Shown here in pieces: positions 1-64,000 of a DNA stretch of 64,000 nt (position 1 is its first letter; each line of letters starts with the position of its first letter). The notes below the pieces were generated by a model. The model had not been told where the DNA came from. It did no database searches and saw nothing but the letters and a program-made list of their open reading frames with translations. The translations under genes and the position numbers were made by a program. Origin of the DNA: Epinephelus fuscoguttatus (Eukaryota > Chordata > Actinopteri > Perciformes > Serranidae); the NCBI RefSeq assembly GCF_011397635.1, contig NC_064764.1:41654955-41718954 (forward strand), in the 5' to 3' direction.

Positions 1-584
1 ACTAAACATGAAGGGGAATGACTCATGACTCACTGTAACCAATTAATAAATCAATTTTCACTCCATTGTATGTGGAATATATAACACACAGGTCTGCATT
101 TTTATTTTTCAGCACAGAACTGAAACTCATTTCCAAATTAGAACTGAATACAAGATGCAGATTTACAGAGTGCCTGTTAAAACAACATATTACAAGAACT
201 GTGAGATTGTTTGGGATCAACTGATGGTTAAAATATCATCTGTGGCAGAACACGAATAAAATTCAAGGGAGTTTACATTTAAAACTACTGTTTGAAACAT
301 GAGTAAACATTTGAATATTGGAGGGTGAGAATCTTTAAACATCAACACATTCAACAGTCACTGAAGGACTTTCTTTCTTCCAACAAAGTTTCTTTGGATG
401 AAAAGGGTTCCTAATTACACCTTTAGTTTTACATGAACCTTTGAAGAACCCTTTTGGAACCTTTATTTCTAAGACTGTACAGAAAATAACTGGATGGATG
501 TTAATATTTCATTTTCAGACCAAAGTAACTGAACACTTCTTTCACAAAACACACTCCAAAAGTTCCTTATTAGACAGACAAATA
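1..584. other. Intergenic flank, no gene seen
   Basis: AT-rich sequence with no convincing exon, no homology I recognise and only short chance reading frames. It ends at the TA dinucleotide that borders the Tc1 fragment. Confidence 0.5.
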
Positions 585-586
585 TA

Positions 587-1074
587 CAGTACAGGCCAAA
601 AGTTTGGACACACCTTCTCATTCAATGCGTTTTCTTTATTTTCATGACTATTTACATTGTAGATTCTCACTGAAGGCATCAAAACTATGAATGAACACAT
701 GTGGAGTTATGTACTTAACAAAAAAAGGTGAAATAACTGAAAACATGTTTTATATTCTAGTTTCTTCAAAATAGCCACCCTTTGCTCTGATTACTGCTTT
801 GCACACTCTTGGCATTCTCTCCATGAGCTTCAAGAGGTAGTCACCTGAAATGGTTTCCACTTCACAGGTGTGCCTTATCAGGGTTAATTAGTGGAATTTC
901 TTGCTTTATCAATGGGGTTGGGACCATCAGTTGTGTTGTGCAGAAGTCAGGTTAATACACAGCCGACAGCCCTATTGGACAACTGTTAAAATTCATATTA
1001 TGGCAAGAACCAATCAGCTAACTAAAGAAAAACGAGTGGCCATCATTACTTTAAGAAATGAAGGTCAGTCAGTC
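587..1074 (+). mobile_element. Tc1-type transposon, 5' end only
   Basis: The fragment starts with CAGTACAGGCCAAAAGTTTG directly after a TA dinucleotide (585-586), as expected for a Tc1/mariner terminus with its TA target site. About 410 bp downstream an ATG at 1000 opens a frame beginning MARTNQLTKEKRVAIITLRN, which resembles the DNA-binding N-terminus of Tc1 transposases. The frame leaves the family near 1074 and stops at 1113, so the rest of the transposase and the right end are missing. The first 158 bp recur at 23878-24036. Confidence 0.8.
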
Positions 1075-1165
1075 CTCTTCACATTTTCCTTTGTAATTAT
1101 GAATGTGTGTTAGCTCTGGTCCAGGGCACATCGTGAGCTAGCTCTCACTAGCTAGCGCTCACTCA

Positions 1166-1167
1166 CA

Positions 1168-1236
<69 letters not shown>
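1166..1236. repeat. (CA)n microsatellite
   Basis: An almost pure CA dinucleotide run of about 70 bp, preceded by imperfect CTCA/CTAG repeats from about 1130. Confidence 0.97.
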
Positions 1237-1239
<3 letters not shown>

Positions 1240-2420
1240 AAAGGGAAAGGTGAAAAAGGCATGTACTGTAGCCTAGAAGTGATAGTGGAAGATGGTAACA
1301 TGAAACTATAATTACAGTATGGCAAACAAGAAGGAAGAGAGAGGAAAGGAGAGGAGGAGAAAGGAAGACAAAAGGACCTGAAGCCTGATCGCTATGTTAT
1401 GACTATATTAATGTTATTTTTCATGAATTCTTTAAAGCATTTAATGTATTTAAATGTAAAGTTCTATTGTGTTGTGTGTGTTGATATTAAAGATAATTTG
1501 ATTATATTATAAAAAATGACTGTTGCAGTTTGAGTGGCCCATTTTACCTGAACACTGCACATCTCAAAAATGGGGGACAGCTGATGTTTCAACAGCTGTA
1601 GGGTCTTAACAATTATATTTTATTACATAAATTCAACACAAAAATATTAAAATAGGAACACCATCAAATGTCATAGATTGTTTTTTCTTAGTTTCCCAAG
1701 TGATTAACCAGAAAGTGGCCCAATGTAGCTGATATCACCCTACGTAGTTTAATCTGCACTGAAATCAGCTTCATCTGATAAATTCTGACTGACAGTTTCT
1801 AATTATATTTCTGTACTTCATGCTAAACCATTCTGAAACAATGACAGCAGCAGAAATAAACCACTGTTTTCCAGGGTGACTGAAGATCGTAGTGCTGACT
1901 GTGACTTCAGTAAGAATGGGGTTTAACCCCACAGAGTGTTTCCAGGCAAAACACAGATGTGACGTCAGGACGACTCAGAATGTCACAACATCAGCACTTT
2001 CACTGTTGATCTATCTGAAAACACAGCGACTAGAAATAGCTATTTTCCACTGTTTGCAACTTTATCAGGTACTGAGAGCAAAGAAATTCAAACAAGATGA
2101 GTCAGCAAAAAATGATTAATATTCCAAAGAAGAATAAAGTTGATGACATAACAGAAACTGTTGCATGATGTAAAATCACAATCAAACTTTTGATTGCATC
2201 ACTCACTCCATTTCAACCCCACATTACAAATCATAGGTTTATTTTTAAAGGTTTTTTCTGAGCGACAGTGTAAATGTCTGTGTTTATATAACCCAAATTC
2301 AGTAAATGAAGAAGCTGATGCAGATAGACAGATAAAGGGAAGCTACTGCAAGGCTTTACTATACAGTAACAAATAACTGATTTACTCCTCTGCACCGTCA
2401 GTGTACGTCCCCTAAAAGCA
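1237..2420. other. Intergenic, no gene seen
   Basis: Contains a purine-rich GGAAA/GAGGA tract at about 1320-1375. Otherwise it is AT-rich, without splice-flanked coding segments or repeats I can name. Confidence 0.5.
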
Positions 2421-2910
2421 ACACATCCTCACTCTGACCTCGTCACATGTCCACACTTGGTCATGGACTTTCCATGTTGAGATACATGTGTAAGGTACCC
2501 TGGGAGTGTCTTCTAGGTTCTGTCAACTTCAGCCTGTTACATGCATTGTCTGAATTAGAAATACACTTCTGTTTTCACAGAAAATGCACAGTTTGCATTT
2601 GCAAAATAAATGCTCTCCAAACAAATGCATGTGGTTGGGTTTAGGAAAAACGAATAGGGTTTGGCTTTGCAATCGTACGGAAAGTGAAAGTTGGTGGTTG
2701 TTGGACCCATCCACCCTACTTAGACTTCCGCTGCCTTATCCTCCGTTGTTTTCGCACCACTTTCCCTCCTGACGCCGCAAAGTGCCGTTAAACAATAAGG
2801 GCAACCGGCTGCGAATCACGCTGACATGAAAGACGGTCAGTGTCTCACGCTGGAAGTCACTGACTAAGCGTCGATTTTTGATGACTTCACAGTGAGACTG
2901 GGTCGTCACA
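2421..2910 (+). mobile_element. Dispersed MITE-like family, copy 1
   Basis: This is the first of five related segments in the window (others at 3644-3845, 17765-18395, 26366-27072 and 41480-42215). Shared landmarks in order are CTCGTCACATGTCCAC, GGTACCCTGGG, CAGCCTGTTACATGCATTGT, ACTTCTGTTTTCACAG, a GTGGTTGGGTTTAGGAAAA block and a terminal segment ending near CAGTGAGAC. The two ends, CTCACTCTGA and the reverse complement of TCAGAGTGAGA, form short imperfect inverted repeats. No protein is encoded, so it looks like a non-autonomous DNA element. Confidence 0.65.
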
Positions 2911-3643
2911 TCACATTTTCTTCTTTTAAAAGGTCAAGAAACAGGTGGAGACATTTCCAGTCTGTTAGCTCCACTAAATTTGTGCTAACTTTAGGCTCTT
3001 CGGTTTATTTGAAGTGTGTTGGATGGTGGTTGTGTGGATGTGGGTCAGTCATCAGAATGAGGACGTCCTCTCACCTGTCTGTAAACTTTTCTCCTGCCGA
3101 CTTCTGTGTGGCAGCCAGGTTGAGGTTTTCAAATGTAAACATCGAGGAAAAGATAAAGAGGAATGAGCACCAGCTGAACTGCCATCCTGCTCGCTGTAGT
3201 TAAGGTGTTAAGGTGTTTCCGACAGGATATAAGAAACTATAATATCCTTTGATTCACTAAAACTTGGCTGAATCATGGATAAGGCCATTCAACCAGGTGA
3301 CTCTTTTTTTATGTTGATCTGACAGAGCAGAGGACTCTGGGAGAGAGGGAGAAGAGACGTGTGCTTTACGGTGAATAAGGACTGGTGTGACAGTGGGAAT
3401 GTGAGGTGCTGTCCTGCTCCTGCTGTGGATCACTGCTATACGCTGTTCAGAGTCAGACACTCGTGTTCAGGAGGAGCAACCACGCAGCTGTCTTGTTGGG
3501 ATCAGGATGTGTGGAATTAAATTATTCCACACCCAGCAATCATTGATCACTAGAACCATCTGGAAACATGGCCGATTATAAAGCAGCAGCCAATGATGGA
3601 AGAAGACAAGAAAAAGGACTAAATTACAGTGCACAAGTTAAAC
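2911..3643. other. Intergenic between two repeat copies, no gene seen
   Basis: A 103-codon open frame (2892-3203, +) overlaps the repeat edge and shows no recognisable domain or splice context. I do not regard it as a gene. Confidence 0.45.
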
Positions 3644-3845
3644 CGGGTCTCACTCCAAAGTCTGATGATGATACATGATACACAGCTGGTCGCTGTTATT
3701 ATTTAACAGCGCCTGGCAGTGTCAACAAACTACCAGCGCCCACTAACAACCAACGCACCCAGGGTACCTTGCAAGTTGTATCCGTATGTGGAAAGTCCGT
3801 GATCACACATTGATATGTGATGAGGTCAGAGTGAGAATGTGTTGG
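3644..3845 (-). mobile_element. Dispersed MITE-like family, copy 2 (deleted)
   Basis: An inverted partial copy of the 2421-2910 family. It starts with GGGTCTCACTCC, contains the reverse-strand landmark CACCCAGGGTACCTTG and ends with GAGGTCAGAGTGAGAATG. The central part is deleted. It lies head to head with copy 1. Confidence 0.6.
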
Positions 3846-4848
3846 ATGTGAAGCACTTAGTGTCTGTTACTGAATTCATGACATTTTGCAGCTGGAGTCA
3901 GAGACTGCAGTCGAGCTGCAGCAGTTTCTACTGTACATCCCACTCACAGCATGATGCAATCACTCTGCTGCTGTTCAGCTTCTCTCTGCTCGCCCTGACA
4001 CAACATCCTATCCTGCTCCTGTAAATGCGACGAATGCTGCCCTTCATTCACCTCTTGTTAGGTCACTTTCAAAGAGTCATATTGATTCAGGATGTGCTCA
4101 CTGAGTGCTGACTTTAGGAGCTGGAAGTGTTATAACCCGAAATCAAAAATCTTCTGCTGATTCCTGAGAGACTGACGCTAATGTGTGAATTCAACAACTG
4201 AGAGCTCAGAATAAAGTGCTGCTGTGGTACAATCATCACTGTGCAGGCTTTAGGGGATATTGTTCACAAGCAGGTATAAAGTTGAAGGCTTATGTAAAAG
4301 GATTTCTTTTTAATTCGGAAGCAAAACACAGAAATGACTAAAAACATAGATTATTATATGTAGATATTTCCCAGAGTTTGATAATAACACTGTAATCTAA
4401 ATCTAACTCTTGCAGGGAAAATTCAGACTCAGCGCGGCAATCAATAGGAATTCAAACTTAACATCAGCCCTGCAAAAGTTTCCACCTGAACAAGTCATTT
4501 GACTCTCAGCACAAAACTTTCCACAAGCGTTACCTGCAGAAAAAGTTGAGTAGATTTCTTTTGTTTCCGACATGTAAACCTGCCTCAGAAACATTCGAAA
4601 ATCAATTCAGATTTCAGCATGATTTTATTTTCTTTAGTTTTCCATAACTGTGACTTTGAGCAAACACAATAAGAAATTGTTGGAGTTAAGTTTTTCTGCT
4701 TCTTTTATTTTTTAAGCCAAAGAGATTGTTAATAACGCTGAGACTAAACTGCTTTGGTAAAATCACTGAATTCAGTTCTTCTCAGCTTTCCTGCAGAACC
4801 ACAGCCGCTTCAACTTGCCGTCTCTCTTTACCGGCAAAACACCATCAT
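3846..4848. other. Upstream flank of the ctla4-like gene, no gene seen
   Basis: No coding exon or named repeat was recognised. Enhancers may lie here but nothing in the sequence alone identifies them. Confidence 0.4.
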
Positions 4849-4849
4849 C

Positions 4850-4910
4850 ACTTCCTGTGATGGCACACAGTTTCCATGACAGCTGAGGAAAATGCTCGAC
4901 TATAAAGGTG
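4850..4910 (+). promoter_or_regulatory. Candidate core promoter of the ctla4-like gene
   Basis: A TATAAAG box at 4901-4907 lies 123 bp before the chosen ATG, placing a start site near 4930. Just upstream are CACTTCCTGT (ETS-like) and GAGGAAAATG (NFAT-core-like), both plausible for a T-cell gene. These are motif matches only. Confidence 0.35.
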
Positions 4911-5029
4911 AGTTTCACCGTTTTTGCTGTGTTTTAAGGAAATTTCTTCAGTGAGAGGGTGTGTGTGAGCTCACCAGCATTTTTGGTGATTTTTTACTGT
5001 CAGTGTGTAACTTTGTGAGATTCTGTAGG

Positions 5030-8000
5030 ATGTTCCTGACTCACTGTGTGATGGTTTGGATTTTGGGGACGGTCCTCAGCCTCTGCCTGCCTGTGTGTAG
5101 CGGTGAGTATCAACACACTTTAAGTGATGGGATGTTTAGTTCAGGGGCTGGTGACACTTTCTGCTATCAGGTGATAAAAGATTAACTGTTGTTGTTTTCC
5201 TGGACCTCTGTGGGCAGGTAAGACCCTGACCTTATGGTGACTCTGTTTCAGATGAAGTGATCTTAGCAGCAGCCTGATGAGCACTGAATTCACACTTGAT
5301 ATGAGAGAGGAGACTTTTTGCTTTCATATAACTGCGTTTTGTACGTGTTTTTCTTAACATATTTACAGAATGTTCCAGTTGTCATGAATTATTGGTGAAA
5401 TCCTCTCAGAAATTAAGTACCTCTAGGAATTTGATGGCTTTAATTTGGCCCTAAATACACACAGCAACTGATGAACACAAAATAAACTAAAAGTACAGAA
5501 CAAGACTGTGGGAGATATGCCTCTTATATCTGCACTGTAAAATATTTGACTGTACATTTACAGTAAATTCCTGACATTTTTACAGCACACTGTTGTGAAC
5601 TGACAGCTGTATACTGTGATCTCACTGTAGTTGTTGTGTAGTTGTGCAGTATGCTCCTGTAGAATTACTGTGTATAACTGTCAGCTCTCAGTTAAACTGC
5701 TTTTCTAAAGTTACTATATCTACCTGCATGAATTTCACAATAAAATCTGGTTGAATATCTCAGTAAAAGCCAGTGAAGTGGTACAAATGTAATTTATTGT
5801 GAAATATTACAGTTACATGTTGTAATGTCCCGGAAATAATTAGCAGTAAGTATACAGCTGGGGCCAGCAGCCTGTTAGCTTAGCACAAAGACTGGAAACA
5901 AGGGGAAATTGCTAGCCGGGCTCCGTCCAAAGCTGACAAACTAAAGCTAAAGCTGTAAAAGCTCACTGATTAATCTGTTATATCTCTGTCATATGTTTGC
6001 AAAGTGTAAGAAAGTGTAAAAAAGTTTTACAGGTGGTTATATGACAGACTTTTTCCTTTAGTCTTTCAGCTAAGCTAACTGGACTGTATTGTATTCAAGA
6101 CACGGATGAGAGAATGGTTTTAATCCTCTCATTTAACTTTCAGCAAAAGGAAACAAAAAGGTTGTGGGTTTGTTTTTTTCAATTGGACTCTATTTTCTCA
6201 TGTCTTTGTGTTTAATTGAAGTATTGGGCTGCAAAGTATCACACAAGGCAATCATGCACCATCAAATAATGTCGGCTGACAGGCTCAGATTGGTATTTTA
6301 AGTGTCTGGCAGCATTATGGAAATGATCCCTACAGAGATAGACCTTTTTGTTTAAGAGAAAGATCCTTTCTATTTAACCAGAAACAGCCCCAAAATCACC
6401 TTCGCCAAACTCACCAGACTCCATTTAAATACCAATAATTTTAGTGTGTACAGAGGCAGCATGTTTTCACATCTAACTGAGTGAATTTAGGGTTTATTTC
6501 AACCAAAGTAAGGTTGGTTTGTCTTTCCTCTGTTCCAACAATCACCACAGCAGCTTTTGTGAGCTTTATTTGTTTCTGTCAACTTTGAATGTCTAGTCTA
6601 GCTTAACGCTGGTGGAATCCTTTCCATAATGTTGTCAGACACTTAGTATAATAATCTGAGCCTCTCAGTGGCAAAAACAGACACTTTAAGTGGACGTAAA
6701 TTGGTGGTGCAAACATGCACACTGCAGCTAGCCTGAGTGTCAGACTAAAGCTCCCAGAACCTTCAGTCTGACATGGCTTCCATTGAAGGCGATTTACAAG
6801 GGGGAGGGAATTTGATTTTTCCCTAACCAATCAGTAGAGATCAACGACTCACCCAGAATCTGACGTCATTAGTATCCATGCCCCGGGGGTGCTGAAAACA
6901 AGTGAGCATTGCCCGTTTAAAATGTCTCCGTCGTCGTGCACGCCCAGCTGCATCGCCGTTGAATCCAGTTTAGCAGCTTCCTTAATTTGGTCCTCCATTA
7001 ACGCGAGTAGTGGCGAAATACCTCGATAGCATCGTTAATGTGGTCTGTAGGATCTGTAGCGGTCGCCATTGTTGCTATCCTCACCAGTTACCCACCGGAG
7101 TACAGCTTGACATCAGCGTGGCGCTGATTGGCTAATTGCTAGACCCCCAGCATTCATTGGTCCGTCCATCATTTGGACGAGATAAATCGCAAATTCATTG
7201 AAGTATGCCAGACCAGAGATGCAAGCCTACTCAGTTGAGTGGGCGGGGTCTATGGTCTGGAACCAGGCTACACTGCAGCCTGTTTTGCAGCTGCAGCGCT
7301 CTCGTTTGATACTGGAGCAGTTGCAAAAACTGTTGTTCCAACCGATCAGTTAGACACAAAAACATGAGACAGTAGTGTCCAGGTTGAAAAATGCTGAAGT
7401 CTTTCATGTGAAGGTGGAATAATGGTTAAAAGTTCTCATCAACCTCTGTCTGTCTGTTGATTTTCATTGTTGATGGTCCCATGGTGGTAAATACTGTGGC
7501 ACTGAAAGCACATCAAGCTCTGCAATTCAGTGTAATTCAGTTCTACCTGTAGGCCACATAGTGGTTGAAATTTTGACATGTTGACTTGTTTGCTGTCTGA
7601 TGAGGAGTTTGCTGTGAGTTTTTCCAGTCTGTGTTCAGTGGAAAAAGTAGGTGGAAAGTGTGTGTTTGGCCTCTTAGCGAGCGATAGTCACTGGTTAGTC
7701 TACATTCAGGAATCACCTGGTTTTGTTCAGGGCGTGTGTGAACGCCGCAGTCTCATTGTGACAACGGCATCTCTGCAGAGCTGCCGTCTGCTGTAAAACC
7801 ACAATGTTTTGTCTTTTAATGTCCCCATGTGCTGAACACAGGAAGTGACATGTGGGTGTGGAGAGTTTTTGGGATTTTGTGGGTCAGAGCTGAGTAACTG
7901 AGAATAATGTAACAAGTAATGAGAATAATTAGGTTTCAAGTAACATCAACAGTGAATGATTTACGATTGTCTGCCTCTGACTGTAACCTTCATAGTTGGA

Positions 8001-10731
8001 TTGCTCCTTCACAGACAGCTGCAGTGAGCTTCCTGTTCATTCTGTCCTTAAAAATCTGCAGAGATCTTCTGTCATCCCCCCTTTGGATTCAGTCCATTAT
8101 CATGAGGTCCAAACTCTGAAGAGAAAAAAAACAACACACATCAGTTCATTCCTGAATTGTCTCCATCCCTTTTCTTGTCAGCTGTGAAGGTGACCCAGCC
8201 CTATAAAGTGGTGAGCAGCAACGGAACGGCACGGGTCCAGTGCTTCGTCCAACCCCAACCCTCCTTCAACCAGATCCAAGCCTTCTCTGACCAAACCCAG
8301 CACTATCCCTACCCTGACCCTGAGGAGCTCCGTGTGACCCTGCTGAAAGGACTCTATGGCACCCAGGAACTCTGCTCATCCATGCTTAACTTCACAGATC
8401 AGGTCGAGGACGACGCGGAGAAGGAGCGAGAGGTACATCCAAAATCCAAAATAATGTAATCTCACATTAAAGGCCCTGAAATGATGTTTTCTTTTCCCTG
8501 TCAGCCTCTTACTGTAAGAAACAGGGATCCTTCATCAGAACCATTATTTTTGTCAAAGTTAAAACAGTTTTGCAAATTCCAGTAGGGAGATTTTCTGCTT
8601 CTCTGTTGGAAAACAATGATGTCACAGACTTCTGTGCAACAAATAGGATTTTGCAACATGTGACATCTGGTGAAACATTTTTATTGGCTATGTCTTATGC
8701 TCTGAAGGTAATGGGCCATGTCTTAAAAAGGGTGCACAGCACAATGCAACTTGCGAGTTTAAGACTGACACAGTTGTCACTATCATGGTCAGCACCCATG
8801 GTGAGTAAGTAGCAAACATACATGCACCCATCTGTACCCTCATGGGCATGTAGGTCCTAAAATGAGGTGTGGTCAGGTGCATAGTTGGCTTCTCTGAGGC
8901 AGCAGAAAGTGATTGTTGACCAACAAACTCTCAGTCTGAAGTTAGAATGGTGCAGCATTATCCTGCTATTTTAAGGGCAGATTATTCAGATTGTAAGATG
9001 TGTCTACATAGTTGGGCTCCCAACACGTGTACACTCGTGTTACACACACAGGGACATGCTGATGGGTTGCAGGTTGGTAAAATGTTATCATTAATGAGGA
9101 AAATATTCTGTAAAATGTGAACATAGCAGAGAGCAGAGCAGAGCTGCTCCATAGAGCTCCAAAGTCAGCATGATACGAGGCTGGTTGCCCTTATTGCTGC
9201 TGCCGGACGTTCTATTACGATAGACGCTGTGCACATTTACGTACAAGGAGCAGCGTAACTTTAATGATTATTTCAGAGGCTTAAAGTTAAGCTCTGTTTC
9301 CTCTGTCAGCTTTATAACTGCAGCTTTTAGTTTTGCTGCTGTAAAGTCCCACAATATTTGCTGCAGTGACATCACTGCTCTTAATGGTTACTTCTCCAGT
9401 TGACTGAATCAGCCATGTAAATCAGAAGAGTCAGAAATTTCAGACAACAACAAACGAGGCAAGGGTGGAGAAGTTTATAATATTGTACCTTTTCTTTGTC
9501 ATCTTCTGTGGCCATGTCTTGTTTGAACTATGCCACACTGCCTCCACCATCTCCAGTGGTCCTGAAACATGCACAAATATGGACAAAATGAACAGACTGT
9601 GGACCGAAGGCCCTGCCCGTCTCCGTCTCCATATCTAACATTTAGCATAAATAAAGCCTTACGTTGTATCCAGATTATATGCAGTTTAAGTGGAGCTTGA
9701 CAGGCCCTAGATGCACTTGGACACCATAGATCGTCTAAATAGGGCCCTAAGTCTTTATTCAATATGAGCTACTACACTATGAAATCAGACCGATGTATGA
9801 GTGCACAGGCTTTCCAAAGAAAGAACCCAAATAAGGTGATCACCTTTATGTCACATCCTATCCATGGATGAGAACGAATATGTATGTTCCTTCTGTCCCC
9901 CTCCAGGAGCACCACTGGGTGCAGGGGACACGATACTGCTACCTTCTTTTTATTCATGTCTTGAGAACCTTTGTTAATTTTTGTTTGAAATAGTTTCTGT
10001 TGTTTCCTTCTTGTACTTGCATCTTCATATGTCATGACTCAAATTAAAAAGACCACCTGTCAACAGCTGGAATCAAACTAATGTGTGATGTGTGTTTTAG
10101 GTGCAGTGCTCTGCTCAGCTGAGAGAGGGCGCTGTGGAGGTGACAGTGTCTGGACTGAAAGCCAAACACACAGACATGTACCGTTGCAAGATCGAAGTCT
10201 TCTACCCACCGCCGTACCTGCGACTCACTGGCAATGGCACACTCATTCATGTTTTAGGTGAGACGCCCACACGTGACCTGCAGACGCTCTCGTTTGTGTT
10301 CACTCACTGAACTGACACACATTTCAGTCTCACTTTCAGTCTCACTTTGTCTTCATCCGTCTCCTTCATCCACAGAAAGCTCTGAATGTCCTGTGCTGGA
10401 GGCTCAGAGACACAATGCACACCGGGGTGATGAAGAAGAGGATGATGATGGGACGGCACCAGTCAGTGTTCCTGTGGCTGTGCTGGTGATACTGGTCATG
10501 TTTGTGCTCATCATCATTGTCTACTTCCAGGTCAGAGCAGTGTCATGCAGGCTGTTTTGCAGCAGTGTCAGTGTTGTTGGTGGATGCAGCAGGTTTGATA
10601 TCATTAGTAATTATTGTCTCTGCTGTGTTGTCCTTCTGCAGGCTCTGCAGTGTAAACAGGAGAGGAGGGAGATTGTCCGAGCAGCGCCTGCTATGCTTCA
10701 GAAGGTGGATGCTGCTGCGTTTTCATGTTAA
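5030..10731 (+). CDS. ctla4: CTLA4-like T-cell inhibitory receptor, five exons
   Basis: Exons 5030-5102, 8182-8432, 10101-10257, 10376-10530 and 10642-10731 have GT/AG borders and join in frame to 241 codons plus stop. Residues 1-24 form a signal peptide. Residues 25-160 are one IgV domain with core Cys45-Cys137 and a second pair, Cys89-Cys111. The FYPPPY loop (142-147) is followed by L-x-x-x-GNGT, the hallmark of CTLA4 binding to B7 (CD80/CD86). Cys165 in the stalk fits the dimer cysteine. TM is about 190-211 and the tail is 29 residues. N-glycosylation sites are N38, N94 and N153. The tail has no YxxM, unlike the YVKM of mammalian CTLA4. An intron splits the IgV domain between residues 108 and 109. 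The first in-frame ATG after the TATA box was chosen as start. CD28 is the alternative identity, but the loop context and the cd28-like gene 17 kb downstream favour CTLA4. Confidence 0.88.
5850..6110 (+). repeat. Fish interspersed repeat (TTAGCTTAGCACAAAGACTGG type)
   Basis: Contains the AGCACAAAGACTGGAAACA and CTAGCCGGGCTCCGTCCAAA phrases I know as a high-copy teleost repeat. No ends or coding capacity could be defined. Confidence 0.45.
6310..6470 (-). repeat. Dispersed repeat related to 32260-32690, inverted arm
   Basis: The reverse complement of this stretch matches 32270-32450. Shared phrases include CACCAGACTCCATTTAAAT and CTCTATCTCTGTAGGGATC in reverse orientation. A collinear + strand part of the same family continues at 6645-6720 and 7271-7400. 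Confidence 0.55.
6729..7270. mobile_element. 542-bp non-autonomous DNA transposon with 9-bp target duplication
   Basis: The segment starts TAGCCTGAGTGTCAGAC and ends with the complement of TAGCCTGGTTCCAGACC, giving imperfect terminal inverted repeats. It is flanked by a perfect direct repeat, CACTGCAGC (6720-6728 and 7271-7279). It interrupts a dispersed repeat whose halves lie on either side. Termini starting TAG with 8-bp duplications would fit hAT, while 9 bp fits Mutator-like elements, so I leave the superfamily open. Confidence 0.7.
8433..10100 (+). other. ctla4 intron 2 (splits the IgV domain)
   Basis: A phase-0 intron with donor GTACAT and acceptor TGTGTTTTAG. It has no coding segment or clearly named repeat. 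Short reading frames inside lack any family signature. Confidence 0.55.
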
Positions 10732-11233
10732 AACTCTGCATGAAAAACACACTGAAGAGTCACTTTGGACCCATTGTGTCCAAACCTGTGTTGTATCTGC
10801 CTAGAAGCATTAGAGTATTATTGATTTTGAGGGTCAGTGAAATATCGGGTCATTATTGACCGTGTATTATAAATCACCTCTGTTATAACTGAGGGTTTTG
10901 TTGTCTTTTTTCACAGCTATAGAAAAATACCAAAATGACTTTTGGTGTCTGTGCAGGTATAAAATAATGTTTACGTTGTTGTAAACACACATTATAAGAG
11001 GCACCTATAGGAGCTGCAGCCTGGAGGCTCGTCTGTGTACAAACTACTTGTTTGATTAAAACTGAATCACTCTGAGTTTAATGTGGTGAAACGCTCCAGC
11101 TAAGAAAATGCAATGCTTTGAATCTTTGGGATGCATTACAGCTGTTTAAGTTATTTGCCTGTGAGTGTATTGACACAATATATTTGTTGCCATTGCAATG
11201 TTCAGCAAATATTCATGTTGGATGCTTCCTTAA

Positions 11234-11239
11234 AATAAA
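11234..11239 (+). promoter_or_regulatory. Polyadenylation signal of the ctla4-like gene
   Basis: A canonical AATAAA lies about 500 bp after the stop codon and is followed within 30 bp by a T/GT-rich stretch (TAGTTTTGTGTC). It is the first canonical signal in this direction, so the 3' UTR is probably about 10732-11260. Confidence 0.55.
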
Positions 11240-11259
11240 GTTTCTCATCTTTAAACTGT

Positions 11260-12678
11260 AGTTTTGTGTCATTTATCATGATTTTTCTTGTATTGTTTGT
11301 GAACCAAAAAATAAAACAGAAATAAGAACATGTATGGAGTTCACTAAAATGCATGTGAAAGATTATCAGTGTTAATGCGTTAATTGTGATGTGATTAAGG
11401 TCCGATCATGACACCTTCTTTGTTTTTAAATCGCAAATATTGCATGTTGCTTTATTTTGTCCCTTCTGTGCACCCTCGTCAAGCTGCCACAGCGGCTCTC
11501 TGCTTCCTCCTGCTGCACTGATGGAAAATAAGACATTGCACATTCTCAGTTCATTTAAAGCCGATATCGGCCAATACTGATGGTGTGCTGATATGATTGT
11601 GCATTTCCACTCACTACTGTAAGCTGACAGGTCAAAAGAAGGATGTACCTCCAGAGAAAAAAAAACAGAGTGTCTCTCAAAACTGCTGCTGCTGTTGAAA
11701 ACGAGTGCGCCAGCTTTATCCTCGACATCAGAGTGTGATGTCAGACTGTGTTGTTTAGTTCACTACTGGAGAGCAAGCCGGTGTCAGTACACGAAGCTAT
11801 GCTGTGGTGCTGTATGTTTTCCTGTCTGATTTCAGAGTTTCAGCCTTCAAAGAGTTAAGTACGACACTGCAAACTTGACTGACAAACTGGTCAGCAGTAC
11901 TGTGAATACCACAACACAAGATTTGTGTTGTTTGTTTGCTTGGTTGAATCCACCTTTTAAACTGAACTGAGTTGTGGGCTGTTTGTTTGTGCTGTGTGCC
12001 TCATTGTGGTCTGTGGTTTCACAGATCCATTTCCTTTCTATGTGACTCTGACTGGCAGCCCACTTTATTTAAAAAGCACTTTGGTGTCTAATATGGAAGA
12101 AGGTACTGTGATCAGATGTGATCTGAAGCAAATGTCTCTTTGATAATGAACACGTGTGTTTAAATATGAGCTTTGGGTTATGTTGAGTTTCAATGAAAAA
12201 AAAAAACAATAAATAAAATCACTACATAAGGCCTGTGAGTGTTAGGTGATCATTTGACGAGCTAAACTCTTGCATGAAAAAACAAAAGCAGATCAGATGC
12301 AGGTGACCCAGTGTTAAGGGTTCTTTAATATTCCCTCCACTGAAGTTTTAAGATGCACAGAATCCCCTCAAACAGCAAAAGACAGCGTTGAATTCTCAAA
12401 CAGGCCTGGAGACCAGAGTTTCTGTTTGCTAACATGAGATCTGCATTCAAACAAGGAAGAGTCAGAATGTCCTGGGTGTACCTGTTCTCAGCTCTCTTCA
12501 GCCCTCAGAGAGTGCAGCGTCACACCCTGATTGGCCCACTGTGGAAATGCACCAAGCTGCTCTCCATTCTTTATCAGGAGTCATTACCCACACCTGCACA
12601 ACAGGTGACCTGAGTTACCCTCCAATCAAGCCAAAAATGAACCGACAAAAAAGGGATTTGACAGCAGGTACCAAACAA
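11260..12678. other. Intergenic, no gene seen
   Basis: 11555-11615 resembles a fish transposon fragment (GCCGATATCGGCCAATACTG). The rest shows neither exons nor named repeats. Confidence 0.45.
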
Positions 12679-13208
12679 TTAGGCTGTAAGGTGAACCAGA
12701 AAAAGTCCTACAGAAACTGATTTCCGCTCCGACATCTGGGGACTACACGATCTTTACTTCATAAAAAAGACTGATACATGTTCAGCTAATCAGCGGGAGT
12801 TCGTAGCTCATAACCCCGCAAGAGTCCTGTGATCGGGGTCGTAATTTGGCACTAGTTCCTTCTGAGCATAATAATTAGTTCCTTCTGAGCGTAATGAGAT
12901 TTGGTTCGCGAGTGGTGGCACGGCCGTCACGTGATCGCGCTACACCAATAAAAAAACAGCTTGTCGTGTTGTCATGGTTTCCAGATATCGGAGCGGAAAT
13001 ATGGCTTCCTCCAGCAGCAGTGATGAGGAAAACACACCAGAAAGTCCTGAAAAAGGTAGAAAACGTAAAACATAAAACATAAACAGTGTTATATGCACAT
13101 AGTCTCTGTAAAGTGAGAGAATGTGCAAAATTTCACCATCACACGCTGGAATACATACAGGAAAAGCCTAGACCGGTGGCTCGCGTTGAAGGCAAGTTTC
13201 AGGATTTG

Positions 13209-13511
13209 GTTGGGCGGCTGTGGCTCAGAGGTAGAGCGGGTCGTCCACCAATCGAAAGATCAGCGGTTCATGTCGAAGTATCCTTGGGCAAGATACTGAT
13301 CCCCAAATTGCTCCCGATGGCTGTTCCATCGGTGTGTGAGTGTGTTAAAACTGAGTAGCAGGTAGCACCTTGTATGGTAGCCTCGGCCACCAGTGTATGA
13401 ATGTGTGTGTGTGAATGGGTGAACGTGACTCGTAGTGTAAAAAGCGCTTTGAGTCACTAGTCACTAGATGACTAGAAAGGCACTATACAAATGTAGGTCC
13501 ATTTACCATTT
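13209..13511 (+). mobile_element. tRNA-derived SINE
   Basis: It begins GGCGGCTGTGGCTCAGAGGT, an A-box-like tRNA start. A degenerate B box (GCGGTTCATGTCGA) follows about 50 bp later. The 3' part has the LINE-like tail AAAGCGCTTTGAGTCACTAG and ends ACAAATGTAGGTCCATTTAC, as in abundant teleost SINEs. It sits in the first intron of the transposon-borne gene. Confidence 0.75.
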
Positions 13512-14207
13512 AGCATAACTACAAACACTGTTTAGATATTGAGTTTGAAGATATTCCCGAGGATGCTGCCTACCATCCCACCTGTAGGTTTACTGATAAA
13601 AAGACAATAGACTCAGTGGAGAGATGGCTCGCATGTGAGAGAGAGACTGATACGGAAGACCGCTCAAGAAGAGAGTCTGTCCCGTCTCCCATCAGCACTC
13701 CTCTGACGAAGAAACTTCGGTCCAAGTCAGGCCTGCCTATCCAGTGCTCAGGCTCTGTCCTTCCTGCCCTGTGCATAATATGCAAGAAAACGGACAAATA
13801 TATCACCAAGGGAGGCAAACGCCAAAAGGTCTATCTGACACAGGCTGAAACATTGACAGCAGGTGGGTAACCACAACATGCAGCACCCTCCTCCTCCTCC
13901 TACCTACACACACACACACACACACACCTTAGTGGCATGACTGAAAAGTTCAATTATGTGAGAGAGATATGTCAACAAACGGGCCCTGAGTTATCCTTTT
14001 GTTACTTAGGTCAGTTGCAGAAACCTGCCGAGTTGAAGGAAGACCACAGCATTCTTATGCATATTAAAGACAAAGACTGTGTGGCTCTGTGGGTGCGATA
14101 CCACAAGTGCTGTTATAAACAGTACACCAGGTTTTTGAGTGTTCCTGCAAGACCAGACAAAGAACAGTAAGTTATTTATTATATTGTATTTTCTCTGGTT
14201 ACGTGCT

Positions 14208-15253
14208 GTCATTCCGACATAACACTATTCCGACATGCAAATGTCCCACCATTCCGACAAGGCTTTCCATATAAGGAAATGTGCTTTACTCAACGGGTGA
14301 CTCCCTTCTTTCTGTTCATGCATTTTTCATGTTTTAAGACATGTGTACAGATGTGATACAGCCAGTGAAAGCTTAATTAATAAACACAAAGTCTCGGCAT
14401 CCGAAGGAGGAGATGCCTTGAACGGGAAGCAGGACGTGGTGGTTTTCAGTCACACACTCTGACGCCGCTTGTTGCAACTTCAGAAAATTTTATCCAGGAA
14501 AAAAAGGCTTAGAACCATGGACCAAAACAGCTCTATAATACGCACAAAAATCCAAAAGAAACGAAAGTTAACTAAAAAAAGCAACTAAACAGCATAAGTG
14601 GTCAAAATTGGTGTTTTACGCATGCCTCTGTGCGTCTGGCACACGCATCTTGGGGCTCTCCCACGTTGGTTTGTGGATGAAAGCTGTATGTTCAGCTCCC
14701 CTTACATGTAAAAAAAAATCTCTACATGACATTTTGGTCGGCGAAATCCACAGACAAGCAACTGCAATTATTATTGTTGCATATGCTGCCAGCGTGCATA
14801 AAGACACATGGGCTCTGTGGAGAGCTCTGCTCCAGCTGGCTGCTGTGACAGGTCCCTGTCACTGTATTTCTGCTTACGGTCAGTGATCCCAGTGATTCAG
14901 ACATGAATCTAACATGTTTCAGACTCGCCTGAGTTACATTAACACGTGTTTTTTGATATTTGACATTTCAGGAGATTTTGATAATAGATTATTAAAGTTG
15001 GTTTGCGAGGTTGTGGAGTTAGGGGTGTATTTGCCCCAGCATATCATTAGTGCAAAATCTTTTGGGTAAAAAAATAGGCCATTAAAGGAATTGTCGGAAA
15101 GGCAGGATGTTTAAAAAAAAAAAAAAAAGAAATTCCGTTATTCCGACCATAGGAGAAAAAAATTGTCGGAATGATGGGACATTCGATGGAAAATTAAGTG
15201 TTTCCATTTAGACAATGAGAGGCCCATGTCGGAGTGGTGGGATGTCGGAATGG
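14208..15253. mobile_element. Nested element with CATTCCGACAT inverted termini
   Basis: The left end carries TCATTCCGACAT, then CTATTCCGACATGC and ACCATTCCGACAAGG. The right end carries the complements (TTGTCGGAATGATGGGAC, ATGTCGGAGTGGTGGG, ATGTCGGAATGGAC). The same ~13-bp word is thus repeated three times at each end in mirror orientation. It interrupts the intron between the HxxxC exon and the next exon of the host gene. No coding region was recognised inside. The reading frames at 14608-14886 have no family signature. Confidence 0.6.
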
Positions 15254-15924
15254 ACGTTGCCCACCATTTTTTTCTCTAGGGCATTAACCTAACGTTACAT
15301 AAGTAAACACTCAATACTTTTCTTTCTATTGTCTGTGAACACAATCACTGTACACCTTCTGGTACAGTAACTTAATGTTGTTTTTTCCTTCTGATTCATG
15401 TGTTTTCAGAAATGAGCCAACATTTGATATCGGCTACAAGATATTCTGCCAGATGATCATCCGTCAACGACTACTTGTCAACCAAGTTGACAAGTACTTG
15501 CTGGATATGGTTGGCACCTAGAGGATGGAAACTTACAAGTCACCTGGATGACAAGAAATCCGGCCCCTGATAGTGTTTTGCAAGTGATACACTGCAGTTG
15601 CAAGGGGAGCACCTGCGAGACAGGCAGATGTTCCTGTTTCTCTGCAGGACTGTGTTGTACCGACTGATGTAGGTGTCATAAGTGTATGAACAAAAAAGAA
15701 ACCGAGGAGAGACTGTCCTGACACTGACAGTGAGGACTGAGTGCAGTGTTTTATGAAATATGTGCGGTGGGGTGGGCTGTTTTGTATTGTTTTATACCAG
15801 AGTTATTATTTTAGGTTAACTATAATAACCTTGTTTTATACTGCACCTTTTTCATAAACATGATGTTTATGTGTCTCAGTGCAGTCTGTGTTTTCTTTTT
15901 ACAAATTAACTTTGAATAAATGAT

Positions 15925-16010
15925 TGAATGAATGAATGATCTTTATTGTCATTAGGCTAGATTTATACACAAGTACAATTAAAATTTTATATGGCTTCAG
16001 TCATGATTAA
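15925..16010. repeat. LINE-tail-like fragment (CTTTATTGTCATT type)
   Basis: GAATGAATGAATGATCTTTATTGTCATT followed by ACACAAGTACAATTAAAATTT resembles the 3' end of a teleost retroelement. A related sequence lies at about 44145-44210. The family is uncertain. Confidence 0.35.
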
Positions 16011-16807
16011 AAGATTAGAAGAATTATTTAAAATTTCACCATTAAAAAGTGTAATAGCAGTCATAGCCCTTTGGTAAAACTGTTCAGCCTACTGGTGCTG
16101 CCTTTCATTGATCTGAATTGCTTGCCAGAAGAAATCCTTGTTACGATCTGCCTATCAACAACGACCTCTGCTCTAAAAATAACATCTGCTCTGGTTGTTA
16201 GAAAAGATTATTTCACAAGTGGTTCATGTGTTAATGAACTTACAAGCAGAAACATCAGCATACGGTTGTTTATTATTATTATTTACATTCATTACATTAC
16301 AGTCATTTTTCAGATTACAAAAGCATCAATAACCATTTAACAACGACAGGACAGCTATGTTGTCTATGTAACAATATGTCGGTTATGCCCAGGTATTGAA
16401 TCAAATGTGTTTTAAGACATTTTTGCTTAGTTCACCTTATTGTCTATTTGTCTCATCGCGCTTCGTGGACACGGCGATGTGAATAGCACTGTTTCAGCTC
16501 ATTTCAGCTCACTTTTGAGGACTTCCGGATCTGTTTTCCTCTGCTGAACGAAACCATGGTGACACGAAATGCGGGTACCTTATTGGTGTAGCGCGATCAC
16601 GTGATGGCCGTGCCACCACTCGCGAACCAAATCTCATTACGCTCAGGAGGAACTAGTGCCGATCACAGGACTCTTGCAGGGTTATGAGCTACGAACTCCC
16701 GCTGATTAGCTGAACATGTATTGATCTTTTTTATGAAGTAAAGATCATGTAGTCCCCAGATGTCGGAACGAGATGAAACGATAACTGTGTTCACCTTACG
16801 GCCTAAA

Positions 16808-17570
16808 TGAAGGACTGCTTCTTTTGCAAGGCACTGTGATCCATTCACCTGACGGGTGTGGCCTGGTCATAATGAAAAACCACTTTAAAGTTATGCTGTC
16901 TTCAAGGTGTTATTGCAGGTTATGACTTTTCAAAAAAGCAACAGCCCGCTTTAACTTTGCTCAAGCACCACCATCAGGCCAGTATGTCCACTTGCACACA
17001 GCAAGTAATAAAACAGTGCAGACTCTAGAGGCTGCCTGCTGGGCTTCAGCTGCTGAATTGTCATGCTACCCACATAATTTCCATGAACATGAAGCAGAGA
17101 GACCAGAACAACTGCTGATGAGTCAGAGATAATTGTTGAAAAGTTTTCAGTTTGATTTGATGATCAGGCAGTTTGTTTCAGAGAACAGCACCACAGTACG
17201 CAGAAGAACTCTCACCACATCTGGATCTTTATCTGTGTACAGTTAGAAAATCACCACATGACAGATCTGAGCAGGAACAGACAGCGTGGGCAGAGACTAT
17301 GAGAAGAATGAAGTCGTCTACAAGGTCATGATTTTAGTGCCTTTTGTGTGTGTGTGTCAGCAGGGTTACAGAAAAACTACTGGTGGAAGCCTGCAGCACA
17401 GGACAGGGAGGAATCTAATAATCACTCGACAACATGGAATGGATGAACAAATTATTTTAACTTTAATTAAACTTGTAATATACAGTATGTCAACACGTTT
17501 AAACCTCAGGAGGTCACAAGCAAGCATGAAGGTGGCTGAGCCAAAACAACAGTGGCTAGCATGAGCGTAT
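16808..17570. other. Intergenic, no gene seen
   Basis: 17355-17395 (TCAGCAGGGTTACAGAAAAACT) resembles part of a common fish repeat found with CCTCCTTGGCAGGAGG motifs (compare 36830-37085). Nothing else was recognised. Confidence 0.4.
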
Positions 17571-17698
17571 CTATGTTTCCCAGGTTCTATGTTCCCCAAT
17601 TAACCCTGCAAAAAAGGTTCTATGTTGTCCGCTCAACCAAGCGGGAAACATAGAACTCTTTTTGTGTAAGTGGGGAACATAGAACCCTGGAAACATAG
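17571..17698. mobile_element. 128-bp hairpin MITE
   Basis: 17571-17598 and 17671-17698 are inverted repeats of about 28 bp with one small mismatch region, starting CTATGTTTCCCAGGTTCTAT. The word GGTTCTATGTT and its complement recur inside, so the whole unit can fold on itself. No coding capacity. Confidence 0.75.
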
Positions 17699-17764
17699 GG
17701 ATGACCCCCAGTGTAGTGCTAACAACAGCAACAACAGCGCTGACAGAGCTAAGGTGTTAATGGA

Positions 17765-18395
17765 GGTTGGCCCACGGTCGATATGTGACCTCGTCACATG
17801 TCCACGTTTGGTCATGGACTTTCCACGTCCACATATGACGTCCAAGGTACCCTGGGTGTGTTGGTTGTTGACGTTCTGGGACGCCGTGTCAACTTCAGCC
17901 TGTTACATGCATTGTCTGTTTTCAAAATACACTTCTGTTTTCACAGGAAATGTACAGTTTGCATACAGTCTCTTTCAAAATAAAAGCACTACGTTGGTAC
18001 AACACCACCAACTGATGTTTTTTCCTTCAACAACACACACGTGGTTACATTTAGCCAACACACACACACACGTGGTTACGTTTAGGTTTAGGAAAACAGA
18101 ACAGGGGTTGGCTTTACAATCTTACAGGAAGTGAACACCGCACTCCTGGGTGAAAGTTGGTGGTTGCTGGACCCATCCACCACCCCTCCCACCCACAGTA
18201 CTCTGACTTCTGCCGCCATAACTTTAGTCATTGTCCCGCCACATTCCCCCTGACACCACTGGGCGTTGAAAAATAACAGAGACCAGCAGCGTGTCATGCT
18301 GACGTGAAAGGATGTTTTTTTTCATCAGTGTTTGATGCCAAAAGTCTCTGAACAAGCACCAGATTTTGACCACTTCGTAGTGAGACCAGTTTGTT
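17765..18395 (+). mobile_element. Dispersed MITE-like family, copy 3
   Basis: A near-complete member of the 2421-2910 family with all landmarks in order, including two CACACACGTGGTTAC blocks and the terminal CGTAGTGAGACCAG. Frames through it give unrelated chance peptides. Confidence 0.65.
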
Positions 18396-18916
18396 GTTGT
18401 GGGTGTAAAAGTGGGACTGATTACCCAGGGCCACAATGGGAGGGGGGCCCTCAAAAAGCCTGAGATGAAAAGTTGTTTTTTTATTTCTAATTATTTTGTG
18501 CCACAACTAAATTAAAAGTGGCTGAATACATCAGTTGAAAGACTTAAAAAAAATGTTTTTTATTTTTGTGAAGAGGAGGGACATACAAATATAAATGGTT
18601 GTATTTTGAATTCAATTTACTGCCAATTTTTAAAGAAAACATTTCTTTAAAAATTTCCCATATTACACCATTTATTACCGCTGGAAACTGTAAAGACAGA
18701 AATTATAAATGGATTTTCAAATTTCTGATGGTCTTTGGACACATCAGGTGGGATGAATGCTTCTGTCAGAAAAAAACCCCAACATCAAATCTGAGCTTAT
18801 TTTATCAAAATCACTTTAAAATGTTACTAAAAATAAACTGTTTGCATGAACTAACCAGCATGAAAGACAAGAGTGAACAAACAAGATCAATTTTCAGCTC
18901 CAGGATTTCATCTTGA
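18396..18916. other. Intergenic, no gene seen
   Basis: AT-rich. The + strand frame at 18599-18916 is unsupported by composition or splice sites. Confidence 0.4.
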
Positions 18917-18975
18917 AGAAGAAGAAGAAGAAGAAGAAGAAGAAGAAGAAGAAGAAGAAGAAGAAGAAGAAGAAG
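18917..18975. repeat. (GAA)n microsatellite
   Basis: About 19 tandem GAA units abutting an inverted transposase exon. On the minus strand it reads as a leucine run, which is an artefact of the repeat. Confidence 0.95.
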
Positions 18976-19105
18976 GCTGAGGTTTCGTTGGACCCTCAGA
19001 CCAGCCTCCCTCATCGTCAAACCATGGCTGAGGACATGATCGATTATCGTGGCCCGAATCTCATCTGAGACGATGGTTCTTCTTCTTCTTTACTGTACTG
19101 TATGT
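18976..19105 (-). pseudogene. Transposase exon 1 remnant, inverted relative to exons 2-3
   Basis: On the minus strand this encodes VSDEIRATIIDHVLSHGLTM followed by REAGLRVQRNL, the same N-terminal helix-turn-helix region seen in the nested copy at 21210-21444. It runs into the (GAA)n repeat. Exons 2 and 3 of the surrounding element are on the opposite strand, so a local inversion, or a second head-to-head copy, is required. Confidence 0.65.
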
Positions 19106-20515
19106 AGTACTGCATACTGTATCAATACAGCACTCAGTGATTACTGCAGAATATAGTTTTGTAAGTGGACTGTTGTACTGTGCTGTAACCAAACAATGTT
19201 CTACAGTATGGCACATACATATGAGATTGGGAACTGCATTCCTGCTTTGTCTATACAATATGTAATGTATGTTGCTGTATCTGGATCTTTTGCAGAAATG
19301 AAAGATAACCACAAGCAGGTGGGAGGACACGTCTGTTCACGGCTCAGCAGGAGACTGCCATTGTGAACATAGTTCTGGAGAACAACGCTATCACCCTAAA
19401 ACAAATCCAAAGAAAGATGATTGAAGACCAAGTGATGTTCCAGACCATCAACTCTGTCAGCCTCAGCACACTGGACCGTGTCCTACAGCGCAATGCAGTA
19501 CACATGAAGCAAGTGTATAGGGTGCCTTTTGAAAGGAATTCGGCCAGGGTCAAGGAGCTGCGCCATGACTATGTGCGAGTAAGTCCTATATCCAGCACTG
19601 ACACATTACTGTATTGCACCTGTAATACTGTGTGATGCAGTTACAGTGTTCCTTTACATTGTCTCACACGATCATGTATTGACTGCTCTACGTCCATGTC
19701 TGATACTGTCATGCTGTCTGTGTCAGAGAGTTCTGGAGCTGGATGCAGTCGCCAAGATCCACAAATTCCTCTACATTGACGAGGCAGGGTTCAACCTGGT
19801 GAAAAGAAGGCATTGGGGAAGGAATCTAATCGGCCAGCGTGCCATTGTTGAGGTCCCTGGACAGTGTGGATGTAACATCACCATGTGTGCGGCGATGAAT
19901 CACCATGGTATCCTCCATCGCCATGCCACCTTCAGTCCCTACAATAGTGCACTTTTCCTGGCATTCCTGGATGCGATATTTTTTTTCGTAGGACGGTAGG
20001 GGAAGGTACCGCCTTTTCCGCCTCTGATTGGCTAGAAGGGCTCTCCTCTGATTGGTTATTTGCTGTCAGCTAGTCTGTTTTGATCGTCTTTACCACCAAC
20101 AGAAGTAAACGAAGTCAATCCAACAGTGTGATAAGTGCGAGCCGTCAGATTTATATTAATGGAAAGCACATCGCCGAATTTAAGGTTGACACCTAAAGTG
20201 TATGTCCACATCTTAACATATGTTCTCATAGGCACGAAAAGTATCCAAGGGACGAGCAAACGGTAAACTAAGCTATTTCTTAAGGCACTTTGGCAGCACT
20301 CTCTGGAGGACAGACATGTGACAACACACAACAGTAACACCGAAACAGGTTAGTACAACTTTCAGTTCCATTAGCTGGTTTGGAGACTTGTGGAGTCCAG
20401 CCTTACAGAGAAAAAGTTGCAACACATATCTGTCCTCCAGAGCGTGCTGCCAAAGTTAAGATGTGGACATACACTTTAGGTGTCAACCTTAAATTCGGCG
20501 ATGTGCTTTCCATTA

Positions 20516-21800
20516 CGGTTAGACACATTTCTCGAAACTAAGCTCCATTCCTCAAAACCCTAAACACAAATCCAAAACTGCACACTCAACTCCCCAAACG
20601 TTAAACTTCCAGGTCAAAACCAAACGTTGCCTTCACACATCACACAACAGTTCAGAAAAACACAAACAGTACAACATAGTCTTAGACACTGCAGAGATCA
20701 ATTCATAACACTGCCACAAAAACCTAAAATAAATAATGTTGCTTCTGGTTCTTCCCCACAAAATCTCTGTAAATGATAAACACAATAGACAAATGTTTTT
20801 ACTTTTTTTATTCATAAGGGAGGAAAAAAAGAAGAAAAACATATTTACACAAAATATAAATAATATAAATACAGAAAATGGCAGAATAAAATGGCAAATA
20901 CAGAAAATATTTCACTCTTGTACAGCATTGTGTCTCTGGTCTGGGTCAGGCCAGAGAACCTCATCCACATCACATGCAAAAACAGAAGTGGGATGGGATA
21001 CTGTAACTGTAAACAATTCTTTTACTGTAACAAAATGGGAGCCTACAGTAATTCCACATTACATACTGTAACTGAGATGCATACAGAATGATAGAGCAAG
21101 CAGCTACAGTACTGTAAATTTATACATGCTGTACAGTACTGTGAGAGCTCAGGGTACAGCAGTCTAAAGTAGAGTACAGTAGAGAGCAGTATGTACATAA
21201 AACACTTACCTATTATCCTGCCTGAAGGTCTGTATGATGAGGCAACAGTGAAGTGGTTCAGGTTTGGCTGCACTCGTTGCCCAGCCTCCCTCATTGTCAG
21301 GCCATGCACAAGGACATGGTCGACAAGAGTGGCACGAATTTCATCACTCACTACTTGACTCCTCGGCCTCCCTCTTCCTCTTCCTCCTCCTCCTCCTCCT
21401 CCTCTTCTTTGACCTGTTCCTCTTTCTTGCCGTCCAGGATCCATTGTTCTAACAAATGAACTGACCCAGGGCCCTTTTAGATGTTCTGATTGGTGTGTGA
21501 ACAATTTTGTCTCCTCGTGTTTTCTACCAGGTAATTGTGTGCTAACTGGGTTCAGCCTTTGCTGACTGAGTGAACAATATTGAATGCTTGTGCTTTCTGA
21601 ATGAACACAAGGTGCAGGCAGTGATAATTAAGGGGATTTGTGTGTACAGTTTTGCACGACTAATTTGAATCATGTGTGTAAACAGCTCAATACGGTTAAC
21701 AGTTTAGGGAAATGGGTGTGTCTTTTGGGAGATGGCATTATGCATTAGGATATTTAGTTCATAAGTCTGGTAATAGTGTGTAAGCAACTGAGAAAAACTG
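20516..21800 (-). mobile_element. Nested mariner (IS630-like), 1285 bp, internally deleted
   Basis: The element is inserted in the right arm of the fold-back element. TA is duplicated at 20514-20515 and 21801-21802, and removing the insert restores CTTTCCATTAATATAAATC, the exact complement of the left arm at about 20148-20166. Ends are CGGTTAGACACATTTC and complement of CAGTTTTTCTCAGTTGC. Only the first transposase exon remains, on the minus strand. Confidence 0.85.
21210..21444 (-). pseudogene. Transposase exon 1 of the nested mariner
   Basis: On the minus strand, ATG at 21444 opens MDPGRQERGTGQRR, then a Gly/Arg-rich stretch coded by a CCT/CTC repeat, then VSDEIRATLVDHVLVHGLTM and REAGQRVQPNL, ending at a GTAAGT donor (21209-21204). 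The catalytic exons of this copy are absent, so it cannot make a complete transposase. Confidence 0.75.
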
Positions 21801-22897
21801 TAATATAAATCTGACGGCACGTACTTATCACACTGTTGGATTGACTTCGTTTACTTCTGTTGGTGGTAAAGACGATCAAAACAGACTAGCCGACAGCATG
21901 CCATGAACGTGAGACGACGTTTCACGGCCAAATCAAATAACCAGTCGGAGGAGAGCCCTTCTAGCCAATCAGAGGTGGAAAAGGCGTACCTTCCCCTACC
22001 ATCCTATGAAAAAAAAATATCGCTTCCTGGACACACTCCATAACCACCTCATCCCACCTGACGACCAGTTCTTTGGGCCACAGCAGCTCAACTACGTTGT
22101 CCTCTGGGACACTGTGAGTTTTCAGTGGGCTGCTGTGGTCAGAGACTGGCTCACCGACCACCCACTGCTGTATTCCTCCCACCATACTGCCCCTTCCTGA
22201 ACCCCACTGAGGAGTTCCTCTCCGCATGGCGATGGAAGGTGTATGAGCTCAACTGCCAGCAGCACGTCGCACTGCTCCAGGCAATGGGGGGGCCTGTGAC
22301 GAAGTCCTGGCTGAGGCCTGCCAAGGTTTCATGCGACATTCAAGGCGTTACTTCCCCCGCTGCCTGGCGAGGGAAAACATCGCCTGTGATGTGGATGAGG
22401 CCCTGCGGCCAGACAGGAACCAAAGGCACGATGTGGAGCACCAGTAAATCTGTTTTGATGGTTGTGGTTGTATTTGTTTGATTTTGGATGAAAAAAAAAA
22501 AAATCTGTTACTGTAAATGTGTTGTTTTATATTTGAATATACCACAAAACATTATACTGTAATACAGTATTTTACAAAATGGGCACGTGTGACAGCATGA
22601 ACATACAAATGTATAATTCTGAGTGTTTTCCATTCAGACAGTAGTGTTTTGCATTTTTCCCTGCAATGTTCAATTGGTGCCACAGGTGTCTACTCATATG
22701 ATGGCTGTGTGTGTCATTTGAACACAAAGTTCCATTTTGAGGAGATGTTGAACTTGTTTTGAAGGCAGAGTGTTATTCTGCATGAGAAGTGTTGACTTTA
22801 GCAGTTTGTGTGTGTGTCTTTGTGGTTTGTGTGTAGAGTTTTGAGAAAAGCAGGTCTTCCTCCAAAAATCGTGTGTAAGCAATAGAGAAATACTGTA

Positions 22898-23804
22898 AGT
22901 TTTAGTTTGTCTTTGCATGTGACAGCTGTTGCTTGTTTTTCTGATCTGGAGCCCAGTGAAGAGCAATACATCAGTCTGTAACTTGTCTGAGATATAGGTG
23001 TGAACCACTTCCTCAGAATGAGCTCAACATATAAAACATTTGATATCTGACATGTTTTTCAACCAGTAAAAGTTGCCCTAGTTATGTTGCTGATGTGACT
23101 TTCAGGTTGCTGACATGCTATTTCAGCCACAGGGACCGATCACGAGCATGTCAGTCTTTGGGTCGGGTTGTGCTAGATTCAAAATAGTTTGTAGGACATG
23201 TTGTCTGATCACAGTATTGTTTATCATCGTTATGAACAGCCACACTTGAAGTGAAATGTGTTAGCGTTTAAATATGGAGACAGCAGTGCACATTTTCAGG
23301 TTGTCTCCCCTGAAAGACATTCAAAGTGTCAGTTCACATAGAAAGTGACAAAAAACCTAATTTTCACACATTTCATTCCCTCATCTCAGGCCCTCTGGAA
23401 AGCTGCCCGGCCATTTACTTCTAATTTTTCCCAGTGGCCACACGTGGTATTGTAGTGCAAAAACCTCCCACAGGCCAAAAAGCATTTGCTTCATAGGCCA
23501 CCATTATGAAAGAGACGTCTGTAAAACTGTTGACAGACATCTAAAACAGCAAACAAGGTCAATAATGACTCTTTCTGTCCTGAGTTTTTGATCCATGGAG
23601 ATTTTATATTTGTGAAACTTTCCTCAAGCTGAGAAAAGTGATTTAAAAGCCTGTGACATCATTACAACAGGCATGTGCACAAACAGTGCTCAGGCATCTG
23701 CCCCCTGACTAGATCAGTGTCCTTTCTGCAAGACTAATATATATTTTGAATTTCTTTTAATGATTTTATATTTTAGTTTTAAATTAAATTTAAATTTGGC
23801 CCAT
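22898..23804. other. Intergenic with a fish interspersed repeat, no gene seen
   Basis: About 23390-23640 (AAAGAGACGTCTGTAAAACT, GGTCAATAATGACTCTTTCT) matches wording I know from a common teleost repeat. No exon was recognised. Confidence 0.4.
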
Positions 23805-24910
23805 GACATAGGGCTGTGCACCATGGACAAAAATTAATATCTTGGTATTTTCAGGCTGAATGGTAACACACAATATACAGTACAGGCCAAAAGTTTGGAC
23901 ACACCTTCTCATTCAATGCGTTTTCTTTATTTTCATGACTATTTACATTGTAGATTCTCACTGAAGGCATCAAAACTATGAATGAACACATGTGGAGTTA
24001 TGTACTTAACAAAAAAGGTGAAATAACTGAAAACTGTGGCCATTTCTGATTTAACTCTTCCCCCCTGTCGTATAATTACACTTGACTTAATTGAAGAAAC
24101 GCCGCTGATAAAGTTTTGCTAATTCAGTAATAAACATATTTTAATTCCTATAAAGTTAAGTAAGTTGTTAAGTAAAAACTTTTATTGTGAAGCAGAAAAA
24201 TAAGGAAAGGTTGAGTTTTCGAGCAGAAACTTCACACAACTTCTAAAACGGCTGATAGCGAACATAAATGGTAAAATAAATCAGATATCTAAAGTAAAAA
24301 GAGGACGCAGGAGAGAAACTAAACTCCAAACCACAGAGATTCAGTCAGAAGCTACAGACGTACTGAGAGCTGAACACACAGATTTTTAAGAAAGCCTTTC
24401 TCTCTGGTCTGCTGCAGACAGAGGGGAGGAGAGTCTCACAACACTCACGGGTGTTCGCTGCAGTTGGCTAGATGCCACGGCTACCTGCTTGAGGGCGGGC
24501 GGCCCGTCTTTTGGACCTACTCCGGAGAAGGAGTAGATGCACAGCTCGGCGTGGCACAGTGCGTCTAAACTGATAATGGAAACACAAATCAGAGCTTGAC
24601 TGGACGCAGCTAAAAATATCCAGAGGTGAAGGCCCACAGTATTGTACGTGTGCTACTGCAGTAACTCCATCCATCTCACAGACTGATGTATCTTAGCTCG
24701 TGCAACACACAGACCAATGTCTCACTGTAGACTAATGAACAGACAGATTAAACAGAGGAGCAGCTCTGTGTCTCTCTGAGTGTTGATGGAGAAACTGTGA
24801 GTGAGTGAGGGGGCGGAGCTATGTGTCATGTGACGCAGCTTAACCCTATATCGATATAAACGGTATTGTCTAAATTTATATCTTGCTTGAAAATATATAT
24901 ATATATATTT
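23805..24910. mobile_element. Interspersed DNA element (hAT-like) split by a Tc1 end
   Basis: The left part (AGGGCTGTGCACCATGGAC, CTTGGTATTTTCAGGCTGAA) and right part (CCTATATCGATATAAACGGT, TATATCTTGCTTGAAAATAT) resemble one high-copy fish repeat. The Tc1 fragment 23878-24036 lies between them. Ends and target duplications were not resolved. Confidence 0.35.
23878..24036 (+). mobile_element. Tc1-type transposon, left-end fragment, copy 2
   Basis: Starts CAGTACAGGCCAAAAGTTTG after TA (23876-23877) and follows the 587-745 copy almost base for base until GTGAAATAACTGAAAAC, then breaks off. No transposase sequence remains. Confidence 0.8.
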
Positions 24911-26365
24911 GTTTTTTGGCACCAGCACTTCATGTGAAAAAATATGTGGAAGGGGTGCCCTTTTTCCACTCGAGCACATGCCCTGCATATTGTCTGTGCA
25001 CGGCACTGCATCACAAAGTAAAGTTTATGAGCTAAGAGGGAAGTCACGGGCGGGGCAAGTGGGAGAAACACTACTGCACATATTCAGCGGGCCACATACA
25101 GCAGAAGATTACACAGAGACTAGAACGTTTTGTGTTGTATGCGCCAGGTGAACAACTTCAATGGAATGAATAGGTGGATATTATTATAAATTGATGCCGC
25201 AACTATGTAATGTGTCGTTAAGACTTTGTGTCCATTACTCGTATTTGAGACTAGAGTGGCACAACAGTGCTTTGTGCTACATGCTAACATGCTCACAGTG
25301 ACAATGTTAACCTGCTGATGTTTACCATGTTTAAACGTTAACATGTGATTATCAGCAGTAAACATAAGTGGCTGCATTTATACAGAGCTTATATCCAAAA
25401 CCACATGTTTCAGCTTCATGGTGGCACATGAGGAAAAGTCAGGGGATCACCACAGTCAGTAAGCTTCACCCTCTGGGGACAATGAATGTCTGTACAACAT
25501 TTAATTGAAATTCATCAGGTAGCTGTAGAAATATTTTATGGACTGGACTGAAATGGTGGACTCTCTAATACAAGCGAGCAGGACTTGCAGGCGAGATGAT
25601 TTTACTGTACAGCCAAAAACAAAAGGAAAAGAAGATAAAAAGAGTGTTATCAACAGACGGACGGTGAATAAGGTCATTATCTTCTCTCAGGGAGGAGCAG
25701 CCCTCAGATGGCCCAATCACAGAGCAGATTTCAGGCTTCTAACGCTGATTGTGTCTGTGGTTTCTATGTGTCTCACTCACTCACGCACAGGATTTCACAG
25801 AAGCACAAATGCTGAAAAACAGGATGTGGACTAACACTGCTGACTCCAGTTATGCCAGATCACATCAAAGGATTCAGTTTTTTTCACAGAAACTTCATGC
25901 TGATAAAAAATAATGGACAGATGCATGCAGCAGTGAAACAGACAGCAGCGAAGCACACAAAATCAAGATTTTTTTTTTTTTTTTGCTAAAACTTCATTGA
26001 AATTCGACTCCTTTGAAGAAAGTCTTAAGTGCAGACAATCACAAATATAAAACTCATATTTAAACACCTGTTGTGCAACAACCACCTCCACCAGGATTTC
26101 CTCTTTACTGGAATCCCACACATTTCTCGTAGTGTGCTTTGCCTCCATGGCGAGCTGCTAACCGTCTGTTTGTTTGGGTTTAGCGCTGATCAGTGTGTCA
26201 TTTCATGCTGCATTTCTATTGGTTAGTTAGTAGACGTACATGGTAACAGCAGTCACACAGTCATCCTAAATTTCTGACACAGTCAGAATTTTATCCCAGG
26301 CCGTCTTTGATTCCAGACCGTAACAACAGCCATCCTAGAACCTCCCTGACTGTGCGACGTCAAAT
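24911..26365. other. Intergenic, no gene seen
   Basis: Holds a TA run at its left edge and a T16 run at about 25968-25984. No coding exon or identifiable element was found. Confidence 0.45.
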
Positions 26366-27072
26366 CGGTCTCACTCTGTCATTAAAAAACGGTGCTTGGG
26401 CTTTGACTTCTGGTGTTAGACACTGACGACAAAGCCGTCCGATTTGGTGCCCGATGGCATCAGGGGAAAATGTGGCGGGACAACAATGACAGTTAAGGCA
26501 GAGAAAATCTAAGTAGAAGTAGTCCACTGAAGAAACATAGGGGTTAAATATGACGCTCTCCGTAGACGAGGACCTGCTCCCTCGGCCTGGCCTCACTCCA
26601 GTCGTCAATCTGGCACTTGGTCAGTAGCTGCTGGCGTCAGGCACAGACGAAAAAAGCTGTCCTTTCACATCAGTACGATGTGTGGCTGGTTGTCATTGTT
26701 TAATAGCGCCCAGCAGCATCAGGGGGAAAAATGGCAGGATAACAATGTACGTTAAGTCGGTGAGAGTCACAGTAGGGCGGATGGGAGGGGTGATGGATGG
26801 ATCCAACAACCACCAACTTTCACCCAGGAGGCCAGTGTTTGCTTCCTGTGATATTGTAAAGCCAGACCCTGTTCTTTTTTCCTAAACCCAACCACGTGTG
26901 TGTGTTGGTGAAAACAGAAGTGTATTTTGAAAACAGACAATGCATGTAACAGGCTGAAGTTGACACGGCGTCCCAGAACGTCAACAACCAACACACCCAG
27001 GGTACCTTGGACGTCATATGTGGACGTGGAAAGTCCATGACCAAACGTGGACATGTGACGAGGTCACAGTGA
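26366..27072 (-). mobile_element. Dispersed MITE-like family, copy 4
   Basis: An inverted copy starting CGGTCTCACTCTGTCATT and ending GAGGTCACAGTGAGGATG. It contains ACACACCCAGGGTACCTTGG and AATGCATGTAACAGGCTGAA, the complements of the family landmarks. A partial second end may be fused near 26640. Confidence 0.65.
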
Positions 27073-27793
27073 GGATGAGTTGGCTCTCTGTGTAGATATA
27101 AACAGCCTATTCTGAGGTAACAAAAGCCCAGCAATACGTATTTGTGATTTTACACAAGAGAAAACAGACTTTATTACATTATATTCCTTTTCTGCAAGTG
27201 TATCCCCATAAATCCTACACTGGAGCTTAAGAGCCAGGACTCACGGTGTCTGGTATTGATGGGAATAGACACACATCATCAAAGTATCTTAACTGTTACA
27301 GAATTCCATGAAAAACAGCTCCTGTGAGTTGTTAAACATCGTTTCCCTCCTCAAAAAATGTCTGTATACAACTAACTCTGATACAAAAAATCATAAACTA
27401 AAGTTTTGCTCCTAATTTTTAAATTTTAAAATGTTCCACTGAATGAAGCAAATATAACATTTCCTGCTGTACAGGAAATTGGGTAATTAAAATTTCCTGT
27501 AGACCTGTAAAAATTGTAGGTATTGCATGACAAGCTACAGGAAAGAGTCCCACCCACAGAAACTACACAAACAACAGTTTGACTGACAGCTGATAAGAGT
27601 CATCACAGCACCGTGGAAATACAGAATGCGGTGAGATCAACACCAAGTCCAACCTCAGAAACCTGCCCTTTTCCTGTTTAATAAAGAGCTCAGCATCACA
27701 GTGAGGTGTTTGTGATGTCGCCTGGTGTCTCTGTGCTTTGATCGGTCGTTTTCCAGTTTTAATCACAGAGCGAGAAGGAGCAGAGAGGCTGAG
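27073..27793 (+). other. Upstream region and probable 5' UTR of the cd28-like gene
   Basis: No coding exon. No clear TATA box was found near the expected start. The last ~200 bp before the ATG are less AT-rich and may hold the 5' UTR. Confidence 0.4.
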
Positions 27794-30700
27794 ATGACAG
27801 CTCACAGCTTCAACATCTTCATCATCTTCACACTTTGTCTGAGCTTCAGCTTCCACCCAAGCCATGGTAGGACTCTCAACTCCACCATCTACTGTCTGTA
27901 GGGATGTACAGAGTTGGTTTATTTTAAACTTTTAATTCTTATATAGTCATTTGTTGTTTTGTCATAACAATGCAGATAGTAATTCACCAAACCATCCAAT
28001 GACACTGTGTTTTACATGAGCCTTTTCTTTACATAAGCTGAGATGCCTCTACATTTGTTGTAGTGAAATAATTAGTGTCAGCAGTCACAGACCATAGGGG
28101 AGACAAGGGAGAATTGTAACATCTCAAATTGCACCAATCAGAGATGAGACAGAACCATGAAACTCATTATGTTCTGCGATGATCTGTCTCTGATTTGATT
28201 GACGTGTTTTTCAAAGGAGAGGTTAATGCTGAAAATAACTCAGAGGTTTTGTATGTGTGGGGAGGAATGCAGAGTGGAATTATCAATGGTGAGGTAGAAG
28301 TTGCGAGAGGTTTGGTGAGGGATTTGGGACAGATGATGATCATGTCAGATTTTTCACAGTTCAGTTCGAGACAGTTGGCTTGCATCCAGGATTTGATTTC
28401 ATTGAGACAGGTGGTCAGAGTGGGGTGAGTTTCAGTAGTGATGCATTTAGTGGAGATGAAGAGCTCGACATCATTGGCGAATGATGTTACCAAGGGGAGC
28501 ACATAGAGGATGAATAGGAGAGGACCAAGCATCCAACCCTCGGGGATGCCTGGGACAAAGGAGCAAGGGAGAAAGTGCAATTGTTGATGTTCATGAACAG
28601 ATGTTGATTTGTGAGGTATGACCTTAGCCAGTAGAGGGTAGCACTGGTGATGTTGATGGAGGATTCAGTGCTAAAGAGGACAGGCGGGAGAGAAAAATGT
28701 GTGGTTGATGGTATCAAAGGCTGCTGTAAGGTGACCAGAGTCAAAGGCAAGGAGGAGGTCATTGGTGACATTTGATGTAAAAACAATTAATGCCTGTCAA
28801 CAAGAAAAAGATACAAGTTACCTACATAATAAATGTGTCCAAATAGCTCAAGAGGTTTTTGGGGAATGACATCAAAGCCAAAAAATGTTACAATTACCCT
28901 GGTCTCCACGATATTAACATACTGAACAAAGAAGGATTCTGCACCATCTATCAGAAGGAAAGAGGAGCTGCTTGAAAACACTGATTTTTAAAATGAAATC
29001 TGAAACAATATTCTGATGACAATGACCAAACAAAAGAAGTTGGATAACAGGGAAAAAACTTGACGTGTTTTCCAACAGTAGCGGAATTTTTTTTATGCGT
29101 CAGGTTTTGAGGTGTTTCAGCCAAAGAGTCGGGCTGTGAACCCAGACGGGTCGACCTCTGTCAGCTGTGAACATAATGCAAACGTCACCTCGGTCAAAGA
29201 TGTTCGACTCAACGCCATATCGACGTAAGTATTGTGGTGTCATTAAATTAGTTATATTTCAGATCCCTCAGCTGGAGTGTTTTATTTTGAAGAGAAAACA
29301 TATTACAAGAATAGTACATTTAATGTTTCAGTTGCATCATGAAATGCTTTAATCCTCTGCGACCCATATGGACCAATTTTTGTCAACTGTTTGGACTGAA
29401 TAAGGGATCTCTTGGGGGAGACAGTAGGTCAACAGTATATGCCACAGAGAGGGGGTATACATCACCTAAAAGCTGGGCATCTGATGATTAATTTGAGGTG
29501 CAGCTCAACACTGTCAAGTTTTTCTAGTCATAAATCTGTGATAAACATTTTGTTTTTGGTAGATGCCTATTCAATATTTAAAGGTTTAGAGTGTATAAGG
29601 GCTTAGAACAGTCTGATAGAGGTATATAATGACCATTCCCATGCTCCTTTCTGTCTCATACGTTGTTTAAGCAATTTTGGGGTTGATGTCATTTGTTACA
29701 CAGTTTGAGTAGCCTACTAAATTTAAGCAAGTTTCATCATTCGAGACTCAAACTCCCTCCAATATACCACATCAACACACCAAGGCCTTGAGGAAAAAAA
29801 ATCCCATGCTTTGATTTGGTATGAAAAACTTTTAATATTTGGATTTTTGGATGATGAGCACTGCTGTTCTAGAAACTGCTGAGAAACCCCAGTATCATCA
29901 CTCCAGTTTTTAAACTCAGCCTATCTGAGCCAAACAGCAAGATGCCAAGTAGGCAGATGTTAATCTCTGTATTTGTGAGGTGGTTTGACCTGCGGGAAAT
30001 TCCATTTCATGCCAAATCAGATCCTAAAACTGAAATCTATCGCATGTTACACAATCAGGAAGACCCTGAAAGAACCCCAAACAAAGGAGAGAGCTTAAAA
30101 GTCTCCTAAAATGGGTTTAATTTGCCTTTTTCCCTAACTGGTGCATTATGGAGTAAAATCCTTTTTCATTTGGGACAGTGCTAGGACGACTACGACTACG
30201 CCACGATTTCTGGCTCGGTCTTTTCAGCCTTTAATAATGGATAGGACAGACAAGTGTGAAGGGGGGAGAGAGGGAGTGACAAGCAGCAAAGGGCCACAGG
30301 CTGGAGTCAAACCCAGGCTGCAGCAACAGCCTTGTACATGGGGCGCCTGCTCTACCACTAAGCCCCCGACGCCCTGATGGTCTGTGGTTTTTAACATTGA
30401 CAACTGAAGCTCAGTGCTGACTTTTAATCGTTCCTCTGTGGCTCCAAAAACTATTGCCTCAGTTTTGTCTTTGTTTAATTGAAGAAAATAATAATTGGCA
30501 CATCCAACTGTTGATTTGTTCGACGCACTTAGTCAGAACTTGTATTGGACCATAGTCCCCTGGTGAAATGGATATCAATTCAATTTTTTCAATTTTATTT
30601 ATAAAGCCCAATATCACAAATCACAATTTGCCTCACAGGGCTTTACAGCATACAACATCCCTCTGTCCTTTGGACCCTCACAGCGGATACGGAAAAACTC

Positions 30701-33490
30701 CCCAAAAAATCACCTTTAACAGGGGAAAAAAAACGGTAGAAACGTCGATATGTAAATTTGTGTGTCATCTCAATAATTATGGCACAATATTTTGTTCAAT
30801 TTTCATCCACTTATCCGGGGCTGGGTTGTGAAAGGCAGGCTGAGTACAAAGTACTCCTGCTGTCCAGCTCCTCTGGGATCCCGAGGCGTTCCCAGGGGGA
30901 TTAAATATACCGTACATATTTTCTTGTTTCCCATAATCTGAGCCAATAGAAGCATGTAGATGTTCAACAGAAGAGGAAACATGATTGGAGCCTTGGGGAA
31001 CTTCCCGTCATTTTTGTCCACTTAGAAGTATAATTACCCATAGACACAAAGTACTCCCTATCCATAAAGTAGGGACTGAACCAGTTGAGAGTTGTGCCAG
31101 AAAGTTTCACTCAGTTTTCCAGTCAATCTGGTAATATGTTGTGGTTGACCGTGTAAAACGCAGCACTGAAATCCAGTATACTGAGATTAAAGACTAGTGA
31201 GTAAAGGTTGGTTGTACTCTGTATATGTCTTTGTTTAATCTCAGAACATACAAACCTCGACTGCTCTGCCAGAAGGGGAAGAAAGACTGTAAGAACATCA
31301 TCATGCATCAAGTGAATCTTAAAAGGTGGCTTTTCATCCTACTTGATGTCGGGCCAGAGGCCATGAAAATAACATACCAGTGTGAGTTCACTGTGATAAT
31401 AAATGAGCTAGAGCACACCAAGGAGGGAACACCAACTAGACTACTGCCAGGTATGTTCGACCCTATTGATGATTTGTAGTGCCTCTGCAAATACAAAGCA
31501 ATGGAAAAGTAAAGTCAGATACAATAAGTATGTTTATATGTACCTCATTTTATAACCTATATACAGTTACTGTATCAAAAAGTCATTTATCCTTTTGTGT
31601 TTGACAACTGACTGAATATTCTTGTAGCTCAGAATTAAATGTGAAAGCAAGCTACATTAACACTTTTTGCATTTATTTCAATCTTGACTTTTCAAATACT
31701 CTGGAGTATACAGGAAATTGCCTCACTATGTTTTATTAGGTCAAAAGGAAGGACCCTGCACATTTGAACCTCCTCCTCCTCCTCCTCCTCCTCCTCCTCC
31801 TCCACCTCCTTGTCTTCAGTTTCATCAGCTCAGGTGGATTCTGATTGGTCTGCTGGCTCTGATGTTCCTGTATAGCTGCATCATCACCTCCTTATACATC
31901 AGACTGAGGGTGACTGTCTTTCTATCTGTTTGGCTTCGTGTCTGTTTCTCTTACATGTCAACCTGTTTTTCAACCTGGGCCCTATTTACTCATGTTTTTG
32001 TGTCTAACTAACTAATGGGAAAGATTTGTCAAATTAGTCCATGATGAGTGTGAGGGCTGCAGCCGGCAGTGCTGAAACAGATGGCAATGTAATGTTAATG
32101 GGCAACTGAGCAACGTCAATATACGTCCACTGACAGTGTTTGTTTTTGCCACTGACAGACTCAAATCATTATTTTTAGTGTTTGACAGCTTTATAGACAG
32201 GATTTCTGCAGAGGCAGACATCCAAGAGTACGATGCGTTTTGTTTGACCGAAAGTGCTGAAATTGCCATCGCCAAACCCACCAGACTCCAGCACATACAT
32301 GCTGCCTCTATACACGCTAAAATGACTGTTCATTTAAATGGAGTCTGGTGGGTTTGGTGATGGTGATTTAAGGGCTGTTACTGGATAAACAAAAAGGAAC
32401 TTACTCTTAAACAAAAAGCTCTATCTCTGTAGGGATCCTTTACATATTGTTTCAAACATTAAGAATAACAATCTGAGCCTTTAGTGGACATAAAGTAAAG
32501 ATGCACAATTGCCCACAGTGATTATTTTGCTTTTTGTTTTGCCGCTGACAGCTGTAGCACTCTCACTCAACAATGGACCAAATTAAAAAACTGTTGCCAC
32601 CATCAGTCATTTAGACACGAAAACACAAGACATTGGGGTTCAAGTTGGAAAATACCAATGTTACTCTTCAATAAACTCAGGGCAATAACTTGTGCGAGGA
32701 TAGTGGCACTCCAAAACATAAAATCTCAATAGTGTGACCACATTATTTTCATAGATGAGTGCAATTCGTTAGACGAGCCTTCATCAGAGCCTGATCTCAG
32801 GGCAATAACTTATGCGGTAGGATAGCATCGCACTAAAATATAAATACTATGACATCAGTTTACCACATTTTGGCAGACAAGACGTTTTTAGACAGAAAAA
32901 AGAAATGCATGGAGTGCTGCAGGGGTCTTCAAAAAGTGTGAAAATGGTCAACCTCTGGTGCTCTTCAGTGCAGGAATCAGTCTTGACATTTTCAAAAAGA
33001 AGAATCTGAGGCACTCAGAGGGACCAATATATCTACCCCACCTAATGATTTTGTCTTCTTTAGACTCTTCTTTAGTCTTCTTCAGACTCTGGGAGCCAAA
33101 ATCAAACTAAATCTATAAAGTCTTTTACGCTCTGACTTCTACTATCTCAGGTTATTTGATTTTCCTATCTAGTCTAGTTTGTTTGGGACTAAACTATGCG
33201 AGCTATAGCTACAACTCTTATTCGGAAATGTCCTATGAAGATGTCTGCATATTAGAGGTTAGAGGAACAGTGGTGGTTGTCTGTATCATTCCGTTGGGAA
33301 TATTACCTCTATCTCCAGCACTGTTGGAGGCACTCATTGAGCTAAGTATTATTAAGAAAACTCTAACACATGTTACTTTTCTGTTTCTCTGTTTCAGACC
33401 AGTGACATAGATCCTGAAAACTCCGTCTATGTTGAAATGAGGAAAGCGCCTCGGCAAATGAACTCACCTTTTGACATTTATTGTGGGTAG
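27794..33490 (+). CDS. cd28: CD28-like T-cell co-stimulatory receptor, five exons
   Basis: Exons 27794-27866, 29104-29224, 31245-31450, 31740-31909 and 33398-33490 have GT/AG borders and join to 220 codons plus stop. Residues 1-24 are a signal peptide; exon 1 has the same length and phase as in the ctla4-like gene. The IgV domain has core Cys46-Cys111 and extra Cys73 and Cys80. Where CTLA4 and CD28 carry the PPPY loop, this protein reads INELEH (116-121). The stalk has Cys140, a run of 14 prolines (144-157) coded by CCT repeats, and Cys158 before TM (about 166-187). The tail contains YVEM (201-204), a YxxM PI3K-docking motif like CD28 YMNM or ICOS YMFM. An intron splits the IgV domain within codon 65. 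ICOS is the main alternative; length, tail and linkage favour CD28. Confidence 0.82.
28160..28790 (-). mobile_element. L2-type LINE reverse transcriptase fragment in cd28 intron 1
   Basis: On the minus strand the frames give a degraded AFDTINH-like block, [15 protein letters not shown] (palm motif), [20 protein letters not shown] (YADD-type region with a loss of the core Asp pair) and [20 protein letters not shown]. Frameshifts separate these parts. It is antisense to the gene and non-functional. Confidence 0.75.
30180..30376 (-). mobile_element. tRNA-derived SINE, antisense
   Basis: Read on the minus strand it opens with GGGCGTCGGGGGCTTAGTGG and GTAGAGCAGGCGCCCCATGT (A-box region), then a B-box-like GGGTTTGACTCCAGCC, then CTTTGCTGCTTGTCACTCCC. 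This is a very common teleost SINE layout. Confidence 0.7.
30560..30745. repeat. Fish interspersed repeat (retroelement tail type)
   Basis: Contains TTTATTTATAAAGCCCAATA, CCTCACAGGGCTTTACAGCA and CCCTCACAGCGGATACGG, phrases familiar from a high-copy teleost retroelement tail. The family name is not certain. Confidence 0.5.
30880..31205 (-). mobile_element. L2-type LINE reverse transcriptase fragment in cd28 intron 2
   Basis: The minus strand shows [15 protein letters not shown], a degraded form of the LDLSAAFDTVDH palm motif, followed by pieces of the next RT blocks ([15 protein letters not shown]) with several stops. Confidence 0.7.
31769..31810 (+). repeat. In-frame (CCT)n tract coding the CD28 proline run
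   Basis: Fourteen proline codons: eleven CCT, one CCA, two CCT. The tract lies in exon 4 between stalk Cys140 and Cys158. The near-pure codon use indicates microsatellite expansion inside coding sequence. Confidence 0.95.
32260..32690 (+). repeat. Dispersed repeat with internal inverted arms
   Basis: CATCGCCAAACCCACCAGACTCC and GGAGTCTGGTGGGTTTGGTGATGG face each other about 55 bp apart, so this part can fold. The following CTATCTCTGTAGGGATC to GTTCAAGTTGGAAAATA part is related to 6310-7400 in ctla4 intron 1. It lies in cd28 intron 4. Confidence 0.55.
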
Positions 33491-35880
33491 CTGACTCACT
33501 CTTCTTCACCACTGGCAATATGCTGAATGTAATGAGAGGGAAAACACTGCTGTTGTTGCAGCTGGTATCAAAGCCTTGCTTTTGGATATCTTTTGTTTGT
33601 ACTGAAGATGAACAGCAGGGTGAGACAAAGACTGTCTAAAGCACCCATGAAGTCTGCCATTGTACAAGTGTTCATCTCTACTGTATGCAATGTGGCACTA
33701 GGACATTATCCATTATGTTGTGTATGTATATGGATATATATATATAATTTATTATGATTTTTTTTTAATCAATGCTTTTAAAATCCCGGTTAATGGGAGT
33801 TTTCTAATGCTTTCACTGAGTGAATTCATGCATATGCCCACAAATTAATCTATGTGACTGTTAGGGTTCAACTTTGTTGAACTGTGACAGTGTTCTCCCT
33901 GGAAATACTTTCTATTGAACGAAATGGTATACAAAATGCCACAGGAAAATGAACAGAAGAGTAGAGAGCAGCTGCAGGAGCTATAGTGGCCCTGCAAGTC
34001 ACTGTCATCGAGTTTTGGGCCACCACCTGTTTCCTGTGAATGAGTGAGCATCACTTTTTGTGAATTTCACCTTGCAATATCGTGGAATATACAATTAAAG
34101 TGACAAAAAATTATTTGGACATAAATAATGGTTATCTTTTAACATTTCAATTTTCATTTATCAGTTTTGTAAAACTAAAGTGATTCTTACATTCTCCAGT
34201 CTTAAAAAAATGTGTAGCTGTATTGTGAAAAAAACAAAAACAAACCTAAACTAAAATGCACTTGTATGTCTACAGTCTATTTGTTGAACCTTTATAGCGA
34301 CGACTCGTCTTGAGTCTGTAGTTAGGCTAGCTATGAATCGAAATCTAAAAATGGAAAAGTCTCAATAATAGTAATAATAATAATATAATTATTTATATAG
34401 CATCTTTAACCCTTTGCAACCTTGATAGACAACTGTTTTCTCGGGCTGCATTCAGGTGCCTTTCACAAGAATTTAAACCTTTGAAACCTGAGCAAACTGG
34501 TTTGATTTATTTTGAAAATGTGCAAAATAGGCAATGAGAAACTTGAAGAAATGTCCCGCAAATTTCAAGAAAATAGTAATATGTGATATGAAAAATGATC
34601 TAAAGAAGAAAAGAGAGAGAAAGAGAAGGGAAAATTATTTGGAAATTATCAAAAAAGGAGGAAAAATGTCCGGAAAAATTTATTCATACTTATTATAATT
34701 ATGTTTAAAATTGCTTCACAGGAAAAAAAAAATCTCTTTCTCTATATATATATTTAGCACTTTTTCAAGGTCGTTTGCTTGTTTGTTTTTGTTTTTTATT
34801 TAATTTCATGCATATTTGTGGGTCATCTCTTGTAAAGTTTCTCATTGCCTCTTAGTTTCATTCTTGAAAGGAATTAGGTCAATTTGCTCAGGTTTTAAAG
34901 GCTTAAAAACAGAGTTGCCTCCTCTGCACTGAGGAAAGAGAGGACATGAGGACAGAGAGTCAGGGAAGGAAATGTAAAATGGCTTGAAAAACTGCTCCTT
35001 ATTATTCCAACCCAAACCGTTCTTTTCTGATGATACCTGAAAACCACATAGCTTTTTTGCACTATAAATGATAATTTAACTCAGTTTTCTTCATTTCTCC
35101 TGTAAATGTAATGTACTTTATTTTATACTGTCTAATTTGCATTCCTTTTTGTAACCACAATGTTCATGCACATGCACATTACAATGTTTATTTAGCCTTG
35201 TATTTATTTTTTTTTTTACTGGCCGCTGGTCATCCCGCCGCTGGTCAAGTTTGGTGGGCTTCTGTCTCATGTCTAGCAGCACTCTTATGGTATGAAGGGC
35301 ATGATTGGAGACGCTTTGATCCACTCTAGAGGAAAAAAGGGAAGTCATGGACAAATCAATGCCATTACTCATCCCTCAGTGGACGAGCCTCCTCTTGACT
35401 TGAAGGTGCTTCAAGGTGGGAAGGAGAGTAAGACAAGTTTGGATGCAGCCCAACGTGGCCCAGATTTTGAATATACTTCAATAAAACAATTATGGAAAGG
35501 TAGACAGATAATACATAAAGAAATCCATAATTATTGGAAATGAAGATGGACTCTCCAGCCCTCTCTGCTGCTGTGGGCCACAATAGTTATTGTATACACC
35601 ATCACATGTATTGTTATCTTGTAGGCTTGGTCCTGATGTCTGACTGTATCTTTCCTTTCTGTCACCTTTTATTTTGTGACATTACATTTTATTAATAAAA
35701 TGATAAAGCACAACCTCGTCCTTTCCTAATTGAAAGCTAACACATATGTAAACATGACAGCCATAACTAAAAGACACTGATTTGAAGTCTAAAACATAGA
35801 ATACATGCATGTACAGCTTCTTTTCCAGTTTCTGTCTTTCAAAAGGCGGGTATGGGTAAAAGCATAATTTATGGTCTGTT
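33491..35880 (+). other. cd28 3' UTR and downstream sequence, no further gene recognised
   Basis: ATTAAA at 34094-34099 is the nearest plausible polyadenylation signal, about 600 bp after the stop; there is no canonical AATAAA before it. An 83-codon frame at 35292-35543 (+) is polar and lacks a recognisable domain. I do not call it a gene. Confidence 0.4.
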
Positions 35881-36440
35881 AAACTACCATAAAACTTCAA
35901 TTAATAGCCCGGGCTATTATTTATTTGAATGACTGAAATCAACAGGCTTATATTTTGGACATGCCTTTCATTCCTTCCACACAAAATTGTTGCTCAGCAA
36001 ATATCAGGAAATACAATCAAACTGGTAATTTAACCCAGTATAAATATTACTTGCTCAGAAATTAGGTTTCAGATAAAATATCAATTATGAATTATACATT
36101 TGATCTAACTCCGACAGACAGCGCATCAGAGAGAGTGCGCTACGGCACTCGGCACACTGACACGACATCACTTTATCCGGCTAAAACAATCCTCACAACT
36201 TAGATACATTTTTATGAAAAACCCTCTTGATTCTTTTGATCTGAGGACCCTTACAGACTAAAGGAATATTGAATAACTTACAGGATAATTGAGAAATTGG
36301 CACATCATATGAGGTAGCCCCAAATGTGCTTTAATACATTCGAAGAACTTCTATAGAGTAAAATGAACTGCCTGGCAACCAGAGCAGGCCCCTAATTAAG
36401 AGAGGCCTTTATTTGTCAAAATGTGTAGCTGCACCACGCA
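35880..36440. mobile_element. Non-autonomous repeat (AATAGCCCGGGCTATTATT type)
   Basis: Starts AAACTTCAATTAATAGCCCG and ends near GAGAGGCCTTTATTTGTCAA, both typical of a fish repeat family. A related but distinct start (GTAGCCCGGGCGTTTATTTC) occurs at 55080. The ends are not exact. Confidence 0.45.
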
Positions 36441-38869
36441 AGTAAAAGGGACTGGGCCTTTAATTTAAGTTTCATCATCACTGTCATCGCTGTGTTTTCA
36501 ACAGCTTTTTAGGGACCAAATATTAGTGTTTTGTAGCGACCCATCACTGTTTTATGAGTTGAGACTGTGCACCCAAAATTGGTTATTCTTAGCCAAAACA
36601 TGATCTTCCTTCCTCACCACAACCAGGTGGTTTTTGTGCCTAAACATATCCACACATTAACCACAGTTGAAATGTAAAGTTTCAACATATGTGCTACATA
36701 ATGATGTGCAAATGTATCTTATCTGTGGTTTGCAGAAACGTACAATGCCAACATTTTTGGTGTTTGGGTTGTTAGAAAACTAGTTTGGTTCACTAAAGAC
36801 ACTTAAAAAAATAGTTTAAACTACTTATAAACCAGAAGAGGACTTGGATAGCACAGACCTCCACCAAGGCTAAATGCCCTGTTTTGCAACATAAATGAAA
36901 GTGAAAAATAATATGTGGCTCCGCCCATGATTTGGACCTTCTCCAAAATGAATTAGAGTCTTCCTTGCCCCATTCTAAATACGTTCAACAAGTTTCATGT
37001 AAATCAGGCTGGTGGTTTTTACGCAATGCCGCTGACAGAAAAGCAACAAATTGAGCAAAACATATAACCTCCTTGGCAGGAGGTTTAAATTGCCAATGTA
37101 CATGTGTTACAAAATTATCACAAAATAAAATACAAAGAAAGTCACATGCCAGAAATAGCACTCAACTGACTTTATCACAAAAAGTGCCCTTGTTGCTTTT
37201 TATTTTTGTTAATAAATAGCAATAATCAATACTTATGACTAACTGGGCTCAAAGGGGGTTCAATTACAGTAAAGAAGCAATGACACACACACACAAAAAG
37301 TACAAAAATCATTTCTTTCCTTTTATGGCCCAAAGCTGTTTGTAGTTTCAACAGCTAACTATACAAAAAATGGCAAAAAAAAAAAAAAAAGTAAATTAAC
37401 CACTTGAATCACTGCAAACTTGAATGTGGTTGAACCACCAGCAAACTACATTTAAATGTAATTAAAGTATTATTTAATGTATTTAATGATAAATAGTCAG
37501 CAACCTCCAGACACTGGTGAAAGGACAGATTATACTGTAGCTGTAATACTAACATTGGACACCAGAGGGAGACCCTGGCAGCCTTATTTCTGTTCCATAT
37601 AATGAAGACACAAAACAACATCAGCTAACATTTGTTGATTTGAGGACTTTAAACTTTTTTTGTGCATTTACTCAAAATCTATTTCAACAAATAAAATATG
37701 TTGTGTATAAACCTTGACTAACCCCAACCCTTAGACTTGTTTGGCACTGTGTCAGCCTCACAGACATCAGGTTCAGTAGTAGTATATCGAGAAAAAAGAT
37801 ATGTCATGGGATTTAGGCAGGAGGTAGAACAGAGCATTCAGGTCATGTATTCTGAAAATAATAACAATAAAAAAGAAGATTTTCTGACCTGTGAGAGAAG
37901 GATACTAATGTGGGCAAAACTGATTATGACAAAAAGGACAACACTGAAAATACTACCCCCAATATTCAGACACAAATATGATAATGTGTAGCAAAAAAAA
38001 AAAAAAGAGAGAGAGTAATGAGACTTTAAGGGTAAAATGACATCAACAGCTTATGAGCTGCACTGACAATAGCCTACTGTCTGCAGCAGGAATTAGTCCA
38101 AAAATAGACAAACACACAAAAGTCTTCTCACAGTGATTATGAGAGATAGTATTACAAAGAACCACAAAACAACCTGTAATTACTGTCTGAAGTTCCTGTG
38201 GACTGGTGACATTACAAACATGAAAGCAAAGGTGTGGAGCTGCCTGAAGCAGAAAGAAACCATCTCATGTCATTTGTTTGAATGGAAACATTCCAGCTGT
38301 CATACTAAAAAATACAACAGGTTCACACCACTGGCTACAGTTCTTTATTCTACCTGTTTATTTATATTTTAAAATGATTTGTCATCATGTTTTGTACATC
38401 AAACTGCATTTCAGATACTCGTACCATGTCTTTAAACGTCATCAAGGCCTTAGAGATAAAGTTCATGCAAGGAGTGCAACGGCTCTGATGATTGCACAGA
38501 TAAGTGATCTTAACCAAACAGCGTCAGAGGGGATTAAATCAGTTTTGCTACATCATCCATGATACTTTGATACCTGGAACCGGTTGGAACAGCTGTTTGT
38601 GAGTTCAAACTTAGCCTTAGTTCTGATGTAAGTACTTACCAAGTCACCAATTCAAAACATGTTGCACCCATCGATGCATAAAGAGAATTGAATACAGCGT
38701 TGGAGGCGGAGCCCCATTCATTCCCATGAAATTGCTCAGTGGCGCATAAAGATGAAAGCTGAAAAAGTTCAACTTCCCAGGTAAACAATGATTTACAATT
38801 TTGAGCACAAGTGATGAGCTTGTTCTCATAAGTCAGATGAGTTAATCTGTTTGCCTCTACGTTGAACTT
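36441..38869. other. Intergenic, repeats only
   Basis: 36830-37085 is a fish repeat with ACCTCCACCAAGGC at one edge and CCTCCTTGGCAGGAGG at the other. A14 lies at about 37379-37392. No coding exon was recognised. The 79- and 94-codon frames near 38.1-38.6 kb have no family signature. Confidence 0.45.
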
Positions 38870-39015
38870 GCCTAAAGACTCCTGGTGATCGAGCTTTTAG
38901 GGCCTTAACACCTAAATTCTGGAATGTTCCGCCTGCACCCTTATCGTCTGCTGACTTTGTGGTTTCTTCTGAAAGCCAGATTAAGGCACACCTGTTTAGA
39001 CAGGTGTTTGGGTAA
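38870..39015 (+). mobile_element. L2-type LINE, C-terminal coding end
   Basis: The + strand reads PGDRAFRALTPKFWNVPPA and then IKAHLFRQVFG before a stop. This is the usual C-terminus of L2/CR1-type ORF2 proteins (RAFS..APKLWNSLP...KTHLF). Only the last ~50 codons are present. Confidence 0.7.
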
Positions 39016-39654
39016 CTTGTCTGCACCAGCTCTGTATTTTCTTTATATTATGTGTATACTTGTTGTGTCATGTGAATTTTGTTACAATCAATAAGGCTGA
39101 ACCCAAACACAGAATACAGACTCAGAAAGAAAGTGGTAAAAAAAATCGCGTTTATTGCCAAAATAATGAATGTGACCTTAGAGGACGATCCAGAAGTTGA
39201 TGGCAGGGAAGCATAACAAGGTTTGAGGGGTTTGGCTGGCTCGGAGCATGGCAGAAGGTCAAACAGGCAGGCAGGTAAATACAGGAGTAAGTATCTACAA
39301 AAAATACACAAGCAAAAGTCTAAGCTGAGTTTACAATTCAACAGAAGTTGTTCCAGTAGACACAATGATCTGGTAAGGACTGGACAGGAGAGCCTGTGTT
39401 TTAAACTGCAGGGTTGAGCATTGGATGATTCTCAGGTGGGCAGCAGGGAGCAAGTGACATGAATGAATGGAATCAAGAATCCAGGAGAGTGAGGGAGTTG
39501 CCACGGCCACAGCACAGACACACAGAGAGACAGACAGGGGGAGGGGAAACAGAGGACAAGGACAAACACAGGGAAACTAGTGACACAGCCAAAGCCTTGA
39601 CAAATTTTTCTTTTTTTATTGTGCAAACATTTTTCCACTTTTAACTACATGGCT
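39016..39654. other. Intergenic, unassigned repeat-like sequence
   Basis: 39085-39540 has the look of an interspersed element (AACCCAAACACAGAATACAG, CGTTTATTGCCAAAATAATG). I cannot name it, and it separates a LINE coding end from LINE-like tail sequence. Confidence 0.35.
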
Positions 39655-39765
39655 CAGGTAGTTGCTTTATCTTTTATGTTTTTTTCTTGTTTGTTGTATG
39701 TTGCCCTTGTAAAGCTCTTTGTGACCTCTGTCTGTGAAAAGCACTATATGAATAAATTTTAGTCA
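39655..39765 (+). mobile_element. LINE 3' tail
   Basis: GTAAAGCTCTTTGTGACCTC and GAAAAGCACTATATGAATAA are the standard 3' tail of teleost L2-type LINEs. It probably belongs to the coding end at 38870-39015, split by the intervening ~640 bp. Confidence 0.6.
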
Positions 39766-39774
39766 AGTCAAGTC

Positions 39775-41055
39775 AGTTTATTTATATAGCACATTTAAAA
39801 ACAACCTCTGTTGACCAAAGTGCTTCACATAACACAGAAATTATCAATCAAAAAACAACAAAGACAAAGCAAAAAACACAGTCATAAATAAGAAGATACA
39901 GTAAATTAGTAAAGGCATATAATATCTTGGTGACATAAAATTGTAGCACAAGCAGCAATTGGACAACCAACAAATAAAACATACAATCGAATAAACACAA
40001 GAGCCTATCTACATGATAACAATTAAAAGACTAAAGAAAAAAGGTGAGTCTTCAGACGTGCTTTGAAGACTTCGATGGAGGGGGAAGTTCTAATATTTAG
40101 TGGCAAACTATTCCACAATTTTGGGCCGACAACTGAAAATGCACGATCACCTTTGCTTTTTAACTTGGTGCATGGAATGAGGAGCAGTGATTGGTCAGCA
40201 AATCTAAGGGGTCTGGAGGTGTGAATAGGGGATGACCATATCAAAAATGTACCCTGGTGATAGTCCATGCAATGCTTTAAAAACAAATAAAAGGATCTTA
40301 AAATCAATTCTGTACTTCACTGGTAACCAGTGAAGAGAGGCCAGTACAGGGGACATATGGTCTCTCTTCCTGGTACCAGTGAAGAGTCTTGCTGCTGCAT
40401 TTTGAAGCAGCTGCAGGCGTGAAAGTGTTGACTGACTGAGTCCAGTACAAAGGGAATTGCAGTAATCGATGCAAGAGGAAATAAATGCGTGGAGTAGGGT
40501 CTCTAAGTCTTTGGCGGACAGTGGTGATTTAACTTTTGCTATTGATCTTAAGTGGTAGAAGGCAGTGCTAACAACTGAATTTATTTGTTTGTCGAATTTT
40601 AAACCAGAATCAAAGATGACACCGAGACTTCTTGCACGGGATTTTACATTTACTGACAAAGGCCCGAGGGCATCAATTTTTTTTGCAGGGCCGAAGATTA
40701 AGATCTCTGTTTTATTTTGGTTCAGCTGGAGAAAGCTTTTTGCCATCCAGGTTTTTAAATCCTCAGTGCAGTTTAAAAGGGATGAAGCACTGCATGGATC
40801 ACAGGGTTTCAGAGGGAGGTAAAGCTGGGTGTCGTCAGCATAGGAGTGATAAGAAATGTTACGTTTTTTTAAAAATAGACTCCAGAGCCAACATGTACAA
40901 TGAAAATAAAATAGGGCCTAATATAGATCCTTGAGGTACTCTGCAGGAGATTGGAGCAGAAGACGACAACACACTATCAATTCTGACCGAGGCTGATCTG
41001 TCCTGAAGGTAGGAGGCAAACCATTGAAGGGCCTGGCCTTGAATGCCAACAAATT
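39775..41055 (-). mobile_element. L2-type LINE, reverse transcriptase half
   Basis: On the minus strand from 41055: [43 protein letters not shown] (catalytic YADD), LKTWMAKSFLQLNQNKTEIL, then thumb region IDYCNSLCTGL, ending GDRAFSVVGPKLWNSLPLNI and LKTHLF. The RT is broken by a few stops and a frameshift near 40.3 kb. The 3' tail (AGCACTTTGGTCAACAGAGG on that strand) lies near 39.8 kb. It is 5'-truncated. Confidence 0.85.
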
Positions 41056-41479
41056 TTACTTACTTATATAGAGTGAACACACTAAAGACTTTTGTCAGCA
41101 GAGCAGCTGACTTCCAGTTTAGCCCTCCACTAACTTGAGTGGGGATAAAATGATTTAATCGTTTGGCTCCTCTAGACTTTGAAAACGTTATCAGACCAAA
41201 TGGATCAAATCCAGATGGTGAAAGGAGTCTTTATTTTGGGTTGTGACACTCAAAAAAATAAAATATCCACTTATTTACAAGCATGTCTTGTACAGTGTAG
41301 GCCTACCCACTAAAAATCAAGCACTCCTTAATGCAGGGTCTTTAACATTTTTCAGACAAAGGACCTCTCAGCTGAGGAGCGATAAAGCAGGGACCCCCTA
41401 CTATGTTTGTCCTCAAACTGGGCCTACAATAATATGTAGGATGGCCTAAAGTCCCACATATAATTAGCTTTTGGTCATG
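41056..41479. other. Intergenic, no gene seen
   Basis: No exon or named element was recognised between the LINE and the next MITE-like copy. Confidence 0.4.
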
Positions 41480-41695
41480 TGCTTCACATGTCCACATATG
41501 ACGTCCAAGGTACCCTGGGTGTGTTGGTTGTTGACGTTCTGGGACGCCGTGTCAACTTCAGCCTGTTACATGCATTGTCTGTTTTCAAAATACACTTCTG
41601 TTTTCACAGGAAATGTACATTTTGTATACAGTTTCTTTCAAAATAAAAGCACTACATTGATGCAACAAACAAATTGATGTTTTTTTTCCTTCAAC

Positions 41696-41739
<44 letters not shown>
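41696..41739. repeat. (CA)n microsatellite
   Basis: Pure CA run inside the MITE-like copy. Confidence 0.95.
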
Positions 41740-41741
<2 letters not shown>

Positions 41742-41929
41742 GTTACATTTTGCCAACATAATAAAGCACTCTGTGGCACGCACATCCCAAAAAAAATGTT
41801 CAGTTGGGTGCTGGATCAACAATACTGGTAAAATAAAAAGAAAACATAAGTTCCTCACACCAAGTAAAGCTCCCGTCAAAATGCCATTTATTATAGAGGT
41901 GATGTTACGAGCCCTCAGGCTCTTCTTCA

Positions 41930-41930
<1 letters not shown>

Positions 41931-41980
<50 letters not shown>
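41931..41980. repeat. (CA)n microsatellite
   Basis: Pure CA run directly before GTGGTTGGGTTTAGG of the MITE-like copy. Confidence 0.95.
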
Positions 41981-41983
<3 letters not shown>

Positions 41984-42215
41984 GTTGGGTTTAGGAAAAA
42001 AGAACAGGGTCTGGATTTACAATCTTACAGGAAGTGAACCCCGTCTCCTGGGTGGAAGCTGGTGGTTGTTGGACCCCTGACACCGCTGGGCACCGTTAAA
42101 CAATAACAGCGACCGGCCATTTATAATGCCGATGTGAAAGGACAGCTTTTTTGTTTGTGTGTAATGCCAGAAGTCACTGACCAAGCGCCAGATTTCAACG
42201 ACTTCAGAGTGAGAG

Positions 42216-43075
42216 CAGGCTGGAGTATATTACATTAAGATTTATGGATTTTAGTTTAACATAAGCATTAATGATTTACCTTTGCAAAACCACATCATAG
42301 CAAATGAGCTTCTTTTATGATTTTGCTGCTGCATGTACTGTGTTTCTCTTTTTACAAGGTGCATTTAATGAATGTTCATTCAGTCAGTGTTGTTGTTTGC
42401 ATATTTCTAGTTTTGCTGTTATTATTTACCACTGAAGCCAGTTTTAGTTGGGTTTCACTCTCAAATATCAGTGACAAGGAGCTGCTGAAATAATAAAAAG
42501 AATGACACAAGCACCACTGGAAGACCTTTTCTGAGGGACTGCAGGTCAAATTTTGTATGTGGCTTGTTGAAGAATTTTACAGTATTAGAAATAATCTGAA
42601 CTATATATTGTAAATCAGAGCATATAGTTACACTTACAAGGATCTTTAAGTATAAACAGTGCCATAAAATCTGAGTTTAGACTTACTTAAATAAGAAATG
42701 TTTTATTTACTGAGTACTGTGTCCAATTGTTGGTCTTTTCCGATGAGGTTTCATCATGTGTTAAAAGTTAAATTGTTTGTCTGTTCTCAGAGTTTGCACC
42801 ATGTGTTGAAAGGTCAAGTTGTTTGTCTCCTTGCAGAGTTTGCATCATGTGTTGCCTTGTGGGTTTTACATCATATGTTTACTTTGGTTGATTTTCTTGA
42901 CACCTTTGATTGGAACGATTCCTCCGAGATGCGAGTTTGCATGCAATCGTCTGATGTGACTACAAGAAGGTGTGAATCCTTAATGAGCTAGGTGTGAGAG
43001 TGAATCACTAAATGTTGATGTTTGTTTTGTTAGGTGCTTGACGCAAATCAAGTCTCATGGGTATGGGCAGTCAGG

Positions 43076-43078
<3 letters not shown>
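42216..43078. other. Intergenic with a short tandem duplication
   Basis: 42750-42860 holds about two and a half units of a ~46-bp repeat (ATCATGTGTTAAAAGTTAAA ... CAGAGTTTGC, then ACCATGTGTTGAAAGGTCAA ... CAGAGTTTGC). The 97-codon frame across it is a consequence of the repetition, with no known domain. Confidence 0.45.
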
Positions 43079-43120
<42 letters not shown>

Positions 43121-43149
43121 TGTGTGTCTGTGTGTCTGTGTGTGTGTGA
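43079..43149. repeat. (GT)n microsatellite
   Basis: A GT run with a few GTCTGT interruptions near its right end. Confidence 0.95.
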
Positions 43150-43259
43150 GTGGTAGATGGAGAGAAGAGCATATTGTAAGATGCAGATTTTGTTAACACA
43201 CCTACAGAATACTGAACATGTCTAGCAATGTTGAATATGGTCAATGCACTCTACACAAA

Positions 43260-43630
43260 ACCAAAATTGCTTCCCTACTTTTTTCCAAGACAAAAATCCC
43301 CTCTGTGCCTCAACAGCCCCCAAGGTCGAATCTGGACAGTTTAGCCGGAGGTTATCCCATGAAAAAGCAAAGTTATGATATTTAAAGGTGGGGCTACTTG
43401 AGTGACAGTGCCAATAATGTCCTCTGCTTCTCAGTAAGATCCACTCCTCGCTCCTCCACAGCCCCAGCCCCAGCCCCAGCCTCTTGTTAGAATATGGTCA
43501 CTTCTGGCTCCAAAAAAACAACCAAGATGGCGACCGCCAAAATGCCAAATGTGAGTGTTCAAACCAGTCCACAAACCAACAGGTGATGTTACAGTAGCTA
43601 TGTCCTTTGATCCTACAGTCTATGATCCAC
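43260..43630. repeat. Fish interspersed repeat (AACCAAGATGGCGACCGCCAAAATG type)
   Basis: Contains CAAGATGGCGACCGCCAAAA and GTCCACAAACCAACAGGTGA, familiar high-copy fish repeat text, plus a short CCCCAG tandem at about 43462-43482. Confidence 0.5.
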
Positions 43631-44408
43631 ACCTGATGCTGTGATATGGGTGAAACTCAAGCCTGAAGGCCTCCTTCGTCAGCTTAAAGGCCTCCCACAC
43701 TGCTGGTGACCACCAGTGGGTTCTGAGGTTGCCGCCATGACAGATACTGATGTCCTCCCTACCACAACTCTTAGCAGCTCCCATCATAATGGAGGTCCCT
43801 TTACATTAATAAATATATTTCAACCATAAATTGATGCAGAAGAATTCAACAGAATGCTCAGAATATCTTGGGGGATGATACCCAGACCCCCCGACTTAAT
43901 TTGTGTCCCTCAAAACAGAATTACACTCTTGTCTGCATCACTGTATGGGTATTATCGTAAATATATAAGTAAGCAAATTGTGTTATTGTATATAACTTAA
44001 TTTATTTAATTGATAATTATGAGAGGTGCCCCCTTCTTTTTGCTTAAGCACCTGCCCCCACAACATGTCTGTGCATGGGACTGATAAGTACTTTCAATGC
44101 AACACTGAAGCTAGTTAGGTTTTTTTTCATTTTTGAATAGAACTGAATAGAATAGAAAGCCTTTATTGTTATTGTACGAAGAATATACAATGAGATTAAG
44201 AGTGCTACATCTAATCAAGTGTCAACTAGGCACGAAACAAGCAAATAAAAACCAAACAACATAATCATTCAGTAAATCTGAAATAAATAGGCTGCATCAA
44301 GCTGTTGCACATGTAAAATAGTGGATTGCACTTGATATAAGGAATATTGCACTAAAAAGTATTAGATTGCACTGTTTAATTAATATGGATTGCACCTGAA
44401 AAGCAAAA
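43631..44408. other. Intergenic, retroelement tail fragment
   Basis: 44145-44210 (CCTTTATTGTTATTGTACGA, ATACAATGAGATTAAGAGTG) resembles a retroelement 3' tail and may belong to the minus-strand LINE that follows. No gene was recognised. Confidence 0.4.
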
Positions 44409-45290
44409 CTATTTCATAAGTTTTGATTTCATGACAACAGCTGTTAGAGCTATCGGCCTGTAGTCATTGACGCTTTTGACTGTTGGCTTTTTGGTGACAG
44501 GGAAGATGGTAGCCGACTTCAGACAGGATGGGGTGGTAGCTTTTGTCAGGGACAGGCTGAATATTCTGCTCAGGAACCCTGAGAGCTGGTCATCACAAGC
44601 TTTAAGTACTTTACCGAGTACTCCATCAGGTCCTGCAGCTTGCTTAGTATCCACCATCCTCAGCACCTGTCAGGCATCAGCAGTGGCACTCACAGGTGAG
44701 TTTCCCTTGCAGTTTGTGATCTGGTGTAATCCCTGTCACACATGCCATAGGTTAATGTGTGAGCTGGTCCTCTAGCTTCCTCTTTTAGTCCTTTGCAGCC
44801 TTGACACCTGTCCTCATGTCTGCCCTTGCCATGCTTTACTGGGCTCTCACCTGACCTGGAGGCCAAGTTGTGGTTTCTCAGGAGAGACTGTACTGCACTT
44901 GTCATCCAGGGTTTCTGGTTGTGATGAATCCAGATGCGCTTGTCGACCATGACAGTGTCAATGCAGAACTTGATGTAAGATAAAACAGTCTGTGTGTTTC
45001 TCAAAGTCCTGCTGTTCAAATATGTCCCATGGTGTGTGTGCAAAACAGTCCTGCAGTTGTGAGAGTGCTCCCTCAGGCCAGTGTCTTATATTTTTTGTTT
45101 CTGGTTTGGTTTTCCTTCTGAGGGCAATGCATGCTGGGATGAAGAGCACTGAGAGGTGGTCTTAAGGTGATGGAGGGATACTGCTCTATGTGCATGCTTC
45201 AGATTAACATAGACATGGTCCAGTGTCCTCTGCCTCTGGTTGAACATTGTACAAATATAGGGAGCACAGTCCTGAAACATGCATGATTAA
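44409..45290 (-). mobile_element. Non-LTR retrotransposon (CR1/Rex-like), endonuclease end to RT start
   Basis: From 45290 on the minus strand: RQRTLDHVYVNLKHAHRAV (end of the AP endonuclease), NQKPWMTSAVQSLLRNHN (linker), then KQAAGPDGVLGKVLKACDDQ and SVNDYRPIALTAVVMK (RT N-terminal blocks). Stops and frame breaks separate them. The part 44895-45290 recurs at 59986-60380 as part of a segmental duplication. Clade assignment is from memory of the motif style. Confidence 0.75.
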
Positions 45291-45859
45291 AATCCCAATC
45301 TTCAATTTGAACTCTGTTTGTTCATAATACCCTGGAGCTGGTCGAGAGCTATGCCAGGACATCTACTGGATCTTATAAAAAGTAGGGATACTATTCATTG
45401 GAAATCTATGGCTCACCAAGGGGGACCATTGGTTGTGAAATGGCAGTAGTACTATGCTTCACATGGTGACACCATTGTTGGAATTTCAGCCTTAACATGG
45501 CCTTGACCCAGCAATAGATCACCAATTTAAATATCAAATTGGCTATCGGAAATAATTAAATATGTTAAATAATGTGACATAACTGACATTAAATCCCCTC
45601 GTGGGGCACCATTCACAAAAAGGGAAAATGATAGCCAATTAATGATATCAGTCTCATAGAGTCATAGTAAAGCCTGAAGGATTTTGGAGTTCTTGACTTT
45701 GCAGAGGTTGACTATTCATTCACTCTTGTGCAACATTAAACAGCAGGTATAATTCCATATATATATTTATTCATACAGGAAGCAAAGTAAATGAATCACA
45801 CAAATTCTAACTAACTAACTAACTGACTATATTCATGCAAGTGTGTGTATGTGTGTGTC

Positions 45860-45917
<58 letters not shown>

Positions 45918-45931
45918 ACAGACAGACAGAG

Positions 45932-45992
<61 letters not shown>

Positions 45993-46514
45993 TAGACAGA
46001 CAAAGGTGGGTTCTGAAACAAATAGGCTGCATCAAGCTGTCTACAAAACAAAGACAAAACAGATTATAATGATTAGATACAAGATGGACAAATCAAAGCT
46101 GGCTTCAGATCGGGGGAGGTTTTGTCTGGCCGTGTGGTCAGGACAAAGACAGAGGAAAAGAAGCGGGAACTTTGAATTGCCTCTTGGGGTGTAGCTCTGT
46201 TAAAGGGCATATATATAAATGAGTCTATGTGAATGTGATTTGTGTTGCAAAGGGTTTGGATTAGTGCGAGGATGTTAAGTTGCATGCAAGACTTTGTCTG
46301 TGAAAAACATAAGCAAACTAACATCACATAGCTTTACTAACCAATAGCCTAACTGTAATCAATCACAGCAATGACTCAATAAACAGCATTAAATCACAAA
46401 AGGGCAAAGTTCAACAGTCCGTACAACTGTAATAATGCTGTGCCCAGTTGTTACGTTACCAATCCTTGTATGGGTGGAAGAAAGAGTCACTTTGTGGTGG
46501 GCTGTTTTTGTTGG
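44895..46514. repeat. Segmental duplication, copy X1 left part
   Basis: This stretch (LINE piece, spacer, GT/GACA microsatellite, spacer) is repeated with high similarity at 59986-61554. After the solo LTR at 46515-48017 the match continues from 48018 against 61555 onward into the TAAR genes. The two copies share even single-base details such as TATGCCAGGACATCTACTGG. Outside the LINE and microsatellite it holds no gene. Confidence 0.85.
45840..45990. repeat. Compound microsatellite (GT)n-(GACA)n-(GA)n
   Basis: A GT run to about 45915, followed by GACA and GA runs. The paralogous tract at 60923-61050 has a different unit composition, showing independent change since duplication. Confidence 0.95.
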
Positions 46515-48017
46515 TGTAACCCACATAGAAAATGCGCTTATGGTGGATAAATGTAATAAATATTTATTTCCTACATTCTCCCGTGTCCTTAAACGCACCC
46601 TTGAGTCACGTAGTTACGTGCGCACGCACGCTGAGCACCTTGCGAGCCTGTTAGCCAATCGCGTTCCTGTAGTCCTCTTCAATTGTGTGTCCTGCTCGGT
46701 TGGCAGACAGGCAAGGGGAGACGGGCTGCAGGGACGGCTGCAACAGGTACGCGACTCGTTTACACGCTGTTTCTCACATAATAATATATCGTGTGCACTT
46801 CTAACTCCAGCTATGCGTTGTACACTTTTAGAAGTTTGATACCAACTGCGTGCTGATGCTGGGTACTCGCTGTGTGACTGTCTAGGAGTGGAATTGGTGA
46901 GTCTGCTTGGTCTAGTTTCATTTTGCTACACGCCGTTAGCATTAGCATACTGTTAGCTGCGCCCATATGCCTGTACTTAATGGCGGAGCACTGTTATGCT
47001 AATGTAGCGGTGTTATCGGCTTTTGTAGCCCACTCTGCTTCTTGTTTAAAGCATTTACAAGCTATTTAAGGTTACGGTGACTGAATGGTTACACTGTGTA
47101 TTTTTTTTGGTTTATGCATCGCCAGCCGAAGCACTTTAGAGCCAATGCTTGTTGTATATTGTATGTTTATTATTACTGGTTGAATGTAATGATTTACTGT
47201 TGATATTTAATTGTGTATGCACTGAGAATTGAGAACAAAACAACCAAACTAGCTAGTATTAATGATCTATTGTTAAATAATTTTACTCATGGTTGGTCCT
47301 GTTTAATTAAACACAGGCCAGGTGTGCCCTGCTTGGTGCCCCCACCCGCGAGCTAAGCCCAAGAAGAGGAGCCTCGAACACCATCCTCACACAGCAACAG
47401 CACTAGCTGCTGCAGCCAGTCCACTCTCCTTTTTGTTTTCCCCTCATTCACAATCCGCTTATGAACTCTGTTTTGCGCCCATGGACAATTATAATACCAA
47501 TGAACATTCTGAATGAACTATGGACAATCAATCAATCTACCAATCTCTACTGCGGACTGTGATTTATCATCAGTGAGGTGATTGGGTGGAGTACAGGTAC
47601 TCCAGGTATTTTCCTGGACTAGGACTGGTGCATTTCTTTTGCTGTTGCTATTGTGAAATAGCATATTGTGAAACTGTAAACTGAACTGTTTATTTGTGGT
47701 CAGAACGAATGGTTAAAACAAAGTGCACTTTTTCCCTCTTCAAACTTCTCTAATAATTTCAAATCAAGCTTGAACAAAGTCATATCTGCAGATTGTAAAT
47801 ATTTTGGGACTACTGGTTGAATTCACTTTTTTTTCCCACTGTTAATAATAAAGCACTGGCCACTAAACCGTAAATATTTGTCTGTGTTGTCTTTATACTG
47901 CCACACGCACCTCCCAGAGCCGAACCTTAGCATTTTCTGATCTAGTCCAATTACCACCTTATAAAATTAATAAACTTATACTCTTCTTATTGAGCATTAC
48001 TACATGTACTTGCTACA
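46515..48017. mobile_element. Solo LTR of an LTR retrotransposon
   Basis: 1503 bp bounded by TGTAACCC and TTGCTACA, i.e. TGTA...TACA termini. The flanking 4-bp repeats are TTGG (46511-46514) and TTAG (48018-48021). The paralogous segment has the uninterrupted site TTTTTGTTAGCAGCAGC at about 61551-61566, so the insertion is directly demonstrable. Inside are a CpG-rich promoter-like stretch (46600-46760, with GCCAATCGCG) and AATAAA at about 47848, consistent with U3-R-U5. No internal retroelement genes remain. The superfamily is undetermined; a 4-bp duplication fits Gypsy-type. Confidence 0.75.
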
Positions 48018-49014
48018 TTAGCAGCAGCAAAGAGCTGTGGTTCCAAGTGCAGTCTTTGTTGTGTCCTTGTTCTGGAGGTGCAGATCCGAGGAGGCTGGTT
48101 GCTTGGGGTCCTTGCGGAGTTAGACGTTGGGGTGCTAACTCAACTTGGTTCTCCTTGTGGCTGGAAAGTTAGTTGCAAACCTGGTGTTTGGCACACTAAC
48201 TTATCTGGATTTCAGGTTTTGCTCCTGCTGTGAGGGAGGGAAAGTCATGGTCCAGGAGAAAAAGAACAAAAGTCATTATGGATGTAGATGCAAAGAACAC
48301 CTCCTCTGCTCTTACCAGAGTCACTATTTTGTTCCCTGATGGCACAATATTTTGTATAATCCTGTGAAACATTTTTTTAAAAAACACACAACAAGATTCA
48401 AGTTCCTTTTTGTTGCAAGGTCCTGAGTAATGATGCTCTGATGCCAACAATAACTGCTGCGCTGAAACAGATCTGTATAATAACCAAACATGGTGTAAGC
48501 AAATGCAGTTTTGAAAAGATGACGCATGTTGGTTACTTGTGCTTTGTTTGCTCATGACCTGTCCACTGTGGCAGAAGGACAACTTCAGGTCTTCAGCTCA
48601 TCCATCAAAATCCTATAATCCACTGTATCATATATGGCATTAGACTGTAAACAAAATTATCTTTAGTGTCACTGTTGATCGTCATACTGTTAAGTTATTG
48701 TCTTTTTATTAACAAGGGTTAGTTGGTAGCATAACCTACAATTTTGAAGTGCAGAGAGGATTACAAGGAAAAGGAGAAAGAAAAAAGGAAGAAGCGAAAC
48801 TGTTGATTGAAGATGGGAAGGGAAGGAAAGGATGAAGATTGAGTATGAGGCAGATGAGCATGGAAACCATAGTACCTCTGTCTCTGTGGAGATAAACAGC
48901 AACAGAGGTGAGGAGGAAGGAGGGGTGAGCAGAATGGATAGAGATAAATCTTTTGTATGACAGAAAGCTTTGGTCAGACAGCTGCCAGAGTTCAGCAGCT
49001 TCTCCTCTCTGGTG
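48018..49014 (+). other. Upstream flank of TAAR copy A
   Basis: Conserved in order at 61555-62555 (upstream of the second intact TAAR) and from 50241 for the second half (upstream of the first intact TAAR). No exon was recognised. The long minus-strand frames here recur only because the segment is duplicated. Confidence 0.6.
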
Positions 49015-49620
49015 ATGGAGACCTTGGAGGGAATTGAACTCTGCTTTCCACAACTCCTCAACACCTCCTGCTTGAAGCCAACACGTCCTCACTTTGAATC
49101 ATTGCTGATTTACATTGCGTTGTCCCCCATCTCTCTGCTCACTGCAGCTCTTAACCTGCTGGTCATCATCTCTATCTCCCACTTCAAGTACCTCAATATT
49201 TCAATAATCATGAAACTGTTAGATAGTATTAATGAGTATGACTTGATCTCAAAACTGCGAGGAAAAGTCTTTCTGCTTTATTTGAAATGATAATTGACTT
49301 TATAAAAAATGATAAATATATTGCTGGTCTTCTTCTGCAGGCAGCTTCACACCCCCACCAACCTCCTCCTCCTCTCTCTGGCTGTTTCAGACTTCTCTGT
49401 GGGCCTCCTCATGTTCTTTCAAATTGTACTCATAGATGGTTGCTGGATCTTTGGTGACATCATGTGTGCTGTGTATCAGTATCTTGCATTCATTATTACC
49501 TCTAGCTCTGTAACAACCATGATGCTCATATCAGCCGATCGATATGTGGCTATTTGTTATCCTCTGCATTACTCCACTAAAGTGCCATGCCATGCATATC
49601 ACATGAAAGCGCAGGACTAG
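49015..49620 (+). pseudogene. TAAR copy A, truncated after TM3
   Basis: Exon 1 (49015-49187) and the start of exon 2 (from 49341) match the intact receptor at 50810-51949 at essentially every base. At 49583, just after the codons for STKV following the DRY motif, homology stops and the segment found also at 53351-54005 begins, giving a short foreign tail and a stop at 49618-49620. The product would be about 150 residues with TM1-TM3 only, so it cannot be a working receptor. The upstream sequence is intact, so it may still be transcribed. Confidence 0.85.
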
Positions 49621-50241
49621 ACCTTTCCAGTGAAACCACGCACATCATTGTGCTGTCATCCCATCATGCTATAAATCCAGATTAATTGTCTACAAAATAA
49701 AAACCTGACAAATTTCTTTACAGTCCATCTTGTTGTCAGTCACTTCATATAGTGAGGAATATCGTATCTTACCGCGTCTTAGGCTTGCATGTGTTTCTCC
49801 CTGTCTATCCACATTTGTAGTCGGGCTTTCAAGATGCAAATATCTCCATATTGTCCAGTTGACACTCCATCAAACTTTGTAAGACAAGACCAGCCACTTC
49901 ACCTTTGCGCACCCAGACAACTGTAGCCTAATCATGCATGCGCAACCATATACACTGAGGGGGACATGTCCCCCCCAGTGCCCAAAATGCCCCCCCAATA
50001 TATAACTGAAACTGAAAAACAACAACAAACTTTGTTTACTGCAAACAAAGTGGCAAATATTATCTTGGAGGACATCATTGCACTTGGTTGACTGTTTTTC
50101 TATGATCTTAGATGTAAATATTGCATGTTTCCTTCAGATAAAACACATTTTTGACTTGTGAATGAGTCAATGGAATTTCTTGAAATAATGAAAAAATACT
50201 GGCAATCATGTCCACCTGGCACAAACCACATGTTTTGGACA
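49587..50241. repeat. Duplicated segment S, copy 1
   Basis: 655 bp nearly identical to 53351-54005 (one difference noted: ACTTGTGAATG versus ACTCGTGAATG). It carries GACATGTCCCCCCCAGTGC, a fish-repeat phrase, and no gene. It joins truncated TAAR A directly to the flank of TAAR B. Confidence 0.9.
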
Positions 50242-50809
50242 ACAATAACTGCTGCGCTGAAACAGATCTGTATAATAACCAAACATGGTGTAAGCAAATG
50301 CAGTTTTGAAAAGATGACGCATGTTGGTTACTTGTGCTTTGTTTGCTCATGACCTTTCCACTGTGGCAGAAGGACAACTTCAGGTCTTCAGCTCATCCAT
50401 CAAAATCCTATAATCCACTGTATCATATATGGCATTAGACTGTAAACAAAATTATCTTTAGTGTCACTGTTGATCGTCATACTGTTAAGTTATTGTCTTT
50501 TTATTAACAAGGGTTAGTTGGTAGCATAACCTACAATTTTGAAGTGCAGAGAGGATTACAAGGAAAAGGAGAAAGAAAAAAGGAAGAAGCGAAACTGTTG
50601 ATTGAAGATGGGAAGGGAAGGAAAGGATGAAGATTGAGTATGAGGCAGATGAGCATGGAAACCATAGTACCTCTGTCTCTGTGGAGATAAACAGCAACAG
50701 AGGTGAGGAGGAAGGAGGGGTGAGCAGAATGGATAGAGATAAATCTTTTGTATGACAGAAAGCTTTGGTCAGACAGCTGCCAGAGTTCAGCAGCTTCTCC
50801 TCTCTGGTG

Positions 50810-51949
50810 ATGGAGACCTTGGAGGGAATTGAACTCTGCTTTCCACAACTCCTCAACACCTCCTGCTTGAAGCCAACACGTCCTCACTTTGAATCATTGC
50901 TGATTTACATTGCGTTGTCCCCCATCTCTCTGCTCACTGCAGCTCTTAACCTGCTGGTCATCATCTCTATCTCCCACTTCAAGTACCTCAATATTTCAAT
51001 AATCATGAAACTGTTAGATAGTATTAATGAGTATGACTTGATCTCAAAACTGCGAGGAAAAGTCTTTCTGCTTTATTTGAAATGATAATTGACTTTATAA
51101 AAAATGATAAATATATTGCTGGTCTTCTTCTGCAGGCAGCTTCACACCCCCACCAACCTCCTCCTCCTCTCTCTGGCTGTTTCAGACTTCTCTGTGGGCC
51201 TCCTCATGTTCTTTCAAATTGTACTCATAGATGGTTGCTGGATCTTTGGTGACATCATGTGTGCTGTGTATCAGTATCTTGCATTCATTATTACCTCTAG
51301 CTCTGTAACAACCATGATGCTCATATCAGCCGATCGATATGTGGCTATTTGTTATCCTCTGCATTACTCCACTAAAGTCACACATAAAAGAGTTCAAGTC
51401 TGTGTTTGTCTGTGTTGGATAGGCTCTGTCATATTTCAAAGTTTCATTCTGCAGGACATCCTGAAACAACCAGGCAGGTATAACTCCTGCTTTGGAGAGT
51501 GCATATTTGCTCTAAGCTCCTCTGCTGGACTTGTAGATGCTATTTTTACATTCATTGTTCCCCTTTCTGTTATTGTTGTTCTGTACATGAGAATATTTCT
51601 TGTAGCTGTGTCTCAGGCTCGTGCCATGCGATCTCGTATTGCGATTGTCACACTCCAGAAATCAGTGAAAGTAACTGCAAAAAAATCTGAGCTGAAAGCA
51701 GCCAGGACTCTTGGTGTTGTTGTAGTTGTGTTTCTAATATGTCTCTGCCCAGCTTACTGTTTCAGTTTATCAAATGAAGATTACAATAATTCTTCATCTT
51801 CTGCCTTTGTAATCTGGTTGTACTATTTTAACTCCTGTCTAAATCCTGTGATCTATGCCTTTTTTTACCGCTGGTTTAGAAAATCAATTAAGCTCATTGC
51901 TACACTCAAGATACTACAGCCTGGCTCCCGTGAGGCAAACATGCTGTAG
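50810..51949 (+). CDS. Trace amine-associated receptor, intact, two exons (copy B)
   Basis: Exons 50810-50982 and 51136-51949 (phase-2 intron of 153 bp after TM1) join to 328 codons plus stop. This is a class A GPCR, predicted to detect amines at olfactory cilia through a Golf-type G protein. Visible: N-terminal Cys10 and Cys19, Cys100 (3.25) and ECL2 Cys176/Cys180, DRY at 124-126, Pro200 (5.50), Leu-Cys-Pro in TM6 (Leu261 replaces Trp6.48), and NSCLNPVIYAFFYRWF (290-305), which fits the TAAR fingerprint NSxxNPxx(Y/H)xxx(Y/F)xWF. Position 3.32 is Ala107 instead of the amine-binding Asp, while Asp192 sits at 5.42. Trp285 (7.40) and Tyr288 (7.43) are kept. The first ATG in the exon was chosen. 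It resembles TAAR13c-like teleost genes; the exact paralogue is not assignable. Confidence 0.88.
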
Positions 51950-52612
51950 GGAGACTCTGCATTGTGGCTGAAATGAAACCCTTAGCAAACAGAAAAATGT
52001 ACTTGGTCATGGTGATGAGTAATTAAATACAGCAGATTATGTTCTGGATGAGTGTCTTTACACTGTACTTGTTAAAACATAATAATCTCTAATAACTTTA
52101 AATGCAAAACTGAAGCTAGTTTATTTTTTTAATATATTCTGGACAAAGCATCGTCTTTAGAATTGTGCACTCTGCAAATATCAGTGGGATGCTAGTGAGT
52201 TAAACAAGGTTGGCAGTGGTTACCCATTAATATTTCATCATTCCATGAAACTTGGAGCTGTAGTGTTACGGTTTGTCCCTGTGATTTGTATATTTCATTG
52301 TGTATTACTTTGATGCTTAGCAGTAATAGTTAGCAGTTATGCATCATTGAATACAAAAATCCACCTCCCACACTCACACAGGCCCCCTTGGTGATAGTAC
52401 TTGGAGGCCAATATTATTGTTCGCTGAGGCTGTGGCACACTCATTTTTTGGGAAGATATCAGAATCTTGTCACACTAGCTTTTAGCTTTTAGACAAGGGG
52501 GCTGAAAAATACTTGTTGGTATCATGTGTTTAAAAGTGATAAAATAGCAATGAAAAATAATTTGTGATTATTATTTTTTTGTAAACAATATGATTTATTC
52601 TACATTAAATCA
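51950..52612 (+). other. 3' flank of TAAR copy B
   Basis: Shares collinear sequence with 63696-64000 (ATGTTCTGGATGAGTGTCTT, GACAAAGCATCGTCTTTAGA). The AATAAA present in the paralogue at 63823 reads CTAATAACTT here, so the shared signal is lost. No gene was recognised. Confidence 0.5.
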
Positions 52613-53335
52613 CCTCATGGGACACCAATTACAAAACAAAACAAAACAGACACAAAAGGGGTAACAGCTACTGGGAAGCCTCTCTCACTGAGGTAGGAGG
52701 CGAACCACTTCAAGGCACTCCCTGAGACACCCACCAACTTACTGAGCCTGTCGAGCATGATATGGTGGTCTACAGTATCGAATGCTGCACTCAGGTCTAA
52801 TAACACCAGTAAGCAGCATTTGCCTGCATGTGCAGCCATCATGATGTCATTAGACACTCTGAGGAGGGCTGTTTCTGTGGAGTGCTGCTGCCGAAAACCA
52901 CACTGGAATTTATCTAACAGGCCTTGGGTGGTCAAGAAGGATATAATTTGGTTTGCTCCTACTTTCGCAAGGATTTTAGATATAAACAGCAGTTTGGACA
53001 TGGGTCTATAATTTTTGGGTGTGGAGGGGTCTAAGCTTGGCTTTTTGAGAAGCGGCTGCAGAGTAGTCTGTTTGAAAAATGATGGAGCACAGCCTGATTT
53101 CAGGGAGGTGTTAATAATGGAGACCAAGCTAGGGCCCACAGAGCTAAAAACCTCTTTCAGCAAGGATGTTGGTAAGATGTCTAGTGGACTGGAGGAGGAT
53201 TTCATGGTGCTCACTAGCTCAGTCAGATCCTGCAGAGTGATAGAGGAGAAACTGCTGAGAGAAGCCAGCCTTGATGGACAGGTTGGAGGGGAGGCAGCAG
53301 AGGGGGTGATACTAGCCCCGACACCAACAACATTA
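52613..53335 (-). mobile_element. L2-type LINE fragment, RT N-terminal half
   Basis: A 199-codon open frame on the minus strand starts STMKSSSSPLDILPTSLLKE and runs through LKKPSLDPSTPKNYRPMSKL, FRQQHSTETALLRVSND, LVLLDLSAAFDTVDHHIML and SGSALKWFASYLSERGF. It ends just before the YADD region at GVP. It is intact over this length but lacks the catalytic half, so it is a truncated copy. 53161-53335 recurs at 55812-55981. Confidence 0.85.
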
Positions 53336-53350
53336 GAGGCTCACACAGAA

Positions 53351-54005
53351 ATGCCATGCATATCACATGAAAGCGCAGGACTAGACCTTTCCAGTGAAAC
53401 CACGCACATCATTGTGCTGTCATCCCATCATGCTATAAATCCAGATTAATTGTCTACAAAATAAAAACCTGACAAATTTCTTTACAGTCCATCTTGTTGT
53501 CAGTCACTTCATATAGTGAGGAATATCGTATCTTACCGCGTCTTAGGCTTGCATGTGTTTCTCCCTGTCTATCCACATTTGTAGTCGGGCTTTCAAGATG
53601 CAAATATCTCCATATTGTCCAGTTGACACTCCATCAAACTTTGTAAGACAAGACCAGCCACTTCACCTTTGCGCACCCAGACAACTGTAGCCTAATCATG
53701 CATGCGCAACCATATACACTGAGGGGGACATGTCCCCCCCAGTGCCCAAAATGCCCCCCCAATATATAACTGAAACTGAAAAACAACAACAAACTTTGTT
53801 TACTGCAAACAAAGTGGCAAATATTATCTTGGAGGACATCATTGCACTTGGTTGACTGTTTTTCTATGATCTTAGATGTAAATATTGCATGTTTCCTTCA
53901 GATAAAACACATTTTTGACTCGTGAATGAGTCAATGGAATTTCTTGAAATAATGAAAAAATACTGGCAATCATGTCCACCTGGCACAAACCACATGTTTT
54001 GGACA
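53351..54005. repeat. Duplicated segment S, copy 2
   Basis: Matches 49587-50241. Its left edge abuts the LINE and its right edge marks the end of a ~3.77-kb tandem duplication unit (50241-54005). Confidence 0.9.
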
Positions 54006-55079
54006 GCTGTGAAGTGACAGAATGTCCCACCATCATGGTTCTTACATTGCCAGATTCCAGAGAGTCTCCCCTCTTCATATATGGCAGAATATGTCAACTT
54101 CCAACTTGCTATGGTGAGATATATGTAAAAATGTAAGAATTTAGTCACACAGATTTGTTTTTTTCATTGATATAAATATTAATATAAAATACAGGCACAT
54201 AGAAGGACATGAAATGATGGCAAATTTGGATAGCCCACATTGTCCTGAAAAAACAAACAAACCAAGATATAGCATGTGTATGTAGCCTTTATAATGACTG
54301 TGATATGAGCTTAAAAGTAAAGGCAGTAAAAATACCCCAAAAACGCCTAGGGCCCATAGGGTTACTTCTTTGCGTTCTAAATATAGTAATTTGCAGATTT
54401 TGATAATAGATGAAATATCCATGGTTAATCAGCCTCACTGGATCAGTTTTAAGATGAAAAACATACAGAAAACATAATGACTTAAAGTTGACTACAGGGG
54501 CGTCGTTTCAGCAAAAGCTAAGGTATGGCAATATGACATGACGTCACAGAGCTACTGATGATGGAGTTTCAAAAATATGAACTTATAAAAAAAACTTCAC
54601 TTTGATGTTTGACCTGTCAGAAGTACATACTATGCTATTGAAAACTGTTTCAGAGGACATGAAGCTGTTTCTCACATTCATAATACCTCATGTCTGCATG
54701 TAATGCACGACTTGGTGAGAGCAGTGAAAACATCGGACCTATTTCGGCACATATTTCAGCACCGCAGACAGCGAGTGGACGTTTAATTATCATTAGTCAT
54801 GTGTTTAACTTCACAGAAAATAAAGAAAATAAATTAATTACAAGCTCATTTCTAGAAGATAACCAAAGGGTCAGGTGTATGAAACACAGTAAAACAAAGG
54901 CCAATTTGGTACAAGACTATATAGGCCAATTTGTTGGAGTGTCTTCAGAGACCGAAAATACAAGCTTAACATGCCGACATGAATAAAAAAACCCCACATA
55001 CAATCAGACGGGCTTCAAGACATCATTTAGACAAGCTGTCTACAGCAGCAGAGCAAAATGCTTTTACAACACACAGATA
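54006..55079. other. Intergenic, no gene seen
   Basis: Single-copy within the window. The 98-codon frame at 54690-54986 has no recognisable features. Confidence 0.4.
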
Positions 55080-55220
55080 CCGTATTTTTCCAAATAGTAG
55101 CCCGGGCGTTTATTTCACAACATCGATTTTGACCCCAGGCATTTAAAAGAACCAGGCGGCTATTTGCTCAAGGCTTTTATTTTTTTTGCACCGACCTGCA
55201 CGAGGCTGTTATTTGGTTAC
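55080..55220. repeat. Fish repeat fragment (ACCGTATTTTTCCAAATAGTAGCCC type)
   Basis: CCGTATTTTTCCAAATAGTA, GCCCGGGCGTTTATTTC and GGCTATTTGCTCAAGGCTTT are typical of a common non-autonomous teleost element. Only one end was recognised. Confidence 0.45.
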
Positions 55221-55646
55221 AGTTCCTGTCCGGTATGTTTTTTAGTGCAAAAATACTGTATAATGTAGGAGTGAGTTCGTGTACAAAAATCTCTGAACAT
55301 TTAGAGTGGGTCATTTTTTTCATGTACACGGGTTTCACCGCTGGGTGGTGCTTTGCATTATACCAGTAAAGCCCCACTTATCCGAATACCAACCGAACAG
55401 GCTATTTAACCAATGGTTACAGGCCGCCACACCGAAATATCGCCCTTCCGATGGTCCACCATCCCGAATTTTGATCCCTGAGTCCTGACAGTGAGCTATG
55501 GCGAGCCTGTAGAAGCTGTATTTAGCATGCATGTCAGCGATTTTCACTGGGGACGTACGTGAGTAATTCAGGCTGACATTACCTGTTTTTCAGCAAACTC
55601 TTCTGGTAATTTTGTTCAAAGACATGGCATATAGGTCCACAGTAAC

Positions 55647-55683
<37 letters not shown>

Positions 55684-55811
55684 TATTATTGGGTCTTGTA
55701 AGAGTGGGCTACAATGAGTACCGGGCCATCAAATCACAGCATCCGCAGTGAGAGGTACACGGAATTGTGTGTGCTTTTACGCACGCGGGTCAAGGCGATC
55801 ACTTATCAGCA
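55221..55811. other. Intergenic with (ATT)n microsatellite
   Basis: An ATT/TTA run lies at 55646-55690. Nothing else was recognised before the LINE border at about 55812. Confidence 0.5.
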
Positions 55812-58440
55812 AGGACATTGGTAAGATGTCTAGTGGACTGGAGGAGGATTTCATGGTGCTCACTAGCTCAGTCAGATCCTGCAGAGTGATAGAGGAGAAA
55901 CTGCTGAGAGAAGCCAGCCTTGATGGACAGGTTGGAGGAGAGGCAGCAGAGGGGGTGATACTAGCCCTGACACCAACAACGTTATTCACAAAAAAAGACA
56001 GAAAATTATTACAATCCTGATTGGAAGAAAAAGGGACTGAGGGGAGTGGAGGACTGATAATGTCATTAATAGTCTCGAATAAGACTGGGGTTTCGCCTGC
56101 TGGAAGTGATCAGGTTAGCAAAATAAGCAGCCCTTGCGTTCTTAATCAGCGCATTGAGCTCTGTTAACAGATCTTTGAGATAGATCCAGTGGACCTGGAG
56201 TTTGGTGGATTTCAAAAGCTGTTCTATTTTTTGACATTTGCGTTTGTGGCTGCGGATCTGGTTGTTTACCCAAGGAGAGGAGTTAACATGTCTGATGGTA
56301 CGGGTAACCGTGGGGGCTATTTCATCGAAAATTGTGGAGCAGTGGGAGTTGAAAGCATGAACGAGAGAATCTATGTCCACATGAGGTGACTGAGCTTGGC
56401 CTGCATGGCAGTCAAAAGCAACAGAAAATTTTTCTGCTGAGAGACTGTCAAGGATGCGTGAACTTTTTGCTTGCTTCCCTGGTGAAACGTCAGCATCGAG
56501 TGATAGATTGAATAGAACACTTTTGTGGTCAGTTACAGGCAAATCCTCAGTACCATGACATTCAAACCAAGAGTGAAAACTAAATCCAGAGTGTTACCCT
56601 TAATGTTCGTGGGACCAGATATATGTTGGTTCAGGTTAAATGACTCTGTGATATTTAGAAAGTTTGCAGCAAAGCTGTTAGTGTTATCATTTACATGTAT
56701 GTTAAAGTCGCCAGCCAGGAGGATTCTTTCATAATGAATGATAGATGATAAAAACTCACTAAAATCAGACAGAAAAGCACCATTTATGCCTGGGGGGCGA
56801 AAAATGACACAACAATAAAATGGGTTGGAGCGACCAATTTTGGTAATCAAAACTTCAAACATTGAAAAAGATCCAGTGCTCAACTTGCGGGTAGTAAAAC
56901 AGTCTTTGTGGACTATGGCTAGCCCCCCACCATGGCCTGAGGCCCGCGGGGCACAGGAGAAAGAGCAGTTTGGAGGACAAAGTTCAATCATTGAAACAGA
57001 TTCCTGCTTTAGTGGCAGTGGCAGTTGGTGCCTTTAGGGGGAGTGGTTACGGGAGGCAATACTCACAGAGCTCAAAGAGGGCATCGTAGAAAAGGAAGAA
57101 GAAGAAAGCACTGAGGAGGGGGTGTCGCATGTAAACAGTCACGCGTGTGTGTGTGCCATGGCCTATACAGTGTACTGTATGTTGGCTGTGAGCATGCGGC
57201 TACCTAATTTGCTCGGGTGTAGTCCGTCCTGCCGACAGAAAGAGGGGCGATTCCAAAAGTTAAAGTTGTCGACAAAATTAAAACCAATGGTACTGCGGGA
57301 GTTTGTTGAACCGCTGTGCACCGAGTCCGAGTGTGGGAAGAGGCCCGCAAATAAAGACTGACTTCCCGCAGTCTTTCAGAGTGGTGAACAGACTGTTAAA
57401 GTCCTTCTACAGCAGTTCAGACCGACACCAGACAATATCATTCGTACCGAGGTGCAAAATTATGCATTTGATGGAGTCTTTGAGACAGTGGCTCCTTGAA
57501 AACAGTAAGTGGTGGCGTTAAAAAAGCGGATATTTCTCATTATGGAGTCCCCCACTATGGCAGTAGTTGGAGGGAACAATGGACGAGGGGGGGGGGGGCG
57601 AGCCCCGTTGCCGGGGTGCCGGTGAAGAGTGTGGTGGGGACAGAACTGTGGCTGCGGGCTCACATGTCCCCTCACGGCAGGGAAGTCTGCTGGAGCGACT
57701 CGCTCTGAGGGCAGCCTCTTTCATGATCTCCGCCAGGAGGAGGAGGTTGAGAACCTGACCAAGAGTCACAGTGCAGGTCCACTAGCTCCCTGGGCCCCTG
57801 ACAGCGAGACATTGACGGGGTTAGCAGGAGAAGAGAAGACAGTTTGGGAATTCCTCGACGCTCAGGATGTTAAATCTGTTTTCCAGCTGGAGCTCACAAG
57901 TTGGGGAAGGTAGCGGAGTGGATTTCCCTCGCTTTTTTCCATTTACCATGGCTCTTGGCTGGGAGTGGAGCTGTTTGCTCTAAACCTCGGGTTTGGGCTG
58001 CAGGTGAATGTCGCCTCAGCCCTCCTAGTTGCCCATTTCGCCATGGCCCTCAGCAACAGCCGCGGGTCCTCAGCAGAGAGATGTGGAGCTGGAACTGAGG
58101 AGGCCGGCCTGGATGTAACGTTAGCTGTGGTGGTGTCGTCATCGGTGCGGAGCTGAGTAGCCCGGACGGTCTGCTCAGCTGGGGCCAAGCCGGTGGGGTG
58201 AGTGTCTGTTGAAACCGAGGAGCCGGCATCAGACACTGGGGCGGTGGAGTCCAGATCCGCAGGGTTTCCAGCAGGGCCGGCGCCAATGGAAACCACAGAG
58301 TCTAGGAGAGCTTCTTCACCCCTGATCCAGTACAGGTTGGATATACGTCGCTCCAGCTCAGCGATTTTCTGGGATTTGTGGAGGCAGCTGTCAAAGTCAT
58401 GTGGAGAGGTGAGTGGACCCATGGGGGCATGTTTGTTGCC
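55812..58440 (-). mobile_element. L2-type LINE, 5' half with ORF1 esterase and endonuclease
   Basis: Minus strand from 58440: ORF1 start MGPLTSPHDFDSCLHKSQKI with a short coiled-coil-like KIAELERRISNLYWIRGEE. Next comes an SGNH-hydrolase-type block (IVGDSIMRNIRFFN at about 57530-57560; the HVGTND region near 57430; the DGLHPS region near 57230), with frameshifts. ORF2 starts near 57000 with the AP endonuclease: GGGLAIVHKD, ERILLAGDFNIHVND, LDLVFTLG, then VTDHKSVLFNL. The linker AAYFANLITSSRRNP precedes the RT. The element stops at 55812, so the RT core and 3' end are missing. Confidence 0.85.
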
Positions 58441-59400
58441 TAGGAAACAAAAAACGACTACGGCATTTGATTGTGTGTATCATTTTCTTAAGTCAATTAG
58501 AGGTACCCTGTCTTTCTGGCAGGGTGCACAGAGGGACCTGTTGGCTTGTGTGTGTAAGGTAGGTGTCCCTACCTGGTCCTGTTCATTTTCTTCCTCTTAA
58601 ATACGTTAGAAAATTCTTCTCCATAGTATTTTAAAACAGGATGGTAGAACACCAGTGGTTAAAGACTTAGATTGGGCAGACAGGTGTGGCCTGCAGCGTC
58701 ACAATCCTGTCACTGTGGTGAGAGTGTTTGATTCATTGGCAATGGCTTTTGAAGGAAGTACCAATGTCTCCACTGCATCGAAATAGTAAAATAAAATACT
58801 ACTTTCACCAAGTGGAATTTCAGCTACACAGTTCCCCTCACGTCCATTACTTGTTTTGGATCAAGAATGCCCCACTTTCTGATAAAAACATAGATTAAGA
58901 GGTCATTCAATTTACTGATAAATATGTAACGTGAATTATCATCAGATGATGACACATTATTGGACATTGTCACACCTGTGCAGCAGCACTGAAAGCAACA
59001 TTCAAAACAAATAAAAAGAAAAAAAAGGATTATCGTTTTATAAGAATTGTCATGTGAGGTTTAGTGATGGATGAAGACAATGAAGTCTGTTGTCAATTTA
59101 AGCAGGCGGAATTTAGAAGCTGAAGCAGGAATGGAAAGACAAGAAATAGATAGTGGAAGAACATGGGGAAAATATTCCAGATTTAGCAGTAAATGGCTGA
59201 CAAGTTGCACATTTTGAAAAGAAAAATAACATCATGTGTAGAAGTGATGGTTTGGCTTTAGTCAGATCTCTGAATGAGACACATCTGTCTATTTTTTTAA
59301 TCAGATTTGACAATGGTGCCTAGACAAGATAACAGGGAAAAACCCAGATCCCGGACATATATTTATTACAGGTGGTGCAGGGACAGATGAACGCTGAGGA
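58441..59400. other. Intergenic, no gene seen
   Basis: Single-copy spacer between the LINE 5' end and TAAR copy C. The upstream flank shared by the other TAAR copies is absent here and homology starts only at about 59400. Confidence 0.45.
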
Positions 59401-59563
59401 AGATGAATGCAGAAACCATAGTACCTCGATCTCTGTGGAGATAAACAGCAACAGAGGTGAGAAGGAAGGAGGGGTAAGCAGAGAGGATAGAGATAAATCT
59501 TTTGTATGACAGAAAGCTTTGGTCAGACAGCTGCCAGAGTTCAGCAGCTTCTCCTCTCTGGTG

Positions 59564-59983
59564 ATGGAGACCTTGGAGGGAATTGAACTCTGCTTTCCAC
59601 AACTCCTCAACACCTCCTGCAGGAAGCCAACACGTCCTCACTTTGAATCATTGCTGATTTACATTGCGCTGTCCCCCATCTCTCTGCTCACTGCAGCTCT
59701 TAACCTGCTGGTCATCATCTCTATCTCCCACTTCAAGTACCTCAATATTTCAATAATCATGAAACTGTTAGATAGTATTAATGAGTATGACTTGATCTCA
59801 AAACTGCGAGGAAAAGTCTTTCTGCTTTATTTGAAATGATAATTGACTTTATAAAAAATGATAAATATATTGCTGGTCTTCCTCTGCAGGCAGCTTCACA
59901 CCCCCCACCAACCTCCTCCTCCTCTCTCTGGCTGTTTCAGACTTCTTTGTGGGCCTCCTCATGTTCTTTCAAATTGTGCTCAT
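59564..59983 (+). pseudogene. TAAR copy C, frameshifted and truncated
   Basis: Exon 1 (59564-59736) is open and carries CRKPTRPHF like copy D. Exon 2 starts at 59890, but a run of six C at 59901-59906 (five in the other copies) shifts the frame. Homology ends at 59983 in the TM2-ECL1 region (GTGCTCAT), where LINE sequence homologous to 44895 onward begins. It lacks TM3-TM7 and cannot encode a receptor. Its sequence details (Arg after NTSC, Phe in SDFFVG) group it with copy D. Confidence 0.88.
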
Positions 59984-59985
59984 TG

Positions 59986-60380
59986 ACACTTGTCATGCAG
60001 GGTTTCTGGTTGTGATAAATCCGGATGTGCTTGTCGACCATGACAGTGTCAATGCAGAACTTGATGTAAGATAAAACAGTCTGTGTGTTTCTCAAAGTCC
60101 TGCTGTTCAAATATGTCCCATGGTGTGTGTGCGCAAAACAGTCCTGCAGTTGTGAGAGTGCTCCCTCAGGCCAGTGTCTTATATTTTTTGTTTCTGGTTT
60201 GGTTTTCCTTCTGAGGGCAATGCATGCTGGGATGAAGAGCACTGAGAGGTGGTCTTAAGGTGATGGAGGGGTACTGCTCTATGTGCATGCTTCAGATTAA
60301 CATAGACATGGTCCAGTGTCCTCTGCCTCTGGTTGAACATTGTACAAATATAGGGAGCACAGTCCTGAGACATGCATGAT
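59986..60380 (-). mobile_element. Non-LTR retrotransposon fragment, duplicate of 44895-45290
   Basis: Same endonuclease-to-linker region as at 44895-45290 (RQRTLDHVYVNLKHAHRAV, FCIDTVMVDKHIRIYHNQKP), with a few substitutions. It is cut on its 3' side by the junction with TAAR copy C. Confidence 0.8.
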
Positions 60381-60919
60381 TAAAATCCCCATCTTCAATT
60401 TGAACTCTGTTTGTTCATAATACCCTGGAGCTGGTCGAGAGCTATGCCAGGACATCTACTGGATCTTATAAAAAGTAGGAATACTATTCATTGGAAATCT
60501 ATGGCTCACCAAGGGGGACCATTGGTTGTGAAATGGCAGTAGTACTATGCTTCACATGGTGACACCATTGTTGGAATTTCAGCCTTAACATGGCCTTGAC
60601 CCAGCAATAGATCACCAATTTAAATATCAAATTGGCTATCGGAAATAGTTAAATAATGTGACATAACTGACATTAAATCCCCTCATGGGGCACCATTCAC
60701 AAAAAGGAAAAATGATAGCCAATTAATGATATCAGTCTCATAGAGTCATAGTAAAGCCTGAAGGATTTTGGAGTTCTTGACGTTGCAGAGGTTGACTATT
60801 CATTCACTCTTGTGCAACATTAAACAGCAGGTATGATTCCAAAAATATATTTATTCAAACAGGAAGCAAAGTAAATGAATCACACAAATTCTAACTAACT
60901 AACTAACTGACTATATTCA

Positions 60920-60922
<3 letters not shown>

Positions 60923-60965
<43 letters not shown>

Positions 60966-60980
60966 CTTGTGTGTGTGTGT

Positions 60981-61050
<70 letters not shown>
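60923..61050. repeat. Compound microsatellite (GT)n-(GACA)n-(GA)n
   Basis: GT run with a GCGCGCGC interruption at about 60957-60965, then GA, a longer GACA block and GA. It is the counterpart of 45840-45990. Confidence 0.95.
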
Positions 61051-61052
<2 letters not shown>

Positions 61053-62555
61053 AAGGTGGGTTTGTGAAACAAAGGGCTGCTTGGTCTACAAAACAAAGAC
61101 AAAACAGATTATAATGATTAGATACAAGATGGACAAATCAAAGCTGGCTTCAGATCGGGGGAGGTCTTGTCTGGCCGTGTGGTCAGGACAAAGACAGAGG
61201 AAAGGAAGCGGGAACTTTGAATTGCCTCTCGGGGTGTAGCTCTGTTAAAGGGCATATATAAAAATGAGTCTATGTGAATGTGACTTGTGTTGCAAAGGGT
61301 TTGGATTAGTGCTGAGGATGTTAAGTTGCATGCAAGACTTTGTCTGTGAAAAACATAAGCAAACTAACATCACATAGCTTTACTAACCAATAGCCTAACT
61401 GTAATCAATCACAACAATGACTCAATAAACAGCATTAAATCACAAAAGGGCAAAGTTCAACAGTCCGTACAACTGTAATAATGCTGTGCCCAGTTGTTAC
61501 GTTACCAATCCTTGAATGGGTGGAAGAAAGAGTCACTTTGTGGTGGGCTGTTTTTGTTAGCAGCAGCAAAGAGCTGTGGTTCCAAGTGCAGTCTTTGTTG
61601 TGTCCTTGTTCTGGAGGTGCAGATCCGAGGAGGCTGGTTGCTTGGGGTCCTTGCGGAGTTAGACGTTGGGGTGCTAACTCAACTTGGTTCTCCTTGTGGC
61701 TGGAAAGTTAGTTGCAAACCTGGTGTTTGGCACACTAACTTATCTGGATTTCAGGTTTTGCTCCTGCTGTGAGGGAGGGAAAGTCATGGTCCAGGAGAAA
61801 AAGAACAAAAGTCATTATGGATGTAGATGCAAAGAACACCTCCTCTGCTCTTACCAGAGTCACTATTTTGTTCCCTGATGGCACAATATTTTGTATAATC
61901 CTGTAAAACAATTTTTTAAAAAACATACAACAAGATTCAAGTTCCTTTTTGTTGCAAGGTCCTGAGTAATGATGCTCTGATGCCAACAATAACTGCTGCG
62001 CTGAAACAGATCTGTAAAATAACCAAACATGGTGTAAGCAAATGCAGTTTTGAAAAGATGATGCATGTTGGTTACTTGTGCTTTGTTTGCTCATGACCTG
62101 TCCACTGTGGCAGAAGGACAACTTCAGGTCTTCAGCTCATCCATCAAAATCCTATAATCCACTGTATCATATATGGCATTAGACTGTAAACAAAATTATC
62201 TTTAATGTCACTGTTGATCGTCATACTGTTAAGTTATTGTCTTTTCAGTAACGAGGGTTAGTTGGTAGCATAACCTACGATTTTGAAGTGCAGAGAGGAT
62301 TACAAGGAAAAGGAGAAAGAAAAAAGGAAGAAGCGAAACTGTTGATTGAAGATGGGAAGGGAAGGAAAGGATGAAGATTGAGTATGAGGCAGATGAGCAT
62401 GGAAACCATAGTACCTCAGTCTCTATGGAGAGATAAACAACAACAGAGGTGAGGAGGAAGGAGGGGTGAGCAGAATGGATAGAGATAAATCTTTTGTATG
62501 ACAGAAAGCTTTGGTCAGACAGCTGCCAGAGTTCAGCAGCTTCTCCTCTCTGGTG

Positions 62556-63695
62556 ATGGAGACCTTGGAGGGAATTGAACTCTGCTTTCCACAACTCCTC
62601 AACACCTCCTGCAGGAAGCCAACACGTCCTCACTTTGAATCATTGCTGATTTACATTGTGCTGTTCCCCATCTCTCTGCTCACTGCAGCTCTTAACCTGT
62701 TGGTCATCATCTCTATCTCCCACTTCAAGTACCTCAATATTTCAATAATCATGAAACTGTTAGATAGTATTAATGAGTATGACTTGATCTCAAAACTGCG
62801 AGGAAAAGTCTTTCTGCTTTATTTGAAATGATAATTGACTTTATAAAAAATGATAAATATATTGCTGGTCTTCCTCTGCAGGCAGCTTCACACCCCCACC
62901 AACCTCCTCCTCCTCTCTCTGGCTGTTTCAGACTTCTTTGTGGGCCTCCTCATGTTCTTTCAAATTGTGCTCATAGATGGTTGCTGGATCTTTGGTGACA
63001 TCATGTGTGCTGTGTATCAGTATCTTGCATTCATTATTACCTCTAGCTCTGTAACAACCATGATGCTCATATCAGCCGATCGATATGTGGCTATTTGTTA
63101 TCCTCTGCAGTACTCCACTAAAGTCACACATAAAAGTGTTCAAGTCTGTGTTTGTCTGTGTTGGATAGGCTCTGTCATATTTCAAAGTTTCATTCTGCAG
63201 GACATCCTGAAACAACCAGGCAGGTATAACTCCTGCATTGGAGAGTGCATATTTGCTCTAAGCTCCTCTGCTGGACTTGCAGATGCTATTTTTACATTCA
63301 TTGTTCCCCTTTCTGTTATTGTTGTCCTGTACATGAGAGTATTTCTTGTAGCTGTGTCTCAGGCTCGTGCCATGCGATCTCGTATTGCAATTGTCACACT
63401 CCAGAAATCAGTGAGAGTAACTGCAAAAAAATCTGAGCTGAAAGCAGCCAGGACTCTTGGTGTTGTTGTAGTTGTGTTTCTAATATGTCTCTGCCCAGCT
63501 TACATCACCAGTTTTTTGAGCGAAGATAACATTGGTTCTTCATCTGGTGCCTTTATAACTTGTTTGTACTATTTTAACTCCTGTCTAAATCCTGTGATCT
63601 ATGCCTTTTTTTACCCCTGGTTTAGAAAATCAATTAAGCTCATTGCTACACTCAAGATACTACAACCTGGCTCCCGTGAGGCAAACATACTGTAG
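62556..63695 (+). CDS. Trace amine-associated receptor, intact, two exons (copy D)
   Basis: Exons 62556-62728 and 62882-63695 join to 328 codons plus stop, with the same phase-2 intron after TM1 as copy B. Shared features: Cys3.25 at 100, Ala at 107 (3.32), DRY 124-126, Asp192 (5.42), Pro200, and NSCLNPVIYAFFYPWF (290-305), still within the TAAR fingerprint. Differences from copy B are few (residues 20, 35, 37, 77, 134, 143, 177, 191, 211, 237, 303, 327) except for residues 266-285, where 12 of 20 differ, including Trp285 (7.40) to Cys. The predicted role is an olfactory amine receptor, possibly with a ligand range different from copy B. The paralogue number cannot be given from sequence alone. 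Confidence 0.88.
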
Positions 63696-63822
63696 AGAGT
63701 CTGCATGATGCCTGTATTTAGAGAGAAAATGTACTTGGTCACGGTGATGAGTAATTAAATACAGCAGATCATGTTCTGGATGAGTGTCTTTACACTGTAC
63801 TTGTTAAAACATAATAATCTCT

Positions 63823-63828
63823 AATAAA
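63823..63828 (+). promoter_or_regulatory. Candidate polyadenylation signal of TAAR copy D
   Basis: AATAAA 128 bp after the stop codon. The equivalent site after copy B is mutated to AATAAC, so the two copies may end their transcripts differently. Confidence 0.45.
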
Positions 63829-64000
63829 CTTAAATACAACACTGAGGCTAGTTTATTGTTTTTAATATATTTTGGACAAAGCATCGTCTTTAGAATTGTG
63901 CAGTCTGCAAATATCAGTGGGATGCTAGTGAGTTAAACAAGGTTGGCAGTGGTTACCCATTAATATTTCATCATTCCATGAAACTTGGAGCTGTAGTGTT

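Follow-up and report, generated by a model that had tools for sequence, protein, structure and literature searches.

The window analysed here, a 64,000-nucleotide stretch of contig NC_064764.1 of Epinephelus fuscoguttatus, carries two intact two-exon receptor genes (G2 and G4), rebuilt by GT-AG splicing, each with a coding sequence of 987 nt including the stop codon and a product of 328 amino acids, and two broken copies (G1 and G3). The coding sequences are 50810-50982+51136-51949 for G2 and 62556-62728+62882-63695 for G4, the span 50810-63695 thus running from the start codon of the former to the stop codon of the latter. Neither the two-exon build nor the broken copies had been recorded in the earlier note on this DNA.

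Gene layout

49015..49620, + strand: G1, broken copy; exon 1 undamaged, as is the intron, exon 2 breaking off after the DRY region
50810..50982, + strand: G2 exon 1 (N-terminus, TM1; ATG start)
50983..51135, + strand: G2 intron, 153 bp, GT..AG; phase 2, splitting the Lys codon in His-Phe-Lys of intracellular loop 1
51136..51949, + strand: G2 exon 2 (TM2 to C-terminus, including stop); Pfam 7tm_1 8.5e-45 in the exon 2 frame
59564..59993, + strand: G3, broken copy; an intact exon 1 followed by an exon 2 that is out of frame close to where it begins, similarity ending after TM2
62556..62728, + strand: G4 exon 1
62729..62881, + strand: G4 intron, 153 bp; 152/153 identical to the G2 intron
62882..63695, + strand: G4 exon 2 (including stop); Pfam 7tm_1 1.5e-44 in the exon 2 frame

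Past the DRY region, exon 2 of G1 enters sequence common to 53351-54005 and then meets an early stop. G1 and G2 form a 99.9% duplication, behind which an assembly artefact might lie. An Rfam search at gathering thresholds gave zero matches.

Family membership and binding-pocket residues

G2 and G4 are trace amine-associated receptors (TAARs), by motif and by tree. With G2 as the sole query, the best match in the PDB is TAAR13a (E 2e-62), so that chance likeness is of no concern; among the best 60 of 782 matches, the top 15 are TAARs (E 2e-62 to 5e-40) and the best non-TAAR is the histamine H2 receptor, HRH2 (1.3e-35). The TM7 signature NSxxNPxx[YH]xxxYxWF, which marks jawed-vertebrate TAARs but is weak or absent in some teleost ones (PMC4786312), matches once in each protein, at residue 290. 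Placement outside the TAARs, which the earlier note had named as grounds for rejecting its reading, was not what the 12-row tree returned: nine TAARs including the pair split from HTR4, HRH2 and ADRB2 with support 100/100. Within the TAARs, a long branch (1.63) leads to the pair and support for its fork from TAAR1 is low (82/83); a constraint joining it to TAAR13 is neither favoured nor rejected (p-AU 0.341), the other TAARs of this tree being TAAR13a, c, d and e, TAAR1, TAAR9 and TAAR7f. The 12-row tree supersedes an earlier 10-row one with a single outgroup, which left the forks within the TAARs open.

The residues on which the interpretation turns lie at the following positions, coordinates at 3.32 and 5.42 being derived by arithmetic (from the exon bounds for G2 codon 107) and the residues there from the spliced translations.

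51281..51283, + strand: G2 codon 107, Ala3.32
51536..51538, + strand: G2 codon 192, Asp5.42
51743..51745, + strand: G2 codon 261, Leu6.48
63027..63029, + strand: G4 codon 107, Ala3.32
63282..63284, + strand: G4 codon 192, Asp5.42
63489..63491, + strand: G4 codon 261, Leu6.48

Counting from Arg3.50 (residue 125) places Ala3.32 at 107 and Cys3.25 at 100 in both proteins, and the TM3 register is anchored at both ends because these two landmarks both fit. Counting from Pro5.50 (200) gives Asp5.42 at 192, with Tyr5.58 at 208, and from Pro6.50 (263) Leu6.48 at 261. In a MAFFT alignment of the pair with ten PDB receptors (TAAR13a, c, d and e, TAAR1, TAAR9, TAAR7f, HRH2, HTR4 and ADRB2), the column of Ala107 holds Asp in 10/10 comparators, that of Asp192 holds Asp in five of the ten (the four TAAR13 receptors and HRH2), and that of Leu261 holds Trp in all ten. 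A smaller alignment, with eight of the ten comparators, is free of gaps between Cys3.25 and Arg3.50, and therefore an acidic residue cannot be shifted onto 3.32. Thus, the Ala at 3.32, the Asp at 5.42 and the replacement of Trp6.48 by Leu that the earlier note had read from the letters are all confirmed, and the register shift that it had offered as a way of being wrong did not materialize. Both residues of the classical aminergic pair, Asp3.32 and Trp6.48, are missing, and so is the joint presence of Asp3.32 and Asp5.42 that marks diamine-type fish TAARs of the TAAR13 kind.

The loss of Asp3.32 with gain of Asp5.42, which the earlier note had recognized as the pattern of a large teleost TAAR clade, is already well documented for that fish-specific group, and G2 and G4 add another case. 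Among zebrafish class III receptors, Asp3.32 is missing in 85/87, and Asp5.42 is retained in 84/85 zebrafish TAARs lacking Asp3.32 (PMC4695389). Spliced class III genes (subfamilies A1-A4 and A7) are described from cichlid, stickleback, medaka and fugu, with a single loop-1 intron near codon 55 and an aromatic-basic junction, Phe-Arg in 75 genes and then Phe-Lys in 13 (PMC4415300); in our pair the single loop-1 intron falls at codon 58, at Phe-Lys. Together, residues and intron point to teleost class III, as far as sequence traits can tell. The GT-AG boundaries place the intron in phase 2, whereas phase 0 is stated for all spliced cichlid TAAR genes (PMC4415300), and, since the phase convention used there may be a different one, the pair is filed under class III only, without a subfamily.

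Class III is traced to a TAAR13 duplicate in one account (PMC8032801) and to clade I, via receptors bearing both aspartates, in another (PMC4695389), and the two are in conflict. A scan of viral, bacterial and archaeal contigs for class III relatives gave 2 pattern matches in the viral and 20 in the bacterial and archaeal ones, of which zero encode a relative; none was expected there, and, as these collections are not meant for fish DNA, the null result says nothing on rarity. Hussain 2009 is credited by other papers with defining class III. In the literature listed, no title or abstract opening deals with loss of Trp6.48, or with gene conversion, among fish TAARs, PMC4256280 and PMC4914996 being covered beyond that by term search; Hussain 2009 may describe such features.

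By traits rather than by sequence distance, the closest known receptors are zebrafish TAAR16c, TAAR16e and TAAR16f, which likewise lack Asp3.32 and carry Asp5.42, so that a TM5 amine contact is expected (PMC4695389), although zebrafish TAAR genes have one exon and G2 and G4 two (PMC4415300). The spliced class III genes of the four neoteleosts named above share the two coding exons and loop-1 intron, differing in the stated phase. The highest-scoring solved sequences for G2 among the best 60 of 782 matches are TAAR13a, c, d and e (9m3s, 9m2s, 9m40 and 9m0x), which we take to be zebrafish chains, 36.6 to 38.9% identical to the pair (TAAR9, at 37.3%, is in the same range). They share with it Asp5.42 and the cysteines at the two N-terminal and the two ECL2 positions, but carry Asp3.32, Trp6.48, Phe6.51 and Asp6.58, against Ala, Leu, Ala and Asn/Ser in the pair, and their TM2 is two residues longer; TAAR13 receptors recognize diamines (PMC4695389). 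HRH2 bears Asp5.42 in a similar TM5 stretch (GLVDGLVTF, against GLVDAIFTF in the pair) but, unlike the pair, retains Asp3.32 and Trp6.48, and lies outside the TAAR side of the 12-row tree.

A patch of concentrated differences

51758..51817, + strand: 60-nt patch, G2 side (TM6 tip, ECL3, TM7 top); 20/60 nt differ from G4 (coordinate by arithmetic)
63504..63563, + strand: 60-nt patch, G4 side, including the change of Trp7.40 to Cys (coordinate by arithmetic)

G2 and G4 differ at 39 positions of their coding sequences, 20 of them inside this single patch; outside it they are 98% identical (908/927 nt, 19 differences). Positions 6.58 and 7.40, both in the patch, have been probed by mutation in TAAR13c (PMC4914996). 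Such packing suggests that the rim of the pocket either underwent conversion or diverged rapidly. Paired frameshifts are ruled out as its origin, the best 90-nt alignment being ungapped and the other two frames having stops in both copies. As to a donor within the window, long matches of either patch lead to G2 and G4 only.

Over codons 251-290, a stretch wider than the patch, there are 16 nonsynonymous and four synonymous changes (dN 0.195, dS 0.166), which is no demonstration of positive selection (dN against dS, Fisher p 1.0), while synonymous changes are raised, at 4 of ~27 sites against 6 of ~210 in the rest (p 0.018, counts rounded to whole sites), both p-values being lenient because the bounds were picked after viewing the data. 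Conversion fits the raised synonymous change better than selection alone. In the genomic alignment, the 100-base bin from 51940, just past the stop, differs at 19/86 aligned bases and the next at 6/100, the other bins outside the patch showing 0 to 5 differences per 100; the diverged 3' flank speaks against a single clean tract, although gap placement may explain some of it. We tentatively consider that conversion from a diverged paralog might have replaced the module from TM6 tip through ECL3 to TM7 top, resetting the entrance and gate of the pocket (6.58, 7.35, 7.39, 7.40) with the Asp5.42 anchor fixed, a possibility to which we give rather less than even weight. The receptors concerned already lack the classical amine cage (3.32, 6.48 and 6.51; 7.40 in one copy).

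Ligand recognition and its alternatives

In our reading, G2 and G4 are very probably the products of a recent duplication, class III-type TAARs with two exons that presumably serve olfaction and in which an amine would be held reversed by Asp5.42; we infer class III membership, ligand class, orientation, expression and coupling. With Asp3.32 lost, the protonated amine of the ligand would form a salt bridge to Asp5.42 (residue 192) in TM5, so that a monoamine would lie reversed in the pocket relative to classical aminergic receptors, and signalling would then proceed as in other TAARs. Three deorphaned zebrafish TAARs having Asp5.42 alone detect monoamines, neutralizing this residue abolishes the responses of TAAR16c and TAAR16f, and di-cation recognition requires both aspartates (PMC4695389). 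By analogy, the flipped amine thus appears the best reading of the ligand, and this half of the earlier note's proposal is backed by published mutagenesis on zebrafish class III TAARs; its other half, a preference for polyamine-like ligands, is unsupported because di-cations take both aspartates. Leu6.48 and Ala6.51 alter two positions that touch agonists in compared structures (PMC11364543), which makes a ligand class assigned by analogy less sure. An AlphaFold2 model of G2 exon 2, built from an alignment to which G4 alone was added, was unusable (mean pLDDT 38.8, pTM 0.28).

That the pair may have lost amine detection altogether, with Asp5.42 otherwise employed, is suggested by how far the classical site has been dismantled (Ala3.32, Leu6.48, Ala6.51 and, in G4, Cys7.40): Trp6.48, an aromatic at 6.51 and Trp7.40 occur in 10/10 comparators, the first two being gone in both copies and the third in G4, and the outer TM2, two residues shorter, is without the Pro found in 8/8 comparators of the smaller alignment. 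Such a loss is nevertheless unlikely, as both copies retain Asp5.42 and class III receptors lacking Asp3.32 were once deemed non-amine until three were shown to detect amines (PMC4695389). Quite improbable, in turn, are diamine or polyamine receptors, in which Asp5.42 and a second acid in or above the pocket would grip two amines: Glu6.59 (residue 272), present in both proteins, could be that acid, and two members of the wider family, TAAR9 and TARLL3h, lack Asp5.42 and yet bind diamines or polyamines, but these exceptions retain Asp3.32 (PMC8890504) where G2 and G4 have Ala, and the need for both aspartates in zebrafish argues against it.

It is very unlikely that the two genes are recent functionless duplicates heading to pseudogenes, since in both the reading frame is open over its full length and the GT-AG splice sites are intact. 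Broken copies do make up 2/4 of those in the window, and the overall dN of 0.040 is close to the dS of 0.044, which leaves purifying selection without demonstration, but the divergence outside the patch (19/927 nt) is too small for judging constraint.

Returning to class III receptors that would hold an amine through TM5, the find alone is another fish for a documented pattern. With its differences packed at the pocket rim, however, the pair could provide a clean natural experiment in how TM5 amine-binding receptors are tuned to their ligands, and the module swap, if true, would make the retuning of specificity in class III TAARs around a fixed TM5 anchor readily testable.

TAAR copies of the window and their history

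Four TAAR copies, all on the forward strand, were found by a tblastn search of the window with the two exon proteins of G2, one of the two intact genes:

49015-49620, + strand: G1, broken; exon 1 kept, exon 2 stops past the DRY region
50810-50982 and 51136-51949 (CDS), + strand: G2, intact; 153-bp GT..AG intron, 328 amino acids
59564-59993, + strand: G3, broken; exon 1 kept, frame of exon 2 lost near its start
62556-62728 and 62882-63695 (CDS), + strand: G4, intact; 153-bp GT..AG intron, 328 amino acids

The similarity of G3 ends past TM2, and exon 2 of G1 ends in sequence common to 53351-54005. Between 48445-49583 and 50240-51378 there is 1 mismatch in 1139 positions, and between 49587-50241 and 53351-54005 there is 1 in 655; the simplest reading of these matches is that a stretch of approximately 50240-54005 was duplicated in tandem very recently, and that a deletion within the left copy broke G1 in the middle of exon 2, but the near-identical duplication may instead be an artefact of the assembly. 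A larger duplication pairs 44896-46512 and 48018-49583 with 59987-61558 and 61557-63124, in two pieces (94.6 and 98.4% identical); only the left copy contains 46513-48017, a further 1.5 kb. Tandem arrays and frequent copy-number variation are described for fish TAARs (PMC6895882, PMC4256280).

Fragments of probable mobile elements are also found in the window:

19583-19999: DDE_3 transposase fragment (Pfam, 3.5e-8)
28167-28664, - strand: non-LTR retrotransposon-like fragment (Pfam RVT_1 or Exo_endo_phos), under the curated cut-off
40204-40917, - strand: the same kind, under the curated cut-off
52615-53340, - strand: the same kind
56533-57033, - strand: the same kind

Open frames at 8106-10731 and 31688-32011 bear a resemblance, by eye, to exons of a CD28/CTLA4-like receptor with membrane segments; a Pfam search gave no such match.

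Identity and class of the intact pair

G2 matches 782 PDB sequences; of the 60 listed, the top 15 all belong to TAARs (E 2e-62 to 5e-40), and HRH2 (1.3e-35) is the highest-ranking non-TAAR among them. The TM7 signature of TAARs, as defined in PMC4786312, is present in both G2 and G4. In a tree of the pair with 10 PDB receptors, three of them non-TAAR outgroups, the nine TAARs, pair included, form one side of a branch (support 100/100), so that the pair does not fall outside the family, the placement that the earlier note had set against its own reading. Within the TAARs the pair sits on a long branch, with 82/83 at the fork from TAAR1, and a grouping with TAAR13 is neither supported nor rejected (p-AU 0.341).

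Judged by residues and intron, to which the class assignment is limited because the tree holds no class III sequence, G2 and G4 are probably TAARs of the class III kind, the large teleost clade in which Asp3.32 is mostly lost and Asp5.42 kept. The receptor type and the intron also point to a fish as the source of the sequence. Of the complete TAARs of cichlids, 80% are two-exon genes according to PMC4415300. With two exceptions their intron is in loop 1, close to codon 55, at a junction that is mostly Phe-Arg (75/95) or Phe-Lys (13/95), and all the spliced genes fall in subfamilies A1-A4 and A7, every one of class III. Phase 0 is stated there, whereas the introns of G2 and G4 are in phase 2 by GT-AG. 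Salmon TAARs are described as single-exon (PMC4065256).

The amine pocket and its putative ligand

Ballesteros-Weinstein numbers were anchored on N1.50, D2.50, R3.50, W4.50, P5.50, P6.50 and P7.50, and G2 and G4 were aligned with ten comparators (TAAR13a/c/d/e, TAAR1 (8wc3), TAAR9, TAAR7f, HRH2, HTR4 and ADRB2). Both numbering and alignment bear out in each protein the residues that the earlier note had read, namely Ala3.32 (107), Asp5.42 (192) and Leu6.48 (261). All ten comparators have Asp3.32, Trp6.48, an aromatic residue at 6.51 and Trp7.40, while Asp is found at 5.42 in five and at 6.58 in eight; the pair has Ala6.51, and G2 and G4 have, respectively, Trp and Cys at 7.40, and Asn and Ser at 6.58. 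Furthermore, the outer half of TM2 (residues 82-84) is two residues shorter than in 8/8 comparators of a smaller alignment, which show MPF, MPC or LPF at this site, and the pair is without their Pro. The departure from the classical amine site is greater than the earlier note states.

The pattern itself is already known, and the pair is in this respect ordinary for a fish: Asp3.32 is reported to be missing from 85 of the 87 class III TAARs of zebrafish, monoamines are detected by TAAR16c, TAAR16e and TAAR16f, and Asp5.42 is needed for the responses of TAAR16c and TAAR16f (PMC4695389). By analogy with this zebrafish mutagenesis, a protonated monoamine would most likely be held by Asp192 (5.42) in each receptor. 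Residues 3.32 and 6.48 contact the agonist in all four structures compared in PMC11364543, as 3.36, 3.37, 5.42 and 6.51 always do and 7.39 often does, and the positions at which the pair differs from the comparators, 3.32, 6.48 and 6.51, would fit a pocket remodelled around TM5; alternatively, the pair may have lost amine binding. The preference for polyamine-like ligands proposed earlier is disfavoured, since a TAAR13-like taste for diamines or polyamines would depend on Asp3.32, where the pair has Ala: TAAR13s and TAAR14d, which recognize di-cations, have both aspartates (PMC4695389), and PMC8890504 describes the same pattern in further receptors, together with diamine/polyamine exceptions that retain Asp3.32.

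Divergence between the two intact copies

Of the 987 positions of the coding sequence, 39 are different between G2 and G4, which changes 24 amino acids; 20 of the 39 lie within 60 nt (CDS 796-855, codons 266-285):

51758-51817 (G2) and 63504-63563 (G4), + strand: TM6 tip, ECL3 and TM7 top; Trp7.40 to Cys in G4

With bounds set after inspection of the data, divergence is 33% within this patch versus 2% elsewhere in the CDS; the densest 99-nt window, with 20 differences, was matched by none of 5000 random placements. The stretch aligns without gaps, and a frameshift origin was therefore rejected. Across codons 251-290 there is also an excess of synonymous changes (p 0.018, bounds chosen post hoc) and dN is not above dS, which suggests that conversion by an unseen paralogue suits the data better than point mutation under selection. 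A donor was not found in the 64-kb window. A single clean conversion tract is, however, at odds with the divergence directly past the G2 stop (51940-52139), where 19 of 86 aligned bases differ from G4, and then 6 of 100; the 5′ flank and the intron, in contrast, are without such divergence.

The patch includes 6.58 and 7.40. For TAAR13c, PMC4914996 reports that replacement of Asp279 (6.58) raises sensitivity and that replacement of Trp296, which is 7.40 by a hand count from the numbering of the PDB matches, shifts the cadaverine EC50 from 15 to 28-55 µM, one value having a large error. This concentrated difference at the pocket rim between two intact copies is the most useful addition beyond the known pattern.
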